A DNA stretch of 64,000 nt, taken from assembly GCF_900589395.1 (NCBI RefSeq), contig NZ_UUIS01000001.1:454460-518459 (forward strand). Reading direction: 5' to 3'. The DNA is from Pseudomonas viridiflava (GTDB lineage: Bacteria > Pseudomonadota > Gammaproteobacteria > Pseudomonadales > Pseudomonadaceae). Under the pieces are notes generated by a model. That model searched no databases. It was given only the letters and a program-made list of their open reading frames with translations, and was not told the origin of the DNA. Position numbers and translations under genes: made by a program. Below are positions 1 to 64,000 of this stretch, piece after piece (the first letter of the stretch is position 1; every line of letters begins with the position of its first letter).

Positions 1-546
1 GGCAAAGGGCGAAGCCACGATCACGCTGATGATCAGCGGGTTGGAAAACACGCTCTTGATCACGCTCCACGGGTCGGATTTGATCACCGGGCTATACACC
101 GCCAGGATCATGGTCGACAGCGCGTTGTAATACACGATGACCATTGCCGCCAGGATCGCGCCCACCGAAATCCCGTGATCACCGTACATGCTCGCCGCCA
201 GCGCCAGCCCCACCACGCCGTTGTTGCCCCGAAACGCGCCCTGGACGTAGATGCCGCGGTCGGCAAAAGGAATGCGCCAGATCGCCCAGCCCCATAGCAG
301 CGCAAAGCTGAGCAAGGTCGCGACGGAGAAGAAAATCAGCAGGTCGGCTTGCAGGGCGGTCTTGAGGTCGGCATGCACGATGCCCATGAACAGCAGGGCC
401 GGCATGGTGACATTGAAGACCAGCGACGAGGCGGTGACGATGAAGCCGTCGTTGATTGCCCCGATACGCTTGAGAAACACGCCCATGAACAGCATGGCAA
501 ACACCGGTGCCGTGACATTGAGTGTTTCCAGAAAAATAGCCAGCAT
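1..546 (-). CDS. AEC family transporter (N-terminal part, cut by window edge)
   Basis: The reading frame starts at ATG 546 (MLAIFLETLNVTAPVFAMLF) and runs off the left edge, giving the first 182 residues. It is almost entirely hydrophobic helices separated by short charged turns, with the FRGNNGVVGLAL stretch near residue 110 typical of auxin-efflux-carrier (AEC) permeases. AEC proteins are inner-membrane carriers of small organic acids and related solutes; the substrate cannot be told from sequence. The Shine-Dalgarno AGGA sits 9 nt before the start, next to the 3' arm of a strong hairpin at 557-601. The C-terminal half is missing only because the window ends. Confidence 0.85.
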   Translation of the reverse strand, partial: MLAIFLETLNVTAPVFAMLFMGVFLKRIGAINDGFIVTASSLVFNVTMPALLFMGIVHADLKTALQADLLIFFSVATLLSFALLWGWAIWRIPFADRGIYVQGAFRGNNGVVGLALAASMYGDHGISVGAILAAMVIVYYNALSTMILAVYSPVIKSDPWSVIKSVFSNPLIISVIVASPFA

Positions 547-556
547 GCCGTGCGAT

Positions 557-601
557 CCTGTCCCGTCGTTAGGCGGCTAATGATAAGCCAGACGGGACAG
601 G
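557..601 (-). promoter_or_regulatory. 11-bp inverted repeat over the ribosome-binding region of the AEC gene
   Basis: CCTGTCCCGTC at 557-567 is repeated perfectly inverted at 591-601, with an inner GGCT/AGCC pair (575-578, 586-589). In the AEC mRNA the 3' arm reads GACGGGACAGG and ends within the Shine-Dalgarno AGGA, 11 nt before ATG 546. It could be an mRNA hairpin that limits translation or a regulator operator. The repeat is seen; the role is inferred. Confidence 0.5.
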
Positions 602-640
602 GTTTTACCAGATATTACGCCATGCCCGTACGCGATCAGC

Positions 641-696
641 CTGTGTCACTGACACAGCGCCAAGGCGGCACGCCAAGGCGGAGCGCCAAGGCGGCA
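641..696. repeat. Perfect palindrome followed by three 13-bp tandem repeats
   Basis: CTGTGTC-ACT-GACACAG at 641-657 is a perfect 7+3+7 palindrome of operator shape, about 95 bp upstream of the AEC start. It abuts three 13-bp units with the core CGCCAAGGCGG at 658, 671 and 684. Each core holds a small CGCC-AA-GGCG palindrome. Function is unknown. The palindrome could be an operator for the AEC gene. Confidence 0.5.
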
Positions 697-725
697 CGCT
701 GGCGCACAGCAAACACGGGGCCTGT

Positions 726-848
726 GTAGGAGCGCGCTTGCCGGTATGCCGGACCACCGCGACCGGCTGCGTTAGCAGTCGTAAATTTTCAGCGTTTCGA
801 AGATCTTGCGAGCGCTTCGCACTCGGTCGCGGGCAAGCGCGCTCCTAC
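726..848. repeat. REPIN (paired REP element), copy 1
   Basis: A 123-bp element opens with GTAGGAGCGCGCTTGCC and closes with GGCAAGCGCGCTCCTAC, so the two REP arms form one long imperfect hairpin around a conserved spacer. Its reverse complement matches 10098-10220 nearly base for base over the same length. Such elements are non-autonomous and are moved by RAYT transposases. No RAYT gene lies in this window. Confidence 0.9.
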
Positions 849-913
849 GGTGGGTGAACTCAGTCAGTTGTTTTGTGCATGATGAGAGCGGCAGGGCCGC
901 AATCCGCTTCAGA

Positions 914-2647
914 CTACGAAGCCTGCGGCTCGACCGCCAGCTCCACCACCTCAGGTCGCTTGAGCACGGCGTACAGCACGCCGGTCACCAGGCTGCCGGC
1001 GACGATGGCCAGCAGGTACAGCAGCGCATGGTTGATGGCGTTGGGAATCAGCATCACGAACAACCCACCGTGGGGCGCCATCAGCTTGCAGCCGAAGTAC
1101 ATCGACAACGCACCGGTCAGCGCCCCCCCGGCAATGCTGGCCGGGATCACCCGCAACGGGTCCTTGGCCGCAAACGGAATGGCGCCTTCGGAGATAAAGC
1201 ACAGCCCCAGCACAAACGACGCCTTGCCCGCCTCGCGTTCGCTCTGGGCGAACTTGCGCCGCGCCAGCACACTGGCGATGCCCATGCCGATCGGCGGCAC
1301 CATGCCGGCGGCCATCGCCGCAGCCATCGGCGCGTAGCTCTGCGAGGCCAGCAGCCCGACCGAGAACGCATAGGAGGCCTTGTTGATCGGTCCGCCCAGG
1401 TCGACACACATCATCGCCCCCAGCACCACACCCAGCAGGATCGCATTGGCCGTGCCCATGGTTTCCAGAAACTGAGTCAGCGCCGCCAGCATGCCGGCCA
1501 CCGGCCGGCCCACCACGTAGATCATCATCAGGCCGGTGAACAGGCTGGCCAGCAGCGGAATGATCAGGATCGGCTTGAGCGCCTCGACGCTGGACGGCAG
1601 GCGCGCATAGCGGTTGATCCACTTGGCGCTGTAGCCGGCCAGAAAGCCGGCGACGATGCCGCCAATGAAACCGGCGCCCAGGGTGCTGGCCAGCAGGCCG
1701 CCGATCATGCCCGGCGCCAGGCCCGGACGGTCGGCAATCGACCAGGCGATATAGCCGGCCAGCAACGGCACCATCAGCTTGAACGCAGCTTCACCACCGA
1801 TCTGCATCAGCGCCGCGGCCAGCGTGCCCTCCTGCTTGAAAGCCTCGATGCCGAACACAAACGACAGGGCAATCAACAGGCCGCCCGCCACCACCATCGG
1901 CAGCATGAACGACACACCGGTCAGCAAATGCTTGTAGATACCGGCGCTTTCGGACTTGGCCGGCGCCTTGGCCGTGTCAGCGCTGCTTTCGACCTTGGCC
2001 TCGGCCAGGGCCTTGCCCAGCGTGGCATCCGGCTGCTTGAGGGCAATGCCGGTGCCGCAGCGGTAGATGCGCTTGCCGGCAAAACGCTCGGTCGCCACTT
2101 CGATGTCGGTGGCCAGCAGCACCACGTCGGCCTCACTGATGGCCTGCGGGCTGAGCGGCGTGCGGGCGCCGACCGAGCCTTGGGTTTCCACCTGCAGCGC
2201 GTGCCCCAGGCGTTTGGCCGACTGTTGCAGGGCTTCGGCAGCCATGAAGGTGTGCGCCACCCCGGTCGGGCAGGCGGTAATGGCCACGATCCGTGCGGGG
2301 CCCTGAGCTGTCGATGCCGGCTCGCTGGCCACGGCTTGCCAGGGCTGCGCCTGTTCGGCGGCGCGCTTCAGGAAGGCGTCCACATCCTGCAACGCTTGCG
2401 CCGGGGCGGCCTGGAACAGGCGCTTGCCGGCAAAGCGGTTCAGGTCCAGCGCACCGCTGTACACCGCCACGATCAGGTCGGCCTGCTCGATGTCCTGCGC
2501 CGACAACTGGCGCTCAGGCTTGTGCGGGTCGACCACCTCGACGCAGGTTTCCCAACCCAGGCGCTGGGCGGCAGCCGCCAGCAGGCGGGCACTCAGAACG
2601 CTGCTGACCTTGCCGTTGGGGCAGGCCGTTACTATGGCTAATTTCAT
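914..2647 (-). CDS. fruA: PTS fructose transporter subunit IIB'BC
   Basis: This is the membrane permease of the fructose phosphotransferase system; it imports fructose as fructose 1-phosphate. There are two EIIB-type domains at the N-terminus: a degenerate one (TACPNG, Cys9) and an active one (TACPTGVAHTF, phospho-acceptor Cys about residue 126). A linker near residue 200 leads to the EIIC membrane domain with about eight hydrophobic segments and the GGPINKASYAF motif. At 577 aa it has the usual length. ATG 2647 is preferred over TTG 2650 because GAGG lies 8 nt before it. It is the last gene of fruBKA, 14 nt after fruK, and presumably under FruR control. Confidence 0.95.
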   Translation of the reverse strand: MKLAIVTACPNGKVSSVLSARLLAAAAQRLGWETCVEVVDPHKPERQLSAQDIEQADLIVAVYSGALDLNRFAGKRLFQAAPAQALQDVDAFLKRAAEQAQPWQAVASEPASTAQGPARIVAITACPTGVAHTFMAAEALQQSAKRLGHALQVETQGSVGARTPLSPQAISEADVVLLATDIEVATERFAGKRIYRCGTGIALKQPDATLGKALAEAKVESSADTAKAPAKSESAGIYKHLLTGVSFMLPMVVAGGLLIALSFVFGIEAFKQEGTLAAALMQIGGEAAFKLMVPLLAGYIAWSIADRPGLAPGMIGGLLASTLGAGFIGGIVAGFLAGYSAKWINRYARLPSSVEALKPILIIPLLASLFTGLMMIYVVGRPVAGMLAALTQFLETMGTANAILLGVVLGAMMCVDLGGPINKASYAFSVGLLASQSYAPMAAAMAAGMVPPIGMGIASVLARRKFAQSEREAGKASFVLGLCFISEGAIPFAAKDPLRVIPASIAGGALTGALSMYFGCKLMAPHGGLFVMLIPNAINHALLYLLAIVAGSLVTGVLYAVLKRPEVVELAVEPQAS

Positions 2648-2661
2648 CAACGTCGCCTCTC

Positions 2662-3603
2662 TTATTGTCCGGTCAGGTCGCGCACGGTCACACCGCTGGC
2701 GAGTCGTTCAAGGTGCGCGGCATCGGTGATGCCGAAACCGATCTGGGTCACGGCCATGGCCGCAATGGCGGTGGCGGTGCGCAAGGTCTGCGCCGGGGCC
2801 TGCCCGCTGAGCAGGCCGTGCAGCATGCCGGCCAGCAACGAGTCGCCGGCGCCCACGGTGCTGGCAACCGTCACCTTGGGTGGTTGCGCGTGCCAGGTGC
2901 CTTGGGCACTGAACCAGTTCACGCCATCGGCACCCTGGGAAATCACCACATGCTCGATGCCCTGGGCCTGCAGGCGACGGGCAGCCTGGGCCTGTTCAGC
3001 CGCCGATTCGACCGGCACGCCCAGCGCGTCGGCCAGTTCCTCGGTGTTGGGCTTGACCAGCCAGGGGCCGGCTTCGAGCCCGGCACGCAAGGCCTGGCCG
3101 CTGCTGTCCAGCGCGACGCTCAGACCACGGGCCTTGAGCATCACCAGCAGGCGCTGCAGCCACTGCGGGCTGACGCCACGCGGCAGGCTGCCGGCCACCA
3201 CCACGGCGTCGAAGCCGGGCGCCAACCGTTCAAGACGCTCGAACAGGCGCTGCTGGTCGTCGTCGCTGATCACCAGACCCGGGCCGTTCACATCAGTGAT
3301 GCAACCGCCCGCCTCGGCCAGCTTGATATTGCTGCGGGTTTCACCCGGAACGCGGATGAAAGCATCGACAAACCCGCGCGCGGCGAACAGCGCATCGAAC
3401 GCCTGGGGGTTGTCCAGCCCCAGAAAGCCGGTCACGGTCAGCTCATGCCCCAGGTCAGCCAGCACTTGGGCGACATTGAGGCCCTTGCCGGCGGCGTGGG
3501 TCAGCATGGCGTCGCTGCGATTGACTTCTCCGACCTTCAACTGACCCAGTTGTACGGTCAGGTCCAGGGCCGGATTGAGGGTCAGGGTCAGAATCCTGGC
3601 CAT
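2662..3603 (-). CDS. fruK: 1-phosphofructokinase
   Basis: FruK phosphorylates fructose 1-phosphate, the product of FruA uptake, to fructose 1,6-bisphosphate with ATP in the cytoplasm. The 313-aa protein is a PfkB-family (ribokinase-like) kinase. It starts MARILTLTLNPALDLT, has the GGC/NxGPGLVISD substrate region in the first half, and the C-terminal signature VGAGDSLLAGM carrying the catalytic Asp. The start overlaps the fruB stop by one base (TAATG), so translation is coupled. It sits between the PTS phosphoryl-donor gene and the permease gene, as in other pseudomonads. Confidence 0.95.
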   Translation of the reverse strand: MARILTLTLNPALDLTVQLGQLKVGEVNRSDAMLTHAAGKGLNVAQVLADLGHELTVTGFLGLDNPQAFDALFAARGFVDAFIRVPGETRSNIKLAEAGGCITDVNGPGLVISDDDQQRLFERLERLAPGFDAVVVAGSLPRGVSPQWLQRLLVMLKARGLSVALDSSGQALRAGLEAGPWLVKPNTEELADALGVPVESAAEQAQAARRLQAQGIEHVVISQGADGVNWFSAQGTWHAQPPKVTVASTVGAGDSLLAGMLHGLLSGQAPAQTLRTATAIAAMAVTQIGFGITDAAHLERLASGVTVRDLTGQ

Positions 3604-6464
3604 TACAGAGCCTCCACCAGCGCACGGACTTCGGCGGCGCTGCCCACCGTCAGCGCGTCATGCGCCAGGGCCTGAGCACGGCTCAGGCTGAGTTCACGCA
3701 CGCAGGCCTTGACCTCGGCGATGCTGCGCGGCGAGACGCTCAGTTCGTCCACCCCCAGGCCCACCAGCACCGGCACCGCCAGCGGGTCGGCCGCCAGTTC
3801 GCCGCACACGCCCACCCATTTGCCATTGGCATGGGCAGCACGCACGGTCATGTCGATCAGTTGCAAGACTGCCGGGTGCAGGCCGTCGGCCTGGGCCGAA
3901 AGGGTCGGGTGGCCGCGGTCGATGGCCAGGGCGTACTGGGTCAGGTCATTGGTGCCGACGCTGAAAAAGTCGACCTCCTTGGCCAATACCGGTGCCAGCA
4001 AGGCCGCCGACGGCACTTCGACCATGATCCCCAGTTGCAGGTCGCTCACCGGGATTTCCAGACGCAGGCGCTCGACCATGTCGCGGCCCTGGCGCCATTC
4101 GTCGACGCTGCCGACCATCGGGAACATGATGCGCAGCGGCCGGTTGTCGGCGGCGCGCAACAGGGCACGCAATTGCGCTTCCATGATTTCAGGGCGCTGC
4201 AGGGTCAGGCGAATGCCGCGCACCCCCAGGAACGGGTTTTCTTCCTTGTCGATCGGCCAGTACGGCAGCGGCTTGTCGCCACCGACGTCCAGGGTGCGCA
4301 CCACCAGCGGACGCCCGCCCAGGTCGTCGAGGACACGGCGGTATTCGGCTTCCTGGGTCGCTTCGTCCGGCGCCTGGTTGTGGGCCATGAACAGCAATTC
4401 GGTGCGCAGCAGGCCGATGCCTTCGGCGCCCTGCTTGACGGCGGCCGGCGTACCGGTGCTGTCACCGATATTGGCGCAGATTTCCACAGCGTGACCGTCA
4501 CGGGTCACCGCCGGCTCCATACGGGCAGCATGCGCCGCTTGCAGGCGTTGTTCACGGGCATCGCGTTCCTGGGCGGCCCGCTCCAGTACGGCAGCTTCGG
4601 GGGCCACGGTCAGGCGGCCGCGCTGGGCATCGAGCAACAACACGGTGCCCGGCTCGATCAGCAGCACCTGCTCGCCAGCCCCCACCAGCGCGGTGATGCC
4701 CAGGGCCCGGGCGACGATGGCGCTGTGCGCGGTGGCCCCGCCGCGTGCGGTGAGAATGCCGGCGACCCGCGCCGGGTCCAGGCGGGCGACGTCAGAGGGA
4801 CCGACTTCGTCCATGACCAGAATGTAGGGTTGCTCCGGCTCGGCCACCGCCTGCATGCCGCACAGGTGGGCCAGGACACGGCGGCCGACGTCACGCAGGT
4901 CAGCGGCGCGCTCGGCCAGCAGCGCGTCGTTGAGGGCCTCCTGGCGGGCGGCAGCGGTTTCGATCACCGTGTCCCAGGCCGCAGCGGCACTCTTGCCTTG
5001 GTTCACATGCTGCTCGACATCCTGGGTCAGTTCCGGGTCGTCGAGCATTTCCTGGTGGGTGATGAAAATTTCGCCGATGGCCTTGGCCTGGCTGCGCTCG
5101 ATCAACTGGCCGATTTCGTCACGCACCTGGCACAACGCGACTTGCAGACGCTCGCGCTCGGCGGCGGGCGATTCGCCCTGTTGCGGGTATTCGAAAATCT
5201 GCGGCACCTGCACATGCGCAGGCCCCATGGCCACGCCCGGCGAGGCCGGCACGGCGCTGATGATCGCACCGGCCTGTGGCGCGACCACGGCCCGCGGCGC
5301 GACCGGTTGCACCACCGGTGGCACGGCCGCTGCCAGCACCGGCTCGACGCTTTCACCCAGCCCTTGCTCGACCGCTGCCAGCAAGGCCGGCAAGGCATCG
5401 CTGGCAATGGTCGGCTCGGCCACGAATTCCAGGGTCTGGCCCCGGCGTGCGCCCAGGCTCAGCAGTTTGCTCAGGCTCTTGGCCGACACCGCCAGGTCGT
5501 CGCTTTCGACGATGCGCAGGCGGATCTCGCCGTCGAAGCTTTTGGCCAGTTGCGCCAGGACCTTGGCCGGGCGCGCGTGCAGGCCGTGGGCGTTGGCCAG
5601 CACGATTTGCGCGCTGGGCCATTCGGCCGGCACGTCACCGCCCAGCGCTTGCAGCACCGCGCGGCTGTTGGTGGCCTGGCCCAGTTCCTGGCCACGGCCT
5701 TCGATCAGCAAGGCGCACAGGCGCTCAAGCAGATTCTGGTGTGCCTCGCCCAGGCTGGCCAGGCAGAACAGCCCCGTCAGCGGCTGGCCAAGCAGGCGCA
5801 GCGGCTTGTCCGGGGTGACAAAGGCCAGCCCCGGACGCTTGACCATCTGCTCGCTGTGCAGCCACCACAGGCCGTCGCCCAGCGACAGGGCCTCGACCTG
5901 CTGCAACACGGCCGCAAAGCCGTTGTTGACGCAGTCAGCCTTGCGCAACAGGCGCGCGCCACGCCACACCAGTTCTTCGAAGTCATCGACCGACACGCCC
6001 AGGCTGATCATCTGTGCGTCCAGCGCCAGTTCCTGGGGTGCCCCTTGCAGCAACTTAAGCAGGTCTTGCGGCGTTCTGGCCGCACGCAGTGACGGTCCCA
6101 GATCAGCCTCGCCCAGCGCGCGGGTCAATAATTGCAGCAGGCGCAGGTGCTCGTCGGACTTGGCCGCAATGCCGATGGCCAGGTAGACGATCTGCCCGTC
6201 ACCCCAGTCGACACCGTCAGGAAATTGCATCAGGCGCACACCGGTGCTGAACACCTGGTCACGGGTTTCGGGGGTGCCATGCGGAATGGCGATGCCCTGC
6301 CCCAGAAAAGTCGAGCCTTGCTGCTCGCGATCCTGCAGGCCCTTGAGGTAACCGGGTGCTACCAGTCCATCGGCGACCAGATGCTCGGCCAGCAGGTGCA
6401 GTGCGGCAGATTTGTCCACCGCCACCTGGGCCATGGAGATCTGCTCCAGAGTGAGTTCGAGCAT
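3603..6464 (-). CDS. fruB: Fructose PTS multiphosphoryl transfer protein EIIA-HPr-EI
   Basis: This 953-aa protein carries phosphate from phosphoenolpyruvate to FruA. The domains in order are EIIA-Fru (active His62 in IPHGTPE), a spacer region, HPr (LHARPA, His296) and enzyme I (GGATAHSAIVAR phospho-His loop, then the PEP-utilising barrel with the motif VGTNDLTQY). ATG 6464 is chosen because AGGAG lies 7 nt upstream; the open frame extends 34 codons further without a ribosome site or homology. It is the first gene of fruBKA, divergent from fruR, with a FruR-like operator at 6593-6604. Confidence 0.95.
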   Translation of the reverse strand: MLELTLEQISMAQVAVDKSAALHLLAEHLVADGLVAPGYLKGLQDREQQGSTFLGQGIAIPHGTPETRDQVFSTGVRLMQFPDGVDWGDGQIVYLAIGIAAKSDEHLRLLQLLTRALGEADLGPSLRAARTPQDLLKLLQGAPQELALDAQMISLGVSVDDFEELVWRGARLLRKADCVNNGFAAVLQQVEALSLGDGLWWLHSEQMVKRPGLAFVTPDKPLRLLGQPLTGLFCLASLGEAHQNLLERLCALLIEGRGQELGQATNSRAVLQALGGDVPAEWPSAQIVLANAHGLHARPAKVLAQLAKSFDGEIRLRIVESDDLAVSAKSLSKLLSLGARRGQTLEFVAEPTIASDALPALLAAVEQGLGESVEPVLAAAVPPVVQPVAPRAVVAPQAGAIISAVPASPGVAMGPAHVQVPQIFEYPQQGESPAAERERLQVALCQVRDEIGQLIERSQAKAIGEIFITHQEMLDDPELTQDVEQHVNQGKSAAAAWDTVIETAAARQEALNDALLAERAADLRDVGRRVLAHLCGMQAVAEPEQPYILVMDEVGPSDVARLDPARVAGILTARGGATAHSAIVARALGITALVGAGEQVLLIEPGTVLLLDAQRGRLTVAPEAAVLERAAQERDAREQRLQAAHAARMEPAVTRDGHAVEICANIGDSTGTPAAVKQGAEGIGLLRTELLFMAHNQAPDEATQEAEYRRVLDDLGGRPLVVRTLDVGGDKPLPYWPIDKEENPFLGVRGIRLTLQRPEIMEAQLRALLRAADNRPLRIMFPMVGSVDEWRQGRDMVERLRLEIPVSDLQLGIMVEVPSAALLAPVLAKEVDFFSVGTNDLTQYALAIDRGHPTLSAQADGLHPAVLQLIDMTVRAAHANGKWVGVCGELAADPLAVPVLVGLGVDELSVSPRSIAEVKACVRELSLSRAQALAHDALTVGSAAEVRALVEAL

Positions 6465-6592
6465 GCCTTGACTCCTGTGCAGCGCAGCAAGCGCTACCTG
6501 ATTCTTGTTGTAGGTACACGACAGAGTAGAAACAGAAACACGTTTTCGTCTGACATCATCCTGCACACGATAACAGCAAGAAAATCAATTGC

Positions 6593-6604
6593 TGAATCGT
6601 TTAA
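6593..6604 (-). promoter_or_regulatory. Candidate FruR (Cra) operator upstream of fruB
   Basis: The minus strand reads TTAAACGATTCA. From memory, the operator reported for Pseudomonas putida FruR at fruB is TTAAACGTTTCA, one base different. It lies about 130 bp before the fruB start in the fruB/fruR gap, where this repressor is expected to act and be released by fructose 1-phosphate. Confidence 0.55.
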
Positions 6605-6755
6605 TCTTGAAATTGTGCGGCACGTTACTTGATTCTGCAAACCGGTAGAAGCCCACCCCGTCCGATTACTGCTGCGCTCGTCAAATAGGCTGAGCACAGG
6701 GCGTAAACCGATGGTCTGCTGTAAAGATCGCCTCGCATGGGTGAGAATCCGACGG

Positions 6756-6809
6756 CCATGAGGCATTCACGTCCCATGAGGCTCCCACATTCCATGAGGC
6801 GCCACGAAA
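6756..6809 (+). repeat. Three tandem 18-bp repeats in the fruR leader
   Basis: CCATGAGGC starts at 6756, 6774 and 6792, exactly 18 bp apart; the second halves of the units have diverged. Because 18 is a multiple of three, the three ATGs share one frame, which ends at 6835 after overlapping the fruR GTG at 6822. This may be a small upstream frame or only a decayed repeat. Confidence 0.6.
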
Positions 6810-6821
6810 AAGGAACACTCG

Positions 6822-7805
6822 GTGAAACTCAGTGATATAGCCCGCCTGGCGGGTGTTTCGGTGACCACTGCCAGCTATGTGATCAATGGCAAGGCCGAAC
6901 AGCAACGCATCAGTGCCGCGACCGTGGAACGGGTCCGGGCGGTGGTCGAACAGCACGACTTCCGCCCCAACCCCCAGGCCGCCGGCTTGCGCAGCCGCCA
7001 CAGCCGCACCCTGGGCTTTATCCTGCCGGACCTGGAAAACCCCAGTTATGCGCGCATCGCCAAGTTACTGGAACAGGGCGCGCGGGCGCGTGGCTACCAG
7101 CTGCTGATTGCCAGCTCCGACGATGACCCGCTCAGCGAACTGCAACTGCTCCAGTTGTTTCGCGCCCGGCGCTGCGATGCGCTGCTGGTTGCCAGTTGCC
7201 TGCCGGCCAGTGACGACAGTTACCGCCAGCTGCAGGCCAAGGGCATGCCGATCATCGCCATCGACCGGGAAATGGACCATGACCTGTTCTGCTCGGTGGT
7301 CAGCGACGACCAGCAGGCCAGCCTGCAACTGACCCGCAGCCTGCTGCAGAGCCGCCCGCGCCATATTGCCCTGATCGGCGCTCGCCCGGAGCTGAGTGTC
7401 AGCCGTGCCCGGGCCGCAGGTTTCAGGCAAGCCCTGGAGGGTTTTGCCGGCGAGGCGATCATCGAGCATGGCGAGGCCTTCAGCCGCGCCTGTGGCCAGC
7501 GCCTGATGAGCGAGCTGCAACAGCGCTTGGGCGGCCTGCCCGATGCCCTGGTGACCACCTCCTACGTGCTGCTGCAAGGGGTGTTCGATGCCCTGCAACC
7601 TCAGGCCACGCTGCGCCTGGGCACCTTTGGTGACACCCAGTTGCTGGATTTTCTGCCGCTGCCGATCAATGCCATGGCCCAGCAGCATCAACTGATCGCC
7701 GACACCGCCCTGTCACTGGCGCTGGCCGCGATCGAGAGTAATCAGTACCAGCCAGGCGTGCATGCCATCGCCCGCACTTTCAAGCAGCGCATCGGCGAGG
7801 CCTGA
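6822..7805 (+). CDS. fruR: LacI-family fructose regulator FruR (Cra)
   Basis: This 327-aa DNA-binding repressor has the N-terminal LacI helix-turn-helix (KLSDIARLAGVSVTTASYVI), a hinge near residues 50-60, and a periplasmic-binding-protein-like effector domain to the end. The GTG start at 6822 has AGGA 7 nt upstream. Divergence from fruBKA marks it as the fructose operon regulator; in pseudomonads FruR responds to fructose 1-phosphate. It is followed one base later by the tatD-family gene, so the two are probably co-transcribed. Confidence 0.92.
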   Translation: MKLSDIARLAGVSVTTASYVINGKAEQQRISAATVERVRAVVEQHDFRPNPQAAGLRSRHSRTLGFILPDLENPSYARIAKLLEQGARARGYQLLIASSDDDPLSELQLLQLFRARRCDALLVASCLPASDDSYRQLQAKGMPIIAIDREMDHDLFCSVVSDDQQASLQLTRSLLQSRPRHIALIGARPELSVSRARAAGFRQALEGFAGEAIIEHGEAFSRACGQRLMSELQQRLGGLPDALVTTSYVLLQGVFDALQPQATLRLGTFGDTQLLDFLPLPINAMAQQHQLIADTALSLALAAIESNQYQPGVHAIARTFKQRIGEA

Positions 7806-7806
7806 C

Positions 7807-8586
7807 GTGAACCTGATCGACACCCATACCCACCTGGATTTTCCGGACTTCGATGCCGACCGCACCTCGGTGCTGGCGCACAGCCTGGCCCTGGGCGTGC
7901 AGCGCATGGTGGTGCTGGGCGTGTATGAGCGCAACTGGCAAAGGCTGTGGCAACTGTGCCTGGCGCATGCGCCGCTGTACGCCGCCTTCGGCCTGCACCC
8001 GGTGTACCTAGATGAGCATCGCCCCGAGCACGTGCAGGCGCTGGGTGACTGGCTGACACGCCTGAAGGGCCACGCCAAGGTCTGTGCGGTGGGCGAGATC
8101 GGCCTGGATTATTTCCTGCCCCAGCTCGACCGTACGCGCCAGCAGGCGCTGTTCGAGTCGCAACTGGGGCTGGCGGCCGATATCGAGTTACCGGTGTTGC
8201 TGCACGTACGGCGCAGCCATGCCGAGGTCATTGCGACCCTCAAGCGTTACAAGCTCAAGCGCGGCGGTGTCGTGCATGCCTTTGCCGGCAGCGTGGAGCA
8301 GGCCCGCGAGTACATCCGCCTGGGTTACAAACTGGGCCTGGGCGGCGCCGCGACCTGGCCGCAGGCGCTGCGCATGCATCGGGTCTTGCCCCAGTTACCG
8401 CTGGACAGCGTGGTGCTGGAAACCGACGCTCCGGACATGGCGCCAGCCATGCATCCCGGCCAGCGCAACAGCCCGCAGCATTTGCCGGACATCTGCCGGG
8501 CGCTGGCGACCTTGATGAACATCAGCCCCGGGCAACTGGCCCAGGCCAGCACCGACAATGCCCGGCAGGTCCTTGGCTGGTCCTGA
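7807..8586 (+). CDS. TatD-family metal-dependent hydrolase
   Basis: This 259-aa amidohydrolase-fold protein belongs to the TatD/YjjV group of Mg-dependent DNases. The metal-binding DTHTHLDF sits at residues 5-12, VGEIGLDYF at about 95-103, HVRRSH in mid-protein and the final ETDAPDMAP near residue 205. The GTG start at 7807 is chosen because the family begins with this (V/M)NLIDTHTHLD stretch; an in-frame ATG at 7762 would overlap fruR without a homologous extension. The physiological substrate is uncertain: 3'-5' DNA/RNA exonuclease activity is known for TatD itself. Confidence 0.88.
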   Translation: MNLIDTHTHLDFPDFDADRTSVLAHSLALGVQRMVVLGVYERNWQRLWQLCLAHAPLYAAFGLHPVYLDEHRPEHVQALGDWLTRLKGHAKVCAVGEIGLDYFLPQLDRTRQQALFESQLGLAADIELPVLLHVRRSHAEVIATLKRYKLKRGGVVHAFAGSVEQAREYIRLGYKLGLGGAATWPQALRMHRVLPQLPLDSVVLETDAPDMAPAMHPGQRNSPQHLPDICRALATLMNISPGQLAQASTDNARQVLGWS

Positions 8587-8592
8587 GCCGGC

Positions 8593-9429
8593 TCAGCTCA
8601 GCAGCGTCCACAGCGCCAGGCCGGCGTACCAGACGATGGCCGAGCGCACCAGCAGCTCCCAGATCAGGTTCAGGCCGGTGACGGCATTGGCACTCACCAC
8701 CGGCGCAGGCGCCTCGCTGGCCACGCAACCGATACGGGCAATCAACCGGGCGGCACTGATGTTCCAGTTCAGCAAGTCGTGCAGCAGTTCACGGCTGACG
8801 GCCGCAAAATTGCCCACCAGGGCAAAGCTGGCGGCCAGCAAGCGCACGGGTAACCAGTCCAGGGCATGACGCAACTGACCTGCACGCTCGCTGATGGCCG
8901 GCGTCTTGCTGTGCTCGACCGTCATTGCCAATAGCCGGTAGGCCAGCGCCGCCACCGGCCCCAGCAGGGCGTACCAGAAGATCACGGCAAAGAAACCCTG
9001 GTAGGCCTGCCACAACAGATGGCCCTGGACGCCGGTCAGCAACTGCTCGCTGTCATCGGCCCTGACGCCCATGTCGCGCTCGGCCACATGCACGGCCGCC
9101 TGGGTATCGCCACGCCGGCAGGCATCGCGAAACGGCCCCAGTGCGGCAATCACATCACCGCGTCCCAGGCTGTAGATCAGCACCACCAGGTGCACCGGAA
9201 GCAGCAACCAGCCGTAGGCCACGGAACCGATGACAAGCAGCACCAGATGCAGCACACACAACGGCAGCAGCACCAGCAGCGCCAGGCTCAGCCAGGGACG
9301 CGCCGCCGTGCGCGGCGAGGCTTCCAGCCGGGTCAATTGTTGCCGCCAGGGGCCGTCATGCTGGACCCGCTGGCGCAAGGCAGAAAACTTCTCGATCACA
9401 ATGGCCAGCAACAACACCAGAAAACTCAT
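8593..9429 (-). CDS. ampE: AmpE regulatory signalling modulator
   Basis: This 278-aa inner-membrane protein starts MSFLVLLLAIVIEKF with an N-terminal membrane helix, and has further hydrophobic segments at about 45-85, 150-175 and the extreme C-terminus (IVWYAGLALWTLL). It matches the AmpE/CobD-related family always found downstream of ampD. Its biochemical role is unclear; in Enterobacteriaceae it is linked to ampC beta-lactamase induction together with AmpD. It starts 3 nt after the ampD stop and converges with the tatD-family gene, whose stop is 6 nt away. Confidence 0.9.
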   Translation of the reverse strand: MSFLVLLLAIVIEKFSALRQRVQHDGPWRQQLTRLEASPRTAARPWLSLALLVLLPLCVLHLVLLVIGSVAYGWLLLPVHLVVLIYSLGRGDVIAALGPFRDACRRGDTQAAVHVAERDMGVRADDSEQLLTGVQGHLLWQAYQGFFAVIFWYALLGPVAALAYRLLAMTVEHSKTPAISERAGQLRHALDWLPVRLLAASFALVGNFAAVSRELLHDLLNWNISAARLIARIGCVASEAPAPVVSANAVTGLNLIWELLVRSAIVWYAGLALWTLLS

Positions 9430-9432
9430 GGT

Positions 9433-9993
9433 TCAACTCCCGTCTGCATCCTGCACAGTCAATCGAAAACGCGCCCAGTCAAAGCAGGGCCCAGGGTCAG
9501 TCTTGCGCTGCGGGGCGATGTCGCTGTGCCCGCAGATACGCGCCAGGGTGATCAAGGGCCAGGCCTTGCGCACCTGGCAGGTCAGTTCACCCAGCGCGGT
9601 GTATTGCGCATCGGTGAAGGGCTGGTCGTCAGTGCCTTCAAGCTCGATGCCAATGGAAAAATCGTTGCAGCCCTCACGCCCTTCAAAGCTCGACACACCC
9701 GCGTGCCAGGCCCGGTCCAGACAAGAGACGAACTGGGTGACCTCGCCATCACGCTCGATGAGAAAATGCGCCGACACGCGCAACTGGGCGATGCCTTCGA
9801 AGTAGGGATGAGCGTCAATGTCCAGGCGGTTCTGAAAGAACGCCTGCACCTGGCCGGTCTTGAAGCAGGCCGGCGGCAGGCTGATGTTGTGGATCACCAG
9901 CAGCGAGATCTCGGCCGCCGGCCGCGCATTGAAATTGGGCGACGGGCAATGCGCAATGCCGGCGCACCAGCCGCTTGCAGGGTCCAGCTGCAT
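9433..9993 (-). CDS. ampD: 1,6-anhydro-N-acetylmuramyl-L-alanine amidase
   Basis: AmpD cleaves the peptide from anhydro-muropeptides in the cytoplasm during cell-wall recycling, which keeps the AmpR inducer level and therefore AmpC beta-lactamase low. The amidase_2 fold is visible: the first zinc ligand His in LLVIHNISLPP, then HSDIAPQRKTDPG carrying the second His and the Asp ligand near the C-terminus. ATG 9993 (MQLDPASGW) is preferred over ATG 9999 because GAGGA lies 6 nt before it and touches the other. 186 aa is normal. Forms an operon with ampE. Confidence 0.93.
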   Translation of the reverse strand: MQLDPASGWCAGIAHCPSPNFNARPAAEISLLVIHNISLPPACFKTGQVQAFFQNRLDIDAHPYFEGIAQLRVSAHFLIERDGEVTQFVSCLDRAWHAGVSSFEGREGCNDFSIGIELEGTDDQPFTDAQYTALGELTCQVRKAWPLITLARICGHSDIAPQRKTDPGPCFDWARFRLTVQDADGS

Positions 9994-10097
9994 GAGCATT
10001 CCTCGTTGAGCGCTTCAAAGGCCGCCAGTATGCCCGCGCAGCCAGACAGCGCAACAGCGGCAAAACGCCCTTCACTTGTGCCCGGGCGCCGTCCCCC

Positions 10098-10220
10098 GTA
10101 GGAGCGCGCTTGCCCGCGACCGAGTGCGCAGCGCTCGCAGAAATCTCGAAAACGCTGAAATTTACGACTGCTAACGCAGCCGGTCGCGGTGGTCCGGCAT
10201 TCCGGCAAGCGCGCTCCTAC
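10098..10220. repeat. REPIN (paired REP element), copy 2
   Basis: This 123-bp element has GTAGGAGCGCGCTTGCC and its inverse at the ends. It is the reverse-complement twin of 726-848; the main differences are a small block near the centre of the spacer plus two single bases. Its right end runs 4 bp into the DUF1631 coding sequence and contributes that gene's stop codon. Confidence 0.9.
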
Positions 10221-12454
10221 TGGCCGCTGGCCTGGCGCAGGCTGCCCATGACCGACGCCAGGGCGCGGTCGAACAGCAGGGCGTCGTCAAGCACGCGGAT
10301 CGAACCGCGCCGGAACTCCATGGCCAGGCCCGTGCGGGTCTTTTCCAGCACTTTCATGCCGGTGCGGTTGACGAAGATATACCGTCCGCTGGCCTCGACG
10401 ATGGCCGCCAGCTTGCAGCGCAGCTTGTGCTCTTCGTCTTCCTGCAGCTCGACCCAGCAGCCGACGCGCAATTGATCGACCTTTTGCAGGCCGCTGTCGC
10501 CCTCGGGCAACGCGGTGCCCGGCTCGTTGAACATTTGCTCTTCGGGGGCGATCAGGACGATTTCCTCGACCACGTTGACCATGGCCGGGGCCGCACCGGT
10601 CTGTATCCCGGGCCAGGCCTGGTCGTGGCCATGCTGCTGGCGGGAAAAATGCTGGAATGCCTGGACGTGCAGCACTTCAAGCTGGCTGAAGAATTCGCTG
10701 GTGGCGAACGGGTCGAATGCCGCGCTGGACAACCCTTCGCGCAGCACCTTGAGCAGGCCGGGCACGCACTCGAGCAAGCGCTGGCGCGCCTCGGGCGCCT
10801 CGTGCAGCTCGACGCTCCAGATCAGGTCATCGATAGCCTGCAACCCCTCCTGCCACTCGGCTGAGGTATCGCCATGCTTGAGACAGATCAGCAGCAGCAC
10901 CTTGCTCCAGGCCTCTTGCAGCAAACGCACCACTACCTGCGGCAGGGTCTTGCCCACCAGCCGGCGATTGAGTTCATGCTGCACGCGCTGACGGGCCAGC
11001 TCGGCGCGTGCGCGCCCTTCTTCGGCATGGCGGGTGCGCTGTTCCAGCAGCTCGCTGCGGCGCCGTTCGTCATGGGTGAAGGCCAGAAAGTCTGCCAGCA
11101 GTTCGGCAAAGATCGCCGTGTCGTCGACGAAATCGTTCAGCAGGCGCTGGACGATCTGCTCGACGCGCTGGTACAGCGAGTCGCGCTGGTAATCGTCGCG
11201 CCCACCCCAGCCCAGGGCAGCGCTGGCAATTTCGTTGAGCAGACGCCGTGCCGGGTGGCTGGCATGGCTGAAAAAACTCTTGTCGAGCACCGCGACCTTG
11301 AGCATCGGGATCTGCAGGCGGCCGATCAGGGCCCGCAGCGAGGATGGCAGGTTACGGTCATCGAGAATGAACTCGAACAGCATCGCCACCAGGTTGATAA
11401 CGTCTTCGTCGACACTGCCGACGATGCGTGACTTACCGCTCTTGACGCTGACCCGGGTCAGCAATTGCTCCAGCTGCTGGCGCAGGTCAAAGGCCTCGAC
11501 CTCTTCGGACGGCGGCACGTATTGCTGCAGGTGGGACAACAGGCGCAACAGGTCCTGACTGGAAATCGGCCGCACCTCGGCACTGGGCTCGTGACGCGGG
11601 GCCAGGTTGCCGCGCAAATGTCCGAGCAATTGCTGCAGTGCGGTAAAGACTTCCTGCACGCCCTTGTCGAGCTGCTCGGTCACCTGCGCCAGGGCCGGGT
11701 CGTCCAGCTGCGGCGCCGCGCGCTCGTGCGGCGGGTGGTCGCTGACGCGGCGGGCGGGCAAGGCCTTCATGTCCGGCAGAATACCCGTGGCGATCAGCAG
11801 GCGGTTGGCCTCGGCATACAACTGGTCGGCATCGGCCAGCACGTATTTCTCGAACAATTTGAGAATGATCAGCTTGACGCGGATCTCCACGCCCAGGCTG
11901 CGCCCGGCCTGCAGGAAAAAATCGCACAGCAGGGTCGGCCCCAGCGGATTGTTGTGGTCGGTCAGCGCATGGGGCACCAGCGCGTTCAGGCGCAGGGTCA
12001 GTTGCCCCAGCGCCAGCCCGTCGCGGCTCATGACCTTGGCAACCATGGCATCGACCGCCACGGTTTTCTCCAGGTCGTCGTTGTGCACCAGTTCCAGCTT
12101 GTCGAACGACACCGGATTGGGCAGCACCGGCTCGTGGGCACGCAACTGCCCCAGGACCAGGAAGGCCTCGCAGAATTTGTCGATGAAAGCGCGCTCGATG
12201 CTCTTGCGCTTCAGACGCAGGTCGCGCATGGCTTCGAAGAAGGTGTTCTGCTCGCGGTTGTCGCGCGCCCGGTCGGCCATCTCGAAAAGGGTGTCGTCAG
12301 CGTTATCGAACAGCACCTGCAGGGTGTCCTTGAGCTGCTGGGCCGCCTTGTCGCGCACCTGGAGCAAGACCACTGGCAATCGTGCCAGAGACGCTTGCGT
12401 CACCGGTGGGGGCGCAGCCTGGTTCAAAGGCACCACCTTGTTGTCGCTGTGCAT
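10217..12454 (-). CDS. DUF1631 family protein
   Basis: This 745-aa cytoplasmic protein has the DUF1631 family over its whole length. It is largely helical and charged, with a possible coiled-coil around the RRRSELLEQRTRHAEEGRARAE stretch cut by short linkers. The last 90 residues look beta-rich and PilZ-like (RVGCWVELQ, then YIFVNRTGMKV), which is suggestive but not proof of c-di-GMP-related binding. ATG 12454 has GGAGG 5 nt upstream. The function is unknown; the position between ampD and nadC is shared with other pseudomonads. The stop TAG is part of the adjacent REPIN. Confidence 0.85.
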   Translation of the reverse strand: MHSDNKVVPLNQAAPPPVTQASLARLPVVLLQVRDKAAQQLKDTLQVLFDNADDTLFEMADRARDNREQNTFFEAMRDLRLKRKSIERAFIDKFCEAFLVLGQLRAHEPVLPNPVSFDKLELVHNDDLEKTVAVDAMVAKVMSRDGLALGQLTLRLNALVPHALTDHNNPLGPTLLCDFFLQAGRSLGVEIRVKLIILKLFEKYVLADADQLYAEANRLLIATGILPDMKALPARRVSDHPPHERAAPQLDDPALAQVTEQLDKGVQEVFTALQQLLGHLRGNLAPRHEPSAEVRPISSQDLLRLLSHLQQYVPPSEEVEAFDLRQQLEQLLTRVSVKSGKSRIVGSVDEDVINLVAMLFEFILDDRNLPSSLRALIGRLQIPMLKVAVLDKSFFSHASHPARRLLNEIASAALGWGGRDDYQRDSLYQRVEQIVQRLLNDFVDDTAIFAELLADFLAFTHDERRRSELLEQRTRHAEEGRARAELARQRVQHELNRRLVGKTLPQVVVRLLQEAWSKVLLLICLKHGDTSAEWQEGLQAIDDLIWSVELHEAPEARQRLLECVPGLLKVLREGLSSAAFDPFATSEFFSQLEVLHVQAFQHFSRQQHGHDQAWPGIQTGAAPAMVNVVEEIVLIAPEEQMFNEPGTALPEGDSGLQKVDQLRVGCWVELQEDEEHKLRCKLAAIVEASGRYIFVNRTGMKVLEKTRTGLAMEFRRGSIRVLDDALLFDRALASVMGSLRQASGQ

Positions 12455-12768
12455 CGTACCTCCCGACAGGAAACAGCTGTTATCCCGCCACAGGCAGGGC
12501 AAGCGCCTGCCCCGTGACGTGATCGGCTTGCCCATTGCGCGCCAAACCCATGACGTCAATTACAAGTCGAATTATCTTGCAAAACCCGTTCGCAATTCCA
12601 CCAGGAGTCCTTGCCCGGGTAGGTAGACCGCAGTTTTATTGATCTGTCGCAACTCAGATGCTGAAACCGACCAAACGTCATGGCGACAAATGGCCTGCAC
12701 GGGTGCTGCAACTGGGTCGCGAGCCTTGAGGTGGCATATACTCGGCCGACTTTGTAGTGGAGCTTGCT
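12455..12768. other. Divergent promoter region of the DUF1631 gene and nadC
   Basis: This 314-bp gap holds the leaders of both genes. A TATACT at 12737-12742 could be the nadC -10 box, but no good -35 accompanies it. I see no structured RNA, operator palindrome or small gene that I would defend. Confidence 0.4.
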
Positions 12769-13617
12769 ATGCCGAACGTACGACTTGCCGCCCTGACTGC
12801 CGAAATCGAAGCCAACGTGCGCCGTGCGCTGCTCGAGGACGTCGGCAGTGGCGATATCACCGCCCAGTTGATTCCCGAAGAGCGCCTGGCCAAGGCCACG
12901 ATCATTTCCCGCGACGCCGCTGTGATCGCCGGCACCGCCTGGGTGGATGCCGTTTTCCGCCAGCTCGACCCACGCGTGGCCGTGCACTGGCAAGTGGTCG
13001 ACGGTGACCGGGTCGTGCCTGACCAGGTGCTGTTCCACCTCGAAGGCCCGGCCCGCTCCCTGTTGACCGGCGAGCGCAGTGCACTGAATTTCCTGCAGCT
13101 GCTTTCGGGGGTGGCCACCCGCGCACAATTTTTCGCCGACCTGGTGGCCGGTACCCAGGTCCGGCTGCTCGACACCCGCAAGACGCTGCCCGGCCTGCGT
13201 CTGGCACAGAAATACGCGGTCACCTGCGGCGGCTGCGATAACCATCGCATCGGCCTGCATGACGCCTTCCTGATCAAGGAAAATCATATTGCCGCCTGCG
13301 GTGGCATTGCCCAGGCCGTGGTCGCGGCCCATCGCATCGCCCCGGGCAAACCGGTGGAGGTCGAAGTCGAAAGCCTCGAAGAACTCCAGCAAGCGCTGGA
13401 CGCCGGGGCCGATATCGTCATGCTCGATGAACTGAGCCTGGACGACATGCGCGAAGCGGTGCGCCTGAACAAGGGTCGGGCCAGGCTCGAAGCCAGCGGC
13501 GGCATCAGCGAACAGACACTGCGCACCATTGCCGAGACTGGCGTGGATTACATTTCGATCGGCTCGATGACCAAGGATATAAAGGCGGTGGACCTTTCGA
13601 TGCGCCTGAGCCTCTGA
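12769..13617 (+). CDS. nadC: Nicotinate-nucleotide pyrophosphorylase (quinolinate phosphoribosyltransferase)
   Basis: NadC converts quinolinate and PRPP to nicotinate mononucleotide, CO2 and PPi in de novo NAD synthesis. The 282-aa protein has the family N-terminal domain, then [15 protein letters not shown], the substrate-binding [17 protein letters not shown] near residues 135-150 and [15 protein letters not shown], ending with the barrel segments LEASGGIS and [11 protein letters not shown] 12769 has GTGGAG 7 nt upstream and begins at the conserved [14 protein letters not shown]; the upstream GTG 12757 adds only four residues. Confidence 0.96.
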
Positions 13618-13664
13618 AGAGGCTGATCCTCAACCGTGTTGAAGATGCCCGAAGGAGTGATGCC

Positions 13665-14747
13665 TTGAAAGAATGGTTTGTAATCAACGCCGGCAAACAG
13701 ATCGGCCCGATAGACGCGGCCGCTGCTCGCCTGATCGCCCGCGAGGCGCCGGGTGCCTGGTGCTGGCGCCAGGGCATGGCCGACTGGCAGCCCATCTATC
13801 AGGTCAGCGAAGTGCGTGCGGTCAAGAAAGACGGCGTCACGCCCTTCCCCGACCCGGCCCCGGAAATGATCCAGCCGCGCCCTGGCGCCCTGCCGGCCGG
13901 TGCGACCCCGGCCGCCAGCCCGCCTGCACCGGCCAACCCGCTGCCGCGTCCCTCGTTCAGTCCCGACCCGCCGGCCTCCGGCGGCTATGGCTCGGCAGCG
14001 GCCACCGATGGCGTCGACTTCAAGCTGTTCGGCACCGAAACGCAGTTCGTCGAACTGGAGCTGGACCGTGGCGAAAGCGCCGTGGCCGAGGCCGGCGCCA
14101 TGATGTACAAAACCTGCGATGTGCAGATGGAAACCATCTTTGGCGACGGCAGCAGCCAGTCCTCGGGACTGCTGGGCTCACTGTTCGGCGCCGGCAAGCG
14201 CATGCTCACCGGCGAGAGCCTGTTCACGACCGTGTTTTCGCAGCAGGGCACGGGCAAGGGCCGCGTGGCGTTTGCCGCGCCCTACCCCGGCACCATCCTG
14301 CCGCTGCGGCTGCGCGATTTCGGCGGCAAGCTGGTCTGCCAGAAAGACAGCTTCCTGGCCGGTGCCAAGGGCGTGTCGATCGGCATCCAGTTCCAGAAAA
14401 AGATCCTTACCGGCCTGTTCGGCGGTGAAGGCTTCGTGCTGCAGAAACTTGAAGGCGACGGCTGGGTGTTCGTGCACACCGGCGGCACCGTGCGCAAGAT
14501 CGAGCTGGCGGCCGGCGAGTCACTGGATGTCGACACCGGCTGCCTGGCGGCCATGACCCAGACCATCGACTACGACATCCGCATGGTCGGCGGCATCAAG
14601 TCGATGCTGTTCGGCGGTGAAGGTGTGTTCTTCGCCAAGCTGACCGGCCCCGGTACTGTCTGGCTGCAAAGCCTGCCCTTCTCACGACTGGCCGGACGCA
14701 TGCTTGCAGCCCTGCCGGCCGGCAGCGTTGGCCGCAGCGAACGCTGA
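13665..14747 (+). CDS. GYF_2-AIM24 (TIGR00266-type) protein of the Ter cluster
   Basis: This 360-aa protein has two parts: an N-terminal GYF_2-like domain (WFVINAGKQIGPIDAA, then GAWCWRQGMADWQPI, about residues 1-60), a proline/alanine-rich linker (about 65-110), and an AIM24/TIGR00266 beta-rich domain to the end. It uses a TTG start at 13665 with AAGGAG 7 nt upstream; the ATG at 13660 stops after two codons. AIM24-like proteins recur beside TerD genes and are thought to act with membranes or proteins, but no enzyme activity is known. Probably co-transcribed with the TerD-VWA gene 28 nt downstream. Confidence 0.85.
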   Translation: MKEWFVINAGKQIGPIDAAAARLIAREAPGAWCWRQGMADWQPIYQVSEVRAVKKDGVTPFPDPAPEMIQPRPGALPAGATPAASPPAPANPLPRPSFSPDPPASGGYGSAAATDGVDFKLFGTETQFVELELDRGESAVAEAGAMMYKTCDVQMETIFGDGSSQSSGLLGSLFGAGKRMLTGESLFTTVFSQQGTGKGRVAFAAPYPGTILPLRLRDFGGKLVCQKDSFLAGAKGVSIGIQFQKKILTGLFGGEGFVLQKLEGDGWVFVHTGGTVRKIELAAGESLDVDTGCLAAMTQTIDYDIRMVGGIKSMLFGGEGVFFAKLTGPGTVWLQSLPFSRLAGRMLAALPAGSVGRSER

Positions 14748-14775
14748 ATATTACTGCCCACTACAAGGAAGCATC

Positions 14776-16032
14776 ATGCAGATCACCCAAGGTCAACGCG
14801 TACCGCTCTCGACCCTGATGTCCGGCCAGGCATTGACCCTGGCCATCGCTATCGACGCCCCGCACGTGATCGACTACGTGTGCTTTGGCGTCGATGCCAA
14901 TGGCAAGCTGTCGGACGACCGCTACATGATCTTCTTCAACCAGCCGAGCAGCCCCTGCAACAGCTTGCAGCAAGTGCAAGGCGGCGAGTTCCGCATCGAT
15001 CTGGCAGGGCTGCCGGCCAGCATCGATCGCCTGGTGTTCACCGCGTCCATCGACGGTGCCGGCACCATGCACGATATCCGTGCCAGCCATTTCAGCCTGG
15101 CCGAGGCCGGGCGCGAAGTGGCCCGCGGCGAGTTCTCCGGCGCCAGCTTTGCGGCCGAGAAAGCGATCATGGTCATCGACCTGTACCGCAAGGGTGGCGA
15201 GTGGCGCCTGGCGTCCAACCTGCAAGGCTACAACGCCGGGCTGGACGCGCTGGTGGTGCATTTTGGTGGCGAGGTGGCTGATGAACCGGCCCCTGCGCCT
15301 GCCCCGGTAGCGGAACCTGCGTCGCCGCGTATTTCCCTGGAAAAGAAAGTCGCAGCGGCGGCGCCACAGTTGGTCAACCTGGCCAAGAAAGCCCAGATCA
15401 GCCTGGAAAAGGCCAACTTGAGCAATACCCAGGCGCGGGTCGGCCTGGTACTGGATGCTTCCGGTTCCATGAACAACCAATACTCCCAGGGACATGTGCA
15501 GGAAGTGGTCAACCGGCTGCTGCCAATGGCCGTGCATTTCGACGATGACGGCGCCCTGGACTGCTGGGCCTTTGGCTCGCGCTCGGTGCAACTGAGCCCG
15601 GTGACGCTGAGCAATTACCGCGACTACATCACCACCGACCTCGGCGGCTGGCGCGAGTGGGACCTGGGCCCGCGCAGCAACAACGAACCACATGCCATGC
15701 GCCAGGTTATCGACTACTACAAGCAATCGGGCGATCGCACGCCGGTGTACATCCTGTTCATCAGCGACGGCGGCGTATCGCTGAACAACCAGATCATCAA
15801 GCTGATGGTCGAAGCCGCCAGGCTGCCGATCTTCTGGCAGTTCGTCGGCCTGGGCGGGCGGAACTACGGAATTCTGGAAAAACTCGACGACATGGAAGGC
15901 CGGGTGGTGGACAACTGCAACTTCTTCGCCCTTGACCGTCTGAACGAAGTGCCTGAAGAGAAGCTGTATGACCTGCTGATGGAAGAGTTTCCCGACTGGC
16001 TCAAGGCGGCCAAGGTGGCCGGGATTATCTGA
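14776..16032 (+). CDS. TerD-VWA (TerF-like) protein
   Basis: This 418-aa protein has an N-terminal TerD-type beta-sandwich (about residues 1-170: MQITQGQRVPLSTLMSGQAL, then VVHFGG), a short PA-rich linker (PAPAPAPVAEPASP), and a C-terminal von Willebrand A domain with a metal (MIDAS) motif DASGSM near residue 232 and ISDGG near 335. TerF-like proteins of this design are proposed to scaffold Ter complexes through metal-dependent contacts. ATG 14776 has AAGGA upstream; earlier in-frame codons overlap the AIM24 gene. It points toward the minus-strand ter genes and shares a bidirectional terminator with them. Confidence 0.88.
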   Translation: MQITQGQRVPLSTLMSGQALTLAIAIDAPHVIDYVCFGVDANGKLSDDRYMIFFNQPSSPCNSLQQVQGGEFRIDLAGLPASIDRLVFTASIDGAGTMHDIRASHFSLAEAGREVARGEFSGASFAAEKAIMVIDLYRKGGEWRLASNLQGYNAGLDALVVHFGGEVADEPAPAPAPVAEPASPRISLEKKVAAAAPQLVNLAKKAQISLEKANLSNTQARVGLVLDASGSMNNQYSQGHVQEVVNRLLPMAVHFDDDGALDCWAFGSRSVQLSPVTLSNYRDYITTDLGGWREWDLGPRSNNEPHAMRQVIDYYKQSGDRTPVYILFISDGGVSLNNQIIKLMVEAARLPIFWQFVGLGGRNYGILEKLDDMEGRVVDNCNFFALDRLNEVPEEKLYDLLMEEFPDWLKAAKVAGII

Positions 16033-16061
16033 GCCTTCAACCGAGCGTGCGCCGCCCATAA

Positions 16062-16090
16062 AAAAACCGCCATCGATGATGGCGGTTTTT
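16062..16090. terminator. Bidirectional terminator between the convergent ter transcripts
   Basis: A perfect 13-bp stem (AAAAACCGCCATC, 62-74; inverse 78-90) with a GAT loop has T-runs on both strands. It lies 30 nt after the TerD-VWA stop and 19 nt after the stop of the opposing terD gene. Confidence 0.93.
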
Positions 16091-16108
16091 CATAGTGCGC
16101 GATAAGCC

Positions 16109-16687
16109 TTAGCCGATCGACACACCGTGGGCTTCAGCCAATGGCTTCAGACCACCGGCAAAGCCTGCACCGATGGCCTTGAACTTGAACTCTTCACCAT
16201 GGCGGTACAGCTCGCCGAAGATCATCGCGGTTTCGGTCGATGCATCTTCCGACAGGTCGTAACGGGCAATTTCCTTGCCGTCGGCCTTGTTCACCACACG
16301 AATGTAGGCGTTGCCCACCTGACCGAAGCTTTGCTTGCGCGCTTCGGCATCGTGGATGGTCACGGCGAACACCAGCTTCTTCACGGCAGCGTTCAAGCTG
16401 GTCAGCTTGACCAGCACGGCTTCGTCGTCACCGTCGCCAGCGCCGGAGCGGTTGTCGCCCAGGTGCTCGACCGAGCCATCAGCCGACGTCTTGTTGTTGT
16501 AGAAAATGAAGCTGTTGTCGTCCAGCACCTTGCCGCTTTCGCCCACGATGAAGATCGAAGCGTCGAGGTCGAACTCGGTGCCGTCGGTGACACGCGGATC
16601 CCAACCCAGGCCTACAGTAATTTCGGTCAGGCCAGGAGCTTCCTTGGACAGCGAGACGTTACCGCCTTTACTCAGACTTACAGCCAT
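16109..16687 (-). CDS. terD: TerD family protein (paralogue 1)
   Basis: This 192-aa stand-alone TerD domain starts [20 protein letters not shown]. It has the calcium-site signatures of the family: EFDLDAS near residue 40 and [19 protein letters not shown] near 78-96. TerD proteins bind Ca2+ with these Asp residues and take part in tellurite, phage and oxidative stress resistance in other bacteria. It is last in the minus-strand ter operon and close to its neighbour paralogue (37-nt gap), which suggests tandem duplication. AAGGA precedes the ATG. The symbol is by family; terD versus terE cannot be assigned with certainty. Confidence 0.9.
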
Positions 16688-16724
16688 TTGCGTGTTCCTT
16701 TGTTGAGGACAATAAGGGAATGAA

Positions 16725-17300
16725 TCAGAAGTTCAGACCGTAAGAATTGGCAACAGCAGCCAGACCACCAGCATAACCCTGGCCTACGGCGCGGAATTTC
16801 CACTCGCCGTTGTTACGGTACAGCTCGGCAAACATCATGGCCGTTTCGGTCGAGGCGTCCTCGGCCAGGTCGTAGCGCACGACTTCTGCACCGGTCTTTT
16901 CGTTGACCACGCGGATGAAGGCATTGCCTACCTGGCCGAAGCTCTGCCGGCGTGCATCGGCTTCGTGGATGGTGACCACAAAAACGACTTTTTCGACATC
17001 GGCAGGCACCCGGCTCAGGTCGACCTTGATGACTTCGTCATCGCCGTCGCCGGCACCGGTACGGTTGTCACCGGTGTGCTCGACCGAGCCATCAGCACTC
17101 TTGAGCTGATTGTAGAAAATGAAGTCTGCATCACTGCGAACCTTGCCACTGGCGCTCAGCAGGAAGGCGCTGGCGTCCAGGTCGAATTCCTGGCCATCGG
17201 TGCTACGCGGGTCCCAACCCAGTCCGATCAGGACATTGGTCAGGCTCGGGTCGGTCTTGGACAGCGAAAGGTTGCCACCTTTTTGCAGGGTCAAAGCCAT
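16725..17300 (-). CDS. terE: TerD family protein (paralogue 2, TerE-like)
   Basis: This 191-aa TerD-domain protein starts [20 protein letters not shown], with [11 protein letters not shown] and [19 protein letters not shown], i.e. an intact acidic Ca2+-binding set. It is clearly similar to the adjacent 192-aa paralogue over the whole length (both contain SFGQVGNA(F/Y)IRVVN and EDASTETAM). The start has AAGGAG 10 nt upstream. The cluster order terC-terE/terD suggests these two work with the membrane protein TerC. The choice of terE or terD as a name is arbitrary. Confidence 0.9.
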
Positions 17301-17327
17301 GATGGATACTCTCCTTTTTTCCAGTTT

Positions 17328-18365
17328 TTACGCTTGTTTGGCCGGCTCATCGTCCTTGCCGGGGAACAGCAGGCTGGCAACGATACCGATGGCAAGCACA
17401 ACCATGACCACGATCAGGCTGGCGTTGGCACTGATGCTGTAGCCGTGCTCGAAGATGTGATCAGTTGCATTGAGGCCCAGTTTGATCGCGATGAAGAACA
17501 ACAGCGCGATCACCGCTTTTTCCAGGTGAACCAGATAACGCTTGAGGGCTTCAAGTACGAAGTACAGGGTACGCAGGCCCAGGATGGCGAACAGCATGGC
17601 CGAGTAGACGATCAGCGGCTCGCGGCTCACGGCAATGATCGCCGGGACCGAGTCGAAGGCGAACAGGACGTCGGAGATTTCGGCCACGACCACACACAGG
17701 AACAGTGGAGTCGCGAACAGCGTGCCTTTGGCCGCCAGGGTCATGCCGCTGTTTTCCGGTTTCTTGATTTCTTCTTCCAGCACCGAGCGGCGTACGAAGA
17801 AGTTGTGGCCATGCAGCTTGGGCCAGACCGGGAACAGTTTCTTGGCGAAGCGATAGGCCATGTGCTGGGAGTAGTCGACTTCTTCGTCGTCATCGTCACC
17901 GGCACGCAGCATCATCACCGCCGTCCAGGCCACGATCAGCGCGAACACCACCTCGACCCACGGACCCAGGGCCAGCAGGCCGGTACCGATGGCCACGAAG
18001 ATGCCGCGGAACACGATGGCGCCCATGATGCCCCAGTACAGCACGCGGTGGCGCAGGCCATCGGGGATCTTGAACCAGGCGAACAGGGCCATGAACACGA
18101 ACAGGTTGTCGACGCTGAGGACTTTCTCGAGCGCGTAGCCGGTCACGAACAGGGTGGCCACTTCCGAGCCATGCTGGACGTACAGGAAACCTGCGAACGC
18201 CAGCGAGATGGCCACCCAGAAAATCGACCACAGCGAAGCCTGGGTCAGGGTGATCGGCTTGTTACCCCGGTGCGAGACCAGGTCAATGATCATCGCGCCG
18301 ATGGCCAGACCGATGAAGACGGCCATTGTGAGTGGAGGGAAGCCGATAGCAGTGCTGCTTTCCAT
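17328..18365 (-). CDS. terC: TerC family integral membrane protein
   Basis: This 345-aa inner-membrane protein has about nine hydrophobic helices. The TerC signatures are visible: YALEKVLSVDNLFVFMALFAWF near residues 80-100 and AEISDVLFAFDSVPAI near 225-240, the latter carrying membrane Asp residues proposed to bind metal ions. A charged cytoplasmic loop (AGDDDDEEVDY) lies mid-protein. TerC-family members are linked to metal export or metalation at the membrane and are proposed partners of TerD proteins. It lies between terB and the terD pair on one strand. Confidence 0.94.
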   Translation of the reverse strand: MESSTAIGFPPLTMAVFIGLAIGAMIIDLVSHRGNKPITLTQASLWSIFWVAISLAFAGFLYVQHGSEVATLFVTGYALEKVLSVDNLFVFMALFAWFKIPDGLRHRVLYWGIMGAIVFRGIFVAIGTGLLALGPWVEVVFALIVAWTAVMMLRAGDDDDEEVDYSQHMAYRFAKKLFPVWPKLHGHNFFVRRSVLEEEIKKPENSGMTLAAKGTLFATPLFLCVVVAEISDVLFAFDSVPAIIAVSREPLIVYSAMLFAILGLRTLYFVLEALKRYLVHLEKAVIALLFFIAIKLGLNATDHIFEHGYSISANASLIVVMVVLAIGIVASLLFPGKDDEPAKQA

Positions 18366-18392
18366 TTAACTGTGTTCCTCAGGGGATAAAAA

Positions 18393-18842
18393 TTACAGGT
18401 CGAATTCGGCCGGGCTCAGGCCCAGTTCCTGGCAGATCAGACGACAAGCCTGGCGCTCACTCTCGTCGAAGCTGCCGTCAGCCCCGCCGATGGCACAGCA
18501 GACACGCACCAGCAGGCGTGCAGCGTCTTCTTTTTTCTTGATCTTGCCAATGGTCTTGAGTGCTTCGGCACGGCCGATCTGCACATCGAACTCGAACTTG
18601 GAGCAGATATCGTTGAACGACGCGATGACGTCCTTGATATCAAACACCTTGAGTTCCTGGGAGTTCTGGATGAAGCCGGCCATCTTCTGCTTCTCGTTGG
18701 CGCTGATGTCGCCATCGGCCGCCGCGACCAGCGCACAGCCCGACACGACGGCGTCGAGGAATTCGCGGTTCTTGAATTTCGACACTTCGGCACCCAGCTT
18801 CTCGCGCGCCGCTGTTGCATTCGTTTTCAACCAACCCAGCAT
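18393..18842 (-). CDS. terB: Tellurite resistance protein TerB
   Basis: This 149-aa cytoplasmic all-helical protein of the TerB/DjlA family starts MLGWLKTNATAAREK. It carries the family's two acidic metal-binding repeats: ALVAAADGDISANEKQKM near residues 40-58 and CAIGGADGSFDESERQA near 120-136. TerB is thought to sense or bind metal ions and to join TerC with TerD-type proteins in a membrane complex. ATG 18842 has a GGGGG Shine-Dalgarno; a GTG four codons upstream is possible but less well placed. Confidence 0.92.
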   Translation of the reverse strand: MLGWLKTNATAAREKLGAEVSKFKNREFLDAVVSGCALVAAADGDISANEKQKMAGFIQNSQELKVFDIKDVIASFNDICSKFEFDVQIGRAEALKTIGKIKKKEDAARLLVRVCCAIGGADGSFDESERQACRLICQELGLSPAEFDL

Positions 18843-18894
18843 TTGAACCCCCAAGGGGCAGCCAACGCCGCCCCGGATACTTCGTTATGAAAGT

Positions 18895-20124
18895 TTATTT
18901 GGAACCTGCAGCCCAGCGCATGCCCCAGCCATAGGCCTTGTCCATGTTGCTGTGGCCGTTATGGAAGTCGACCCGGCGGCTCACTTTCACCGCACCGTTG
19001 TCATTTTCCAGCAACGCGATGGCGCACATGCCCTGGCGGCCGCCCTCTTCGTTCAGGCGCACCTCGATGGGCGGCTGGCCCGGGACGTGGATGGTGACCA
19101 CGCCGTCGGTTTCCTTCCAGTTGGGCGCACCTTCGTAGATGAAGGCATAGACCAGGATGCGACGGATCTTGCCCCAGTGCTGGCCATTGATGTGCAGCCA
19201 CTCGCCCTCGTTGACAGAGCCGGTGCGGTCATCGCCCATCAACTTGATGAAAGGCTCGGCGTGCAGGCTGCCAAAGGCATTGCCCAGCGCCTGGACCGCG
19301 CCCTTGTGGCCATCCTGCAGCTCGAACAGACAGCCTACATCAAGGTCGATTGCAGAGTTCTTGCGCATCGAAAAGAAACCGCCACCCTTGCTTTCGCTGC
19401 GCCGGTTCCAGTTCAGGTTGACGCGGATTTCGCCGAAGCCTGCCGCCGTCTTTTCCAGGCTGATGGAAGAGCGGGTCTTGTCCAGCGTGATCTTGCTCAG
19501 GCTGACCGTCGACTTGACGGCCGGCGCCGGGGCGGGTGTCGGCGCTGGAGCGGGTGCTGGTGCAACGGTGGGTGCCGGTGCCGGTGGCGGTACAGGCGCG
19601 GGCGCCGGTGCTGGCTCGGCCGCCGCCACCTCGACACCAAAATGCTTGGCCAGGGGCTCCAGGCCCCCGGCAAAGCCCTGGGCCACGCAGCGAAACTTCC
19701 AGGCGCCCTGGCGCAGGTAAAACTCGCCCAGGATCAATGCGGTTTCCTGCATGCCGGACGTTGCGATCGGCGCTTCGATGCCCCCGCTGATGGTCACAAC
19801 CAGCCGCGAGAGCTTGTCGAAGCGGGCCTTGTTCTCGTAGATGGTCGCGGTCAGGGCGACTTTCTCGATGGCCGGGTCCAGCCGGGCCGGATCAAGGCTG
19901 AAACGCGCCTTGCCGGCCGAGCTGTCGATCAGTTGCACGGCCCCGCCACTGACGCTTTTCTGGCCGAAGAAACACATGTCCTGGTCGCCACGCACCTTGC
20001 CGGTACTGGTCAGCAGGAATGCAGAAACATCGATATCGGCGCCGGACAACGGCGAATAGTCGACATCGACCGTCAAGGATCCCGCCGCAACGGGCGCGTT
20101 GGCACCTGGGACAAGTTGGGTCAT
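18895..20124 (-). CDS. terA: TerA-like double TerD-domain protein
   Basis: This 409-aa protein has an N-terminal TerD-like domain (about 1-168) in which the acidic GDGDDE loop is absent, a 40-residue linker of almost only Pro, Ala and Val (about 172-210), and a second TerD-like domain (TVSLSKITLDKTRSSISLEK onward) with IDLDVGCLFEL and GDDRTGSVNEGEWL. This layout matches TerA of tellurite operons. The start overlaps the upstream terZ-like stop by 4 nt (ATGA), so translation is coupled. The linker region is low complexity and GC-rich. Confidence 0.86.
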   Translation of the reverse strand: MTQLVPGANAPVAAGSLTVDVDYSPLSGADIDVSAFLLTSTGKVRGDQDMCFFGQKSVSGGAVQLIDSSAGKARFSLDPARLDPAIEKVALTATIYENKARFDKLSRLVVTISGGIEAPIATSGMQETALILGEFYLRQGAWKFRCVAQGFAGGLEPLAKHFGVEVAAAEPAPAPAPVPPPAPAPTVAPAPAPAPTPAPAPAVKSTVSLSKITLDKTRSSISLEKTAAGFGEIRVNLNWNRRSESKGGGFFSMRKNSAIDLDVGCLFELQDGHKGAVQALGNAFGSLHAEPFIKLMGDDRTGSVNEGEWLHINGQHWGKIRRILVYAFIYEGAPNWKETDGVVTIHVPGQPPIEVRLNEEGGRQGMCAIALLENDNGAVKVSRRVDFHNGHSNMDKAYGWGMRWAAGSK

Positions 20125-20711
20125 GCGCGAATCGCTCCAATGGCCAGGTCGACCAGATCGTCCGCGGTACGGCCATTGGTGACCTGGCCCACAGCGGTGA
20201 AGTCCCAGCCGGTGGCGGTGCGCGACAGGTACGACATGACCACGCCGGTGTGCTGGCCTTTTTCCGACAGGTCGAAGCGACCCAGCTCATTGCGGGTGGC
20301 GTTGTCGACGATACGGCAGTAGGCGTTGGCCACTTTCTCGAAGGTCTGGCCGGTGAACGAGTTGACGGTGAACACCAGGTATTTCACGGTGCCCGGCAGG
20401 CGCTCCAGGTCGACGCTGATGTTTTCGTCATCGCCTGCCCCTTCGCCGGTACGGTTGTCGCCGGAATGCTGGATGGCACCGTCGCGCGATTCCAGTTGGC
20501 GGAACCAGACCAGGTCCAGTGGTTTCTTGTCGGCATCCAGAACAATGCACGAAGCGTCCAGGTCGATCTCGCCGCCACCACCGAGCAGTTTGCCGAAGAA
20601 GCCACTGGCTTTTTCCGGATCCCAGCCCAGGCCCATGCTGACTTTCTTCAGGCCGGTGCCCGCAGTTTTTTCCAGCGAGATCGTCTGATTCTTTGCCAAT
20701 GTGAGTGCCAT
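20121..20711 (-). CDS. terZ: TerD family protein, TerZ-like
   Basis: This 196-aa TerD-domain protein starts MALTLAKNQTISLEKTAGTG. It differs from the other two single-domain paralogues by a short Gly-rich insertion (SGFFGKLLGGGGEIDLDAS) as in TerZ, while keeping GDNRTGEGAGDDENISVDL, the Ca2+-site loop. It is the first ter-structural gene after the metabolic module, 45 nt downstream of the HAD gene. It probably begins the terZ-A-B-C-E-D series as in classic ter operons. Confidence 0.87.
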   Translation of the reverse strand: MALTLAKNQTISLEKTAGTGLKKVSMGLGWDPEKASGFFGKLLGGGGEIDLDASCIVLDADKKPLDLVWFRQLESRDGAIQHSGDNRTGEGAGDDENISVDLERLPGTVKYLVFTVNSFTGQTFEKVANAYCRIVDNATRNELGRFDLSEKGQHTGVVMSYLSRTATGWDFTAVGQVTNGRTADDLVDLAIGAIRA

Positions 20712-20756
20712 GTTTTCGCTCCCTGTGTACGGTCGTCGGATAAAAGCGTGACAGCG

Positions 20757-21461
20757 TTACCGCGATGGCTCATCAACGCCATCACGATTGTGTAACTTGG
20801 CGTTAACAGGCCCCTTGTAGCGGCCACGTCGCCATGACGGATGAAAGTGTCGCCAGTGGGCATCCTGAGCGGCGGCGAGCAATTCATGATCGCCGCTGGT
20901 GTCGCCCCAGGCACGTACCCGGAATTGATTCAAAGGGCCGTAGACGCCTTCAAGGCGGGCCACTTTGGAATCGCGGCGACAGTTGCTGCCTGCGATCAGG
21001 CCGGTCAGCTTGCCGTCGATGATTTCCAGATTGGTGCCGATCAGCTCGACTTTCAAGCGGTTGGCGAATGGCTGCAGGACGATTTCCGGCGAAGCTGAGC
21101 ACAGCGTCACAATTGCGCCCTTGTCGATCTCGGCGGCAACCGACTCCAGCGCGGCCGGACGCATCAGGCGATCCCACCAGGCTTCGCAGAAGGCCTCGGC
21201 CTGCTGCTGGACCCACTCCACCTCGACGCCGCTCAGGAATGCCTTGATCAGGCGTGCCTTGAGTTCATCGCGACTGACGCGCCGGGCCAGGAAGCCCAGG
21301 CTGGGCAGAACCATGCCAGCCATGCGCCGGGAAAAGGTGCGCTGGCCAAAGGCAAATTTCAGAAAGGGGACGAAGCTGTCGTGCCGGGTCAGCGTGCCGT
21401 CGAAATCGAACACGGCCAGCAGGCGTTCCTGCACTTCAACTTCCAGATCGGGCTCTATCAT
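20757..21461 (-). CDS. HAD-IB family hydrolase of the Ter cluster
   Basis: This 234-aa haloacid-dehalogenase-fold phosphatase shows all motifs: motif I FDFDGTLTRHDSF at about 18-30 with nucleophile Asp, motif II TLCSASPEIVL near 118-128, and motif IV GDTSGDHELLAAA near 190-202. Sequence style is that of SerB-like (PSP) HADs with a helical cap. In Ter-associated modules such phosphatases are proposed to dephosphorylate an intermediate of a nucleoside-like metabolite; that is inference. It starts at 21461, one nt before the citrate-lyase-like stop at 21462, so translation is probably coupled. Confidence 0.87.
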   Translation of the reverse strand: MIEPDLEVEVQERLLAVFDFDGTLTRHDSFVPFLKFAFGQRTFSRRMAGMVLPSLGFLARRVSRDELKARLIKAFLSGVEVEWVQQQAEAFCEAWWDRLMRPAALESVAAEIDKGAIVTLCSASPEIVLQPFANRLKVELIGTNLEIIDGKLTGLIAGSNCRRDSKVARLEGVYGPLNQFRVRAWGDTSGDHELLAAAQDAHWRHFHPSWRRGRYKGPVNAKLHNRDGVDEPSR

Positions 21462-22412
21462 TTAACTGACTGCCTCCGCGAGTCGAATGCTGGCATCCAC
21501 GATCGGAGCGGATGCCGGCAATACGCCATGCCACTTGGCGCGCTCCATGATGTGGGTTGCCCATTTGTAGTGCGTGGCCGGCTCACACATCGCATCGTTG
21601 TACTTGAACACCGCGGCGGCCGCAGAGTTCAATATCATCCGTGCAGAATTCATGTCATCGAGGCTGACCCGCAAGGCGTTCTGGATGATCGTGATCTGCG
21701 ACGGATGAATGGCGGTCTTGCCCACCAGCCCGTGCGAGATGTCCAGCGCCAGCTCCTGATCAAGAATCTGCGGCGTGGCCAGTTGCTCGAACACCGGCGC
21801 GGTCAGGGCAAACCCCTGCGAACCCATGACGCCGGCCAGCATCGGAATCACGTAGCCCATGGGCGTGCCATACAGGGTCATGGCCGGCGTGCGGCGCAGG
21901 CCCAGGCAGCCCATCAGGTCGTTGCCACCGATGCGCAAGGCAATGATGCGCTGGTCCAGGGTGGCCTTGAGCGCCTGACCGAGCTCGACCATCGCCACCG
22001 GGTTGAAGACCTCCGGCGTTTCCAGGGTCGGCATCAGGGCCAGGGCCGGGTTGGTCACCGCCTGCTCCCAATGCCTGAGGTTGCCCAGCGACAGCTTGGG
22101 CACCACAAAACCGTCCACATGTTTCATCAAGGGCCAGTCGTTGAGTACCCGGGCCATATGTTCGTCGCGTGGACGCACGAACAGCAGCGGGCCGCCTTCG
22201 GGACGCCCGCCATAGGCCTCGATGCGCAACAGCACATGGCGCAGGTTGGCCAGCGCCGTGTCGACGTCGACCGGCGCCACGGCATCTTCCAGGCACACCA
22301 CCAGCGAGCGCAGCTCGGGGATGCGTTGGGCGACCACCACTTCGAGAATGTCATCCCGGGTGGCCGGCATGTACAGGGTGGCCCCCAATGCGTAAGGCGA
22401 AAAAAGTGCCAT
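21462..22412 (-). CDS. HpcH/HpaI aldolase / citrate lyase beta-like enzyme of the Ter cluster
   Basis: This 316-aa TIM-barrel enzyme of the CitE/HpcH family starts MALFSPYALGATLYMPATRDDI. Recognisable barrel segments are LVVCLEDAVAP (acidic Mg2+ ligand), LLFVRPRDEHM, LMPTLETPEVF (second acidic ligand) and IALRIGGNDLMGCLG. CitE-like enzymes make or break C-C bonds next to a carboxylate or thioester. In Ter modules the reaction is not established. The ATG at 22412 shares a base with the stop of the PRTase gene (TGATG). The open frame continues upstream to 22805, but that part lies inside the PRTase gene. Confidence 0.87.
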   Translation of the reverse strand: MALFSPYALGATLYMPATRDDILEVVVAQRIPELRSLVVCLEDAVAPVDVDTALANLRHVLLRIEAYGGRPEGGPLLFVRPRDEHMARVLNDWPLMKHVDGFVVPKLSLGNLRHWEQAVTNPALALMPTLETPEVFNPVAMVELGQALKATLDQRIIALRIGGNDLMGCLGLRRTPAMTLYGTPMGYVIPMLAGVMGSQGFALTAPVFEQLATPQILDQELALDISHGLVGKTAIHPSQITIIQNALRVSLDDMNSARMILNSAAAAVFKYNDAMCEPATHYKWATHIMERAKWHGVLPASAPIVDASIRLAEAVS

Positions 22413-23521
22413 CAGCCAAGACTCCGAATGATGGTTGCCGCCCGATAGGGGCCAAGAGCGGCGCCGGCCTGTTCGACGGGCACGCCCGCCTGTTCGGTCA
22501 GATGCAAAAGCAATTGCACGTCGTTGTCGCGCAGGTCGCGCACCAGCACATGATCGGGCACCCGGCGCATGACCGCGCGGGTCGCCTCGGCAATGCCGGG
22601 CTTGATGCGGTTGAGGTTGTTCACGTCGAACCGCGCCGCCAGCCTGTCGACGGCCTGCCCTGCGGCCGTCTGAAGCGCCAGGCGTTGCGCGGCGGTCCAG
22701 GGTTCGACCGCGCTGACGTCCGTCAGTTGCCGACGCCGCTCGTCGAGCTGTTCGATGAACGGGCGAGTCATGTCGCAAGGCTGCAGGTGATCGTAGATGA
22801 CACACCCATGCAGGCCGCCGTCGGCCGGCCAGATGGAGCGCGAGACCAGGCCTGACACCGTGGCACCGAGGATTCCCGAGGGAATCACCCAGTCCTCAGC
22901 CGAGGCCGCCAGCCAGGCCCGGCCACACGGGTCGGCCAGTACCACCAGTCGCGGCTGCTCGGGAAAGCGTGCATCGCCTGCCAGGCTGCGGCTGATTTCG
23001 CCACTGATCGCGCCCTTGCCGGTCCAGCCATCGACGAACACGATGGCCTGCGCGCCGTGGGTTTGGATGATGGCCTCCAGCGCTGTGCGGTCGATGCCAC
23101 GATCGCGAACAATGCTGATCCCGTAGTGATGCGCCTTGCGGCCCAGGTCAAGCAAGGCCCGGCGCAACAGTACGCCCAGCGGCAGGCCGGCGCGCACGAA
23201 CGACACCAGGACGATCTCGGGGCCCGGGCACTGGCGATCCAGTGCCTGGGCCAGCGCCTGCACGTCGACGGCCATGCGGGTGCCGTTCTGGGCCAGTGCG
23301 CGTTCGAAAAGGTCCTGGTGCACCGGGTCGGGTGCCTTTTCCAGGCTGATCATTTCCGAATAGTGCTTCTGCCGGGTCTGGATCAGGCGTTCCTTTTCCA
23401 TGACATCGGTGACTTCGATCTCGACGCTGCGCAGCAGGAAGTGCACGTCATCGGGGTGATAGCTGCCGCTGCCGACCGTGGCCAGGCCTTGCACGGTGCC
23501 CGCCTGCAACACGTTACTCAC
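22412..23521 (-). CDS. StiP-type PRTase-like protein (PF11202 family) of the Ter cluster
   Basis: This protein of about 370 aa is annotated in databases as 'cysteine protease StiP family', but comparative work classes it as a phosphoribosyltransferase-like (PRTase_1) protein with a C-terminal helical region. The segment IVLVSFVRAGLPLGVLLRR and the later AIVFVDGWTGKGAISGE (a PRPP-loop-like site) support a PRTase-type fold. I choose GTG 23521 because AGGAG lies 7 nt upstream; ATG 23527, six bases earlier, touches that AGGAG. Both starts lie inside the end of the HAD gene, so translation is coupled. Confidence 0.82.
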   Translation of the reverse strand: MSNVLQAGTVQGLATVGSGSYHPDDVHFLLRSVEIEVTDVMEKERLIQTRQKHYSEMISLEKAPDPVHQDLFERALAQNGTRMAVDVQALAQALDRQCPGPEIVLVSFVRAGLPLGVLLRRALLDLGRKAHHYGISIVRDRGIDRTALEAIIQTHGAQAIVFVDGWTGKGAISGEISRSLAGDARFPEQPRLVVLADPCGRAWLAASAEDWVIPSGILGATVSGLVSRSIWPADGGLHGCVIYDHLQPCDMTRPFIEQLDERRRQLTDVSAVEPWTAAQRLALQTAAGQAVDRLAARFDVNNLNRIKPGIAEATRAVMRRVPDHVLVRDLRDNDVQLLLHLTEQAGVPVEQAGAALGPYRAATIIRSLG

Positions 23522-24275
23522 CGGCATGCTCCTGGACCAGACGTGCCAGCTGGCTGCGCGCCGGTGTGGCCCACCAATGGCAATCGTCCATGAAACCCAG
23601 GTCGGTGATGCTGTCGCCAAAGCCCAGCACCGGGCGCTCGCCGTTCACGGCGCGGTCGCGGCGCAGCCATTCCTGCACGGCATGGCGCTTGGCCAGGCCT
23701 TCAGGCAGGAAGGCCAGGTTATTGCCGTTGCCATGTATGTGCAGCCCTTCCAGCAGCCCGCGTGCCTGCACTTCGGCCAGCACCCGCTCCAGCACGCTGT
23801 CGTCGTTTTCGTTGTGCTTGGTGACCACGTAATGGAACAACCGGGCCTCCTCGACCACCCAGCCACGCAGCGAAATGCCCATTTCCCGGCCAATGGCCAG
23901 GGTGGTGGCGCTCAGGTCATGCAGGCGCGCCTGATAGGGCGCCAGCGTGTCCTGCATCTGCGCATGCCAGTCCTGATCGAGCTGGCCGGCGACATCGAGC
24001 ATGACCCCGCCGTGGGAGCAGATGGCGCCGGCGGTGAATGGCAGGCGCACCCGGCTGAAGGCCTCGACACTGCGTGCGGTGACCGGCACCACGTCGGCAT
24101 TGGCCAGCATCCAGTTGACGAACGAGCGCTGTACGTTGGTCATGTAGCCATTGGCATTACCGGTGATGTCCACGGTGGCCACGTGCTTTTCGATGTTCGC
24201 CGCGGTCTTGCGCGCGGTCTGGAACAGGGTGTCGTCCAGGTCGACGAGAATCAGCGGACGTTCGTTATTGATCAC
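23514..24275 (-). CDS. HAD family hydrolase (Cof-like) of the Ter cluster
   Basis: This HAD phosphatase of about 253 aa has motif I LVDLDDTLFQT close to the N-terminus and motif IV GFGDSITDLGFMDDC near residue 220. The inserted cap resembles Cof/sucrose-phosphatase types. GTG 24275 is preferred: GAGG lies 6 nt before it, and it begins directly before NNERPLILVDLDD; the ATG at 24290 has no ribosome site and would overlap the PRTase gene by 26 nt. It is the second HAD of the module and flanked by the two PRTase genes, which suggests a role in the same pathway. Confidence 0.83.
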   Translation of the reverse strand: MINNERPLILVDLDDTLFQTARKTAANIEKHVATVDITGNANGYMTNVQRSFVNWMLANADVVPVTARSVEAFSRVRLPFTAGAICSHGGVMLDVAGQLDQDWHAQMQDTLAPYQARLHDLSATTLAIGREMGISLRGWVVEEARLFHYVVTKHNENDDSVLERVLAEVQARGLLEGLHIHGNGNNLAFLPEGLAKRHAVQEWLRRDRAVNGERPVLGFGDSITDLGFMDDCHWWATPARSQLARLVQEHAGE

Positions 24276-25398
24276 AGATAACCTCGGCATTCAGCGCATC
24301 GATCAGCTCGGCCGAGACGGCCTGTGCCGGTGTTTCGGTGCAGATCAGCACCCGGTCGAACTGCCCCGGCTGCACATTGTACAAAAAGTTGGGAATGCCC
24401 AGCCCGTAGTTGTCCCCAAACGACAGGGCGTGGCCGATGGCATGGCCCAACGCGATCGGCGAACGGCTGGTGGAGCTGAAGTGCACATCGGCACCGGCTC
24501 GTTCGAGACGTTCGGCGAGCAGGAATGGCCGCCAGACGAACTCGCTGGTGCCCACCACCAGTACCCGCTCGCCGGGCGTCACGTGCAGGTCCGGCGCCAG
24601 GCTGTCGGCGACCGAGCGCACGCCCAGGCGGCCCCAGTCGTTGGCGGCGGTCAATGGCCAGTCCCCTGCCAGCACGGTGCCGACTTCGGGCATGTCCGGC
24701 AGCGGTGCGCTGGCATCTTCGGTAAAGCGATAGGCCCCCTGCAACAGCGACACCTGGTCGGTGGTGACGTCCATGGCACGGCTGACGGCATCGGCCGACC
24801 AGTCGGTCAGCACGCACGTGACGACGCGCTTGATGTGCTCGAGGCCGGCCTCGACCAGGGCGCGATGCAGGTTGATGAAGGTCTTGCCGGTCGAGGCTTC
24901 GTCATCGACCAGCACCAGCGAACGGGCGGCCAGCATCGACTCGCGCAGCGGCGCATCGACCGGCAGGTGGATCAGGTGCGCGCTGGCATGGCTGTGTTCT
25001 TCTTCGAAGCGGGCGAACAGCGGCGTGCCGGTCGGGTGCCGGGTGCTGATCAGGTACAGGGCATCCGATCGGGTCTGGCTGTAGGCGCGGTGCACGCCGG
25101 CCCCCAGCCCGACGGCGGTCTCGGCCATGCCGATGACCAGCACCGGGCCTGGAAGGTCGGCCGGGATCTTGTCGGCCAGGTCCTGGAAGCTCTGGCGCAT
25201 GACGCCGGGACGCACCGGGATATGCCGGCCCAGGACCTTGGAGACGAACAGAAACGCGCGCTTGGGGTTACGCCGTTCGGCAAAGCCGAACAGGGCCTGC
25301 GGTGCGATGGTCGACGCCTCGACGGTGACGTCGAGGCGTCCGCGAAGCAGCTCGGCATGCAGCGAAGTCGGTTGGGTGAGCGCCTGGCGGCTGTCCAT
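24265..25398 (-). CDS. PRTase-TRSP domain protein of the Ter cluster
   Basis: This 377-aa protein has an N-terminal phosphoribosyltransferase-like domain and a C-terminal TRSP domain. The PRPP-binding loop is clear: SLVLVDDEASTGKTFINLHRAL near residues 170-190, matching the acidic-acidic-x-x-(S/T)-G-K/T PRTase signature. The C-terminal half has RVLVVGTSEFVWRPFLLAE and SSTSRSPI, typical of TRSP. ATG 25398 (MDSRQALTQ) has AGGA 8 nt upstream; the frame stays open further upstream without homology. It is proposed, with the other PRTase, to act on a ribose-phosphate-containing compound. Confidence 0.85.
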   Translation of the reverse strand: MDSRQALTQPTSLHAELLRGRLDVTVEASTIAPQALFGFAERRNPKRAFLFVSKVLGRHIPVRPGVMRQSFQDLADKIPADLPGPVLVIGMAETAVGLGAGVHRAYSQTRSDALYLISTRHPTGTPLFARFEEEHSHASAHLIHLPVDAPLRESMLAARSLVLVDDEASTGKTFINLHRALVEAGLEHIKRVVTCVLTDWSADAVSRAMDVTTDQVSLLQGAYRFTEDASAPLPDMPEVGTVLAGDWPLTAANDWGRLGVRSVADSLAPDLHVTPGERVLVVGTSEFVWRPFLLAERLERAGADVHFSSTSRSPIALGHAIGHALSFGDNYGLGIPNFLYNVQPGQFDRVLICTETPAQAVSAELIDALNAEVICDQ

Positions 25399-25447
25399 CG
25401 TGTAATTCCTGGTTGGTAAGGCTGGGTGGCGCATCGAGCAAAGGCTG

Positions 25448-26590
25448 TCAGCCACGAGAGGCTTCGACAAGCCATAAAGATGATTGGGCGACACGTGAGA
25501 TTTCAGTGGTGGTGTAGGTCTTGTCCGGCTGCAGGAGGGTGGTCGGCACGCGACAGGCCTGCAGGAACGCCACCAGCAACGCGGACTTGACTGCAAAGTT
25601 CATGTTCTGTGCATCCGGCACGCTGGAGGTCACCATGCCCACCACCGCTCCGCCACTGTCAAACAGGGGACTGCCACTGGAGCCGGGCTGGATGGGCGCG
25701 GTGAACTGCAACAGGCTGGCATCGCTGTGCAGGCCGAACAGGCTGGAAATACCGCCTTGGGTCACTTGCAGGCTGCCGCCGGAAATCGAGGCCAGCGGGT
25801 AGCCCAGCGCCACGACGTTGTCACCGGCTTCGCAGCCCGGCCCCTCACGAAACGGCAGGGTCTTGAGCGGCGATGCGCCCTGCACGCGCAGCAGGGCAAT
25901 GTCGTTGCGTCGGTCGACCACCACCGGCTCGACCTTGTAGCGCCCTTCCAGCGAGGTGATGTACAGCACGCTCATGTCTTCGATGACATGCGCGCAGGTC
26001 ATCAGGTGCGCAGGGCCCACCACGAAGGCGGTGCCGGTGGCTGACTGGTGACGCTGGCCATCGTGTCCGCCGCCCTGGTTGCCCCGGCGCGGATGAAAGT
26101 CGCTGACCTCCAGGCCGATCTTGCGCCCGAACGCGGCCAGGCCGTAGGCCGAACCTTCGCTCAGGGCGCGGAATTTCCATTGATCGTTGCGGCGATAGAA
26201 CTCACCGATGATGATCGAGGCCTCGCCATAGTCGCGCAGGTCGAGCGAATACTCGACGGCGGGATCAATGTGAAGGCTCAGGCTGGCGATTTCACTGACC
26301 GGACCGGCAGCAGCATAGACGTAGACCATCAGCAGCACCCGGTCACTGCCGGCCGGCAGGCTGCCCAGGGTCAGCGAACATCCCACATCCTGCGGACCGC
26401 CACTCCATTGCATCCACGACTGCTCGTCATGCAGCAGCGCAGCGGGACCTGTGGGCTGGCGCTTGTCGTTGACCGGCAACAGGGCGACGGCCGCGTATTC
26501 GCCAAAGATGGACGCTTTGCCGCTCTTGAGGTTCCAGGCGCAACGGTCTGCGGCAAGGGCAATGTTCGCGCCGGGTGCAAGAACGGTCAT
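25448..26590 (-). CDS. TerD-trypsin-like serine protease fusion
   Basis: This 380-aa protein fuses a divergent N-terminal TerD-like domain (about residues 1-165, ending YGLAAFGRKIGLEV) to a trypsin-like protease domain. The full triad is present: His in MTCAHVIED near residue 203, Asp in RRNDIALL near 230, and Ser in PGSSGSPLFD near 305. No signal peptide is seen, so it is probably cytoplasmic. AAGGAGG is ideally placed before ATG 26590. A 218-bp gap upstream suggests a separate promoter. A protease that is regulated through its TerD part in response to metal or stress is an inference. Confidence 0.85.
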   Translation of the reverse strand: MTVLAPGANIALAADRCAWNLKSGKASIFGEYAAVALLPVNDKRQPTGPAALLHDEQSWMQWSGGPQDVGCSLTLGSLPAGSDRVLLMVYVYAAAGPVSEIASLSLHIDPAVEYSLDLRDYGEASIIIGEFYRRNDQWKFRALSEGSAYGLAAFGRKIGLEVSDFHPRRGNQGGGHDGQRHQSATGTAFVVGPAHLMTCAHVIEDMSVLYITSLEGRYKVEPVVVDRRNDIALLRVQGASPLKTLPFREGPGCEAGDNVVALGYPLASISGGSLQVTQGGISSLFGLHSDASLLQFTAPIQPGSSGSPLFDSGGAVVGMVTSSVPDAQNMNFAVKSALLVAFLQACRVPTTLLQPDKTYTTTEISRVAQSSLWLVEASRG

Positions 26591-26808
26591 GCCGGTCCTC
26601 CTTGATAGGCTGAAGAAACGTCTTTAGGGTGAGTTTTCATTCGATGCACATGCGGCCAGCGCCTGCTTTCATGCACGCGCCGGCACGGTCTCCAGGCTCG
26701 TGCCCAACAGTAACATCCCGGCAGGCGCGACTCGCTACAAAACCGCTACATTTGTTCGCGGTGTGCTCAAGCCTTTTCCCTACCGATAGCAAAAAACTAT
26801 TATCACGA
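26591..26808. promoter_or_regulatory. Probable promoter region of the TerD-protease gene
   Basis: This is the largest gap in the minus-strand Ter series. A possible pair on the minus strand is TTGATC (26807-26812) and TATCGG (26783-26788) with an 18-nt spacer. The match is weak. An intrinsic terminator for the ATP-grasp gene is not evident. Confidence 0.35.
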
Positions 26809-27807
26809 TCAACCGAAAGCCCGTACAGCGACGGTGATGGCCTTGACCCGGATATTTTCCTGCCAATGTGTTTCCGGTTCTTTCAAGCCCAGGCGACGCG
26901 TGGCAAAGATGCCGGGCAGGTTGATCCCGGTTTCGCGCGTGTAGCCAATCCCGCCTGAATAGCGCGGGTTGATTTCCAGCAAGTGCGCAATGCCCTCATC
27001 GTCATCGCGGGTCTGCACGTTGACCAGGCCATCGCAGGCAAAATGCTCGGCGGCGCGCATTGCCAGGCGCACGGCATCGCTGTCGCGCTCGAATGTCTGG
27101 TGCAGCCCCTGCTTGCGTCGTCCGACCCCGGCCACTACACGGCCCTGCTCACACACAAGGTCAACCGAGCATTCACTGCCGGCCATGTACGGCATGACCA
27201 ACAGCGGCGCCCGCTCGCCTGGCTGGCGGTAGGCATGCAGGTAGGCTTCGAAGCTGGTTTCCCGGGCATCAGGGTTGGCAAAGCCGCGAAAGGCGTCCAC
27301 ATCGGCCTTGAAGCGCCAGAACCCCTGGCCAAAAATGCCCACGGTAGGCTTGATGCATACCTCGCCGCTGGCTGACAGGGTGTCGAAAGCGCGTTGCAAC
27401 TGATCGGCATCGGTCACGGTAATGCCCGGCACACACGGCAGGCCGGCCTGCTCGGCCGCCGCCGTGAAACAGCTTTTGTCATCGACCTGGCGAAATGTCT
27501 CGGTGGACCCCCCCCCGGTGACCAGGTCCAGGCCCGCCTCCGCGAAGCGCTGGCGATGCGCTTCGTAAAAACCACCGAGGCGTCCGGCGATCACCACCTT
27601 GACGTCCTGCTGCACTGCCGTATGGATGACCCACTCAAGACGTTCAAGGTTGTCAGCCGGCTCTTGCAGCGCCAGGTCGGCCAACGCGGTAATCTCCGGG
27701 CGGGCCTGCCGGTGAGAGGCAATGATGCGCACCGAAGCCGGCAACGCTTCGCGCGCGCCCATGATCACTTCACGCTGGCTGGATTGCCCTTCAAGAAACC
27801 AAATCAT
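26809..27807 (-). CDS. ATP-grasp domain protein of the Ter cluster
   Basis: This 332-aa ATP-grasp ligase starts MIWFLEGQSSQREVIM. It has the nucleotide-binding CIKPTVGIFGQGFW near residue 152, LLVMPYMAGSECSVDLVC near 205, and the metal-binding carboxylate end LLEINPRYSGGIGYTR near 290, i.e. pre-ATP-grasp, A and B subdomains. ATP-grasp enzymes join a carboxylate to an amine or thiol through an acyl-phosphate; the substrate here is not known. It is the first gene of the minus-strand Ter series. The coding strand carries a run of nine G (27508-27516), a possible slippage site. Confidence 0.87.
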   Translation of the reverse strand: MIWFLEGQSSQREVIMGAREALPASVRIIASHRQARPEITALADLALQEPADNLERLEWVIHTAVQQDVKVVIAGRLGGFYEAHRQRFAEAGLDLVTGGGSTETFRQVDDKSCFTAAAEQAGLPCVPGITVTDADQLQRAFDTLSASGEVCIKPTVGIFGQGFWRFKADVDAFRGFANPDARETSFEAYLHAYRQPGERAPLLVMPYMAGSECSVDLVCEQGRVVAGVGRRKQGLHQTFERDSDAVRLAMRAAEHFACDGLVNVQTRDDDEGIAHLLEINPRYSGGIGYTRETGINLPGIFATRRLGLKEPETHWQENIRVKAITVAVRAFG

Positions 27808-27926
27808 GCAACTCTCCGTCTTTCATGGTGACAAGGATGGCCTTGTCGAATTTTGTAATAACTGTTTTGCTTCAAAATGTTCGGATTAGGGCAAAGTCAC
27901 GCAATTTTTCATAGGGGAACAATGAC

Positions 27927-28475
27927 ATGAAGTGGCTCAAACGGTCGATTTGGCTGGTGGTGGTTCTGGTTATCGGAGTGGGCGCGCTCAGCCTTCACTA
28001 TCTGCTGCCACGCCATGACGTGGTGATGATCACCGGCGTCGAGGTCAAGCGCATGGACGCCGATGGGGTGATCAACGCTGAAAACCCGGCAGACGGCCCG
28101 ACGCGCGATGTGTATTTCATCAACACCGAACACCCTGACAACAAGCATGTCGTGGTTTATCGCAACGAGGATACCGGCTGGAGCTTCCCGTGGTACTTCA
28201 AGTTCGACTCGGCCGACATCCAGGCCAAGGCGCAAGGTTACTCGCGTGACGCTCAACAGTTGGCAATTATTCGCTATTACGGCTGGCGCATTCAGATCCT
28301 GTCCATGTTCCCCAATGTGACGGCGATCGAGTCCACCACCAGCCGCGACGAGCCATTCCCGATCTTCAATACGGTGTTCTTCACGGTGCTGTTCCTGCTG
28401 GTGCTGATCGTCGCACTGGCGATCCGTCGACGCATGCGCCTGCGTACGCAGCGGGTCGATGGCGTGGTTCGCTGA
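27927..28475 (+). CDS. DUF1523 family membrane protein
   Basis: This 182-aa protein has an N-terminal membrane helix (RSIWLVVVLVIGVGALSLHYLL) described here by its position 5-26, a soluble middle part rich in Asp and Tyr, and a second membrane helix at about 152-172 followed by a basic tail (RRRMRLRTQR). The pattern matches DUF1523. The function is unknown. AGGGG lies ahead of ATG 27927. It is divergent from the ATP-grasp gene, with 119 bp between them, and not obviously part of the Ter system. Confidence 0.8.
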   Translation: MKWLKRSIWLVVVLVIGVGALSLHYLLPRHDVVMITGVEVKRMDADGVINAENPADGPTRDVYFINTEHPDNKHVVVYRNEDTGWSFPWYFKFDSADIQAKAQGYSRDAQQLAIIRYYGWRIQILSMFPNVTAIESTTSRDEPFPIFNTVFFTVLFLLVLIVALAIRRRMRLRTQRVDGVVR

Positions 28476-28636
28476 GGCCTTCTGCCCGGGCCGGTTGCGG
28501 GGTTTTTGCCAGACCGCCACAACCGGCCTGCCCTTCGCGCCGCTACGGCGCCCGACAACCGCGCCATTTGCCACAGCGTCAAGCGTGCGCAAACTGATAA
28601 ACTCCCGCGCCTCAATTCCTGCCCGAGGCGCCCTGC

Positions 28637-29653
28637 ATGTCTTCCCTGAATCAGTCGCTCAGCGTCGCCCTCGACCGTCGTCAGTCGCTGCTGGCCGAAC
28701 TGCATGCCCAGGGCACCGACTGCTATCGGCTGTTCCACGGCAGCCAGGAAGGCGCCAGCGGGCTGACCGTCGACCGCTACGGCCCGCAACTGCTGGTACA
28801 AAGCTTTCATACCCGCCTGGAGCGTGACGCCCTGATCGACCTGCATGCCACGGTACAGGCCCATCTGGGCGTGGCCCTGCTGCTGGTCTATAACGACCGC
28901 TCCGGGAGCAATTCACGCATCGACCGCCAGGACAGTGTCTACCAGGCCGAGGATGCCGCGCTGCAAGACCTGATCGGCCATGAAGGCGGCCTGAACTATC
29001 GCGTCCGCGGCCGGCACGCCGGGCAGGACCCGCTGTTGTTCCTCGACCTGCGCAACGCCCGTCACTGGGTCCGGCAACGCAGCGCCGGCAAGCGTGTATT
29101 GAACCTGTTCGCCTACACCTGCGGCGTGGGGCTGAGCGCGGCGGCCGGTGGGGCCCGCGAGGTCTGTAACCTGGACTTTGCCGAGGGCAACCTGGCGGTC
29201 GGTCGCGAGAACGGCGCGCTCAACCCGCATCTGCCGCCCATGCAGTTCATTCAGTCCGATTACTTTCCGGCCATTCGCCAACTGGCAGGGCTGCCGGTCA
29301 CGGCTCGACGCACGCAGAAGCTGCCCGATTACCCACGCCTGCAGGCGCGTCAGTTCGACTTGGTGCTGCTCGACCCGCCAGCCTGGGCCAAGAGCGCCTT
29401 CGGCACGGTCGACCTGCTGCGCGACTATCAGAGCCTGCTCAAGCCGGCGCTGCTGAGCACCACCGAAGACGGTGTGCTGATCTGCTGCAACAACCTGGCC
29501 CGGGTCAGCCTGGACGACTGGCGCGAGCAGGTCTTGCGCTGCGCCAGCAAGACCGGCCGACCCGTGCGCGAGTGGCAGGTGATCGAGCCGGCCGACGATT
29601 TTCCGTCCATGGACCATCAGCCACCCTTGAAAACCCTGGTTCTGCAATTCTGA
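28637..29653 (+). CDS. Class I SAM-dependent rRNA methyltransferase (RlmI/RlmK-like)
   Basis: This 338-aa methyltransferase starts MSSLNQSLSVALDRRQSLLA. It contains the RlmI-type pre-domain (LTVDRYGPQLLVQSFHT), the AdoMet-binding motif LNLFAYTCGVGLSAAAGGAR split here as residues about 155-173, and the catalytic-type DPPAW motif near 245. It lacks the N-terminal PUA domain of full-length RlmI (about 396 aa), so the exact target, most likely a 23S rRNA cytosine or guanine, is not certain. GAGG lies upstream of the ATG. Confidence 0.82.
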   Translation: MSSLNQSLSVALDRRQSLLAELHAQGTDCYRLFHGSQEGASGLTVDRYGPQLLVQSFHTRLERDALIDLHATVQAHLGVALLLVYNDRSGSNSRIDRQDSVYQAEDAALQDLIGHEGGLNYRVRGRHAGQDPLLFLDLRNARHWVRQRSAGKRVLNLFAYTCGVGLSAAAGGAREVCNLDFAEGNLAVGRENGALNPHLPPMQFIQSDYFPAIRQLAGLPVTARRTQKLPDYPRLQARQFDLVLLDPPAWAKSAFGTVDLLRDYQSLLKPALLSTTEDGVLICCNNLARVSLDDWREQVLRCASKTGRPVREWQVIEPADDFPSMDHQPPLKTLVLQF

Positions 29654-29759
29654 CCTAGAAATATTAGGAATTTTCCTACGCTTATGGACGGCGTTGGCTT
29701 GTGAACCAGATGGGCATGTCATACTCCAAGCACCTCCGACAAGAGAGATGCGGTCTCCA

Positions 29760-32717
29760 ATGCCCAGAAGTCTGAAGCGTATTATTGGTGCCCTGGTGGC
29801 CGTCCTGGTGCTGTACAGCCTGTTGGGGTTCTTTATCGTGCCCGGCATCGCCTTGCGCATCGCCAACCAGAAGCTGGCCGAGTTCGCCACGGTGCCCGCC
29901 CGAATCGAGCGCCTGGAGCTCAACCCGTACAGCCTTGAGCTGACCGTCTGGGGCTTGAATATCGGCACGCCGGGCAAGGAACAGGTGGGTTTTGAAAAGC
30001 TCTACGCCAACCTGCAGCTCGACAGCCTGTGGAGCGGTGCACTGCATTTGCGCGATGTCGAGCTGGTCAAGGCCAGGACCGAGCTGCTGTTCGACAAGAA
30101 GGGGCAGTTCAACCTCAGCCGGCTGTTCAAACAGACCGACACCCCTGCCACGCCTGAGCAGGCGGCGCCCAGCGAGCCGTTCGCCCTGCGCATCGGGCGC
30201 ATCAAGCTGGTCGACGGCTACCTGCATTTTCGCGACGAACGCCCAGGCGACCCTATCGAGTTCCTGTACGACAAACTCAATCTGGAGCTGAAGAACCTCA
30301 GCACGCTGCCTGAAGACCACGCCGACGCCACGCTGGTCGCGATCGGTCCCGATGGCGGTCAGATCGACTGGGAAGGCCGCATCGGGCTGGCGCCGGTCAC
30401 CTCCGAAGGCACGCTGAAAATCACCGACAGCAAGATGAAGCTGTGGTGGCCGTATGTGCGCGACGCCGTGCCGCTGGCCTTGCAGGATGGTCGCCTGAGC
30501 CTGAGCACCGCCTACAAGTTGAGCCTGGCCAAGAACACCGAACTGCAACTGACCCATACCCAGGCCAGCGTCTCGGCCCTGGCCATCAATGCCGCCGACG
30601 GTCGTTCGCTGGTGCGCCTGCAGCAATTGGCAATCAGCGACAGCTCGCTGGACCTGGCGCGCCAGCAAGTAGTGATTGGCAAGGTGCGCAGCCAGAAGCT
30701 CGAAACCTGGGCAGCGCGTGAGGCCGACGGGCAACTGGACTGGCAGAAACTGTTCGCCGGCCAGCCGGGTAAAAGCACCCGCCCTGCCGCCAGGCCCGAG
30801 GTCGACGCCAAAGCCGCCGAACCGGCCCAGGCCGCCGCCAAGCCTGCCGCACCACCAGCGGTAGCCAGCAAGCCGTGGCAGGTGCTGGTGCGCGATGTGC
30901 AACTGCGCGATTATCAGGTGCACCTGACAGACCGCGTGCCCACCGAGCCCGTGGCGCTCGATGTCGGGCCGCTGAACCTCGACATGCAGAACTTCGACAG
31001 CCTGAACAAATCGCCCTTCAAAGTGCGACTGGACACCGGCCTGGGCAAGCAAGGCAAGCTGACAGCAGTGGGCGAGGTCAACCTGGCGCCGGTCAATGCC
31101 CATCTGCGGATCACCAGCCAGGACGTCGACCTGCGCGTGGCCCAGGCTTACATCAGCCCGCTCATTCGTCTGGAACTGCGCAGCGGCATGCTTGCCAGCG
31201 ACCTGACGGTCGACCTGCACAGCACCGAGCCGCTGGCGTTCTACATCAGCGGCAAGGCTCAGGTCAATCAGCTGCACACCCTGGATACGCTCAAGCAACG
31301 CGACTTCGTCAAATGGGAAAACCTGACCGCCGATAACATCATCTATCGCCACGGCCAGGACCTGTCGATCGGGCGTGTAGACCTGCAACAGCCCTACGCA
31401 CGCTTCATGATCAACGAGGACCGCACCACCAACGTCGATGACCTGTTGATTCCACAGCCGGCCGACGCCAAGCCGGCCACGCGTGAAAAACGCACGGCCA
31501 GCACCGAACAGCCACTGGGCATCCGCGTTGACCAGGTCAATATCAAGGACGGCTCGGCGTACTTCGCCGACTTCACCCTGACACCGAACTTTGCCACCGC
31601 TGTGCAGCAACTCAATGGCCGCATCGGCACCATCGACAACCAGTTGGCCAAGCCGGCGCCGGTCAATATCGAAGGCAAGGTCGACCGCTACGCGCCGGTG
31701 ACTATCAAAGGCAGCGTCAACCCGTTCGACCCGATGGCCAGCCTCGACATTGCCACCAGCTTCAAGCGCGTCGAGCTGACCACCCTGACGCCCTACTCCG
31801 GCAAATTCGCCGGCTATCGCATCCGCAAGGGCCGCTTGAACCTGGACCTGCATTATCTGATCACCCAAGGCCAGCTCAAGGCACAGAACAAGGTGCTGGT
31901 CGAGCAGTTGCAACTGGGTGAAAAGGTCGACAGCCCCGACGCTGTGGACCTGCCGATCCGTCTGGCCGTGGCCTTGCTCAAGGATACGCAGGGGCGTATT
32001 TCCATCGAGCTGCCGCTTGAAGGTGACCTGAACAATCCACAGTTCAGCGTCATGCCAATCGTCTGGCAGACCTTGCGCAACCTGGTGCTGCGCGCCGCGC
32101 AGTCGCCGTTCAAGTTCATTGGCGGGCTGGTCGCCGGTGGAGGCTCGCAAGACCTGGGCACGGTGCTGTTCGACCCCGGCTCCAGCACCCTGACCGCCGA
32201 GGCACGGCAGGCACTGGACAAGCTGGCTGTCGCGTTGAGCGAACGCCCGACCCTGCGCCTGGAAATCGAAGGCACCAGTGCCGCCGACAGTGACGGCCCG
32301 CTGCTGGCCCGCCAGCGGCTGGAACGGGAGTATCAATTCACCTGGTACAAGATCCTGCAACGTCGCGGCGACAAGGTACCGGCCCGTGCCGGCCTGCTGG
32401 AAGTGCCAGAAGATGAAAAGGCCCCGATGCTTGAAGGCATCTACCGGGCGCGGCTCAAGCAACAGCCCCCCGCCCAGTGGGCACAACTGGACAAGGAGCA
32501 GCGTCAGAACCAATTGCGCGAGGCGGTGCTGCAGTTCTGGACCCGCAATGAGGTACTGTTGCGTGAGCTGGGCCAGGACCGGGCCAGCAGCATCAAGGAT
32601 TATCTGGTCGACAAAGGCAAGCTGCAGGACGAGCGGGTGTATTTCATCGATGCCCAGCTTGGCAAGGCACAGCCCGATGGCCGGGTCATCACGCCCCTGC
32701 ACCTGGACAGCGAGTGA
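29760..32717 (+). CDS. AsmA-like DUF748 protein with OmpA-like C-terminus
   Basis: This 985-aa envelope protein has one N-terminal membrane anchor (residues about 6-28), a long beta-rich body with repeating AsmA/DUF748 blocks (LELKNLSTLPE, VNLAPVNAHLRI, IRVDQVNIKDGSAYFADF), and an OmpA-like segment near residue 800 (DLGTVLFDPGSSTL). AsmA-like proteins are proposed to move phospholipids across the periplasm. ATG 29760 begins directly before the anchor; ATG 29748 is possible. The Shine-Dalgarno is weak (AAGAGAG). An Ala/Pro-rich stretch at about 344-375 is a flexible linker. It overlaps no neighbour and is 4 nt before the DUF2845 gene. Confidence 0.85.
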   Translation: MPRSLKRIIGALVAVLVLYSLLGFFIVPGIALRIANQKLAEFATVPARIERLELNPYSLELTVWGLNIGTPGKEQVGFEKLYANLQLDSLWSGALHLRDVELVKARTELLFDKKGQFNLSRLFKQTDTPATPEQAAPSEPFALRIGRIKLVDGYLHFRDERPGDPIEFLYDKLNLELKNLSTLPEDHADATLVAIGPDGGQIDWEGRIGLAPVTSEGTLKITDSKMKLWWPYVRDAVPLALQDGRLSLSTAYKLSLAKNTELQLTHTQASVSALAINAADGRSLVRLQQLAISDSSLDLARQQVVIGKVRSQKLETWAAREADGQLDWQKLFAGQPGKSTRPAARPEVDAKAAEPAQAAAKPAAPPAVASKPWQVLVRDVQLRDYQVHLTDRVPTEPVALDVGPLNLDMQNFDSLNKSPFKVRLDTGLGKQGKLTAVGEVNLAPVNAHLRITSQDVDLRVAQAYISPLIRLELRSGMLASDLTVDLHSTEPLAFYISGKAQVNQLHTLDTLKQRDFVKWENLTADNIIYRHGQDLSIGRVDLQQPYARFMINEDRTTNVDDLLIPQPADAKPATREKRTASTEQPLGIRVDQVNIKDGSAYFADFTLTPNFATAVQQLNGRIGTIDNQLAKPAPVNIEGKVDRYAPVTIKGSVNPFDPMASLDIATSFKRVELTTLTPYSGKFAGYRIRKGRLNLDLHYLITQGQLKAQNKVLVEQLQLGEKVDSPDAVDLPIRLAVALLKDTQGRISIELPLEGDLNNPQFSVMPIVWQTLRNLVLRAAQSPFKFIGGLVAGGGSQDLGTVLFDPGSSTLTAEARQALDKLAVALSERPTLRLEIEGTSAADSDGPLLARQRLEREYQFTWYKILQRRGDKVPARAGLLEVPEDEKAPMLEGIYRARLKQQPPAQWAQLDKEQRQNQLREAVLQFWTRNEVLLRELGQDRASSIKDYLVDKGKLQDERVYFIDAQLGKAQPDGRVITPLHLDSE

Positions 32718-32721
32718 TCCC

Positions 32722-33036
32722 TTGAACAACCGCCTGATACGTTTTGCCCTGCTGATCACGTTGGCCGGCGCCGGCATTGGCCCGGCACAGGCTTCGACCA
32801 TGCGCTGCAACAGCCATTTGATCAGCGTGGGCGACCACGCCTTCGAAGTGCAGAAGAAATGCGGCCGGCCTGCCAGCCAGGCCACCCTTGGCTCGCGCAA
32901 GAGCTATGACAGCACCTACCGGCGCTCGGAGCAGGTCGAGATCGAGGAATGGATCTACGGCCCCGATCACGGCATGTACCGCTACCTGCGCTTCGAGGGC
33001 GGACGCCTGGTACGCATCGAAAGCAGGCGCGGCTGA
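32722..33036 (+). CDS. DUF2845 family secreted protein
   Basis: This 104-aa protein uses a TTG start at 32722, four nt after the DUF748 stop, so it is co-transcribed. An N-terminal signal peptide (RFALLITLAGAGIGPAQA, cut before STMRC) is followed by the DUF2845 core with MRCNSHLISVGD, a paired KKCGRP and the WIYGP signature. Two Cys (CNS and KKCG) may form a disulfide in the periplasm. The function is unknown. The open frame extends far upstream inside the DUF748 gene, but that part is not translated in my view. Confidence 0.82.
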   Translation: MNNRLIRFALLITLAGAGIGPAQASTMRCNSHLISVGDHAFEVQKKCGRPASQATLGSRKSYDSTYRRSEQVEIEEWIYGPDHGMYRYLRFEGGRLVRIESRRG

Positions 33037-33038
33037 GG

Positions 33039-33085
33039 CCCCCCCCCCACAATAGAACAGGCCCCGACTCGAAAGCCGGGGCCTG
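33039..33085. terminator. Poly-C tract and GC hairpin after the DUF2845 gene
   Basis: A run of ten C (33039-33048) is followed by a stem CAGGCCCCG (58-66) / CGGGGCCTG (77-85). No T-run follows, so it is a weak intrinsic terminator candidate for the plus-strand transcript. Confidence 0.5.
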
Positions 33086-33185
33086 TAATGGCCACATCCC
33101 TGTGGCCTCTCGCATGAACCTTCTCATCAACCGGACACCTTGCTGGCGCCCGGCTGTCGTTCAGAGGGTCATCATCGATTCTTGC

Positions 33186-33542
33186 TTAGTCAGCCTTCAG
33201 GCCGTCAGCCGAAACAGCGGTAACACCCTTGATGTTCTTGGCGATCATCACAGCCTGCTTTTTCTGGGCTTCGGTCACGGTGACTTTCGAAGACAGGGAG
33301 ACCACGCCTTTGTTGGTTTCAACTTCGATGTCCGAGCCTGGAATGCCTTTTTCGGTCAGCAGGTCAGCCTTGACCTTGGTGGTGATCCAGGTGTCGCTGC
33401 CTTCTTGCTTGGCGTTGTCAACGGTGTCGTTGGCGGCCAGCATGATGGGCGCCTGGGTAGCCTGGTTGGCGGTCTGGGCGAATGCACCACCGGCCATGGT
33501 CAGAGTCAGGGCAGTGGCAGCAGCGATAGCGAACTTCTTCAT
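33186..33542 (-). CDS. BON-domain periplasmic protein (OsmY-like)
   Basis: This 118-aa protein has a signal peptide (MKKFAIAAATALTLTMAGG, then AFA cut before QT) and one BON domain: DTWITTKVKADLLTEKGIPG, then EVETNKGVVSLSSKV and AVMIAKNIKGVTAV. BON proteins of the OsmY group bind membrane or phospholipid surfaces and are often induced by osmotic stress. Length fits a single-BON protein. It stands alone on the minus strand, with an AT-rich upstream region holding its promoter. AGGAG-type site is seen before the ATG. Confidence 0.9.
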   Translation of the reverse strand: MKKFAIAAATALTLTMAGGAFAQTANQATQAPIMLAANDTVDNAKQEGSDTWITTKVKADLLTEKGIPGSDIEVETNKGVVSLSSKVTVTEAQKKQAVMIAKNIKGVTAVSADGLKAD

Positions 33543-33884
33543 ACGATAACTCCTGTTTTTCTCAAAAACTGCGTAAGCATCACTTCGCAGGGTTAACAGG
33601 TATATCGCAAGCGCTGTGCCAGCTTTGAATTGCTTATAAAACTTATATAAATCAATTAGTTAACAAATATTGAAAAACTGATGATCGTGCAGTTTGCCCG
33701 TTTCGCTGTCGTGCACGCATGCAAGTTGCAAGTTTTCCCGAAGGCACGTAGCCACCACACAGACCGTGGCGCCGATCACCTTGTAGACCGCCGAAAAATA
33801 CCCATAAAAAATCCGCAGCCATTGCCGGCCTGCGGATTTTTCAGACAGCCCGGCGTCACGACGACGCCGGCTGGCAGGGTTACA
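33543..33884. other. Intergenic region upstream of the BON gene and downstream of pnp
   Basis: The left part (to about 33680) is unusually AT-rich for this genome and should hold the BON gene promoter, although I do not see clear -35/-10 boxes. The right part holds the pnp terminator (33807-33841) and a second small stem (33850-33857/33863-33870). There is no convincing gene. Confidence 0.5.
33807..33841 (-). terminator. Intrinsic terminator of the rpsO-pnp operon
   Basis: The stem AAAAATCCGCA (807-817) / TGCGGATTTTT (831-841) has a 13-nt loop and T-run on either strand. A further stem CCGGCGTC/GACGCCGG (850-857, 863-870) lies between it and the pnp stop at 33885. Confidence 0.9.
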
Positions 33885-35990
33885 TCAGACGCCGGAAGCC
33901 TTGGCAGCCGCCACGTCCTTGATCGACAGCTTGATACGGCCGCGGTTGTCCACGTCCAGTACCAGCACTTCGACTTCCTGGCCTTCTTTCAGGATGTCGG
34001 TCACTTTCTCGACCCGAGCGTCGCTCAGCATCGAGATGTGAACCAGACCGTCCTTGCCCGGCAGGATGTTGACGAAGGCGCCGAAGTCGACGATGCGCTC
34101 GACCTTGCCGACGTAGATCTTGCCGATCTCGGCCTCTGCAGTGATGCCCAGGACGCGCTGGCGAGCGGCCTCGGCCGCTTCCTTGGTTTCACCGAAGATC
34201 TTGATGGTGCCGTCGTCTTCGATGTCGATCGACGCCTTGGTTTCTTCGCAGATGGCGCGGATGGTGGCGCCGCCCTTGCCGATGACGTCACGGATCTTGT
34301 CGGTGTCGATCTTCATCGCGATCATGGTCGGCGCGTTGGCCGACAGCTCGCTGCGGGCCTGACCGATGATCTGGTTCATCTGGCCGAGGATGTTCAGGCG
34401 AGCTTCCAGGGCCTGGCCCAGGGCGATCTCCATGATTTCTTCGGTGATGCCCTTGATCTTGATGTCCATCTGCAGCGCAGTGACACCCTTGGCCGTACCG
34501 GCGACCTTGAAGTCCATGTCGCCCAGGTGGTCTTCGTCACCCAGGATGTCGGTCAGGACGGCGAACTTGCCGCCTTCCTTGACCAGGCCCATGGCGATAC
34601 CGGCCACGGGTGCCTTGACCGGGACACCGGCGTCCATCAGGGCCAGCGAAGCACCGCAGACCGACGCCATCGAGCTCGAACCATTGGACTCGGTGATTTC
34701 CGACACCACGCGGATGGTGTACGGGAACTCGTCGGCGCTTGGCAGCATGGCCTGGACGCTGCGACGGGCCAGACGGCCGTGACCGATTTCACGGCGACCG
34801 GCGCCACCCATGCGGCCACACTCGCCGACCGAGAACGGCGGGAAGTTGTAGTGCAGCATGAAGGCGTCTTTCTTCTCGCCTTCAAGGGTGTCGAGCAGCT
34901 GTGCGTCGCGGGCCGTACCCAGGGTTGCAACAACCAGGGCCTGGGTTTCGCCACGGGTGAACAGGGCCGAGCCGTGGGTCTTGGGCAGTACACCGACTTC
35001 GATGTTCAGCGGGCGTACGGTGCGGGTGTCGCGGCCATCGATACGCGGCTTGCCGTTGACGATGTTCTCGCGCACGGTGCGGTATTCGATTTCGCCGAAG
35101 GCGGCCTTGATTTCGCTGGCAGACGGGCTGCCATCATCGACAGCCAGCTTGGCCACGATCTGCTCGCGCAGCTCGCCCAGGCGCGCATAGCGGTCGGCCT
35201 TGACGGTGATGGTGTAGGCGTCGGAGATGGCGGCGCCGAACTCGGCACGGATAGCGCCCAGCAGCTCGGTGGCTTCAGGCTTTGGCTGCCAGTTCCACAG
35301 GGGCTTGGCGGCTTCGGCGGCCAGTTCCTTGACGGCGTTGATCACCACCTGGAACTCGTCATGGGCGAACAGGACAGCGCCCAGCATCTGGTCTTCGGTC
35401 AGCTCTTTGGCTTCGGATTCGACCATCAGCACCGCTTCAGAGGTACCGGCCACGACCATGTCCAGGCTCGAAGCCTGCAGTTGCTCGTAGGTCGGGTTCA
35501 GCAGGTAGCCGGTGCTCTCGTGGAACGCGACGCGGGCGGCGCCGACAGGACCGTCGAAAGGAATGCCGGAGATGGCCAGGGCGGCCGAGGTGCCGATCAT
35601 CGCAGCGATGTCCGGATCGGTCTTCTTGCTGGTCGAAACGACGGTGCAGACAACCTGGACTTCGTTCATGAAGCCTTCAGGGAACAGCGGACGGATCGGA
35701 CGGTCGATCAGTCGCGAAGTCAGGGTTTCTTTCTCGGAAGGACGGCCTTCACGCTTGAAGAAGCCACCCGGGATCTTGCCGGCGGCGTAGGTTTTTTCCT
35801 GGTAGTGCACGGACAGCGGGAAGAAGCCCTTGCCCGGGTCTGCCTGCTTGGCACCCACGACAGTGACCAGCACGCTGACGTCGTCATCAACGGTGACCAG
35901 TACGGCGCCCGAAGCCTGGCGGGCAATACGGCCTGTCTCCAGGGTGACGGTCGACTGACCGAATTGAAACTTCTTGATTACCGGGTTCAC
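33885..35990 (-). CDS. pnp: Polyribonucleotide nucleotidyltransferase (PNPase)
   Basis: PNPase degrades RNA 3'-5' by phosphorolysis, as a trimer and as part of the degradosome. The 701-aa protein contains two RNase PH-like domains (about 1-210 and 310-545; [19 protein letters not shown] is interrupted here as [15 protein letters not shown] near 398), a KH domain ([15 protein letters not shown]) and an S1 domain ([16 protein letters not shown]). It starts with GTG 35990 after AGGA. The leader between rpsO and pnp has two stem-loops, where RNase III cutting and self-regulation by PNPase would be expected from E. coli. Confidence 0.97.
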
Positions 35991-36070
35991 GGTTTCCTAC
36001 CTTCTTTGTGGACTTTTGGGGGAACTGGTTTCTTGCGAATTCTTGGGCCGGGCGGGGAGTCGGCCCCGAT

Positions 36071-36132
36071 CAGGCTCCAGATAAAACTTGAGGCTGGAAG
36101 CCTGCCTGGTTCACCGGTTAAACCGGTGAGCC
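36071..36132 (-). promoter_or_regulatory. Two stem-loops in the pnp leader
   Basis: Stem 1: CAGGCT-CCAG (36071-36080) with CTGG-A-AGCCTG (36094-36104). Stem 2: a 12-bp stem 36108-36119/36121-36132 around one A, with a single G-U pair. They lie about 80-140 nt before the pnp GTG. They may serve as an RNase III processing site or as an rpsO terminator without T-run. Confidence 0.6.
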
Positions 36133-36262
36133 TGACAGACAACCAACCTCAGATTCCTGACCGCCCATGCGTTTCGGATCTCATCTGCGATTGCCAGCCT
36201 CGGCAATCGACATCATCGAACAGAACCACACGGGCCGGAACAGGAGACGTGCCACATCGCAA

Positions 36263-36532
36263 TTAGCGACGCAGGCCCAGACGACCGATCAGGGCGCTGT
36301 AACGGCTGACGTCTTTACCCTTCAGGTAGTCCAGCAGCTTGCGACGCTGGTTTACCATGCGGATCAGACCACGACGGGAGTGGTGGTCCTTACCGTTGGC
36401 CTTGAAGTGACCCTGCAGCTTGTTGATGTTGGCGGTCAGCAGTGCAACTTGCACTTCTGGCGAACCTGTATCACCTGGAGCTTGCTGGTAGTCGGTTACG
36501 ATCTGAGCTTTATCTTCAACGCTGAGTGCCAT
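36263..36532 (-). CDS. rpsO: 30S ribosomal protein S15
   Basis: S15 binds 16S rRNA helices 20-22 early in 30S assembly. The 89-aa protein starts [16 protein letters not shown] and contains the family signature [20 protein letters not shown] at residues about 23-42 and [22 protein letters not shown]. Length is exactly the usual 89. It lies between truB (161-bp gap, likely holding its own promoter) and pnp, as in most gamma-proteobacteria. The ATG at 36532 has AAGGA upstream. Confidence 0.98.
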
Positions 36533-36693
36533 GTGGGCAATCCTTCTAGTCAAGGAAGCGCCTGAGTAGCAGACGATTCCAACAGGCCGAGGGCGATGCC
36601 TCGTATTAAATAATGAGATGTGACCGTGCCTGTTGACAGCCACCCTCGTCCCTCGCTCAGGCCGGACAAGCCGGTCGTTGCGCGGGTTTTCGG

Positions 36694-37611
36694 TCACTCC
36701 GACCGAATCAGCCGACGCGGCGCAATGCGCCCATCGTCGCTTACCTCACCGATTCCGATGAAGCGTCCTTCATGATCCTGCACCCGGACCATACCGAATT
36801 TCGGCGCATCCGGGGCTCTGACGGGCTGCCCGTGCAACCAGTAGAACGAACTGTGTTCGGAAAACTGCAGCAGTGGCCAGTCCTGCAAGCCGCTGTCGGA
36901 GGGCATCAGGAAGCGATCGATCGCTTCATTGCCGCCTTCGGCATGGGCCTGCTCGAGTTCTTCGAGCGTCACCGTCTGGGCCAGCGTGAACGGGCCGGCC
37001 TGGGTACGGCGCAGTTGCGCCACGTAGGCGCCGCAGCCCAGTTGCTCACCAATATCCTCCACCAGGGTACGGATATAGGTGCCTTTGCTGCAGTCGACGG
37101 ACAGTGTCGCGGTCTCGCCTTCACACGCCAGCAATTCCAGGCGCGCAATAGTAACAGAACGCGCCTCGCGCTCCACTACTTCCCCTGCACGTGCCAGCTT
37201 GTACAACGGTTGGCCATCACGCTTGAGCGCCGAGTACATCGGCGGTATCTGGCTGATTTGCCCACGAAAGTGTGGCAACACAGCGTCGATATCGGCGCGA
37301 CCAACGGTCACGGGCCGGGTTTGCAATACGTCCCCTTCGGCGTCGCCGGTGGTCGTAGTCTTACCCAACTGCATGACAGTTTCGTAGGATTTGTCTGAAT
37401 CGAGCAGGTATTGCGAGAACTTGGTGGCTTCGCCGAAACACAGCGGCAGTACACCGGTGGCCAGCGGGTCGAGGCTGCCGGTGTGTCCAGCCTTCTCGGC
37501 ATTGAGCAACCAGCGCACCTTTTGCAGGGCCGCGTTGGAGGTGAACCCCAAGGGTTTGTCGAGCAGGATGATCCCGCTGACGTTACGACGGATACGTTTG
37601 ACCTGGGCCAC
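36694..37611 (-). CDS. truB: tRNA pseudouridine(55) synthase
   Basis: TruB makes pseudouridine 55 in the T-loop of tRNAs and also helps tRNA folding. The 305-aa protein starts with GTG 37611 ([19 protein letters not shown]), has the catalytic Asp in [16 protein letters not shown] near residue 48, the RNA-binding YKL motif and [12 protein letters not shown] near 180, and a small C-terminal PUA-like domain. It starts 3 nt after the rbfA stop, so translation is coupled. Confidence 0.97.
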
Positions 37612-37614
37612 CCG

Positions 37615-38016
37615 CTACTCCTTGGAATCGTCTGAAGCGGCATCGCTCTGATGGTGGCTGTCTTCGGCCACGGCACGCTCGATCAACGCCGAAAGGTGGG
37701 CACCACGCACCACGCTTTCATCGTAGTGGAAATGCAGTTGCGGCACGCTGCGCAGTTTCATTTCGCGGCCCAGCTGCATGCGCAGGAAACCGGCGGCGGT
37801 GTTGAGCACCTTGAGGCTTTGCGCGATGGATTCGGCATCGTCCTGGCCCATCACGGTCACGTAGATCTTGGCGTGGCCGACATCGCGGCTGACATCCACG
37901 GCCGTGACGGTGACCAGACCGACACGCGGGTCCTTGACTTCACGACGGATCAGTTGCGCCAGCTCACGCTGGATCTGATCGCCGATGCGTTGGGTACGGC
38001 TATATTCTTTGGCCAT
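37615..38016 (-). CDS. rbfA: Ribosome-binding factor A
   Basis: RbfA binds the 30S subunit in maturation of the 16S 5' end and supports growth in the cold. The 133-aa KH-like protein starts [20 protein letters not shown], has [19 protein letters not shown] and the final [15 protein letters not shown]. Length is normal, with an acidic/His-rich tail. It lies between infB and truB in the conserved rimP-nusA-infB-rbfA-truB-rpsO-pnp order. A 136-bp gap before it carries two hairpins. Confidence 0.97.
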
Positions 38017-38069
38017 GCTTGATACCTGTTACTGACCCGGGCGCAAACCCTGACGGTCTGAAAGCGGCA

Positions 38070-38103
38070 AACGCCCGGCCTGACGCGTGTCAGACCGGGC
38101 GTT
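38070..38103 (-). terminator. GC-rich hairpin in the infB-rbfA gap
   Basis: The stem AACGCCCGG (70-78) / CCGGGCGTT (95-103) continues as CTGAC/GTCAG around a GCGT loop. On the minus strand it is followed by TTTGCC, so it could partly terminate transcription or be an RNA processing site between infB and rbfA. Confidence 0.5.
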
Positions 38104-38116
38104 GCGTTCAGCTCGC

Positions 38117-38139
38117 GACACGGTGCCAGGCACCGTGTC
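38117..38139. repeat. 23-bp perfect palindrome after the infB stop
   Basis: GACACGGTGCC (117-127), one A, then the exact inverse (129-139). It sits 14 bp past the infB stop codon. The one-base loop fits DNA-binding or REP-like origin better than an RNA hairpin. It is next to the hairpin at 38070-38103. Confidence 0.6.
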
Positions 38140-38152
38140 CGAAGCCTGCGGT

Positions 38153-40708
38153 TTAGAGGCTGCGAGCCACCTGGACCTTCTCGAAGACTTCGATCTTGTC
38201 ACCGACCTTGACGTCGTTGTAGCTCTTGACGCCGATACCGCACTCCATGCCGTTACGCACTTCAGCAGCGTCGTCCTTGAAGCGGCGCAGCGATTCCAGC
38301 TCGCCTTCGAAGATCACGATGTCTTCACGCAGTACACGGATCGGACGGTTACGGTAGACCGTACCTTCCACCACCATGCAGCCTGCGATCGCACCGAACT
38401 TCGGCGAACGGAACACGTCACGCACTTCGGCGATGCCCAGGATGTTCTCGCGAACATCGCTGCCCAGCATGCCGGTCAGGGCTTTCTTGACGTCTTCGAT
38501 GATGTCGTAGATCACGTTGTAGTAACGCATATCCAGACCTTCCTGCTCGACGATCTTGCGCGCACCGGCATCGGCACGCACGTTGAAGCCAAACAGGACA
38601 GCGTTGGAAGCCAGCGCCAGGTTGGCGTCGCTTTCGGTGATACCACCGACACCGCCACCAATGACACGGACCTGCACTTCATCGTTACCCAGACCACCCA
38701 AGGCACCTTGCAGGGCCTCGAGGGAACCACGGACGTCGGACTTGAGGACGATGTTAAGCGTCTTCTTCTCTTCCTGACCCATGTTCTCGAAGATGTTTTC
38801 CAGCTTGCCGGCATGAGCGCGAGCCAGTTTGACTTCGCGGAACTTGCCTTGGCGGAACAGCGCGACTTCACGGGCCTTCTTCTCGTCAGCCAGTACGGTC
38901 ATCTCGTCACCGGCTTCCGGCGTGCCGTCCAGGCCGAGAATCTCGACCGGGATCGACGGGCCGGCTTCCTTCACAGGCTTGCCGTTTTCGTCGAGCATGG
39001 CGCGGATGCGGCCATAGTTCGAACCGATCAGGGCCATGTCACCCTGACGCAGCGTACCGTCCTGAACCAGAACAGTGGCCACGGGGCCGCGGCCCTTGTC
39101 GAGGCGCGACTCGACGACAACACCACGGCCTGGCGCCGATGGCGTGGCCCTCAGCTCCAGAACCTCAGCCTGCAGCAGGACGGCTTCGAGCAGTTCGTCA
39201 ACACCGGTACCCATCTTGGCGGAAACCGGTACGAACGGCGTATCACCGCCCCACTCTTCGGACGTCACGCCGTAGACCGACAGTTCGCTGCGAATGCGAT
39301 CCAGGTCTGCACCCGGCTTGTCGATCTTGTTCACTGCAACCACCAGCGGTACGCCGGCCGCAATGGCATGCTGAACGGCTTCGATGGTTTGCGGCATCAC
39401 GCCGTCGTCGGCCGCGACCACCAGGATCACGATGTCGGTCGCCTTGGCACCCCGTGCACGCATGGCGGTAAACGCCGCGTGACCCGGGGTGTCGAGGAAG
39501 GTGACCATGCCGCGCTCGGTTTCTACGTGGTAGGCACCGATGTGCTGCGTGATACCACCGGCTTCGCCAGCTGCGACCTTGGCACGACGGATGTAGTCGA
39601 GCAGGGACGTCTTGCCATGGTCAACGTGCCCCATGACGGTGACGACCGGCGCACGCGAGAAGGTTTCACCTTCGAACTTCAGCGACTCGGCCAGCGATTC
39701 TTCCAGGGCGTTGTCGCTGACCAGCGTGACCTTGTGGCCCAGCTCTTCGGCGATCAGATGGGCAGTTTCCTGATCCAGCACCTGGTTGATGGTCACCGGG
39801 GTGCCCATCTTGAACATGAACTTGATGACTTCGGCAGCCTTGACGGACATCTTCGCGGCCAGTTCGCCCACGGTGATGGTTTCGCCAATGGCGACGTCGC
39901 GGATGACCGGACCGGTCGGCGCCTGGAAGCCATGCGCATTGCGCTTCTTCAGCTTCGACTTGCCACGGCCGCCACGGCGGAAGCCGTCGCTTTCTTCGTC
40001 GGTGGTACGCGGAGCCACACGAACCGCTGGAGCCTTTTCCTTGCTCGACGGACGATGCGGGGTGCTCTTGCGGTCACCATCGCCACGCGGGGTGCGATCG
40101 TCGCCGCCACGCGAAGGCGCCTTGTCCGGACGGCGATCGTCGCGCTTGCGCACTTCGATCGTCGTCGGGGCCGGAGCACCGTTGGCATTGGCTGCGCCTT
40201 GCGCTTCACGAGCAGGCTCAGGCGTTGCAGCACGAGGTGCTGGCGCTTCGGCAGGCGCGCTTGCCGGGGCTTGAGCCGTCGGGGCTGCTGCCGGCTGGCG
40301 ACGAGCGGGGTCGTCACCACGACGCTTGGCTTCTTCAGCCTCGGCCTTTTGACGGGCTGCGTTTTCTACCGCGCGACGCTCTTCCAGCTCGCGCTTGCGC
40401 TCGGCTTCGATTTCTTCGGCGCTACGCTGCACGAAGACTTTCTTCTTGCGCACTTCAACACTGATGCTTTTGCTACCGGCAACACGCAGGGTGCTGGTGG
40501 TCTTGCGCTGCAGGGTAATCTTGCGCGGTTCTTCCACTTTGGCCTTGTGGCTGCTTTTCAGGTGAGTCAGCAACGATTGCTTCTCACTGTCAGACACTTG
40601 TTGCTCGGCGGCGGTGTGCGGCAGACCTGCCTCACGCATCTGCTGCAGCAGGCGCTCTACCGGTGTTTTGACCTCATCGGCCAGTTGTTTCACCGTGACT
40701 TGCGTCAT
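38153..40708 (-). CDS. infB: Translation initiation factor IF-2
   Basis: IF-2 is the GTPase that brings formyl-Met-tRNA to the 30S subunit and joins the 50S. The 851-aa protein has an IF2_N domain (1-50), a charged, Ala/Pro/Arg-rich linker (about 100-270), the G domain with [16 protein letters not shown] near 358, [11 protein letters not shown] near 405, and NKIDKP near 460, then two beta-barrels and the C-terminal fMet-tRNA-binding domain. Length is typical for Pseudomonas. It starts 26 nt after the nusA stop. Confidence 0.98.
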
Positions 40709-40734
40709 GCACTTCTCTCCTCAGGCCGCGCCTG

Positions 40735-42216
40735 TTACTCGAACCAATGGGCTCGGGCGGCCATGATCAACTTGCCGGCACGATCATCGTCAATGCCGTC
40801 GATGTCGAGCAGGTCATCTATAGACTGCTCGGCCAGGTCTTCGCGGGTAATTACGCCGCGCACCGCCAGTTCCATCGCCAAATCCTTGTCCATACCCTCA
40901 AGCGAGAGCAGGTCTTCGGCCGGATGGGCGTCTGCCAGCTTTTCCTCAGTAGCGATGGCTTTGGTCAACAAGCGATCCTTGGCACGAGCACGAAGCTCAT
41001 TGACAATATCTTCGTCAAAGCCGTCGATGTTGAGCATTTCTTCCAGCGGTACGTAGGCAATTTCTTCCAGGCTGGTGAAGCCTTCATCAACCAGTACCTG
41101 CGCCAGTTCTTCATCGACCTCCAGCTCGTCGATGAAGTTGCGCAGAATGTCACCGGTCTCTGCCTGCTGCTTGGCCTGGATATCGGACTCGGTCATCACG
41201 TTGAGCGTCCAACCGGTCAACTGACTGGCCAGGCGTACGTTCTGTCCGCCACGCCCAATCGCTTGTGCCAGGTTGTCCGCGCCAACAGCGATATCCATTG
41301 CATGGGCATCTTCATCGACGATGATTGCCGCTACTTCAGCAGGGGACATTGCATTGATCACGAACTGTGCCGGGTTATCGTCCCACAGCACAATATCCAC
41401 ACGCTCGCCACCCAGCTCGCCGGAAACAGCCTGGACACGCGAACCGCGCATGCCGATGCAGGCGCCTTGCGGGTCGATGCGTTTGTCCTTGGAGCGAACA
41501 GCGATTTTTGCACGCGAGCCTGGGTCACGCGAGGCGGCCATCACCTCGATCAGACCTTCTGCGATTTCCGGAACTTCGATACGGAAAAGCTCAATCAGCA
41601 TTTCTGGCGCAGTGCGCGACAGAATCAGCTGCGGGCCGCGATTTTCAGTGCGAATTTCTTTCAGCAATGCCCGAACGCGCACACCGACCCGGAATGTCTC
41701 ACGGGAAATGATGTCTTCGCGTGCCAGCAAGGCTTCAGCATTGTTGCCAAGGTCAACGATGACATTGTCACGTGTAACCTTCTTTACGGTCCCGGAGATG
41801 ATTTCGCCCAACCGTTCACGGTAGGCGTCGACCACCTGGGCACGCTCGGCCTCGCGCACTTTCTGCACGATGACCTGTTTGGCCGTTTGCGCTGCAATAC
41901 GGCCGAACTCGATGGACTCGATCTTTTCTTCGATGACTTCACCAGCCACCGCGCCCGGCTTGTGAGCCTGGGCCTGGTCTACCGCATATTGGTGTGCCGG
42001 ATCATCCAGGTCTTCGTCTTCGACCACGGTCCAGCGGCGGAAAGTTTCGTAATTACCTGTGTGGCGGTTGATTTCAACACGCACATCCACTTCATCTTCG
42101 TAGCGCTTCTTGGTCGCTGTAGCGAGTGCCAGCTCCAGCGCTTCAAAAATGACACTGGCCGGTACACCCTTTTCATTGGATACCGACTCAACTACCAGCA
42201 GTACTTCTTTGCTCAT
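40735..42216 (-). CDS. nusA: Transcription termination/antitermination factor NusA
   Basis: NusA binds RNA polymerase and sets pausing, intrinsic termination and lambda-N/rRNA antitermination. The 493-aa protein has an N-terminal RNAP-binding domain, S1 ([20 protein letters not shown]), two KH domains ([18 protein letters not shown] and [15 protein letters not shown]) and two C-terminal acidic AR repeats ([34 protein letters not shown]). ATG 42216 (MSKEVLLVV) is used; the frame opens seven codons earlier. It follows rimP by 59 nt. Confidence 0.98.
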
Positions 42217-42275
42217 CGTACGCCTCGCCTTTCGCAAGCCATTGGATCCGCGGGATCCGCAGCATCTGGCACGTT

Positions 42276-42734
42276 TCAGTCAAACGCGGGAATAATGTTG
42301 GCCTTGTCGATCAGGTCAATCGGCAGCAGGTATTCATTGCTGTCGACCTGAACCACGACATCCTGTTCCTCCACCCCGCGGAGAACGCCTTGAAAGTTGC
42401 GCCGCCCGTCGAAGGGGGAACGCAATTTTATTTTCACTTGTTGTCCTGCGTGCATCGCAAACTGCTCAATGCTGAACAGTGGACGATCCATGCCAGGCGA
42501 CGACACTTCCAGGGTGTACTCAGAGCTGATTGGATCTTCTACATCCAACACGCCACTGATCTGACGACTGACGATTTCGCAGTCTTCCACCAGAACGCCG
42601 TTTTCTTTGTCGATATAGATGCGCAGCAGCGAATGCCGGCCTTGGGAAATGAATTCGATTCCCCAGCATTGATAGCCAAGCGCTTCAACCACTGGGGCCA
42701 GTATGGCCTGCAACTGTTCCAGCTTGCTCGACAT
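42276..42734 (-). CDS. rimP: Ribosome maturation factor RimP
   Basis: RimP assists 30S assembly. The 152-aa protein starts [20 protein letters not shown], has [18 protein letters not shown] in the N-terminal domain and the hallmark [15 protein letters not shown] near residues 77-91. ATG 42734 has GAGGGGG 7 nt upstream; the ATG at 42752 has no good ribosome site. It begins only about 30 nt after a strong T-run terminator (42763-42786), so its expression depends on readthrough or on a very short leader. Confidence 0.96.
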
Positions 42735-42762
42735 CTGAACCCCCTCGTGCATGCTTTAGAAA

Positions 42763-42786
42763 TAAAAAAATGGGCAAAAAGCCCAT
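42763..42786 (-). terminator. Intrinsic terminator immediately before rimP
   Basis: On the minus strand ATGGGC-TTTTT-GCCCAT is followed by a run of Ts (plus strand A-run 42764-42770). It is the second of two terminators between tRNA-fMet and rimP. Confidence 0.8.
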
Positions 42787-42833
42787 CACTGAAGACACCG
42801 CTGAACACCGGTGTCATGTTCTGTACAGCTAGC

Positions 42834-42857
42834 AAAAAGCCCCTTAAAAGGGGCTCT
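42834..42857 (-). terminator. Intrinsic terminator after tRNA-fMet
   Basis: AGCCCC (38-43) pairs with GGGGCT (50-55), and the minus strand continues with five Ts. It begins 9 nt after the tRNA-fMet 3' end. Confidence 0.85.
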
Positions 42858-42865
42858 GCTAAAAC

Positions 42866-42942
<77 letters not shown>

Positions 42943-42958
42943 ACAAAGCTGGGCCCGG

Positions 42959-42987
42959 ATTATACGACCGATACCTTGACAGGTCAA
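42959..42987 (-). promoter_or_regulatory. Sigma-70 promoter of tRNA-fMet
   Basis: Minus strand: TTGACC (42982-42987), 17-nt spacer, TATAAT (42959-42964). The region just after the -10 box is GC-rich (CCGGGCCC), the discriminator type known from stringently controlled stable-RNA promoters. It is 16 nt from the tRNA 5' end. Confidence 0.88.
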
Positions 42988-43003
42988 TCGAACATCCCGA
43001 GCG

Positions 43004-43034
43004 CAAGAAAGCCCGCTGATGCGGGCTCTCTTGC
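43004..43034 (-). terminator. Hairpin after tRNA-Leu
   Basis: AGCCCGC (43010-43016) pairs with GCGGGCT (43021-43027) around TGAT; the stem extends weakly to GCAAG/CTTGC. On the minus strand TTTCTTGC follows, a modest T-tract. Confidence 0.65.
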
Positions 43035-43038
43035 TAAA

Positions 43039-43124
43039 TGGTACCGAGAAGGGGACTCGAACCCCTACACCCTACGGGCACAACCACCTCAAGGTTGCGT
43101 GTCTACCAATTCCACCACCTCGGC
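43039..43124 (-). tRNA. tRNA-Leu (GAG)
   Basis: This 86-nt class II tRNA starts GCCGAGGTGGTGGAATTGG and ends with encoded CCA. The anticodon loop CTTGAGG gives GAG (reads CTC/CTT Leu codons). The long variable arm TGCCCGTAGGGTGT region (about 14 nt) is present. It lies only 45 nt after the secG stop without a visible promoter, so it is probably transcribed with tpiA-secG. Confidence 0.96.
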
Positions 43125-43169
43125 ATTACAACTTTTTGGCGACCTCTACGAACATCGCCTGAACGCTTT

Positions 43170-43550
43170 TTACTTCTGCTCTGGAGCGGCTGGAACGTCA
43201 GCAGGCGTGGCCGCTGGCTTCTGACCTTCAAGCATTGGCACATCATCGGATGCTGGCTTCTGCTTGATTTCCATCACAGCTGGATCTGGCAAACCAACCT
43301 GATCAAACTGTTGAGCTTTTTCTTTAGCAAAGTAGCCTAAGCCCAAGCTAGTTATGAAAAAACAGGCTGCAAGTATAGCAGTAAACTTACTCAGAAAGGT
43401 AGCACTTCCTTGGCCTCCGAAGACAGTATTTGATGCACCCGCACCAAACGAAGCTCCAGCCTCTGCACCTTTACCCTGCTGCATCAGAACCAGGGCAACA
43501 ACACCCAGCGCACCCAGCAGATGAAAAACGACTACGACTGTTTCCAGCAT
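43170..43550 (-). CDS. secG: Preprotein translocase subunit SecG
   Basis: SecG is the small auxiliary subunit of the SecYEG channel. The 126-aa protein has membrane helix 1 ([19 protein letters not shown]), the conserved [20 protein letters not shown] loop as residues about 24-43, helix 2 ([20 protein letters not shown]), and a longer Pro/Ala-rich tail than E. coli SecG. ATG 43550 is chosen because it begins at METVV-like MLETVVVV; the frame extends 16 codons into tpiA. It starts 4 nt after the tpiA stop. Confidence 0.95.
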
Positions 43551-43554
43551 TTTT

Positions 43555-44310
43555 TCAGTTTCCCGCGGCGCGACAGATCGCACCGAATTCATCTGCATTC
43601 AGGGAAGCACCACCAACGAGCCCCCCATCGATATCCGGCATGCTGAACAACTCGGCCGCATTGGCCGCCTTGACGCTGCCGCCATATAGAAGCCGCACAC
43701 CTTGTGCGACTTCGGAATTCTCTTTTGCCAACTGCGCACGAATCGCTGCGTGCACTTCCTGCGCCTGCTCAGGCGTTGCAGTCAATCCGGTACCAATGGC
43801 CCATACAGGCTCGTAGGCAATGACCGAATTGACCAGCGCTTGGATACCAAACGCCTTGATGACACTGTCAAGCTGCTGCCCGACCACTTCAAGGGTCTGC
43901 TTCGCCTCGCGCTGCGCCAGGGTTTCCCCGATGCACAGTACAGGGGTCAAGCCTGCAGACTGAGCAGCAGCAAACTTGCGGTTCAGGACTTCATCCGACT
44001 CACCCAACAACAGGCGACGCTCGGAATGCCCTACCAGCACCAGTTTGCAACCTGCATCGACCAGTTGGGTCGAGGCGATCTCGCCGGTCAGCGCACCCTG
44101 CTCTGCCTGCACGGCAGCATCCTGGGCGCCCACCACAATCGACGTATCACCAAGACCGTCGACCACCTGACCCACATGCAGGCTCGAGGGGAACACGGCG
44201 ATGTCGACACTGCCAGGCAGGTTCTGTTTCGCCAGCCCGTCGATCAGCTCAGCGACGCTGGCGCGGGTACCGTGCATTTTCCAGTTACCAGCTACCATCG
44301 TGCGACGCAT
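43555..44310 (-). CDS. tpiA: Triosephosphate isomerase
   Basis: TpiA interconverts dihydroxyacetone phosphate and glyceraldehyde 3-phosphate. The 251-aa TIM barrel has [12 protein letters not shown] (substrate Lys), [13 protein letters not shown] with the electrophilic His near 95, and the catalytic Glu in [13 protein letters not shown] near 167, then [11 protein letters not shown] for phosphate. ATG 44310 with GAGG upstream. It lies between glmM and secG in one transcript. Confidence 0.97.
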
Positions 44311-44375
44311 GCTGTACCTCGTCGGTCAAAGTGGGCGCAGATGTTACCCAACACTTCAAAGGCTGGCAAGCCGTA

Positions 44376-45716
44376 TCAGGCACAAACTTCAGTAACCAGT
44401 TTTGCCAGTGCTTCGGCATAGCCGCGCACCTGCTTTTCTTCCTCGCCTTCGACCATGACCCGCACCAGCGGCTCGGTCCCGGACTTGCGTAGCAAGACCC
44501 GGCCACGCCCCGCCATTTCGGCCGTCACGCGCGCGCAAGCATCCTGCACGGCTGGATGCGTGACCGGATCGACACCGCCGGCAAAACGCACATTGATCAA
44601 CACCTGAGGGCACTTGCGCAGCGCCTGTCGAGCCTCTGCCAGGCTCTTGCCGCTGCGACGCAAGGCCATCAATACCTGCAGCGCGGCAATGATCGCATCG
44701 CCCGTGGTGGTGTGCTGCAGGCACACGACGTGCCCGGAGTTCTCGCCACCCAGCTGCCAGTTACGCTCAAGCATCTCGGCGATCACGTAGCGGTCACCGA
44801 CATTGGCACGCACGAACGGGATACCCAGCTCGGCAAGCCCCAGCTCCAGCCCCAGATTACTCATCAGGGTGCCAACGACGCCGCCGTTCAATCGATCGCG
44901 TTCATGCAGGTCACGCGCAATGATGTACATCAGCTCGTCGCCGTCGACGACCGCACCGGTGTGATCAACCATCAACACGCGGTCGCCATCGCCATCGAAA
45001 GCGATGCCCAGGTCAGCCTTTTCGGCCACCACCGCCGCCTGTACGGCCGCAAGATGGGTCGAACCACAGTCTTCGTTGATATTGAGCCCGTTAGGCTGCG
45101 CAGCCAGCACGTGGACCTGGGCACCCAGCTCACGGAACACATTGGGCGCAATCTTGTAGGTCGCCCCATGCGCACAATCGACCACCAGCTTGAGGCCGGC
45201 AAAGCTGGTGCTGGTCGGTACACTGCTTTTGCAGAACTCGATGTAGCGACCAGCCGCGTCGTTGATCCGTGACACCTTGCCAAGCTTGTCGGACTCGGCA
45301 ACGGTCATCGGCGCATCAAGCAACTCCTCGATCATCAGCTCGATCTCGTCAGGCAGTTTAGTGCCCCGACCAGAAAAGAACTTGATGCCGTTGTCGTAGT
45401 GCGGATTGTGCGAGGCACTGATCACGATGCCGGCCTCGGCATGGAAGGTGCGGGTCAGGTAGGCAATTGCCGGGGTGGGCATGGGCCCGAGCAGCATGAC
45501 ATCGGCACCGGCAGCCGACAGGCCCGCTTCCAGTGCTGATTCAAACATGTAGCCGGAAATACGGGTGTCCTTGCCCACCAGAATGCGACAGGCACCAAGG
45601 CGGCGAAAAGCCATACCTGCAGCCCAGCCCAGTTTGAGCATGAAATCAGGGGTAATAGGGTACTGACCAACACGACCGCGAATGCCGTCGGTGCCGAAAT
45701 ATTTTCTGTTACTCAT
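44376..45716 (-). CDS. glmM: Phosphoglucosamine mutase
   Basis: GlmM converts glucosamine 6-phosphate to glucosamine 1-phosphate for peptidoglycan and LPS precursors. The 446-aa phosphohexomutase has the active serine in [15 protein letters not shown] near residue 103, the Mg2+-binding [11 protein letters not shown] near 244, and the sugar-recognition GENSGHVV near 325. Starts [17 protein letters not shown]. It lies directly after folP and ftsH, the usual order. Confidence 0.97.
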
Positions 45717-45734
45717 GGGTGATCCACCGTGTTC

Positions 45735-46586
45735 TTATTCTGCCGACTCGACAGCTGCGATCATGCGTACGACATCGACTGTTTCAGCGACATCATGCAC
45801 GCGCAGGATTTTTGCGCCCTTGGTCATCGCCAGGGCCGCCAGGGCCAGACCGCCATAAAGGCGATCGCCCACGGGACGCTCCAGTACCGCGCCGATCATA
45901 CTCTTGCGCGAGACACCGACCAACAAGGGTCTTCCCAAGGCATGAAGGGCTTCCATATGCCGGAACAGGCTGAGGTTATGCTCGAGAGTCTTGGCAAAAC
46001 CAAAACCGGGATCCAGGATGATGCGTTCGGCAGCGATACCGGCCGTCGCACATTCAGCCATTCGCATTGCCAGAAAGTCGCTTACCTCGACCAGCAGGTT
46101 GCTGTACTGGGGATTGTGCTGCATGTCGCCAGGCTCACCGAGCATGTGCATCAGGCAAACAGGCAGCCCCGTCTGCGCAGCGGCCTGCAAGGCGCCTGGA
46201 CGCCGCAATGAGCGCACATCATTGATCAGGCCCGCGCCCAGCCTGGCCGTTTCAAGAATGACTTCAGGCGTCGAGGTATCGACCGAGATGATGACGTCCA
46301 GCTCGCGGGCAATACGCTCGACCAGCGGCACAACACGCTCCAGCTCTTGATCGACGGACACCACGGCAGCGCCGGGCCGGGTCGATTCGCCGCCAATGTC
46401 GATCAGGGTCGCGCCGGCACGCACCATGCTTTCGGCATGCTGCAGTGCAGCGTCGCGCATGGCGTATCGCCCACCATCAGAAAAGGAGTCCGGGGTCGCA
46501 TTGAGAATGCCCATGACATGCGTCCGGGCCAGATCAAGAACCCGGTTGCCGCAAGGCAACCGGGTCGAGTACGGCGCAACAGTCAT
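45735..46586 (-). CDS. folP: Dihydropteroate synthase
   Basis: FolP condenses p-aminobenzoate with the pterin pyrophosphate in folate synthesis and is the sulfonamide target. The 283-aa TIM barrel has GILNATPDSFSDGG near residue 26, IDIGGESTRPGA near 62 and SVDTSTPEVI near 101, then DPGFGFAKT and VGVSRKSMIG. It follows ftsH by 8 nt and precedes glmM by 18 nt. Confidence 0.97.
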   Translation of the reverse strand: MTVAPYSTRLPCGNRVLDLARTHVMGILNATPDSFSDGGRYAMRDAALQHAESMVRAGATLIDIGGESTRPGAAVVSVDQELERVVPLVERIARELDVIISVDTSTPEVILETARLGAGLINDVRSLRRPGALQAAAQTGLPVCLMHMLGEPGDMQHNPQYSNLLVEVSDFLAMRMAECATAGIAAERIILDPGFGFAKTLEHNLSLFRHMEALHALGRPLLVGVSRKSMIGAVLERPVGDRLYGGLALAALAMTKGAKILRVHDVAETVDVVRMIAAVESAE

Positions 46587-46594
46587 GTCAGGCC

Positions 46595-48508
<1,914 letters not shown>

Positions 48509-48691
48509 TTAGCTACCCTCTGAAGCAAGCTCCACGCCGCAAGCGTGCCTCGCATGATAATCACCGCCCTAACTTACTACAGAACCCACAGCTGTGGCAG
48601 GCGCCGTCTGTAACCCTTTGTGAAACTTTAGCTACGCGATGTTCGTTCAGGCGGCACTTTCATGCCATTTGAAAAAAGCTATCGCCAGACC

Positions 48692-49342
48692 TCAAAAACG
48701 CTCGATGCTGGCCGAGCCTTCAATGCCGCGGAAACCACGGGCCAGCAAATATTGCTCGCGAGACCTGTCGCGTGACGACAGCGGCTTGCGCATCTGCACC
48801 TTGTCGAACAGGCGGCGAACGTCCTTGTGATAGACGTCGAAGCCTTCGCCCTGGAAGATCTTGATCAGAAAATCCCCGCCCGGTCGCAAGATACGACCTG
48901 CCAGGTCCAGTGCCAGTTCGCAGAGAAACATGGCGCGCGGCATGTCGACCGCACTCAATCCACTCATATTGGGGGCCATATCGGAAATCACAAGGTCTAC
49001 CTGTGTATTACCGACCGCCTCGAGGATTTGCGTCAGCACGGCGTCTTCGGTGAAGTCGCCCTGAATGAAGGTGACATCACCGATGGCGTCCATCTCCAGA
49101 ATGTCCGAGGCAATCAGCCGGCCCTGCCCGCCGATCAGCCGGCTGGTCACCTGCGACCAGCCGCCGGGCGCGGCGCCGAGGTCGACCACGGTCATGCCGG
49201 GCCGAATGATCTTGTCCTTCTCCTGGATTTCCAGAAGCTTGTAGCTGGCGCGCGAACGGTAGCCGTCCTTTTGCGCCATTTTTACGTATTTGTCGTCGAA
49301 ATGTTCTTTCAGCCAATTCTGGCTGGACTTGGAAGGCTTCAC
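48692..49342 (-). CDS. rlmE: 23S rRNA (uridine(2552)-2'-O)-methyltransferase
   Basis: RlmE (FtsJ/RrmJ) methylates U2552 in the A-loop of 23S rRNA, a late 50S step. The 216-aa protein has [19 protein letters not shown] (catalytic Lys), the AdoMet motif [26 protein letters not shown] (catalytic Asp), and [11 protein letters not shown] (catalytic Lys), i.e. the K-D-K-E set. GTG 49342 is chosen with GAGG upstream; the longer frame to 49369 lacks a site. It is divergent from yhbY, followed by ftsH. Confidence 0.96.
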
Positions 49343-49443
49343 TGGGCACCTCGGAAATAAACGGGTCACGATTAATAGGGCGGTCCCCGACTCGCTCGGG
49401 TAAACTGGCCGCCGTTTTTACCAGACCAGACGCAGGGGTCATT

Positions 49444-49752
49444 ATGCCGCTCACTCAAGAGCAGAAGAAACAGTACAAATCCATTGGCCACCATCTGAAA
49501 CCGGTTTTGATCGTGGCAGACAACGGATTGACCGAGGGTGTGCTCGCCGAACTGGAGCGCGCACTGAGCGATCACGAACTGATCAAGGTCAAGGTCAACG
49601 TTCTGGACCGCGAAAGCCGTCTGCAAGCCATTGCCGGTCTGTGCAAGACAGGGTCTGCGGAGCTGGTGCAGGTCATCGGCAAGATGGCACTGATTTACCG
49701 CAAGAACCCCAAGGTCAACAAGAACCTGTCCAACGTTCATCGCGCCAGCTGA
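49444..49752 (+). CDS. yhbY: Ribosome assembly RNA-binding protein YhbY
   Basis: YhbY is a CRM-domain protein that binds 50S precursors. The 102-aa protein starts MPLTQEQKKQYKSIGHHLKP, with VLIVADNGLTEGVLAELERAL and a GLCKTGS loop near 72, the GxxG-type RNA-binding element of the CRM domain. Length is typical. ATG 49444 has AGGGG upstream. It is divergent from rlmE, with 101 bp in between. Confidence 0.94.
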   Translation: MPLTQEQKKQYKSIGHHLKPVLIVADNGLTEGVLAELERALSDHELIKVKVNVLDRESRLQAIAGLCKTGSAELVQVIGKMALIYRKNPKVNKNLSNVHRAS

Positions 49753-49795
49753 CACCGCTTCAAGCAGGCTGCGTTCGTAGCCTGGCCCTAAAAGC

Positions 49796-49830
49796 AGGCC
49801 GCCCACCCGGAATATCCGGGCGGGCGGCCT
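49796..49830. terminator. Strong GC hairpin between yhbY and greA
   Basis: A 15-bp stem with one mismatch, AGGCCGCCCACCCGG (49796-49810) with its inverse (49816-49830), loop AATAT. T-tracts are poor on both sides, so it may act as a barrier or bidirectional terminator for the convergent yhbY and greA transcripts. Confidence 0.65.
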
Positions 49831-49876
49831 AAGCTCATTCAGCAGCAGGTTGGAAAATCGCCTCCTGCAAGTCGCC

Positions 49877-50349
49877 TCAGATGTGGCGAACCTCGACAAT
49901 CTCGTACTCGATCACGCCCTTGGGTGTCGTCACCGCCACCACATCACCTTCCTGCTTGGCAATCAGCGCACGCGCGATAGGCGAGCCTACCGAGATCTTG
50001 CCCAGCTTGATGTCCGCCTCGTCCTCACCAACGATCTGGTAGGTCACGCTTTCGTCGGTGTCGACATTGGCGATTTCCACAGTCGTGCCGAAAATCACCT
50101 TGCCGGCGTGCTCGATGGTGGTGACGTCGATCACCACGGCATTCTGCATGCGGCCTTCGATATCGCGGATCCGCGCCTCGACCATGCCCTGCTGCTCGCG
50201 GGCGGCATGGTACTCGGCGTTTTCCTTGAGGTCGCCCAGCTCGCGCGCAGTCCCGATGTCTTGGCTGAGCTTGGGGCGGACCACCTTGGTCAGGTGGGCA
50301 TGTTCTTCTTCCAGGGCGCGAGCGCCCTGGACGGTCATGGGGTATTTAA

Positions 50350-50353
<4 letters not shown>
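49877..50353 (-). CDS. greA: Transcription elongation factor GreA
   Basis: GreA rescues backtracked RNA polymerase by stimulating transcript cleavage. The 158-aa protein has the N-terminal coiled-coil ([18 protein letters not shown] through [11 protein letters not shown]) with the acidic tip DLKENAEY at about 41-48, and the C-terminal FKBP-like domain (VSIG-type [15 protein letters not shown]). The start overlaps the carB stop by 4 nt (ATGA), so it is the last gene of carA-carB-greA. Confidence 0.97.
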
Positions 50354-53571
<3,218 letters not shown>

Positions 53572-53630
53572 GGGTTGTCACTCAACTCCGCAATTCAGTC
53601 GGCAAGCCGTCTTGAATATTCATGGCGATG

Positions 53631-53673
53631 CCGGGTGGCAGCGACCGGACCGACAAGGTCCGGGGCCACCCGG
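53631..53673 (-). repeat. Nested hairpin in the carA-carB gap
   Basis: CCGGGTGGC (53631-53639) / GCCACCCGG (53665-53673) encloses CCGGACC (53645-53651) / GGTCCGG (53657-53663). It stands in the 134-bp gap. A P. aeruginosa carAB operon reported an additional small ORF between these genes; here I see only structure. It may tune the CarA:CarB ratio by partial termination or RNA stability. Confidence 0.6.
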
Positions 53674-53705
53674 GCACCCGCTTGTTGCATTTTCAAGGCA
53701 GCCGG

Positions 53706-54842
53706 TCAGCGGCGCTTGGCCATGGCATCGATGAAGCGATCGAACAAAGGCGCTACATCGTTTGGACCCGGGCTCGCCTCAGGGTGACCCTGGAAGCTGA
53801 ACGCGCTCTTGTCGGTGCGCTCGATACCCTGCAGGGTGCCGTCGAACAGCGACTTGTGGATGGCGCGGACGTTGCCTGGCAGGGTGGCCTCGTCGACCGC
53901 AAAACCGTGGTTCTGGCTGGTGATCATGACCACACCGCTGTCCAGGTCCTGCACCGGGTGGTTGGCACCGTGGTGGCCGTGCCCCATCTTGACGGTCTTG
54001 GCACCGGAGGCCAGGGCCAGCAGCTGGTGGCCCAGGCAGATGCCGAACACCGGGATTTCGGTTTCCAGCACATCCTTGATCGCCTGGATGGCATAGTCGC
54101 ACGGCTCGGGGTCACCCGGGCCGTTGGACAGGAACACGCCGTCCGGGTTGAGTGCCAGGACATCGCTGGCCGGGGTCTGTGCCGGCACCACGGTGACGCG
54201 GCAGCCGCGCTCGACCAGCATGCGCAGGATGTTGACCTTGACGCCGTAGTCGAAGGCCACGACATGGTAAGGCAGGTCGGCAGCCGGAATTTCCGGGTGG
54301 CTGTCGGTTTTCAGTTCCCAGACACTGGAGCGCCACTCATAACGCTCCTTGGTGCTGACCACTTTGGCCAGGTCCATGCCCTTGAGGCCCGGGAAGCCGC
54401 GCGCCGCGGCGATGGCGGCTTCGTCGCTGATGTTGTCACCGGCCAGGATGCAGCCGTTCTGGGCGCCCTTTTCGCGCAGGATGCGCGTCAGGCGACGGGT
54501 GTCGATGCCGGCGATGGCCACCACGCTGTTGGCCTTGAGGTAGTCCTGCAGGGACATCTTGCTGCGCCAGTTACTGGCAACCAGGGGCAGGTCACGAATG
54601 ACCAGGCCGGCCGACCAGACGCGATCCGACTCGGCATCTTCCGGGGTGATGCCGGTGTTGCCGATATGCGGGTAAGTCAGGGTGACGATTTGCTGGGCAT
54701 AGGAAGGATCGGTAAGGATTTCCTGATAGCCGGTCATTGCGGTGTTGAACACCACCTCACCAACAGTCTGACCGTCGGCTCCAATGGCTTCACCGCGAAA
54801 AATGCTGCCATCAGCAAGGGCGAGTATGGCTGGCTTAGTCAA
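53706..54842 (-). CDS. carA: Carbamoyl-phosphate synthase small subunit (glutaminase)
   Basis: CarA hydrolyses glutamine and passes ammonia to CarB. The 378-aa protein has the N-terminal CPSase domain ([24 protein letters not shown] in residues about 27-50) and a class I glutamine amidotransferase domain with the catalytic Cys in [17 protein letters not shown] near 268 and FCV-type HxE (GHPEASPGP near 352). It starts with TTG 54842 after GGGAGG five nt upstream. It is headed by a palindrome-rich 248-bp region shared with the dapB end. Confidence 0.97.
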
Positions 54843-54887
54843 GAAGACCTCCCGTAAATAAAGCCTGAAAGGGCGATCGCAGGTTGT

Positions 54888-54926
54888 AAAAAAGCGGAAT
54901 GACGTTTTGATACGTCACCCCGCTTT
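54888..54926 (-). terminator. T-run terminator between dapB and carA
   Basis: AAAGCGG...TGACG (54891-54904) pairs with CGTCA..CCGCTTT (54913-54926); the minus strand then has six T. It ends only 46 nt before carA. It may be the dapB terminator or a carA attenuator. Confidence 0.8.
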
Positions 54927-54945
54927 CTTATGGATTCATCTGCGC

Positions 54946-55080
54946 GCTTTTAGTGGACACACTAAAGCTGTAGCTTACAGAAAAGGCCTGTTTTGGTCTA
55001 CTGGAAATGCAGCCAATCTGGGCATGTCAATTCTGTCGCCAAGCGCCAAGGTCGTGAAAATCCAGGATTTTCGCCGACCT
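54946..55080 (-). repeat. Palindrome cluster between dapB and carA
   Basis: Three perfect inverted repeats: TTTAGTG/CACTAAA (54949-54955, 54960-54966, loop GACA); CTGTA/TACAG (54968-54972, 54976-54980); GAAAATCC/GGATTTTC (55056-55063, 55065-55072) with flanking AGGTC/GACCT (55049-55053, 55076-55080). The last is 11 nt past the dapB stop and is likely a 3' RNA hairpin. The first two could be operators for carA. Confidence 0.55.
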
Positions 55081-55090
55081 CGACCGTTAA

Positions 55091-55915
<825 letters not shown>

Positions 55916-57049
55916 TTACAAATCGCCGAAGAAACGCTTCACACCCTCGAACCAGCCACTGGCCTTGGGAGAGTGCGACTGGTCACCTTCGAGCGACTCA
56001 CGGAACTCCTCGAGCAGTTCGCGCTGGCGCTTGCCCAGGTTCACCGGTGTTTCGACCGCGACACGGCACATCAGGTCACCAGGGCCACCACCGCGTACCG
56101 GCGCCACGCCCTTGCCGCGCAGGCGGAACTGCTTGCCGGTCTGGGTGCCTTCGGGGATCTTCAACTTGACGCGACCATCCAGGGTCGGCACTTCCAGTTC
56201 GCCGCCCAGCGCTGCATCGGTGAAGCTGATCGGCACCTCACAGAACAGGTGCTTGCCGTCGCGCTGGAAAATCGGGTGCTCGCGCACATTGATGACCACG
56301 TACAGGTCACCACTTGGACCGCTGTGCGGGCCGGCCTCGCCTTCGCCCGACAGGCGGATGCGATCGCCGGTGTCGACGCCTGGCGGCACCTTGACCGACA
56401 GAGTCTTGTATTCCTCGACCCGGCCTTCGCCATTGCAGGATTCGCACGGGTCGGAAATGATCTTGCCGTTGCCATGGCAGCGCGGGCAGGTCTGCTGCAC
56501 CGAGAAGAAGCCCTGCTGCATGCGCACCTGGCCGATACCGCCACAGGTCGGGCAGGTGATCGGCGACGAGCCTTTCTTGGCACCGCTGCCGTCGCACGGC
56601 TTGCAGTTGACCAGTGTCGGCACGCGGATATTCACGGTCGTGCCGCGCACCGCTTCTTCCAGGTTCAGTTCCAGCGTATAGCGCAGGTCGCTGCCGCGCT
56701 GTGGACCGCCACGGCCACCGCCGCCGCGACCACCGCCGAAAAAGTCACTGAACACGTCACCGAAAATATCGGAGAAGTTCGCACCACCTGCACCGAAGCC
56801 ACCACCGCCGCCACCCATGCTCGGGTCGACGCCGGCATGACCGTATTGGTCGTAGGCCGCGCGTTTGCTGGCGTCGGACAACACTTCGTAGGCCTCGTTG
56901 GCCTCCTTGAAGAGCTCTTCCGACGCCTTGTCATCCGGGTTACGGTCAGGGTGGTGCTTCATCGCCAGACGGCGATAGGCCTTCTTCAGCTCTGCCTCAC
57001 CGGCGCCGCGCTCGACCCCCAACACTTCGTAATAGTCACGCTTAGCCAT
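55916..57049 (-). CDS. dnaJ: Molecular chaperone DnaJ
   Basis: DnaJ delivers clients to DnaK and triggers its ATPase. The 377-aa protein has the J domain ([17 protein letters not shown], then HHPDRN near 33), a Gly/Phe region (about 75-120), four CxxCxGxG zinc repeats ([10 protein letters not shown] to CESCNGEGR, about 145-210), and the C-terminal client domain. ATG 57049 begins [11 protein letters not shown]. It lies 326 bp after dnaK in a REP-rich gap and 21 bp before dapB. Confidence 0.98.
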
Positions 57050-57375
57050 ATTGTCTTCCGCACTCTTGAGGACGTCCGGCCAGACTCTCCTGAGCCTGGC
57101 CTGACTCGTTGAGCCCAATAAAGGCCCGGACCCAACTCACGTCAATTCAACGATCCTGGTCTTCGTTCAACGGTCAATGACCGACCGAGAAAGCGGCAGA
57201 ACAAGCGCTGATGCAGGAGCATCAACACCTTGCCGCAAGGTGCTTGCCGCCTTGGCGCAAACACCGGAAATTTCGTCTGCTCCAGACACGCCAACGCGGG
57301 AGCAAGCTCCCGCGCGGCGACATCCTACCAGCGACCGCAACACAGCGGTCAACCGGCTTGCAAGTGAGCCTGCGC
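57050..57375. other. dnaK-dnaJ intergenic region with REP-like palindromes
   Basis: This 326-bp gap between dnaK and dnaJ holds a perfect 9+2+9 palindrome (CGCGGGAGC-AA-GCTCCCGCG, 57295-57314), CACCTTG/CAAGGTG (57226-57232, 57236-57242), and GATGC/GCATC (57210-57214, 57219-57223). The first resembles a single Pseudomonas REP arm. There is no clear T-run terminator or -35/-10 pair. No gene here. Confidence 0.6.
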
Positions 57376-59292
57376 TTACTTGTTGTCCTTGACTTCTTCG
57401 AACTCGGCGTCGACGACGTCATCAGGCTTGGCTGTACCTTCGGCTGGCTTGGCAGCGGCTTCAGGATTTTCAGCCTGCTCGGCGTACATCTTCTGAGCGA
57501 TCGGCGCGGAAACCTTCGACAGCTCCTCGACCTTGGCTTCGATCAGCGCCTTGTCGTCGCCTTTGACAGCAGCTTCCAGTGCAACCAGTGCAGCCTCGAC
57601 AGCGGTCTTCTCTTCAGCGGTGACCTTGTCGCCGGCGTCAGAGATCATCTTGCGAGTCGAATGCACCAGTGCATCGCCCTGGTTGCGGGCAGAGGCCAGT
57701 TCTTCGAACTTGCGGTCTTCTTCGGCGTTGACTTCGGCGTCACGCACCATCTGCTGGATTTCTTCCTCGGACAGACCGGAGTTGGCCTTGATCACGATGG
57801 ACTGCTGCTTGCCGGTGGCCTTGTCTTTGGCGCCGACGTGCAGGATGCCGTTGGCGTCGATGTCGAAGGTCACTTCGATTTGCGGCACGCCGCGTGGTGC
57901 GGGTGGAATCTCGGCCAGGTCGAACTTGCCCAGGGACTTGTTCTGGCCAGCCTGCTTGCGCTCACCTTGCAGCACGTGGATGGTCACGGCGTTCTGGTTA
58001 TCGTCGGCAGTGGAGAAGACCTGCGATTTCTTGGTCGGAATCGTGGTGTTCTTCTCGATCAGCGCGGTCATCACGCCACCCATGGTTTCGATACCCAGGG
58101 TCAGCGGGCTGACGTCCAGCAGCAGGACGTCCTTGACGTCACCGGCCAGTACCGCACCCTGGATGGCAGCACCCATGGCAACGGCTTCGTCAGGGTTGAC
58201 GTCCTTGCGCGCTTCCTTGCCGAAGAAATCGGTCACCAGCTTCTGCACCAGCGGCATACGGGTCTGACCGCCGACCAGGATCACGTCGTTGATCGCGCCG
58301 ATGTCGATGCCGGCATCTTTCAGGGCGACGCGGCAAGGCTCGATGGTGCGCTGCACCAGGTCTTCGACCAGCGATTCCAGCTTGGAGCGGGAGATCTTCA
58401 CGTTCAAGTGCTTCGGACCGGTAGCGTCTGCAGTGATGTACGGCAGGTTGACGTCGGTCTGCAGGCTGGAGGACAGCTCGATCTTCGCTTTTTCAGCGGC
58501 TTCTTTCAGGCGCTGCATCGCCAGCGGATCACCCTTGAGGTTGATGCCGCTTTCTTTCTTGAATTCGTCGACAAGGTAGTCGATCAGACGGATGTCGAAG
58601 TCTTCACCACCCAGGAACGTGTCACCGTTGGTGGCCAGTACTTCAAACTGGTGCTCGCCGTCGACTTCGGCAATCTCGATTACCGACACGTCGAAAGTAC
58701 CGCCACCCAGGTCATAAACGATCACGGTGTGATCGCCCTTGGCCTTGTCCATGCCGTAGGCCAGCGCAGCCGCAGTCGGCTCGTTGATGATGCGCTTGAC
58801 GTCCAGGCCGGCAATACGACCGGCGTCCTTGGTGGCCTGACGCTGGCTGTCGTTGAAGTAGGCCGGGACGGTGATGACCGCCTCGGTCACAGGCTCGCCG
58901 AGGTAGTCTTCGGCCGTCTTCTTCATTTTCTTCAGGATTTCAGCGGAAATCTGAGGAGGCGCCATCTTCTGGCCATTGACCTCGACCCAGGCATCACCGT
59001 TGTCAGCCTTGGAAATCTTGTAAGGCACCATCTGGATGTCTTTCTGAACGACTTCTTCGTCGAAACGACGGCCGATCAGACGCTTTACCGCGTACAGGGT
59101 GTTGTGCGGGTTGGTGACCGCCTGGCGCTTGGCCGACTGGCCAACCAGGATTTCGCCGTCATTGGCGTAGGCCACGATCGAAGGCGTGGTGCGGGTGCCT
59201 TCGGCGTTTTCGATCACTTTGACGTTGCCGCCTTCCAGAATCGAAACGCAGGAGTTGGTGGTCCCCAGGTCGATACCGATAATTCTGCCCAT
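57376..59292 (-). CDS. dnaK: Molecular chaperone DnaK (Hsp70)
   Basis: DnaK is the ATP-dependent Hsp70 chaperone. The 638-aa protein starts [18 protein letters not shown], with the actin-like ATPase signature motifs ([15 protein letters not shown] near 192, [14 protein letters not shown] near 337), the linker region [15 protein letters not shown] near 388-402, the beta substrate domain and a helical lid, ending in Glu/Val-rich [18 protein letters not shown] 59292 is preferred to the GTG/ATG codons up to 59328. It follows grpE by 101 nt. Confidence 0.98.
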
Positions 59293-59393
59293 CTTTACTC
59301 TCCCGAAACTTTTGTAGGGTTGCCGCAACCGGGTTCACAGATTGCGGTAGCACTTGAACGCTTGACCTTTAAATGGGGGCTGGTCGGCCGATT

Positions 59394-59957
59394 TCAAGCC
59401 TGCTCGTCAATCGACGGTTTGGCAGGCGAAGGGGCCTTGCTGACCACGACCATCGCCGGGCGCAGCAGGCGACCATTGAGCTGGTAGCCCTTCTGGAACA
59501 CCTTGAGCACCGTGTTGGGCTCGACGTTGGCATTTTCTTCCATGGCCATGGCCTGGTGCTGATCAGCATTGAATGGCTGGCCGTGTGGATCGACCGCCTC
59601 CAGCTGATAGCGCTTGAGCGTGTCCTGAAACATCTTGAGGGTCAGCTCGATGCCTTCGCGCATCGGACGGATGCTTTGATCGTCCGGGCTGGACAGGTCC
59701 AGGCCGCGCTCCAGGCTGTCGATGATCGGCAACAGATCACCGGCAAATTTCTCCAGCGCAAACTTGTGCGCCTTTTCTACATCCTGCTCGGCACGGCGGC
59801 GGACATTCTGCAGATCCGCAGCCACACGCAGAGATTGGTCCTGCGCGGCAGCCAGCTGCTCTTCGAGCACCTGCACGCGCACTGCCAGGTCTTCACCTGT
59901 TGCCGATTGCGCAGCCTGATCCTGAGCCTGCGTATCCAGATTCTGTTCGTCAGCCAT
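59394..59957 (-). CDS. grpE: Nucleotide exchange factor GrpE
   Basis: GrpE releases ADP from DnaK and acts as a thermosensor. The 187-aa protein has an acidic/Gln-rich N-terminus ([18 protein letters not shown]), a long coiled-coil (about 25-85), and the C-terminal beta domain with [20 protein letters not shown] and [19 protein letters not shown] precedes ATG 59957. It is the first gene after a sigma-32 promoter (60011-60038), so it heads the grpE-dnaK-dnaJ heat-shock series. Confidence 0.97.
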
Positions 59958-60010
59958 AGAGCTCTCCTTTCAAAAACGTCCGCGAACCCAACTCGCGCTT
60001 CTGACCCCCT

Positions 60011-60038
60011 ATATGGGAACGGAATTTACGGCTTCAAG
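60011..60038 (-). promoter_or_regulatory. Sigma-32 (RpoH) heat-shock promoter of grpE-dnaK
   Basis: Minus strand CTTGAA (60033-60038), 15-nt spacer, CCCATAT (60011-60017). The RpoH consensus is CTTGAA, 13-15 nt, CCCCATAT; only one C is lost. It is 54 nt from the grpE start. Confidence 0.9.
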
Positions 60039-60168
60039 GGCTGGGCATGCAGGAAGTTGCCGAATGTGATGAAAAAACACGCCATAAAATCGAAGCGAGC
60101 CCTTCAAGCCGGTGACAGGAAGAACTAAGGCCGTACGTCGACCGATGAAATCGAACTAAAAGCAGGCA

Positions 60169-60205
60169 TTGTCAGAGCCGAATCAAACACTGTATAAATA
60201 ACCAG
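60169..60205 (+). promoter_or_regulatory. recN promoter with LexA box
   Basis: TTGTCA (60169-60174) and TATAAA (60193-60198) have an 18-nt spacer. CTGTATAAATAACCAG (60190-60205) fits the SOS box CTG-N10-CAG and overlaps the -10 box, so LexA would block polymerase. recN is 24 nt away. The right half is ACCAG instead of ACAG. Confidence 0.85.
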
Positions 60206-60228
60206 AAGAACTGCTTCGGAGCCACTTC

Positions 60229-61902
60229 ATGCTGGTCCATCTTTCCGTACACAACTACGCCATCGTTGAGCACCTCGATCTTGAACTTGATCGGGGCATG
60301 AGCGTTATCACGGGCGAAACCGGTGCCGGCAAGTCGATCATGCTCGACGCCCTGGGCCTGACCCTTGGCGACCGCGCTGACAGTGGCGTGGTCAGGCCCG
60401 GAGCCGACAAGGCCGATATCCTGGCCACTTTCGACCTGGCGGACATTCCCGAAGCACAAGCCTGGCTGGCCGAGCGCGACCTGGACAACCAGGGCCCGTG
60501 CATCCTGCGCCGGGTGATCACTGCCGAAGGCCGCTCGCGCGCCTACATCAATGGCACGCCTTGCCCGCAGGGCGACCTGAAGGCCCTGGGCGAGCTGATG
60601 ATCGATATTCACAGCCAGCACGAACACCAGTCGCTGCTCAAGGCTGAGACCCATCGGCGCCTGCTCGATGAATACGCCGGCGCCACCGATCTGGCCCGCC
60701 AGGTGCATCTGGCTTCGCAACGCTGGCGCCAGACCCGCCAGGAACTGGACCGCCTGTCCAATTCCGGCGATGAGCAACGTGCCCGCCATCAGTTGCTCAG
60801 CTACCAGCTCGAAGAGCTCGAAAGCCTCAGCCTGGGCGAAAACGAACTGGAAAACCTCGAGCAGGACCACAAGGCCCTGACCAACGCCGAAAGCCTGCTG
60901 GGCATTTGCCGCCAGGTGATCGAGCAATGCAGCGAGAGCGATTCGGGCAACGTATTGCACGCCCTGACCAACAGCCTCAACCGCCTGTCGGGGGTCAGCA
61001 ACACCTCCACCGCCCTCAATGAGGCCACCGAGCTGCTGTCCAGCGCGCAGATCCAGGTCGAAGAAGCGATGGGCGAGCTCAACCGGTTTCTCGATCACTT
61101 CGATGCGGACCCGGCGCGCCTGCAACAGATCGAAGAACGCCTGGATGCCATCTACAGCCTGGCGCGCAAGCACCGCATCCAGCCCAACGAAGTGGCCACG
61201 CTGCATCAAAAACTGCTGGATGAGATCGAAACACTCAATGCCAATGACGAGTCCATCGAGCGCCTGCAAGGCGAGCTGGCCTCCTACGCCCGACACTATC
61301 AGGAAAAAGCCCGCGAGCTGAGCGACCTGCGGCACCGCTCCTCTGGTGAGCTGGCGCATGCCGTCGAGCAGGAAATTCATCGCCTGGGCATGCCGGGCGG
61401 CCGTTTCAGCATCGAGCTCAAGGCCCATCCTGGCGACGAACTGCTGCCTTATGGCCTGGAACAGGTCGAACTGCTGGTCAGCGCCAACCCCGGGCAACCG
61501 CTCAAGCCACTGGCCAAGGTCGCCTCGGGCGGCGAACTGTCGCGCATCAGCCTGGCCATCCAGGTGATCACTGCACAGACCTCGCGAATCCCGACCCTGG
61601 TGTTCGATGAAGTCGATGTCGGCATCGGTGGTCCGACGGCTGAAATCGTCGGCCAGCTGCTGCGTCGGCTCGGCGATCGCGGCCAGGTCATGACCGTGAC
61701 CCACCTGCCACAAGTGGCCGCACAGGGCCATCAGCACCTGTTCGTGCACAAGGTCCGCGATAACAACGCCACGCGCACAGCCGTGTCGAAGCTAGGCAAG
61801 CACGAGCGCATCGAAGAGGTGGCGCGCATGCTGGGCGGCATCGACCTGACCAAGGAATCGCTGGCTCACGCCAAGAAAATGATCGTCACCTCGAAAAACT
61901 GA
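60229..61902 (+). CDS. recN: DNA repair protein RecN
   Basis: RecN is an SMC-like ATPase induced by DNA damage that holds sister DNA together in double-strand break repair. The 557-aa protein has the Walker A GETGAGKSIMLDAL near residue 31, a central coiled-coil (about 150-360), the ABC signature ASGGELSRISLAIQ near 428, and Walker B TLVFDEVDVGIGG near 460. ATG 60229 follows CGGAG. Preceded by an SOS box and followed by a strong terminator shared with fur. Confidence 0.98.
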   Translation: MLVHLSVHNYAIVEHLDLELDRGMSVITGETGAGKSIMLDALGLTLGDRADSGVVRPGADKADILATFDLADIPEAQAWLAERDLDNQGPCILRRVITAEGRSRAYINGTPCPQGDLKALGELMIDIHSQHEHQSLLKAETHRRLLDEYAGATDLARQVHLASQRWRQTRQELDRLSNSGDEQRARHQLLSYQLEELESLSLGENELENLEQDHKALTNAESLLGICRQVIEQCSESDSGNVLHALTNSLNRLSGVSNTSTALNEATELLSSAQIQVEEAMGELNRFLDHFDADPARLQQIEERLDAIYSLARKHRIQPNEVATLHQKLLDEIETLNANDESIERLQGELASYARHYQEKARELSDLRHRSSGELAHAVEQEIHRLGMPGGRFSIELKAHPGDELLPYGLEQVELLVSANPGQPLKPLAKVASGGELSRISLAIQVITAQTSRIPTLVFDEVDVGIGGPTAEIVGQLLRRLGDRGQVMTVTHLPQVAAQGHQHLFVHKVRDNNATRTAVSKLGKHERIEEVARMLGGIDLTKESLAHAKKMIVTSKN

Positions 61903-61912
61903 AGCCCCTACG

Positions 61913-61952
61913 AAAAAGCCCCTTGCCGACCGGAGTCGCCAAGGGGCTTTTT
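61913..61952. terminator. Bidirectional terminator between recN and fur
   Basis: AAAAAGCCCCTTG (61913-61925) pairs with CAAGGGGCTTTTT (61940-61952) around 14 nt. Both convergent genes read into it with T-runs. Confidence 0.93.
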
Positions 61953-61977
61953 GCAATGCGCACAATAGATGAAAGGC

Positions 61978-62385
61978 TCAGCCTTTCTTGTGACGCACGT
62001 AGAGCACCAGATTGTGATCGACCAGCTCAAAGCCATGCCGCTCGACAATGGCTTTTTGCAGCGATTCGATTTCTTCGTCGAAGAACTCGATGACTTCGCC
62101 GGATTCCACGTTGACCATGTGGTCGTGGTGGCCGCCGTCAGCCAGTTCGAATACCGCATGACCGCCGTCGAAATTGTGGCGCACGACGAGACCTGCCGCC
62201 TCGAACTGAGTCAGGACACGGTAGACCGTGGCCAGGCCGACATCCTCGCTGGCATCCATCAACGCCTTGTAGACATCCTCGGCACTCATGTGACGCTGCT
62301 CGGCAGAATCGAGCATTTGGAGGATCTTGACCCGTGGAAGGGTCACCTTGAGTCCTGCTTTACGTAGTTCGCTATTTTCAACCAT
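61978..62385 (-). CDS. fur: Ferric uptake regulator Fur
   Basis: Fur is the Fe2+-dependent repressor of iron acquisition. The 135-aa protein starts MVENSELRKAGLKVTLPR, with the winged-helix recognition segment SAEDVYKALMDASEDVGLATVYRVL (about 35-60), the metal-binding GGHHDHMVNVESG near 86-98, and a His-bearing C-terminus (ERHGFELVDHNLVLYV). ATG 62385 is the usual start; upstream in-frame codons lie in the divergent promoter. The gene diverges from bamE (98 bp). Confidence 0.98.
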   Translation of the reverse strand: MVENSELRKAGLKVTLPRVKILQMLDSAEQRHMSAEDVYKALMDASEDVGLATVYRVLTQFEAAGLVVRHNFDGGHAVFELADGGHHDHMVNVESGEVIEFFDEEIESLQKAIVERHGFELVDHNLVLYVRHKKG

Positions 62386-62483
62386 GGTCAGCTTTCTCGC
62401 AGACGCTGCTTCGCAGCTTCTCTTAATGCAGGTATGATCGGAGTTTACGTTGTCCCAGCCAAGATAGTGGAAGTCGCCCACCG
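62386..62483. promoter_or_regulatory. fur-bamE divergent promoter region
   Basis: 98 bp between divergent starts. TATGAT (62433-62438) is a fair -10 for bamE, but neither side has a clear -35. An imperfect GCTGCTTCGCAGC stem lies at 62405-62417. Confidence 0.4.
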
Positions 62484-63020
62484 ATGCAAAACACCAAGCT
62501 CTTGCTAACCAGTTTCACGCTCGTGGGACTGCTCGCACTCGCCGGTTGTTCGTTCCCCGGGGTTTATAAAATCGACATCCAACAGGGAAATGTCGTCACG
62601 CAAGACATGATAGACCAGTTGCGCCCGGGAATGACCCGACGGCAAGTACGGTTTATCATGGGCAACCCTCTGCTGACCGACACCTTCCACACTGATCGCT
62701 GGGATTACCTGTACAGCATGCAGCCCGGTGGCGGTGAACGCCAACAGGAACGCGTCAGCCTGATCTTCAACGAAAACGATCAGTTGGTCAGCCTTTCAGG
62801 TGACTTCATGCCCGGTGTCAGCCGCGATGAAGCCATTCTGGGCCAGGGCAGCAACACCACCACTGAGCCGGCCACCGCACCAATCGAAAATCAGCCGCAG
62901 CCCAAGCCGGAAGAACCTGCCCGCCCTGGCTCGCTGCTCGATCAGATCCAGAAAGACGTCGACAGCGTCGAAACCGTACCGACGCCGGTCCAGGAACCCC
63001 TGGAAACCTCGCCACGGTAA
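62484..63020 (+). CDS. bamE: Outer membrane assembly lipoprotein BamE (OmlA)
   Basis: BamE is a lipoprotein of the BAM complex that inserts outer-membrane beta-barrels. The 178-aa protein has a lipoprotein signal with lipobox LALAGC (Cys22), then the SmpA/OmlA fold ([19 protein letters not shown] near 37-55, [21 protein letters not shown] near 57-77 as the conserved region), and a Pro/Thr/Glu-rich tail longer than E. coli BamE. Start ATG 62484. It is divergent from fur, as in other Pseudomonas. Confidence 0.96.
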
Positions 63021-63030
63021 CGCCGCCACA

Positions 63031-63058
63031 AAAAAAGCCCGGTTCGCCGGGCTTTTTT
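63031..63058. terminator. Terminator of bamE, with UUCG loop
   Basis: A perfect 12-bp stem AAAAAAGCCCGG (63031-63042) with its inverse (63047-63058), loop TTCG. Both strands have six-T ends, so it also serves rnfH. Confidence 0.95.
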
Positions 63059-63078
63059 GTGCCTGCCAATCGTCCCCT

Positions 63079-63399
63079 TTATAAAGGACGCGCCTTTTTC
63101 GGCACCCGCGCCGTCTTCGCGGCACGCAAGCGCCGGATCTCCTTGGGGTCGGCCAACAGCGGTCGATAAATCTCGATCCGCTCACCGGCCTGCACGATGC
63201 GCACCTGCGGATCACTGACGACCTTGCCAAAAATGCCCACCGGGCAGGTGGCCAGGTGCAGATCCGCAAAGGCCTGCCCGATCCCGCTGATCAGCAAGGC
63301 CTGATAGACCGTACTGCCGGCCGGCACCTGCACCGCCAGCAACACCTGACGCTCAAGCCCGGCATGCACCACCTCGATCTCGATCAGAGTGTCAGCCAT
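63079..63399 (-). CDS. rnfH: RnfH family ubiquitin-fold protein
   Basis: This 106-aa small protein of the RnfH/YfjF (UPF0125) family has a beta-grasp fold. It starts MADTLIEIEVVHAGLERQ, has VGIFGKVVSDPQVRIVQAGERIEIYRPLLADPKEIRRLRA, i.e. the signature RIEIYRPLLxDPKExRR. The tail is basic (RVPKKARPL). The role is not clear. It overlaps the ratA stop by 8 nt, the usual RatA-RnfH pair. Confidence 0.93.
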   Translation of the reverse strand: MADTLIEIEVVHAGLERQVLLAVQVPAGSTVYQALLISGIGQAFADLHLATCPVGIFGKVVSDPQVRIVQAGERIEIYRPLLADPKEIRRLRAAKTARVPKKARPL

Positions 63400-63826
63400 G
63401 CAATTGCTTGGCGCGCTGGCAGAACGCATCGACCAGCGTATTGGCCGCCTGATTGAACAGCGGCCCCAGCGTGGTCCGCACCAGGGCCCCTGAATAGTCG
63501 AACGACAAGTCCAGGCTGATCTTGCAGGCCTTGTCGTTCAACGCCTTGAAGGTCCACACCCCATGCAACTGGCTGAACGGTCCCTCGACCAGGTCCATGG
63601 TCAGGGACTCGCCTGGCACCAGGGTATTGCGCGTCACGAACTTCTGACTCAAACCGCCCTTGGCGATCTCAAGACTGGCACGCATGTGCGTGTCGCTGCT
63701 TTCCAGCACCTGCGCAGCTGCGCACCAGGGCAGAAATTCCGGGTAACGCGCGACATCATTGACCAGGTCGTAGAGAAACCGGGCCGGGTACGGCAACAGG
63801 GCCGAGCGTTGAATATGCGTAGTCAT
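63392..63826 (-). CDS. ratA: RatA family protein (Coq10-like START domain)
   Basis: This 144-aa START/Bet v1-like protein starts MTTHIQRSALLPYPARFLYDLVNDV and has YPEFLPWCAAAQVLESSD and GPFSQLHGVWTFKAL. It is often named a RatA 'toxin' that inhibits 70S assembly in E. coli, but Coq10-like lipid (ubiquinone) binding is equally fitting. ATG 63826 is chosen; GTG 63856 lacks a ribosome site. In pseudomonads smpB usually lies divergently beside it. Confidence 0.9.
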   Translation of the reverse strand: MTTHIQRSALLPYPARFLYDLVNDVARYPEFLPWCAAAQVLESSDTHMRASLEIAKGGLSQKFVTRNTLVPGESLTMDLVEGPFSQLHGVWTFKALNDKACKISLDLSFDYSGALVRTTLGPLFNQAANTLVDAFCQRAKQLHG

Positions 63827-64000
63827 GTCAGCGTCATTTCCAAAACTGAGCGGCACACATCACAAGAATGCCGAATGGCGCCACAAAGCGCATCTGGTAG
63901 AAATACAAGGGTCAACAACCTCGGTGCGCCCTATCAGATCGGCCACCCACCCCATCGAAACCTGCATAAAAAGAGACCGCATTGTCCGGGATTCATCCAG
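63827..64000. other. Non-coding end of the window upstream of ratA
   Basis: 174 bp with no gene, tRNA or terminator that I can support. In related genomes the divergent smpB would start beyond the edge, so this is probably its promoter region; that cannot be checked here. Confidence 0.4.

Follow-up and report, generated by a model that had tools for sequence, protein, structure and literature searches.

A Ter stress-response cluster in Pseudomonas viridiflava with a four-gene metabolic core and an accessory protease and membrane gene

Which of the metabolic genes that accompany bacterial Ter proteins form the heart of the system, and what might they make? The question is raised by a cluster in a contig of Pseudomonas viridiflava (NZ_UUIS01000001.1), from which a stretch of 64,000 nucleotides, here called the window, was analysed. 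Ter clusters are a known kind of bacterial stress cluster, and Anantharaman and co-workers reportedly proposed in 2012 that their metabolic modules make a nucleoside-like compound, with metal sensing at the membrane. An earlier note on this DNA rightly attributed the genes to that proposed pathway, which is echoed in passages of PMC8115787 and PMC7824862; the role of the pathway is called unclear in passages of PMC8115787 and PMC9933665. Judged by its encoded domains, the cluster pairs a predicted membrane-linked Ter part (TerC, TerB, TerD-family proteins, TerF) with a metabolic operon. We consider it reasonably likely that this is a horizontally spread Ter stress or conflict cluster, whose core would make a phosphoribosylated compound acting on a TerC/TerD complex.

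The cluster with its metabolic module comprises 13 minus-strand and two convergent plus-strand genes (13665-27807), all 15 lying where the earlier note had placed them and all free of internal stops when the reading frames of both strands were checked (Table 1). Pfam bears out its assignments of TerB, TerC, AIM24, the ATP-grasp protein and the HpcH/CitE-like enzyme; the latter also matches the citrate lyase beta subunit 1sgj among solved-structure sequences (E 3.1e-5). The two PRTase-like proteins hold as well, PRTase_2 in Pfam, with a PRPP-type motif (VLVDDEASTGKT) present in its sequence, and StiP at fold level, with a non-canonical PRPP-type loop; so do the two HADs, one recognised by Pfam and the other (23514-24275) through a solved phosphatase. 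The count of five TerD-fold proteins is correct for the minus strand, where each carries a Pfam TerD domain, but with TerF (TerD and vWA) the block holds six TerD-domain proteins. With the starts chosen here, the overlaps at 22412, 23514-23521, 24265-24275 and 20121-20124 are real and span 1, 8, 11 and 4 bases, lengths that recur identically in the annotated Pseudomonas megaplasmid pPUV-18, and we infer from them that the metabolic genes are translated together. An Rfam search gave no match inside the cluster, and a promoter and terminator scan gave a result at chance level.

Table 1. Features of the Ter cluster and its divergent flank (positions within the window)
Feature	Position	Strand	Basis
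GYF_2 + AIM24 protein; accessory; adjoins nadC	13665-14747	+	Pfam AIM24 E 5.6e-71, GYF_2 1.2e-9
TerF-like, TerD + vWA	about 14776-16032	+	Pfam vWA-TerF-like 5.6e-80, TerD 3.5e-25 (longer ORF 14704-16032)
TerD-family protein (TerE-like)	16109-16687	-	Pfam TerD 3.3e-82
TerD-family protein (TerD)	16725-17300	-	Pfam TerD 5.6e-89; solved relative 2kxt E 2.9e-95
TerC membrane protein	17328-18365	-	Pfam TerC 7.8e-41
TerB	18393-18854 (18842 if ATG start)	-	Pfam TerB 1.4e-23
TerA-like: TerD domain, Pro/Ala-rich linker, C-terminal half	18895-20124	-	Pfam TerD 2.3e-32
TerZ-like TerD protein	20121-20711	-	Pfam TerD 2.4e-47
HAD-IB phosphatase; optional	20757-21461	-	Pfam HAD 5.6e-28; NCBIfam HAD-IB 1.4e-34
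HpcH/CitE-like C-C bond lyase; core	21462-22412	-	Pfam C-C_Bond_Lyase 7.2e-101
StiP: predicted PRTase fold + PELOTA/L7Ae-type domain; core	22412-23521	-	Pfam StiP 1.1e-89, PELOTA_1 1.4e-25
HAD-type phosphatase; core	23514-24275 (longer ATG start 24290 possible)	-	6d3v/6cj0 E 1.2e-115
PRTase_2 + TRSP; core	24265-25398	-	Pfam PRTase_2 4.6e-60, TRSP 1.4e-19
Divergent TerD domain fused to HtrA-fold serine protease; accessory	25448-26590	-	Pfam Trypsin_2 3.8e-25, TerD 1.3e-8
ATPgrasp_Ter; first gene of operon; frequent, not invariant	26809-27807	-	Pfam 6.1e-41
Conserved stretch between divergent ATP-grasp and DUF1523 genes	27839-27907		two long invariant blocks, 7 aligned loci
DUF1523 membrane gene	27927-28475	+	Pfam DUF1523 3.6e-64

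The order of the 13 genes is not due to chance, since 20 of the 21 other ATP-grasp-positive Pseudomonas loci show them in the same order and on the same strand. The synteny comparison suggested in the earlier note comes out in favour of a fixed block in these loci, but not in all relatives: where a StiP locus has no intact ATP-grasp gene, it is shorter or differently arranged, and L190 and L191 gave no ATP-grasp, protease or HAD-IB matches. Among the 63 StiP loci having both flanks, every one places StiP beside the core HAD, the C-C lyase and PRTase_2; the ATP-grasp gene is found in 50, the HAD-IB phosphatase in 33 and the TerD-protease in 21 (at 80% coverage; a TerD-only match in L118 was left out). 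As far as such matches define it, the invariant core is PRTase_2, the HAD phosphatase, StiP and the CitE-like lyase, with ATP-grasp, HAD-IB and protease optional. The distribution of StiP is patchy (23 of 149 Pseudomonas genomes), and it occurs on 2,568 of 72,556 plasmid records. Counts of ATPgrasp_Ter cover only a set of strong matches that stands apart from the rest, with E at or below 1.2e-37 (22 places, spread over 20 of the 149 genomes) and lying above the point where the match list ends, because at the Pfam cut-off the model matches far beyond the Ter gene, picking also carbamoyl-phosphate-synthase-like frames of about 1,080 residues and control genomes. TerC is uninformative as a marker in the genus, as all 149 genomes match. 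According to passages of PMC8115787, the Klebsiella terZ-F genes are enough by themselves for tellurite resistance, even when placed in E. coli MG1655, and the metabolic module is thus dispensable for that phenotype, as would be expected if the cluster were mainly an island for resistance to tellurite or metals, with loosely linked metabolic passengers. We regard this as very improbable, given that the four-gene core stays together across several families and that in the window it points the same way as the ter genes, and away from them in the one enteric plasmid compared.

The core HAD phosphatase has no HAD match in Pfam, and its matches to Smr and to NCBIfam HAD-IIB lie below the cut-offs (NCBIfam, like PADLOC, was run on 10 of the 15 block proteins). 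It does match the solved structures 6cj0/6d3v/6d3w, deposited as 'trehalose phosphatase' (E 1.2e-115), and the HAD of the pPUV-18 Ter cluster is very close to them (E 5.3e-161; about 18 of 251 aligned residues differ by manual count). Plasmid annotations likewise put a 'trehalose phosphatase' beside PRTase_2. Taken at face value, these names would point to a module concerned with a signal of the trehalose-phosphate or sugar-phosphate type and to an HAD that is a true trehalose-6-phosphate phosphatase, an identity that would not fit a nucleoside route. We hold this to be improbable: the search yielded only two distinct PDB sequences, both belonging to 6cj0/6d3v/6d3w, and no other trehalose phosphatase at E up to 0.1; the window protein reads GDSITD, whereas the trehalose phosphatase signature is GDDxTDE; and the gene keeps company with StiP, PRTase_2 and the lyase throughout the full-flank loci. 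The PDB entries are named for trehalose-6-phosphate, whereas the matching genes found here stand in Ter metabolic operons.

StiP is predicted to combine a PRTase fold with a PELOTA/L7Ae-type domain. Its AlphaFold model (pLDDT 91.6) aligns with PyrR/HGPRT-type chains at Z 9.4-10.4 and rmsd 3.0-5.4 over 118-167 residues among the 50 matches listed; Foldseek returned PRTase matches with probability near 1 and E of only about 1e-3, and ranked two unrelated chains above them. In the PRPP-type loop VDGWTGKG, residues D164, G168, K169 and G170 are invariant in 44 rows, and G165 occupies the second acidic position. The canonical PRPP loop carries two acidic residues; since the StiP loop is shorter and lacks the second, its activity is uncertain. 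The public name of StiP as a cysteine protease is put in question, as none of the window protein's cysteines is invariant in the 44 rows (C240 is present in 41 and C199 in 38); in a smaller alignment of 9 rows, C240 is invariant. The PELOTA_1 match, weak matches to L7Ae chains (E 0.016) and the residues K307, G309, E312, T314 and R315, which all 44 rows share and which resemble the L7Ae RNA-contact motif, would suit a module that makes no free nucleoside and acts on RNA or tRNA, by base exchange or post-conflict repair, with StiP bringing the RNA and working with PRTase_2 on ribosyl groups. However, the C-C lyase and the ATP-grasp protein look like small-molecule enzymes and the PELOTA domain may be regulatory only, and to us an RNA-directed module seems about as improbable as a trehalose-directed one.

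The product of 25448-26590 carries the triad H201, D230, S307 in all 49 aligned rows (43 distinct), and the fold of its protease domain matches HtrA/Deg at Z about 17; among the 10 proteins scanned with PADLOC, this domain was the only match (RT-Protease and other models). The earlier note had passed over both this trypsin-like domain and the divergent DUF1523 gene. The TerD domain scores 34.9 bits against a Pfam cut-off of 25.3 and lacks the acidic DxDxS motif, a metal-binding motif that each of the remaining four TerD proteins on the minus strand has; in a Thiothrix relative (L128) the domain falls below the cut-off, at 21.4 bits. Pfam found no PDZ domain, which some S1C members also lack, and neither a signal peptide nor a membrane segment was evident, the N terminus having no strongly hydrophobic stretch. 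Matches occur in 7 of 274 class-sample genomes: full length in G000, G226 and G357, and interrupted by stops in G232, whereas G234, G303 and G375 match over the protease part alone. In G226, StiP and the fusion lie on different contigs, and the lone fusion of G357, beside biotin-type genes and without StiP, shows that the protein is not confined to ter loci. Six loci were inspected for a replacement gene between ATP-grasp and PRTase_2: nothing convincing was seen in the protease-less L051, L067, L080, L082 and L083, and L073 holds an 89-residue remnant. The same five protease-less loci retain the Pro/Ala linker of TerA, and we rejected the idea that this linker is kept as a protease substrate. 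A TerD-trypsin architecture was listed as uncharacterised in 2008 for Pseudomonas syringae YP_273108.1 (in a passage of PMC2605481); the architecture is the same here, to which the ter-operon setting, the invariance of the triad and the repeated absence are added.

According to hydropathy, the DUF1523 protein has two hydrophobic segments flanking a domain of approximately 115 residues. Of 149 Pseudomonas genomes, 14 carry the gene, and every one of these belongs to the 23 with StiP (hypergeometric 5e-14, relatedness ignored); it is, judged by this distribution, an overlooked Ter-associated gene in Pseudomonas. It is not universal to Ter, being held by only 21 of 105 fetched loci (L038-L142), or 19 of 99 once six pairs of loci on the same contig are merged. 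In the class sample it is found in 2 of 274 genomes, one of which (G410) is without StiP, and five of the six StiP-bearing genomes lack it; near the DUF1523 genes of L184, L185 and L186, none of the window's Ter genes was found. Most non-Pseudomonas loci do without the protease, and most do without DUF1523, so that neither is essential to the Ter system. The conserved stretch 27839-27907, aligned within one group of loci, is possibly a control region shared by the ATP-grasp and DUF1523 genes. At the other end of the cluster, four of the 21 Pseudomonas ter loci hold a full-length relative of the AIM24 + GYF_2 protein, each time adjoining nadC. In a set of 59 genomes, three (the window's own among them) have close relatives at 87% or more over nearly the full length, and each of the three also has StiP; 8 further genomes match the AIM24 domain only. 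Owing to this co-occurrence and to L092, where the gene stands beside TerF and nadC is not in the fetched stretch, we rejected the view that it is a mere nadC neighbour and kept it as an accessory Ter part.

In the mechanism we favour, that of a phosphoribosylated product acting on Ter proteins, the core would build the compound from PRPP, StiP possibly acting on, or being regulated by, RNA, and the core HAD and lyase would trim it; in some lineages, ATP-grasp and the HAD-IB enzyme may add tailoring steps. During stress to the envelope or from metals or phage, the finished compound would bind the TerC/TerD complex or modulate it. As accessories of this lineage, DUF1523, putatively set in the inner membrane and probably exposing a domain to the periplasm, might feed envelope signals to the complex, and the cytosolic TerD-HtrA protease might be switched on by its state. 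A stronger version, which we consider doubtful as a whole, would jointly make DUF1523 an unreported envelope sensor, the fusion a cytosolic DegS-like switch with a metal-blind TerD in place of PDZ, fired by Ter-complex assembly or by the metabolite, and the 6cj0-type 'trehalose phosphatase' the Ter phosphatase, with the missing intermediate as its substrate. The core is narrowed to four enzymes, one of which is tied to solved structures, so that a protein already purified is available for finding the substrate of that enzyme, and the protease and DUF1523 are possible output and input arms of the Ter system. The solved HAD relative, the TerD-fused protease and the overlooked membrane protein offer concrete handles on Ter function.

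Among known systems that come close, pPUV-18 (NZ_MT732196.1, an IncP-type Pseudomonas megaplasmid) carries all 13 genes in unchanged order, the TerD-protease among them, and its proteins are 62-90% identical to those of the window; the window locus differs in being chromosomal, beside nadC, and in carrying AIM24 + GYF_2 and DUF1523, neither of which was matched in the fetched pPUV-18 stretch. The Ter module of Acinetobacter phage ME3 has PRTase_2, HAD and StiP in series along with TerF- and TerD-like matches, and no lyase, ATP-grasp or protease match by tblastn in the fetched stretch. The Klebsiella plasmid NZ_CP155706.1, an example of the enterobacterial ter locus (terZABCDEF + terXYW), shares terZABCDE homologues and the series ATP-grasp, PRTase_2, HAD, StiP and lyase, but arranges them in two divergent operons with extra TerY/PP2C/kinase-type genes and without a TerD-protease, whereas the window has one co-directional operon. 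The TerD-protease itself has its protease fold and triad in common with DegS/HtrA (S1C), but begins with a TerD-like domain, whereas DegP and DegS have PDZ and periplasmic export.

The window (C93:454460-518459) is part of a 6.19 Mb genome; the nearest named relative in our scan is Pseudomonas ovata F51, in which the proteins of the region are 91-100% identical. Domain and ORF checks recovered every gene named in the earlier note, and none of the 15 cluster genes (see table) contains an internal stop. The gene overlaps described there are as claimed, given the chosen starts, and have identical lengths in the annotated Pseudomonas megaplasmid pPUV-18; co-translation of the overlapping genes is plausible. 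As a whole, the proposal of a metabolite-making Ter module reads the locus well, but it overlooked a protease domain and the DUF1523 gene.

Genes of the Ter cluster, in order of the minus-strand series, with the convergent and divergent neighbours
Gene	Position	Strand	Remarks
ATPgrasp_Ter		minus	first of series
TerD-protease	25448-26590	minus	second; Pfam TerD (34.9 bits, cut-off 25.3) and Trypsin_2
PRTase_2-TRSP		minus	third
HAD (core)	23514-24275	minus	fourth
StiP-PELOTA	22412-23521	minus	fifth
C-C lyase		minus	sixth
HAD-IB	20757-21461	minus	seventh
TerZ-like		minus	eighth
TerA-like		minus	ninth
TerB		minus	tenth
TerC		minus	eleventh
TerD		minus	twelfth
TerE-like		minus	last
AIM24		plus	convergent with the series
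TerF		plus	convergent with the series
DUF1523	27927-28475	plus	E 3.6e-64; divergent from ATP-grasp, 119 bases between

Strong ATPgrasp_Ter matches form a distinct group of 22 places in 20 of 149 Pseudomonas genomes, and all 21 places outside the window were fetched for comparison. The order and strand of the 13 genes are the same in 20 of these 21 loci, the choice of loci via the ATP-grasp favouring complete clusters; the lone exception (L051) lacks only the protease. TerF is found in 13/21 stretches and AIM24 in four, each time adjoining nadC. The StiP profile is positive in 23/149 genomes (26 places), and the four places outside the ATP-grasp group differ from it. The Ter clusters of G009 and G080 (L190, L191) are shorter: PRTase_2, HAD, StiP, lyase and the ter genes keep their usual arrangement, but searches for ATP-grasp, protease and HAD-IB gave no match, and G009 is also one TerD short. 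The third (L183, G126:C5:205000-224900) is a rearranged ter cluster with ATP-grasp and protease remnants, and the fourth (G030:C56) is a 4.6 kb contig carrying part of the series in its usual order. Of 72,556 plasmid records, 2,568 carry StiP and 2,556 PRTase_2. Patchiness, differing neighbours and plasmid copies together indicate horizontal spread of the cluster.

In genome contigs, a StiP profile matched at least 588 related stretches, of which the best 80 were kept, a set thereby biased to near relatives. Among the 63 of these with both flanks, PRTase_2, core HAD and lyase are each present in 63/63, ATP-grasp in 50/63 and HAD-IB in 33/63 (tblastn with 50% or more of the query covered), and the TerD-protease in 21/63 at 80% coverage. 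The only metabolic genes detected by tblastn in the fetched stretches of a Rhizobium phaseoli plasmid (L060, 10711-13967) and of phage ME3 are homologues of PRTase_2, HAD and StiP, with no further window Ter gene detected in the former. PRTase_2-HAD-StiP is therefore the smallest combination observed, joined by the lyase in every full-flank locus among the best 80, and the ATP-grasp looks like a tailoring enzyme. These results refine the metabolic module of the earlier note.

The core HAD of the window matches PDB entries labelled 'trehalose phosphatase' (6d3v/6d3w and 6cj0) at E 1.2e-115, no further PDB sequence matching at E up to 0.1. For the Ter HAD of pPUV-18, the match to the same entry reaches E 5.3e-161, and about 18 of 251 residues differ (counted by hand in the printed alignment). 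The Ter core HAD therefore has a relative that has been purified and solved. A 2018 paper reportedly dealt with P. aeruginosa trehalose-6-phosphate phosphatases, and its activity data would have a bearing on this reading and may speak against it.

StiP is labelled a cysteine protease by Pfam and RefSeq-type annotation; no cysteine is invariant among 44 sequences, in which VRAG (109-112), DGW (164-166) and GKG (168-170) are. The best structural alignments of its AlphaFold model (pLDDT 91.6, pTM 0.91) are PyrR and HGPRT chains (Z ~10, ~150 residues). Foldseek E-values are marginal, with HPRT chains at probability 0.99-1.00 ranking below two unrelated glycine decarboxylases (0.54). The PRPP-type loop has fewer residues than its classical counterpart, and PRPP binding is putative. 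The C-terminal domain is PELOTA, weakly matched by L7Ae chains. Titles of the literature on the name, with tellurite or in full, suggest no characterisation of StiP.

In the TerD-protease, the triad H201, D230 and S307 is invariant in 49/49 rows (43 distinct) and also in a 23-row alignment (A4). In its model (pLDDT 81.2), residues 1-159 align with 9a6r chain B (Z 18.1; the chain's identity is unconfirmed) and residues ~175-348 with HtrA/Deg chains (Z ~17); the pTM of 0.57 leaves the domain arrangement uncertain, and the low-confidence loops (265-273, 286-289, 324-329) all lie within the protease domain. Neither a PDZ domain (Pfam) nor an export signal (hydropathy) was detected, and the protein lacks the acidic DxDxS motif that the other four minus-strand TerD proteins carry. 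The fusion is found in loci of Pseudomonas, Burkholderia, Parachitinimonas and Thiothrix and, at 80% coverage, on 127 of the 72,556 plasmid records. The enterobacterial members of the set L059 and L102-L140 give TerD-type matches only; five further loci (L051, L067, L080, L082, L083) also lack the fusion, and L073 holds a decayed copy. Within a class sample of 274 genomes, six of them with StiP, it is full length in G000, G226 and G357 (the latter without a StiP match) and interrupted by stops in G232, and three more genomes match the protease part only. In G357, a gammaproteobacterium, the TerD-trypsin fusion stands alone (L179, 3122-4342, minus strand), adjoining genes of biotin type that were named by eye. 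G000 carries, elsewhere in its genome, a second TerD-domain protein of ~460 aa (L189, G000:C89:28000-46000, at 8654-10042), flanked by a PAS/MCP protein and an MltA-type gene. A passage of PMC2605481 listed the TerD-trypsin architecture for P. syringae in 2008, as uncharacterised.

The DUF1523 protein has hydrophobic stretches close to both ends (hydropathy) and is predicted to pass the membrane twice, with a periplasmic middle. Its gene occurs in 14/149 Pseudomonas genomes, all 14 belonging to the 23 with StiP, and in 0/126 StiP-negative ones (hypergeometric 5e-14, ignoring relatedness of the genomes). In the nadC group it is divergent from ATP-grasp; elsewhere it adjoins TerF (L040) or a TerE-like gene (L047), lies directly upstream of TerZ (L183) or follows several kilobases past the ter genes (G105, G038). 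Three of the 14 genomes show no other window Ter gene within the fetched 20 kb around it, the cluster lying on another contig (G116, G130) or 2.3 Mb away (G132). It immediately precedes PRTase_2 in a Crocinitomicaceae bin (L132) and in Gayadomonas (L136). Against a general link to Ter speak its presence in only 21/105 fetched loci (19/99 once six repeated contigs are removed) and in 1/6 StiP-bearing genomes of the class sample, as well as G410 of that sample, which has DUF1523 without StiP. Two long invariant blocks at 27839-27907 within the 119-base spacer, conserved in seven aligned loci of one group, suggest shared control of DUF1523 and ATP-grasp; neither an Rfam match nor a consensus promoter was found in them. 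Literature passages naming DUF1523, a set without the 2012 Ter paper, do not mention Ter.

According to passages of the respective papers, terZ-F is enough for tellurite resistance in E. coli MG1655 (PMC8115787), TerC helps cells withstand several stresses, envelope-active ones among them (PMC9933665), and the module is seen as a source of nucleotide-derived signals (PMC7824862). Following the latter view, the Ter module would produce such signals, with the TerD-protease and DUF1523 as putative accessory arms of the system. The Ter cluster is an already described, well-conserved kind of system, and the value of this locus lies in its testability rather than in the novelty of the system type.
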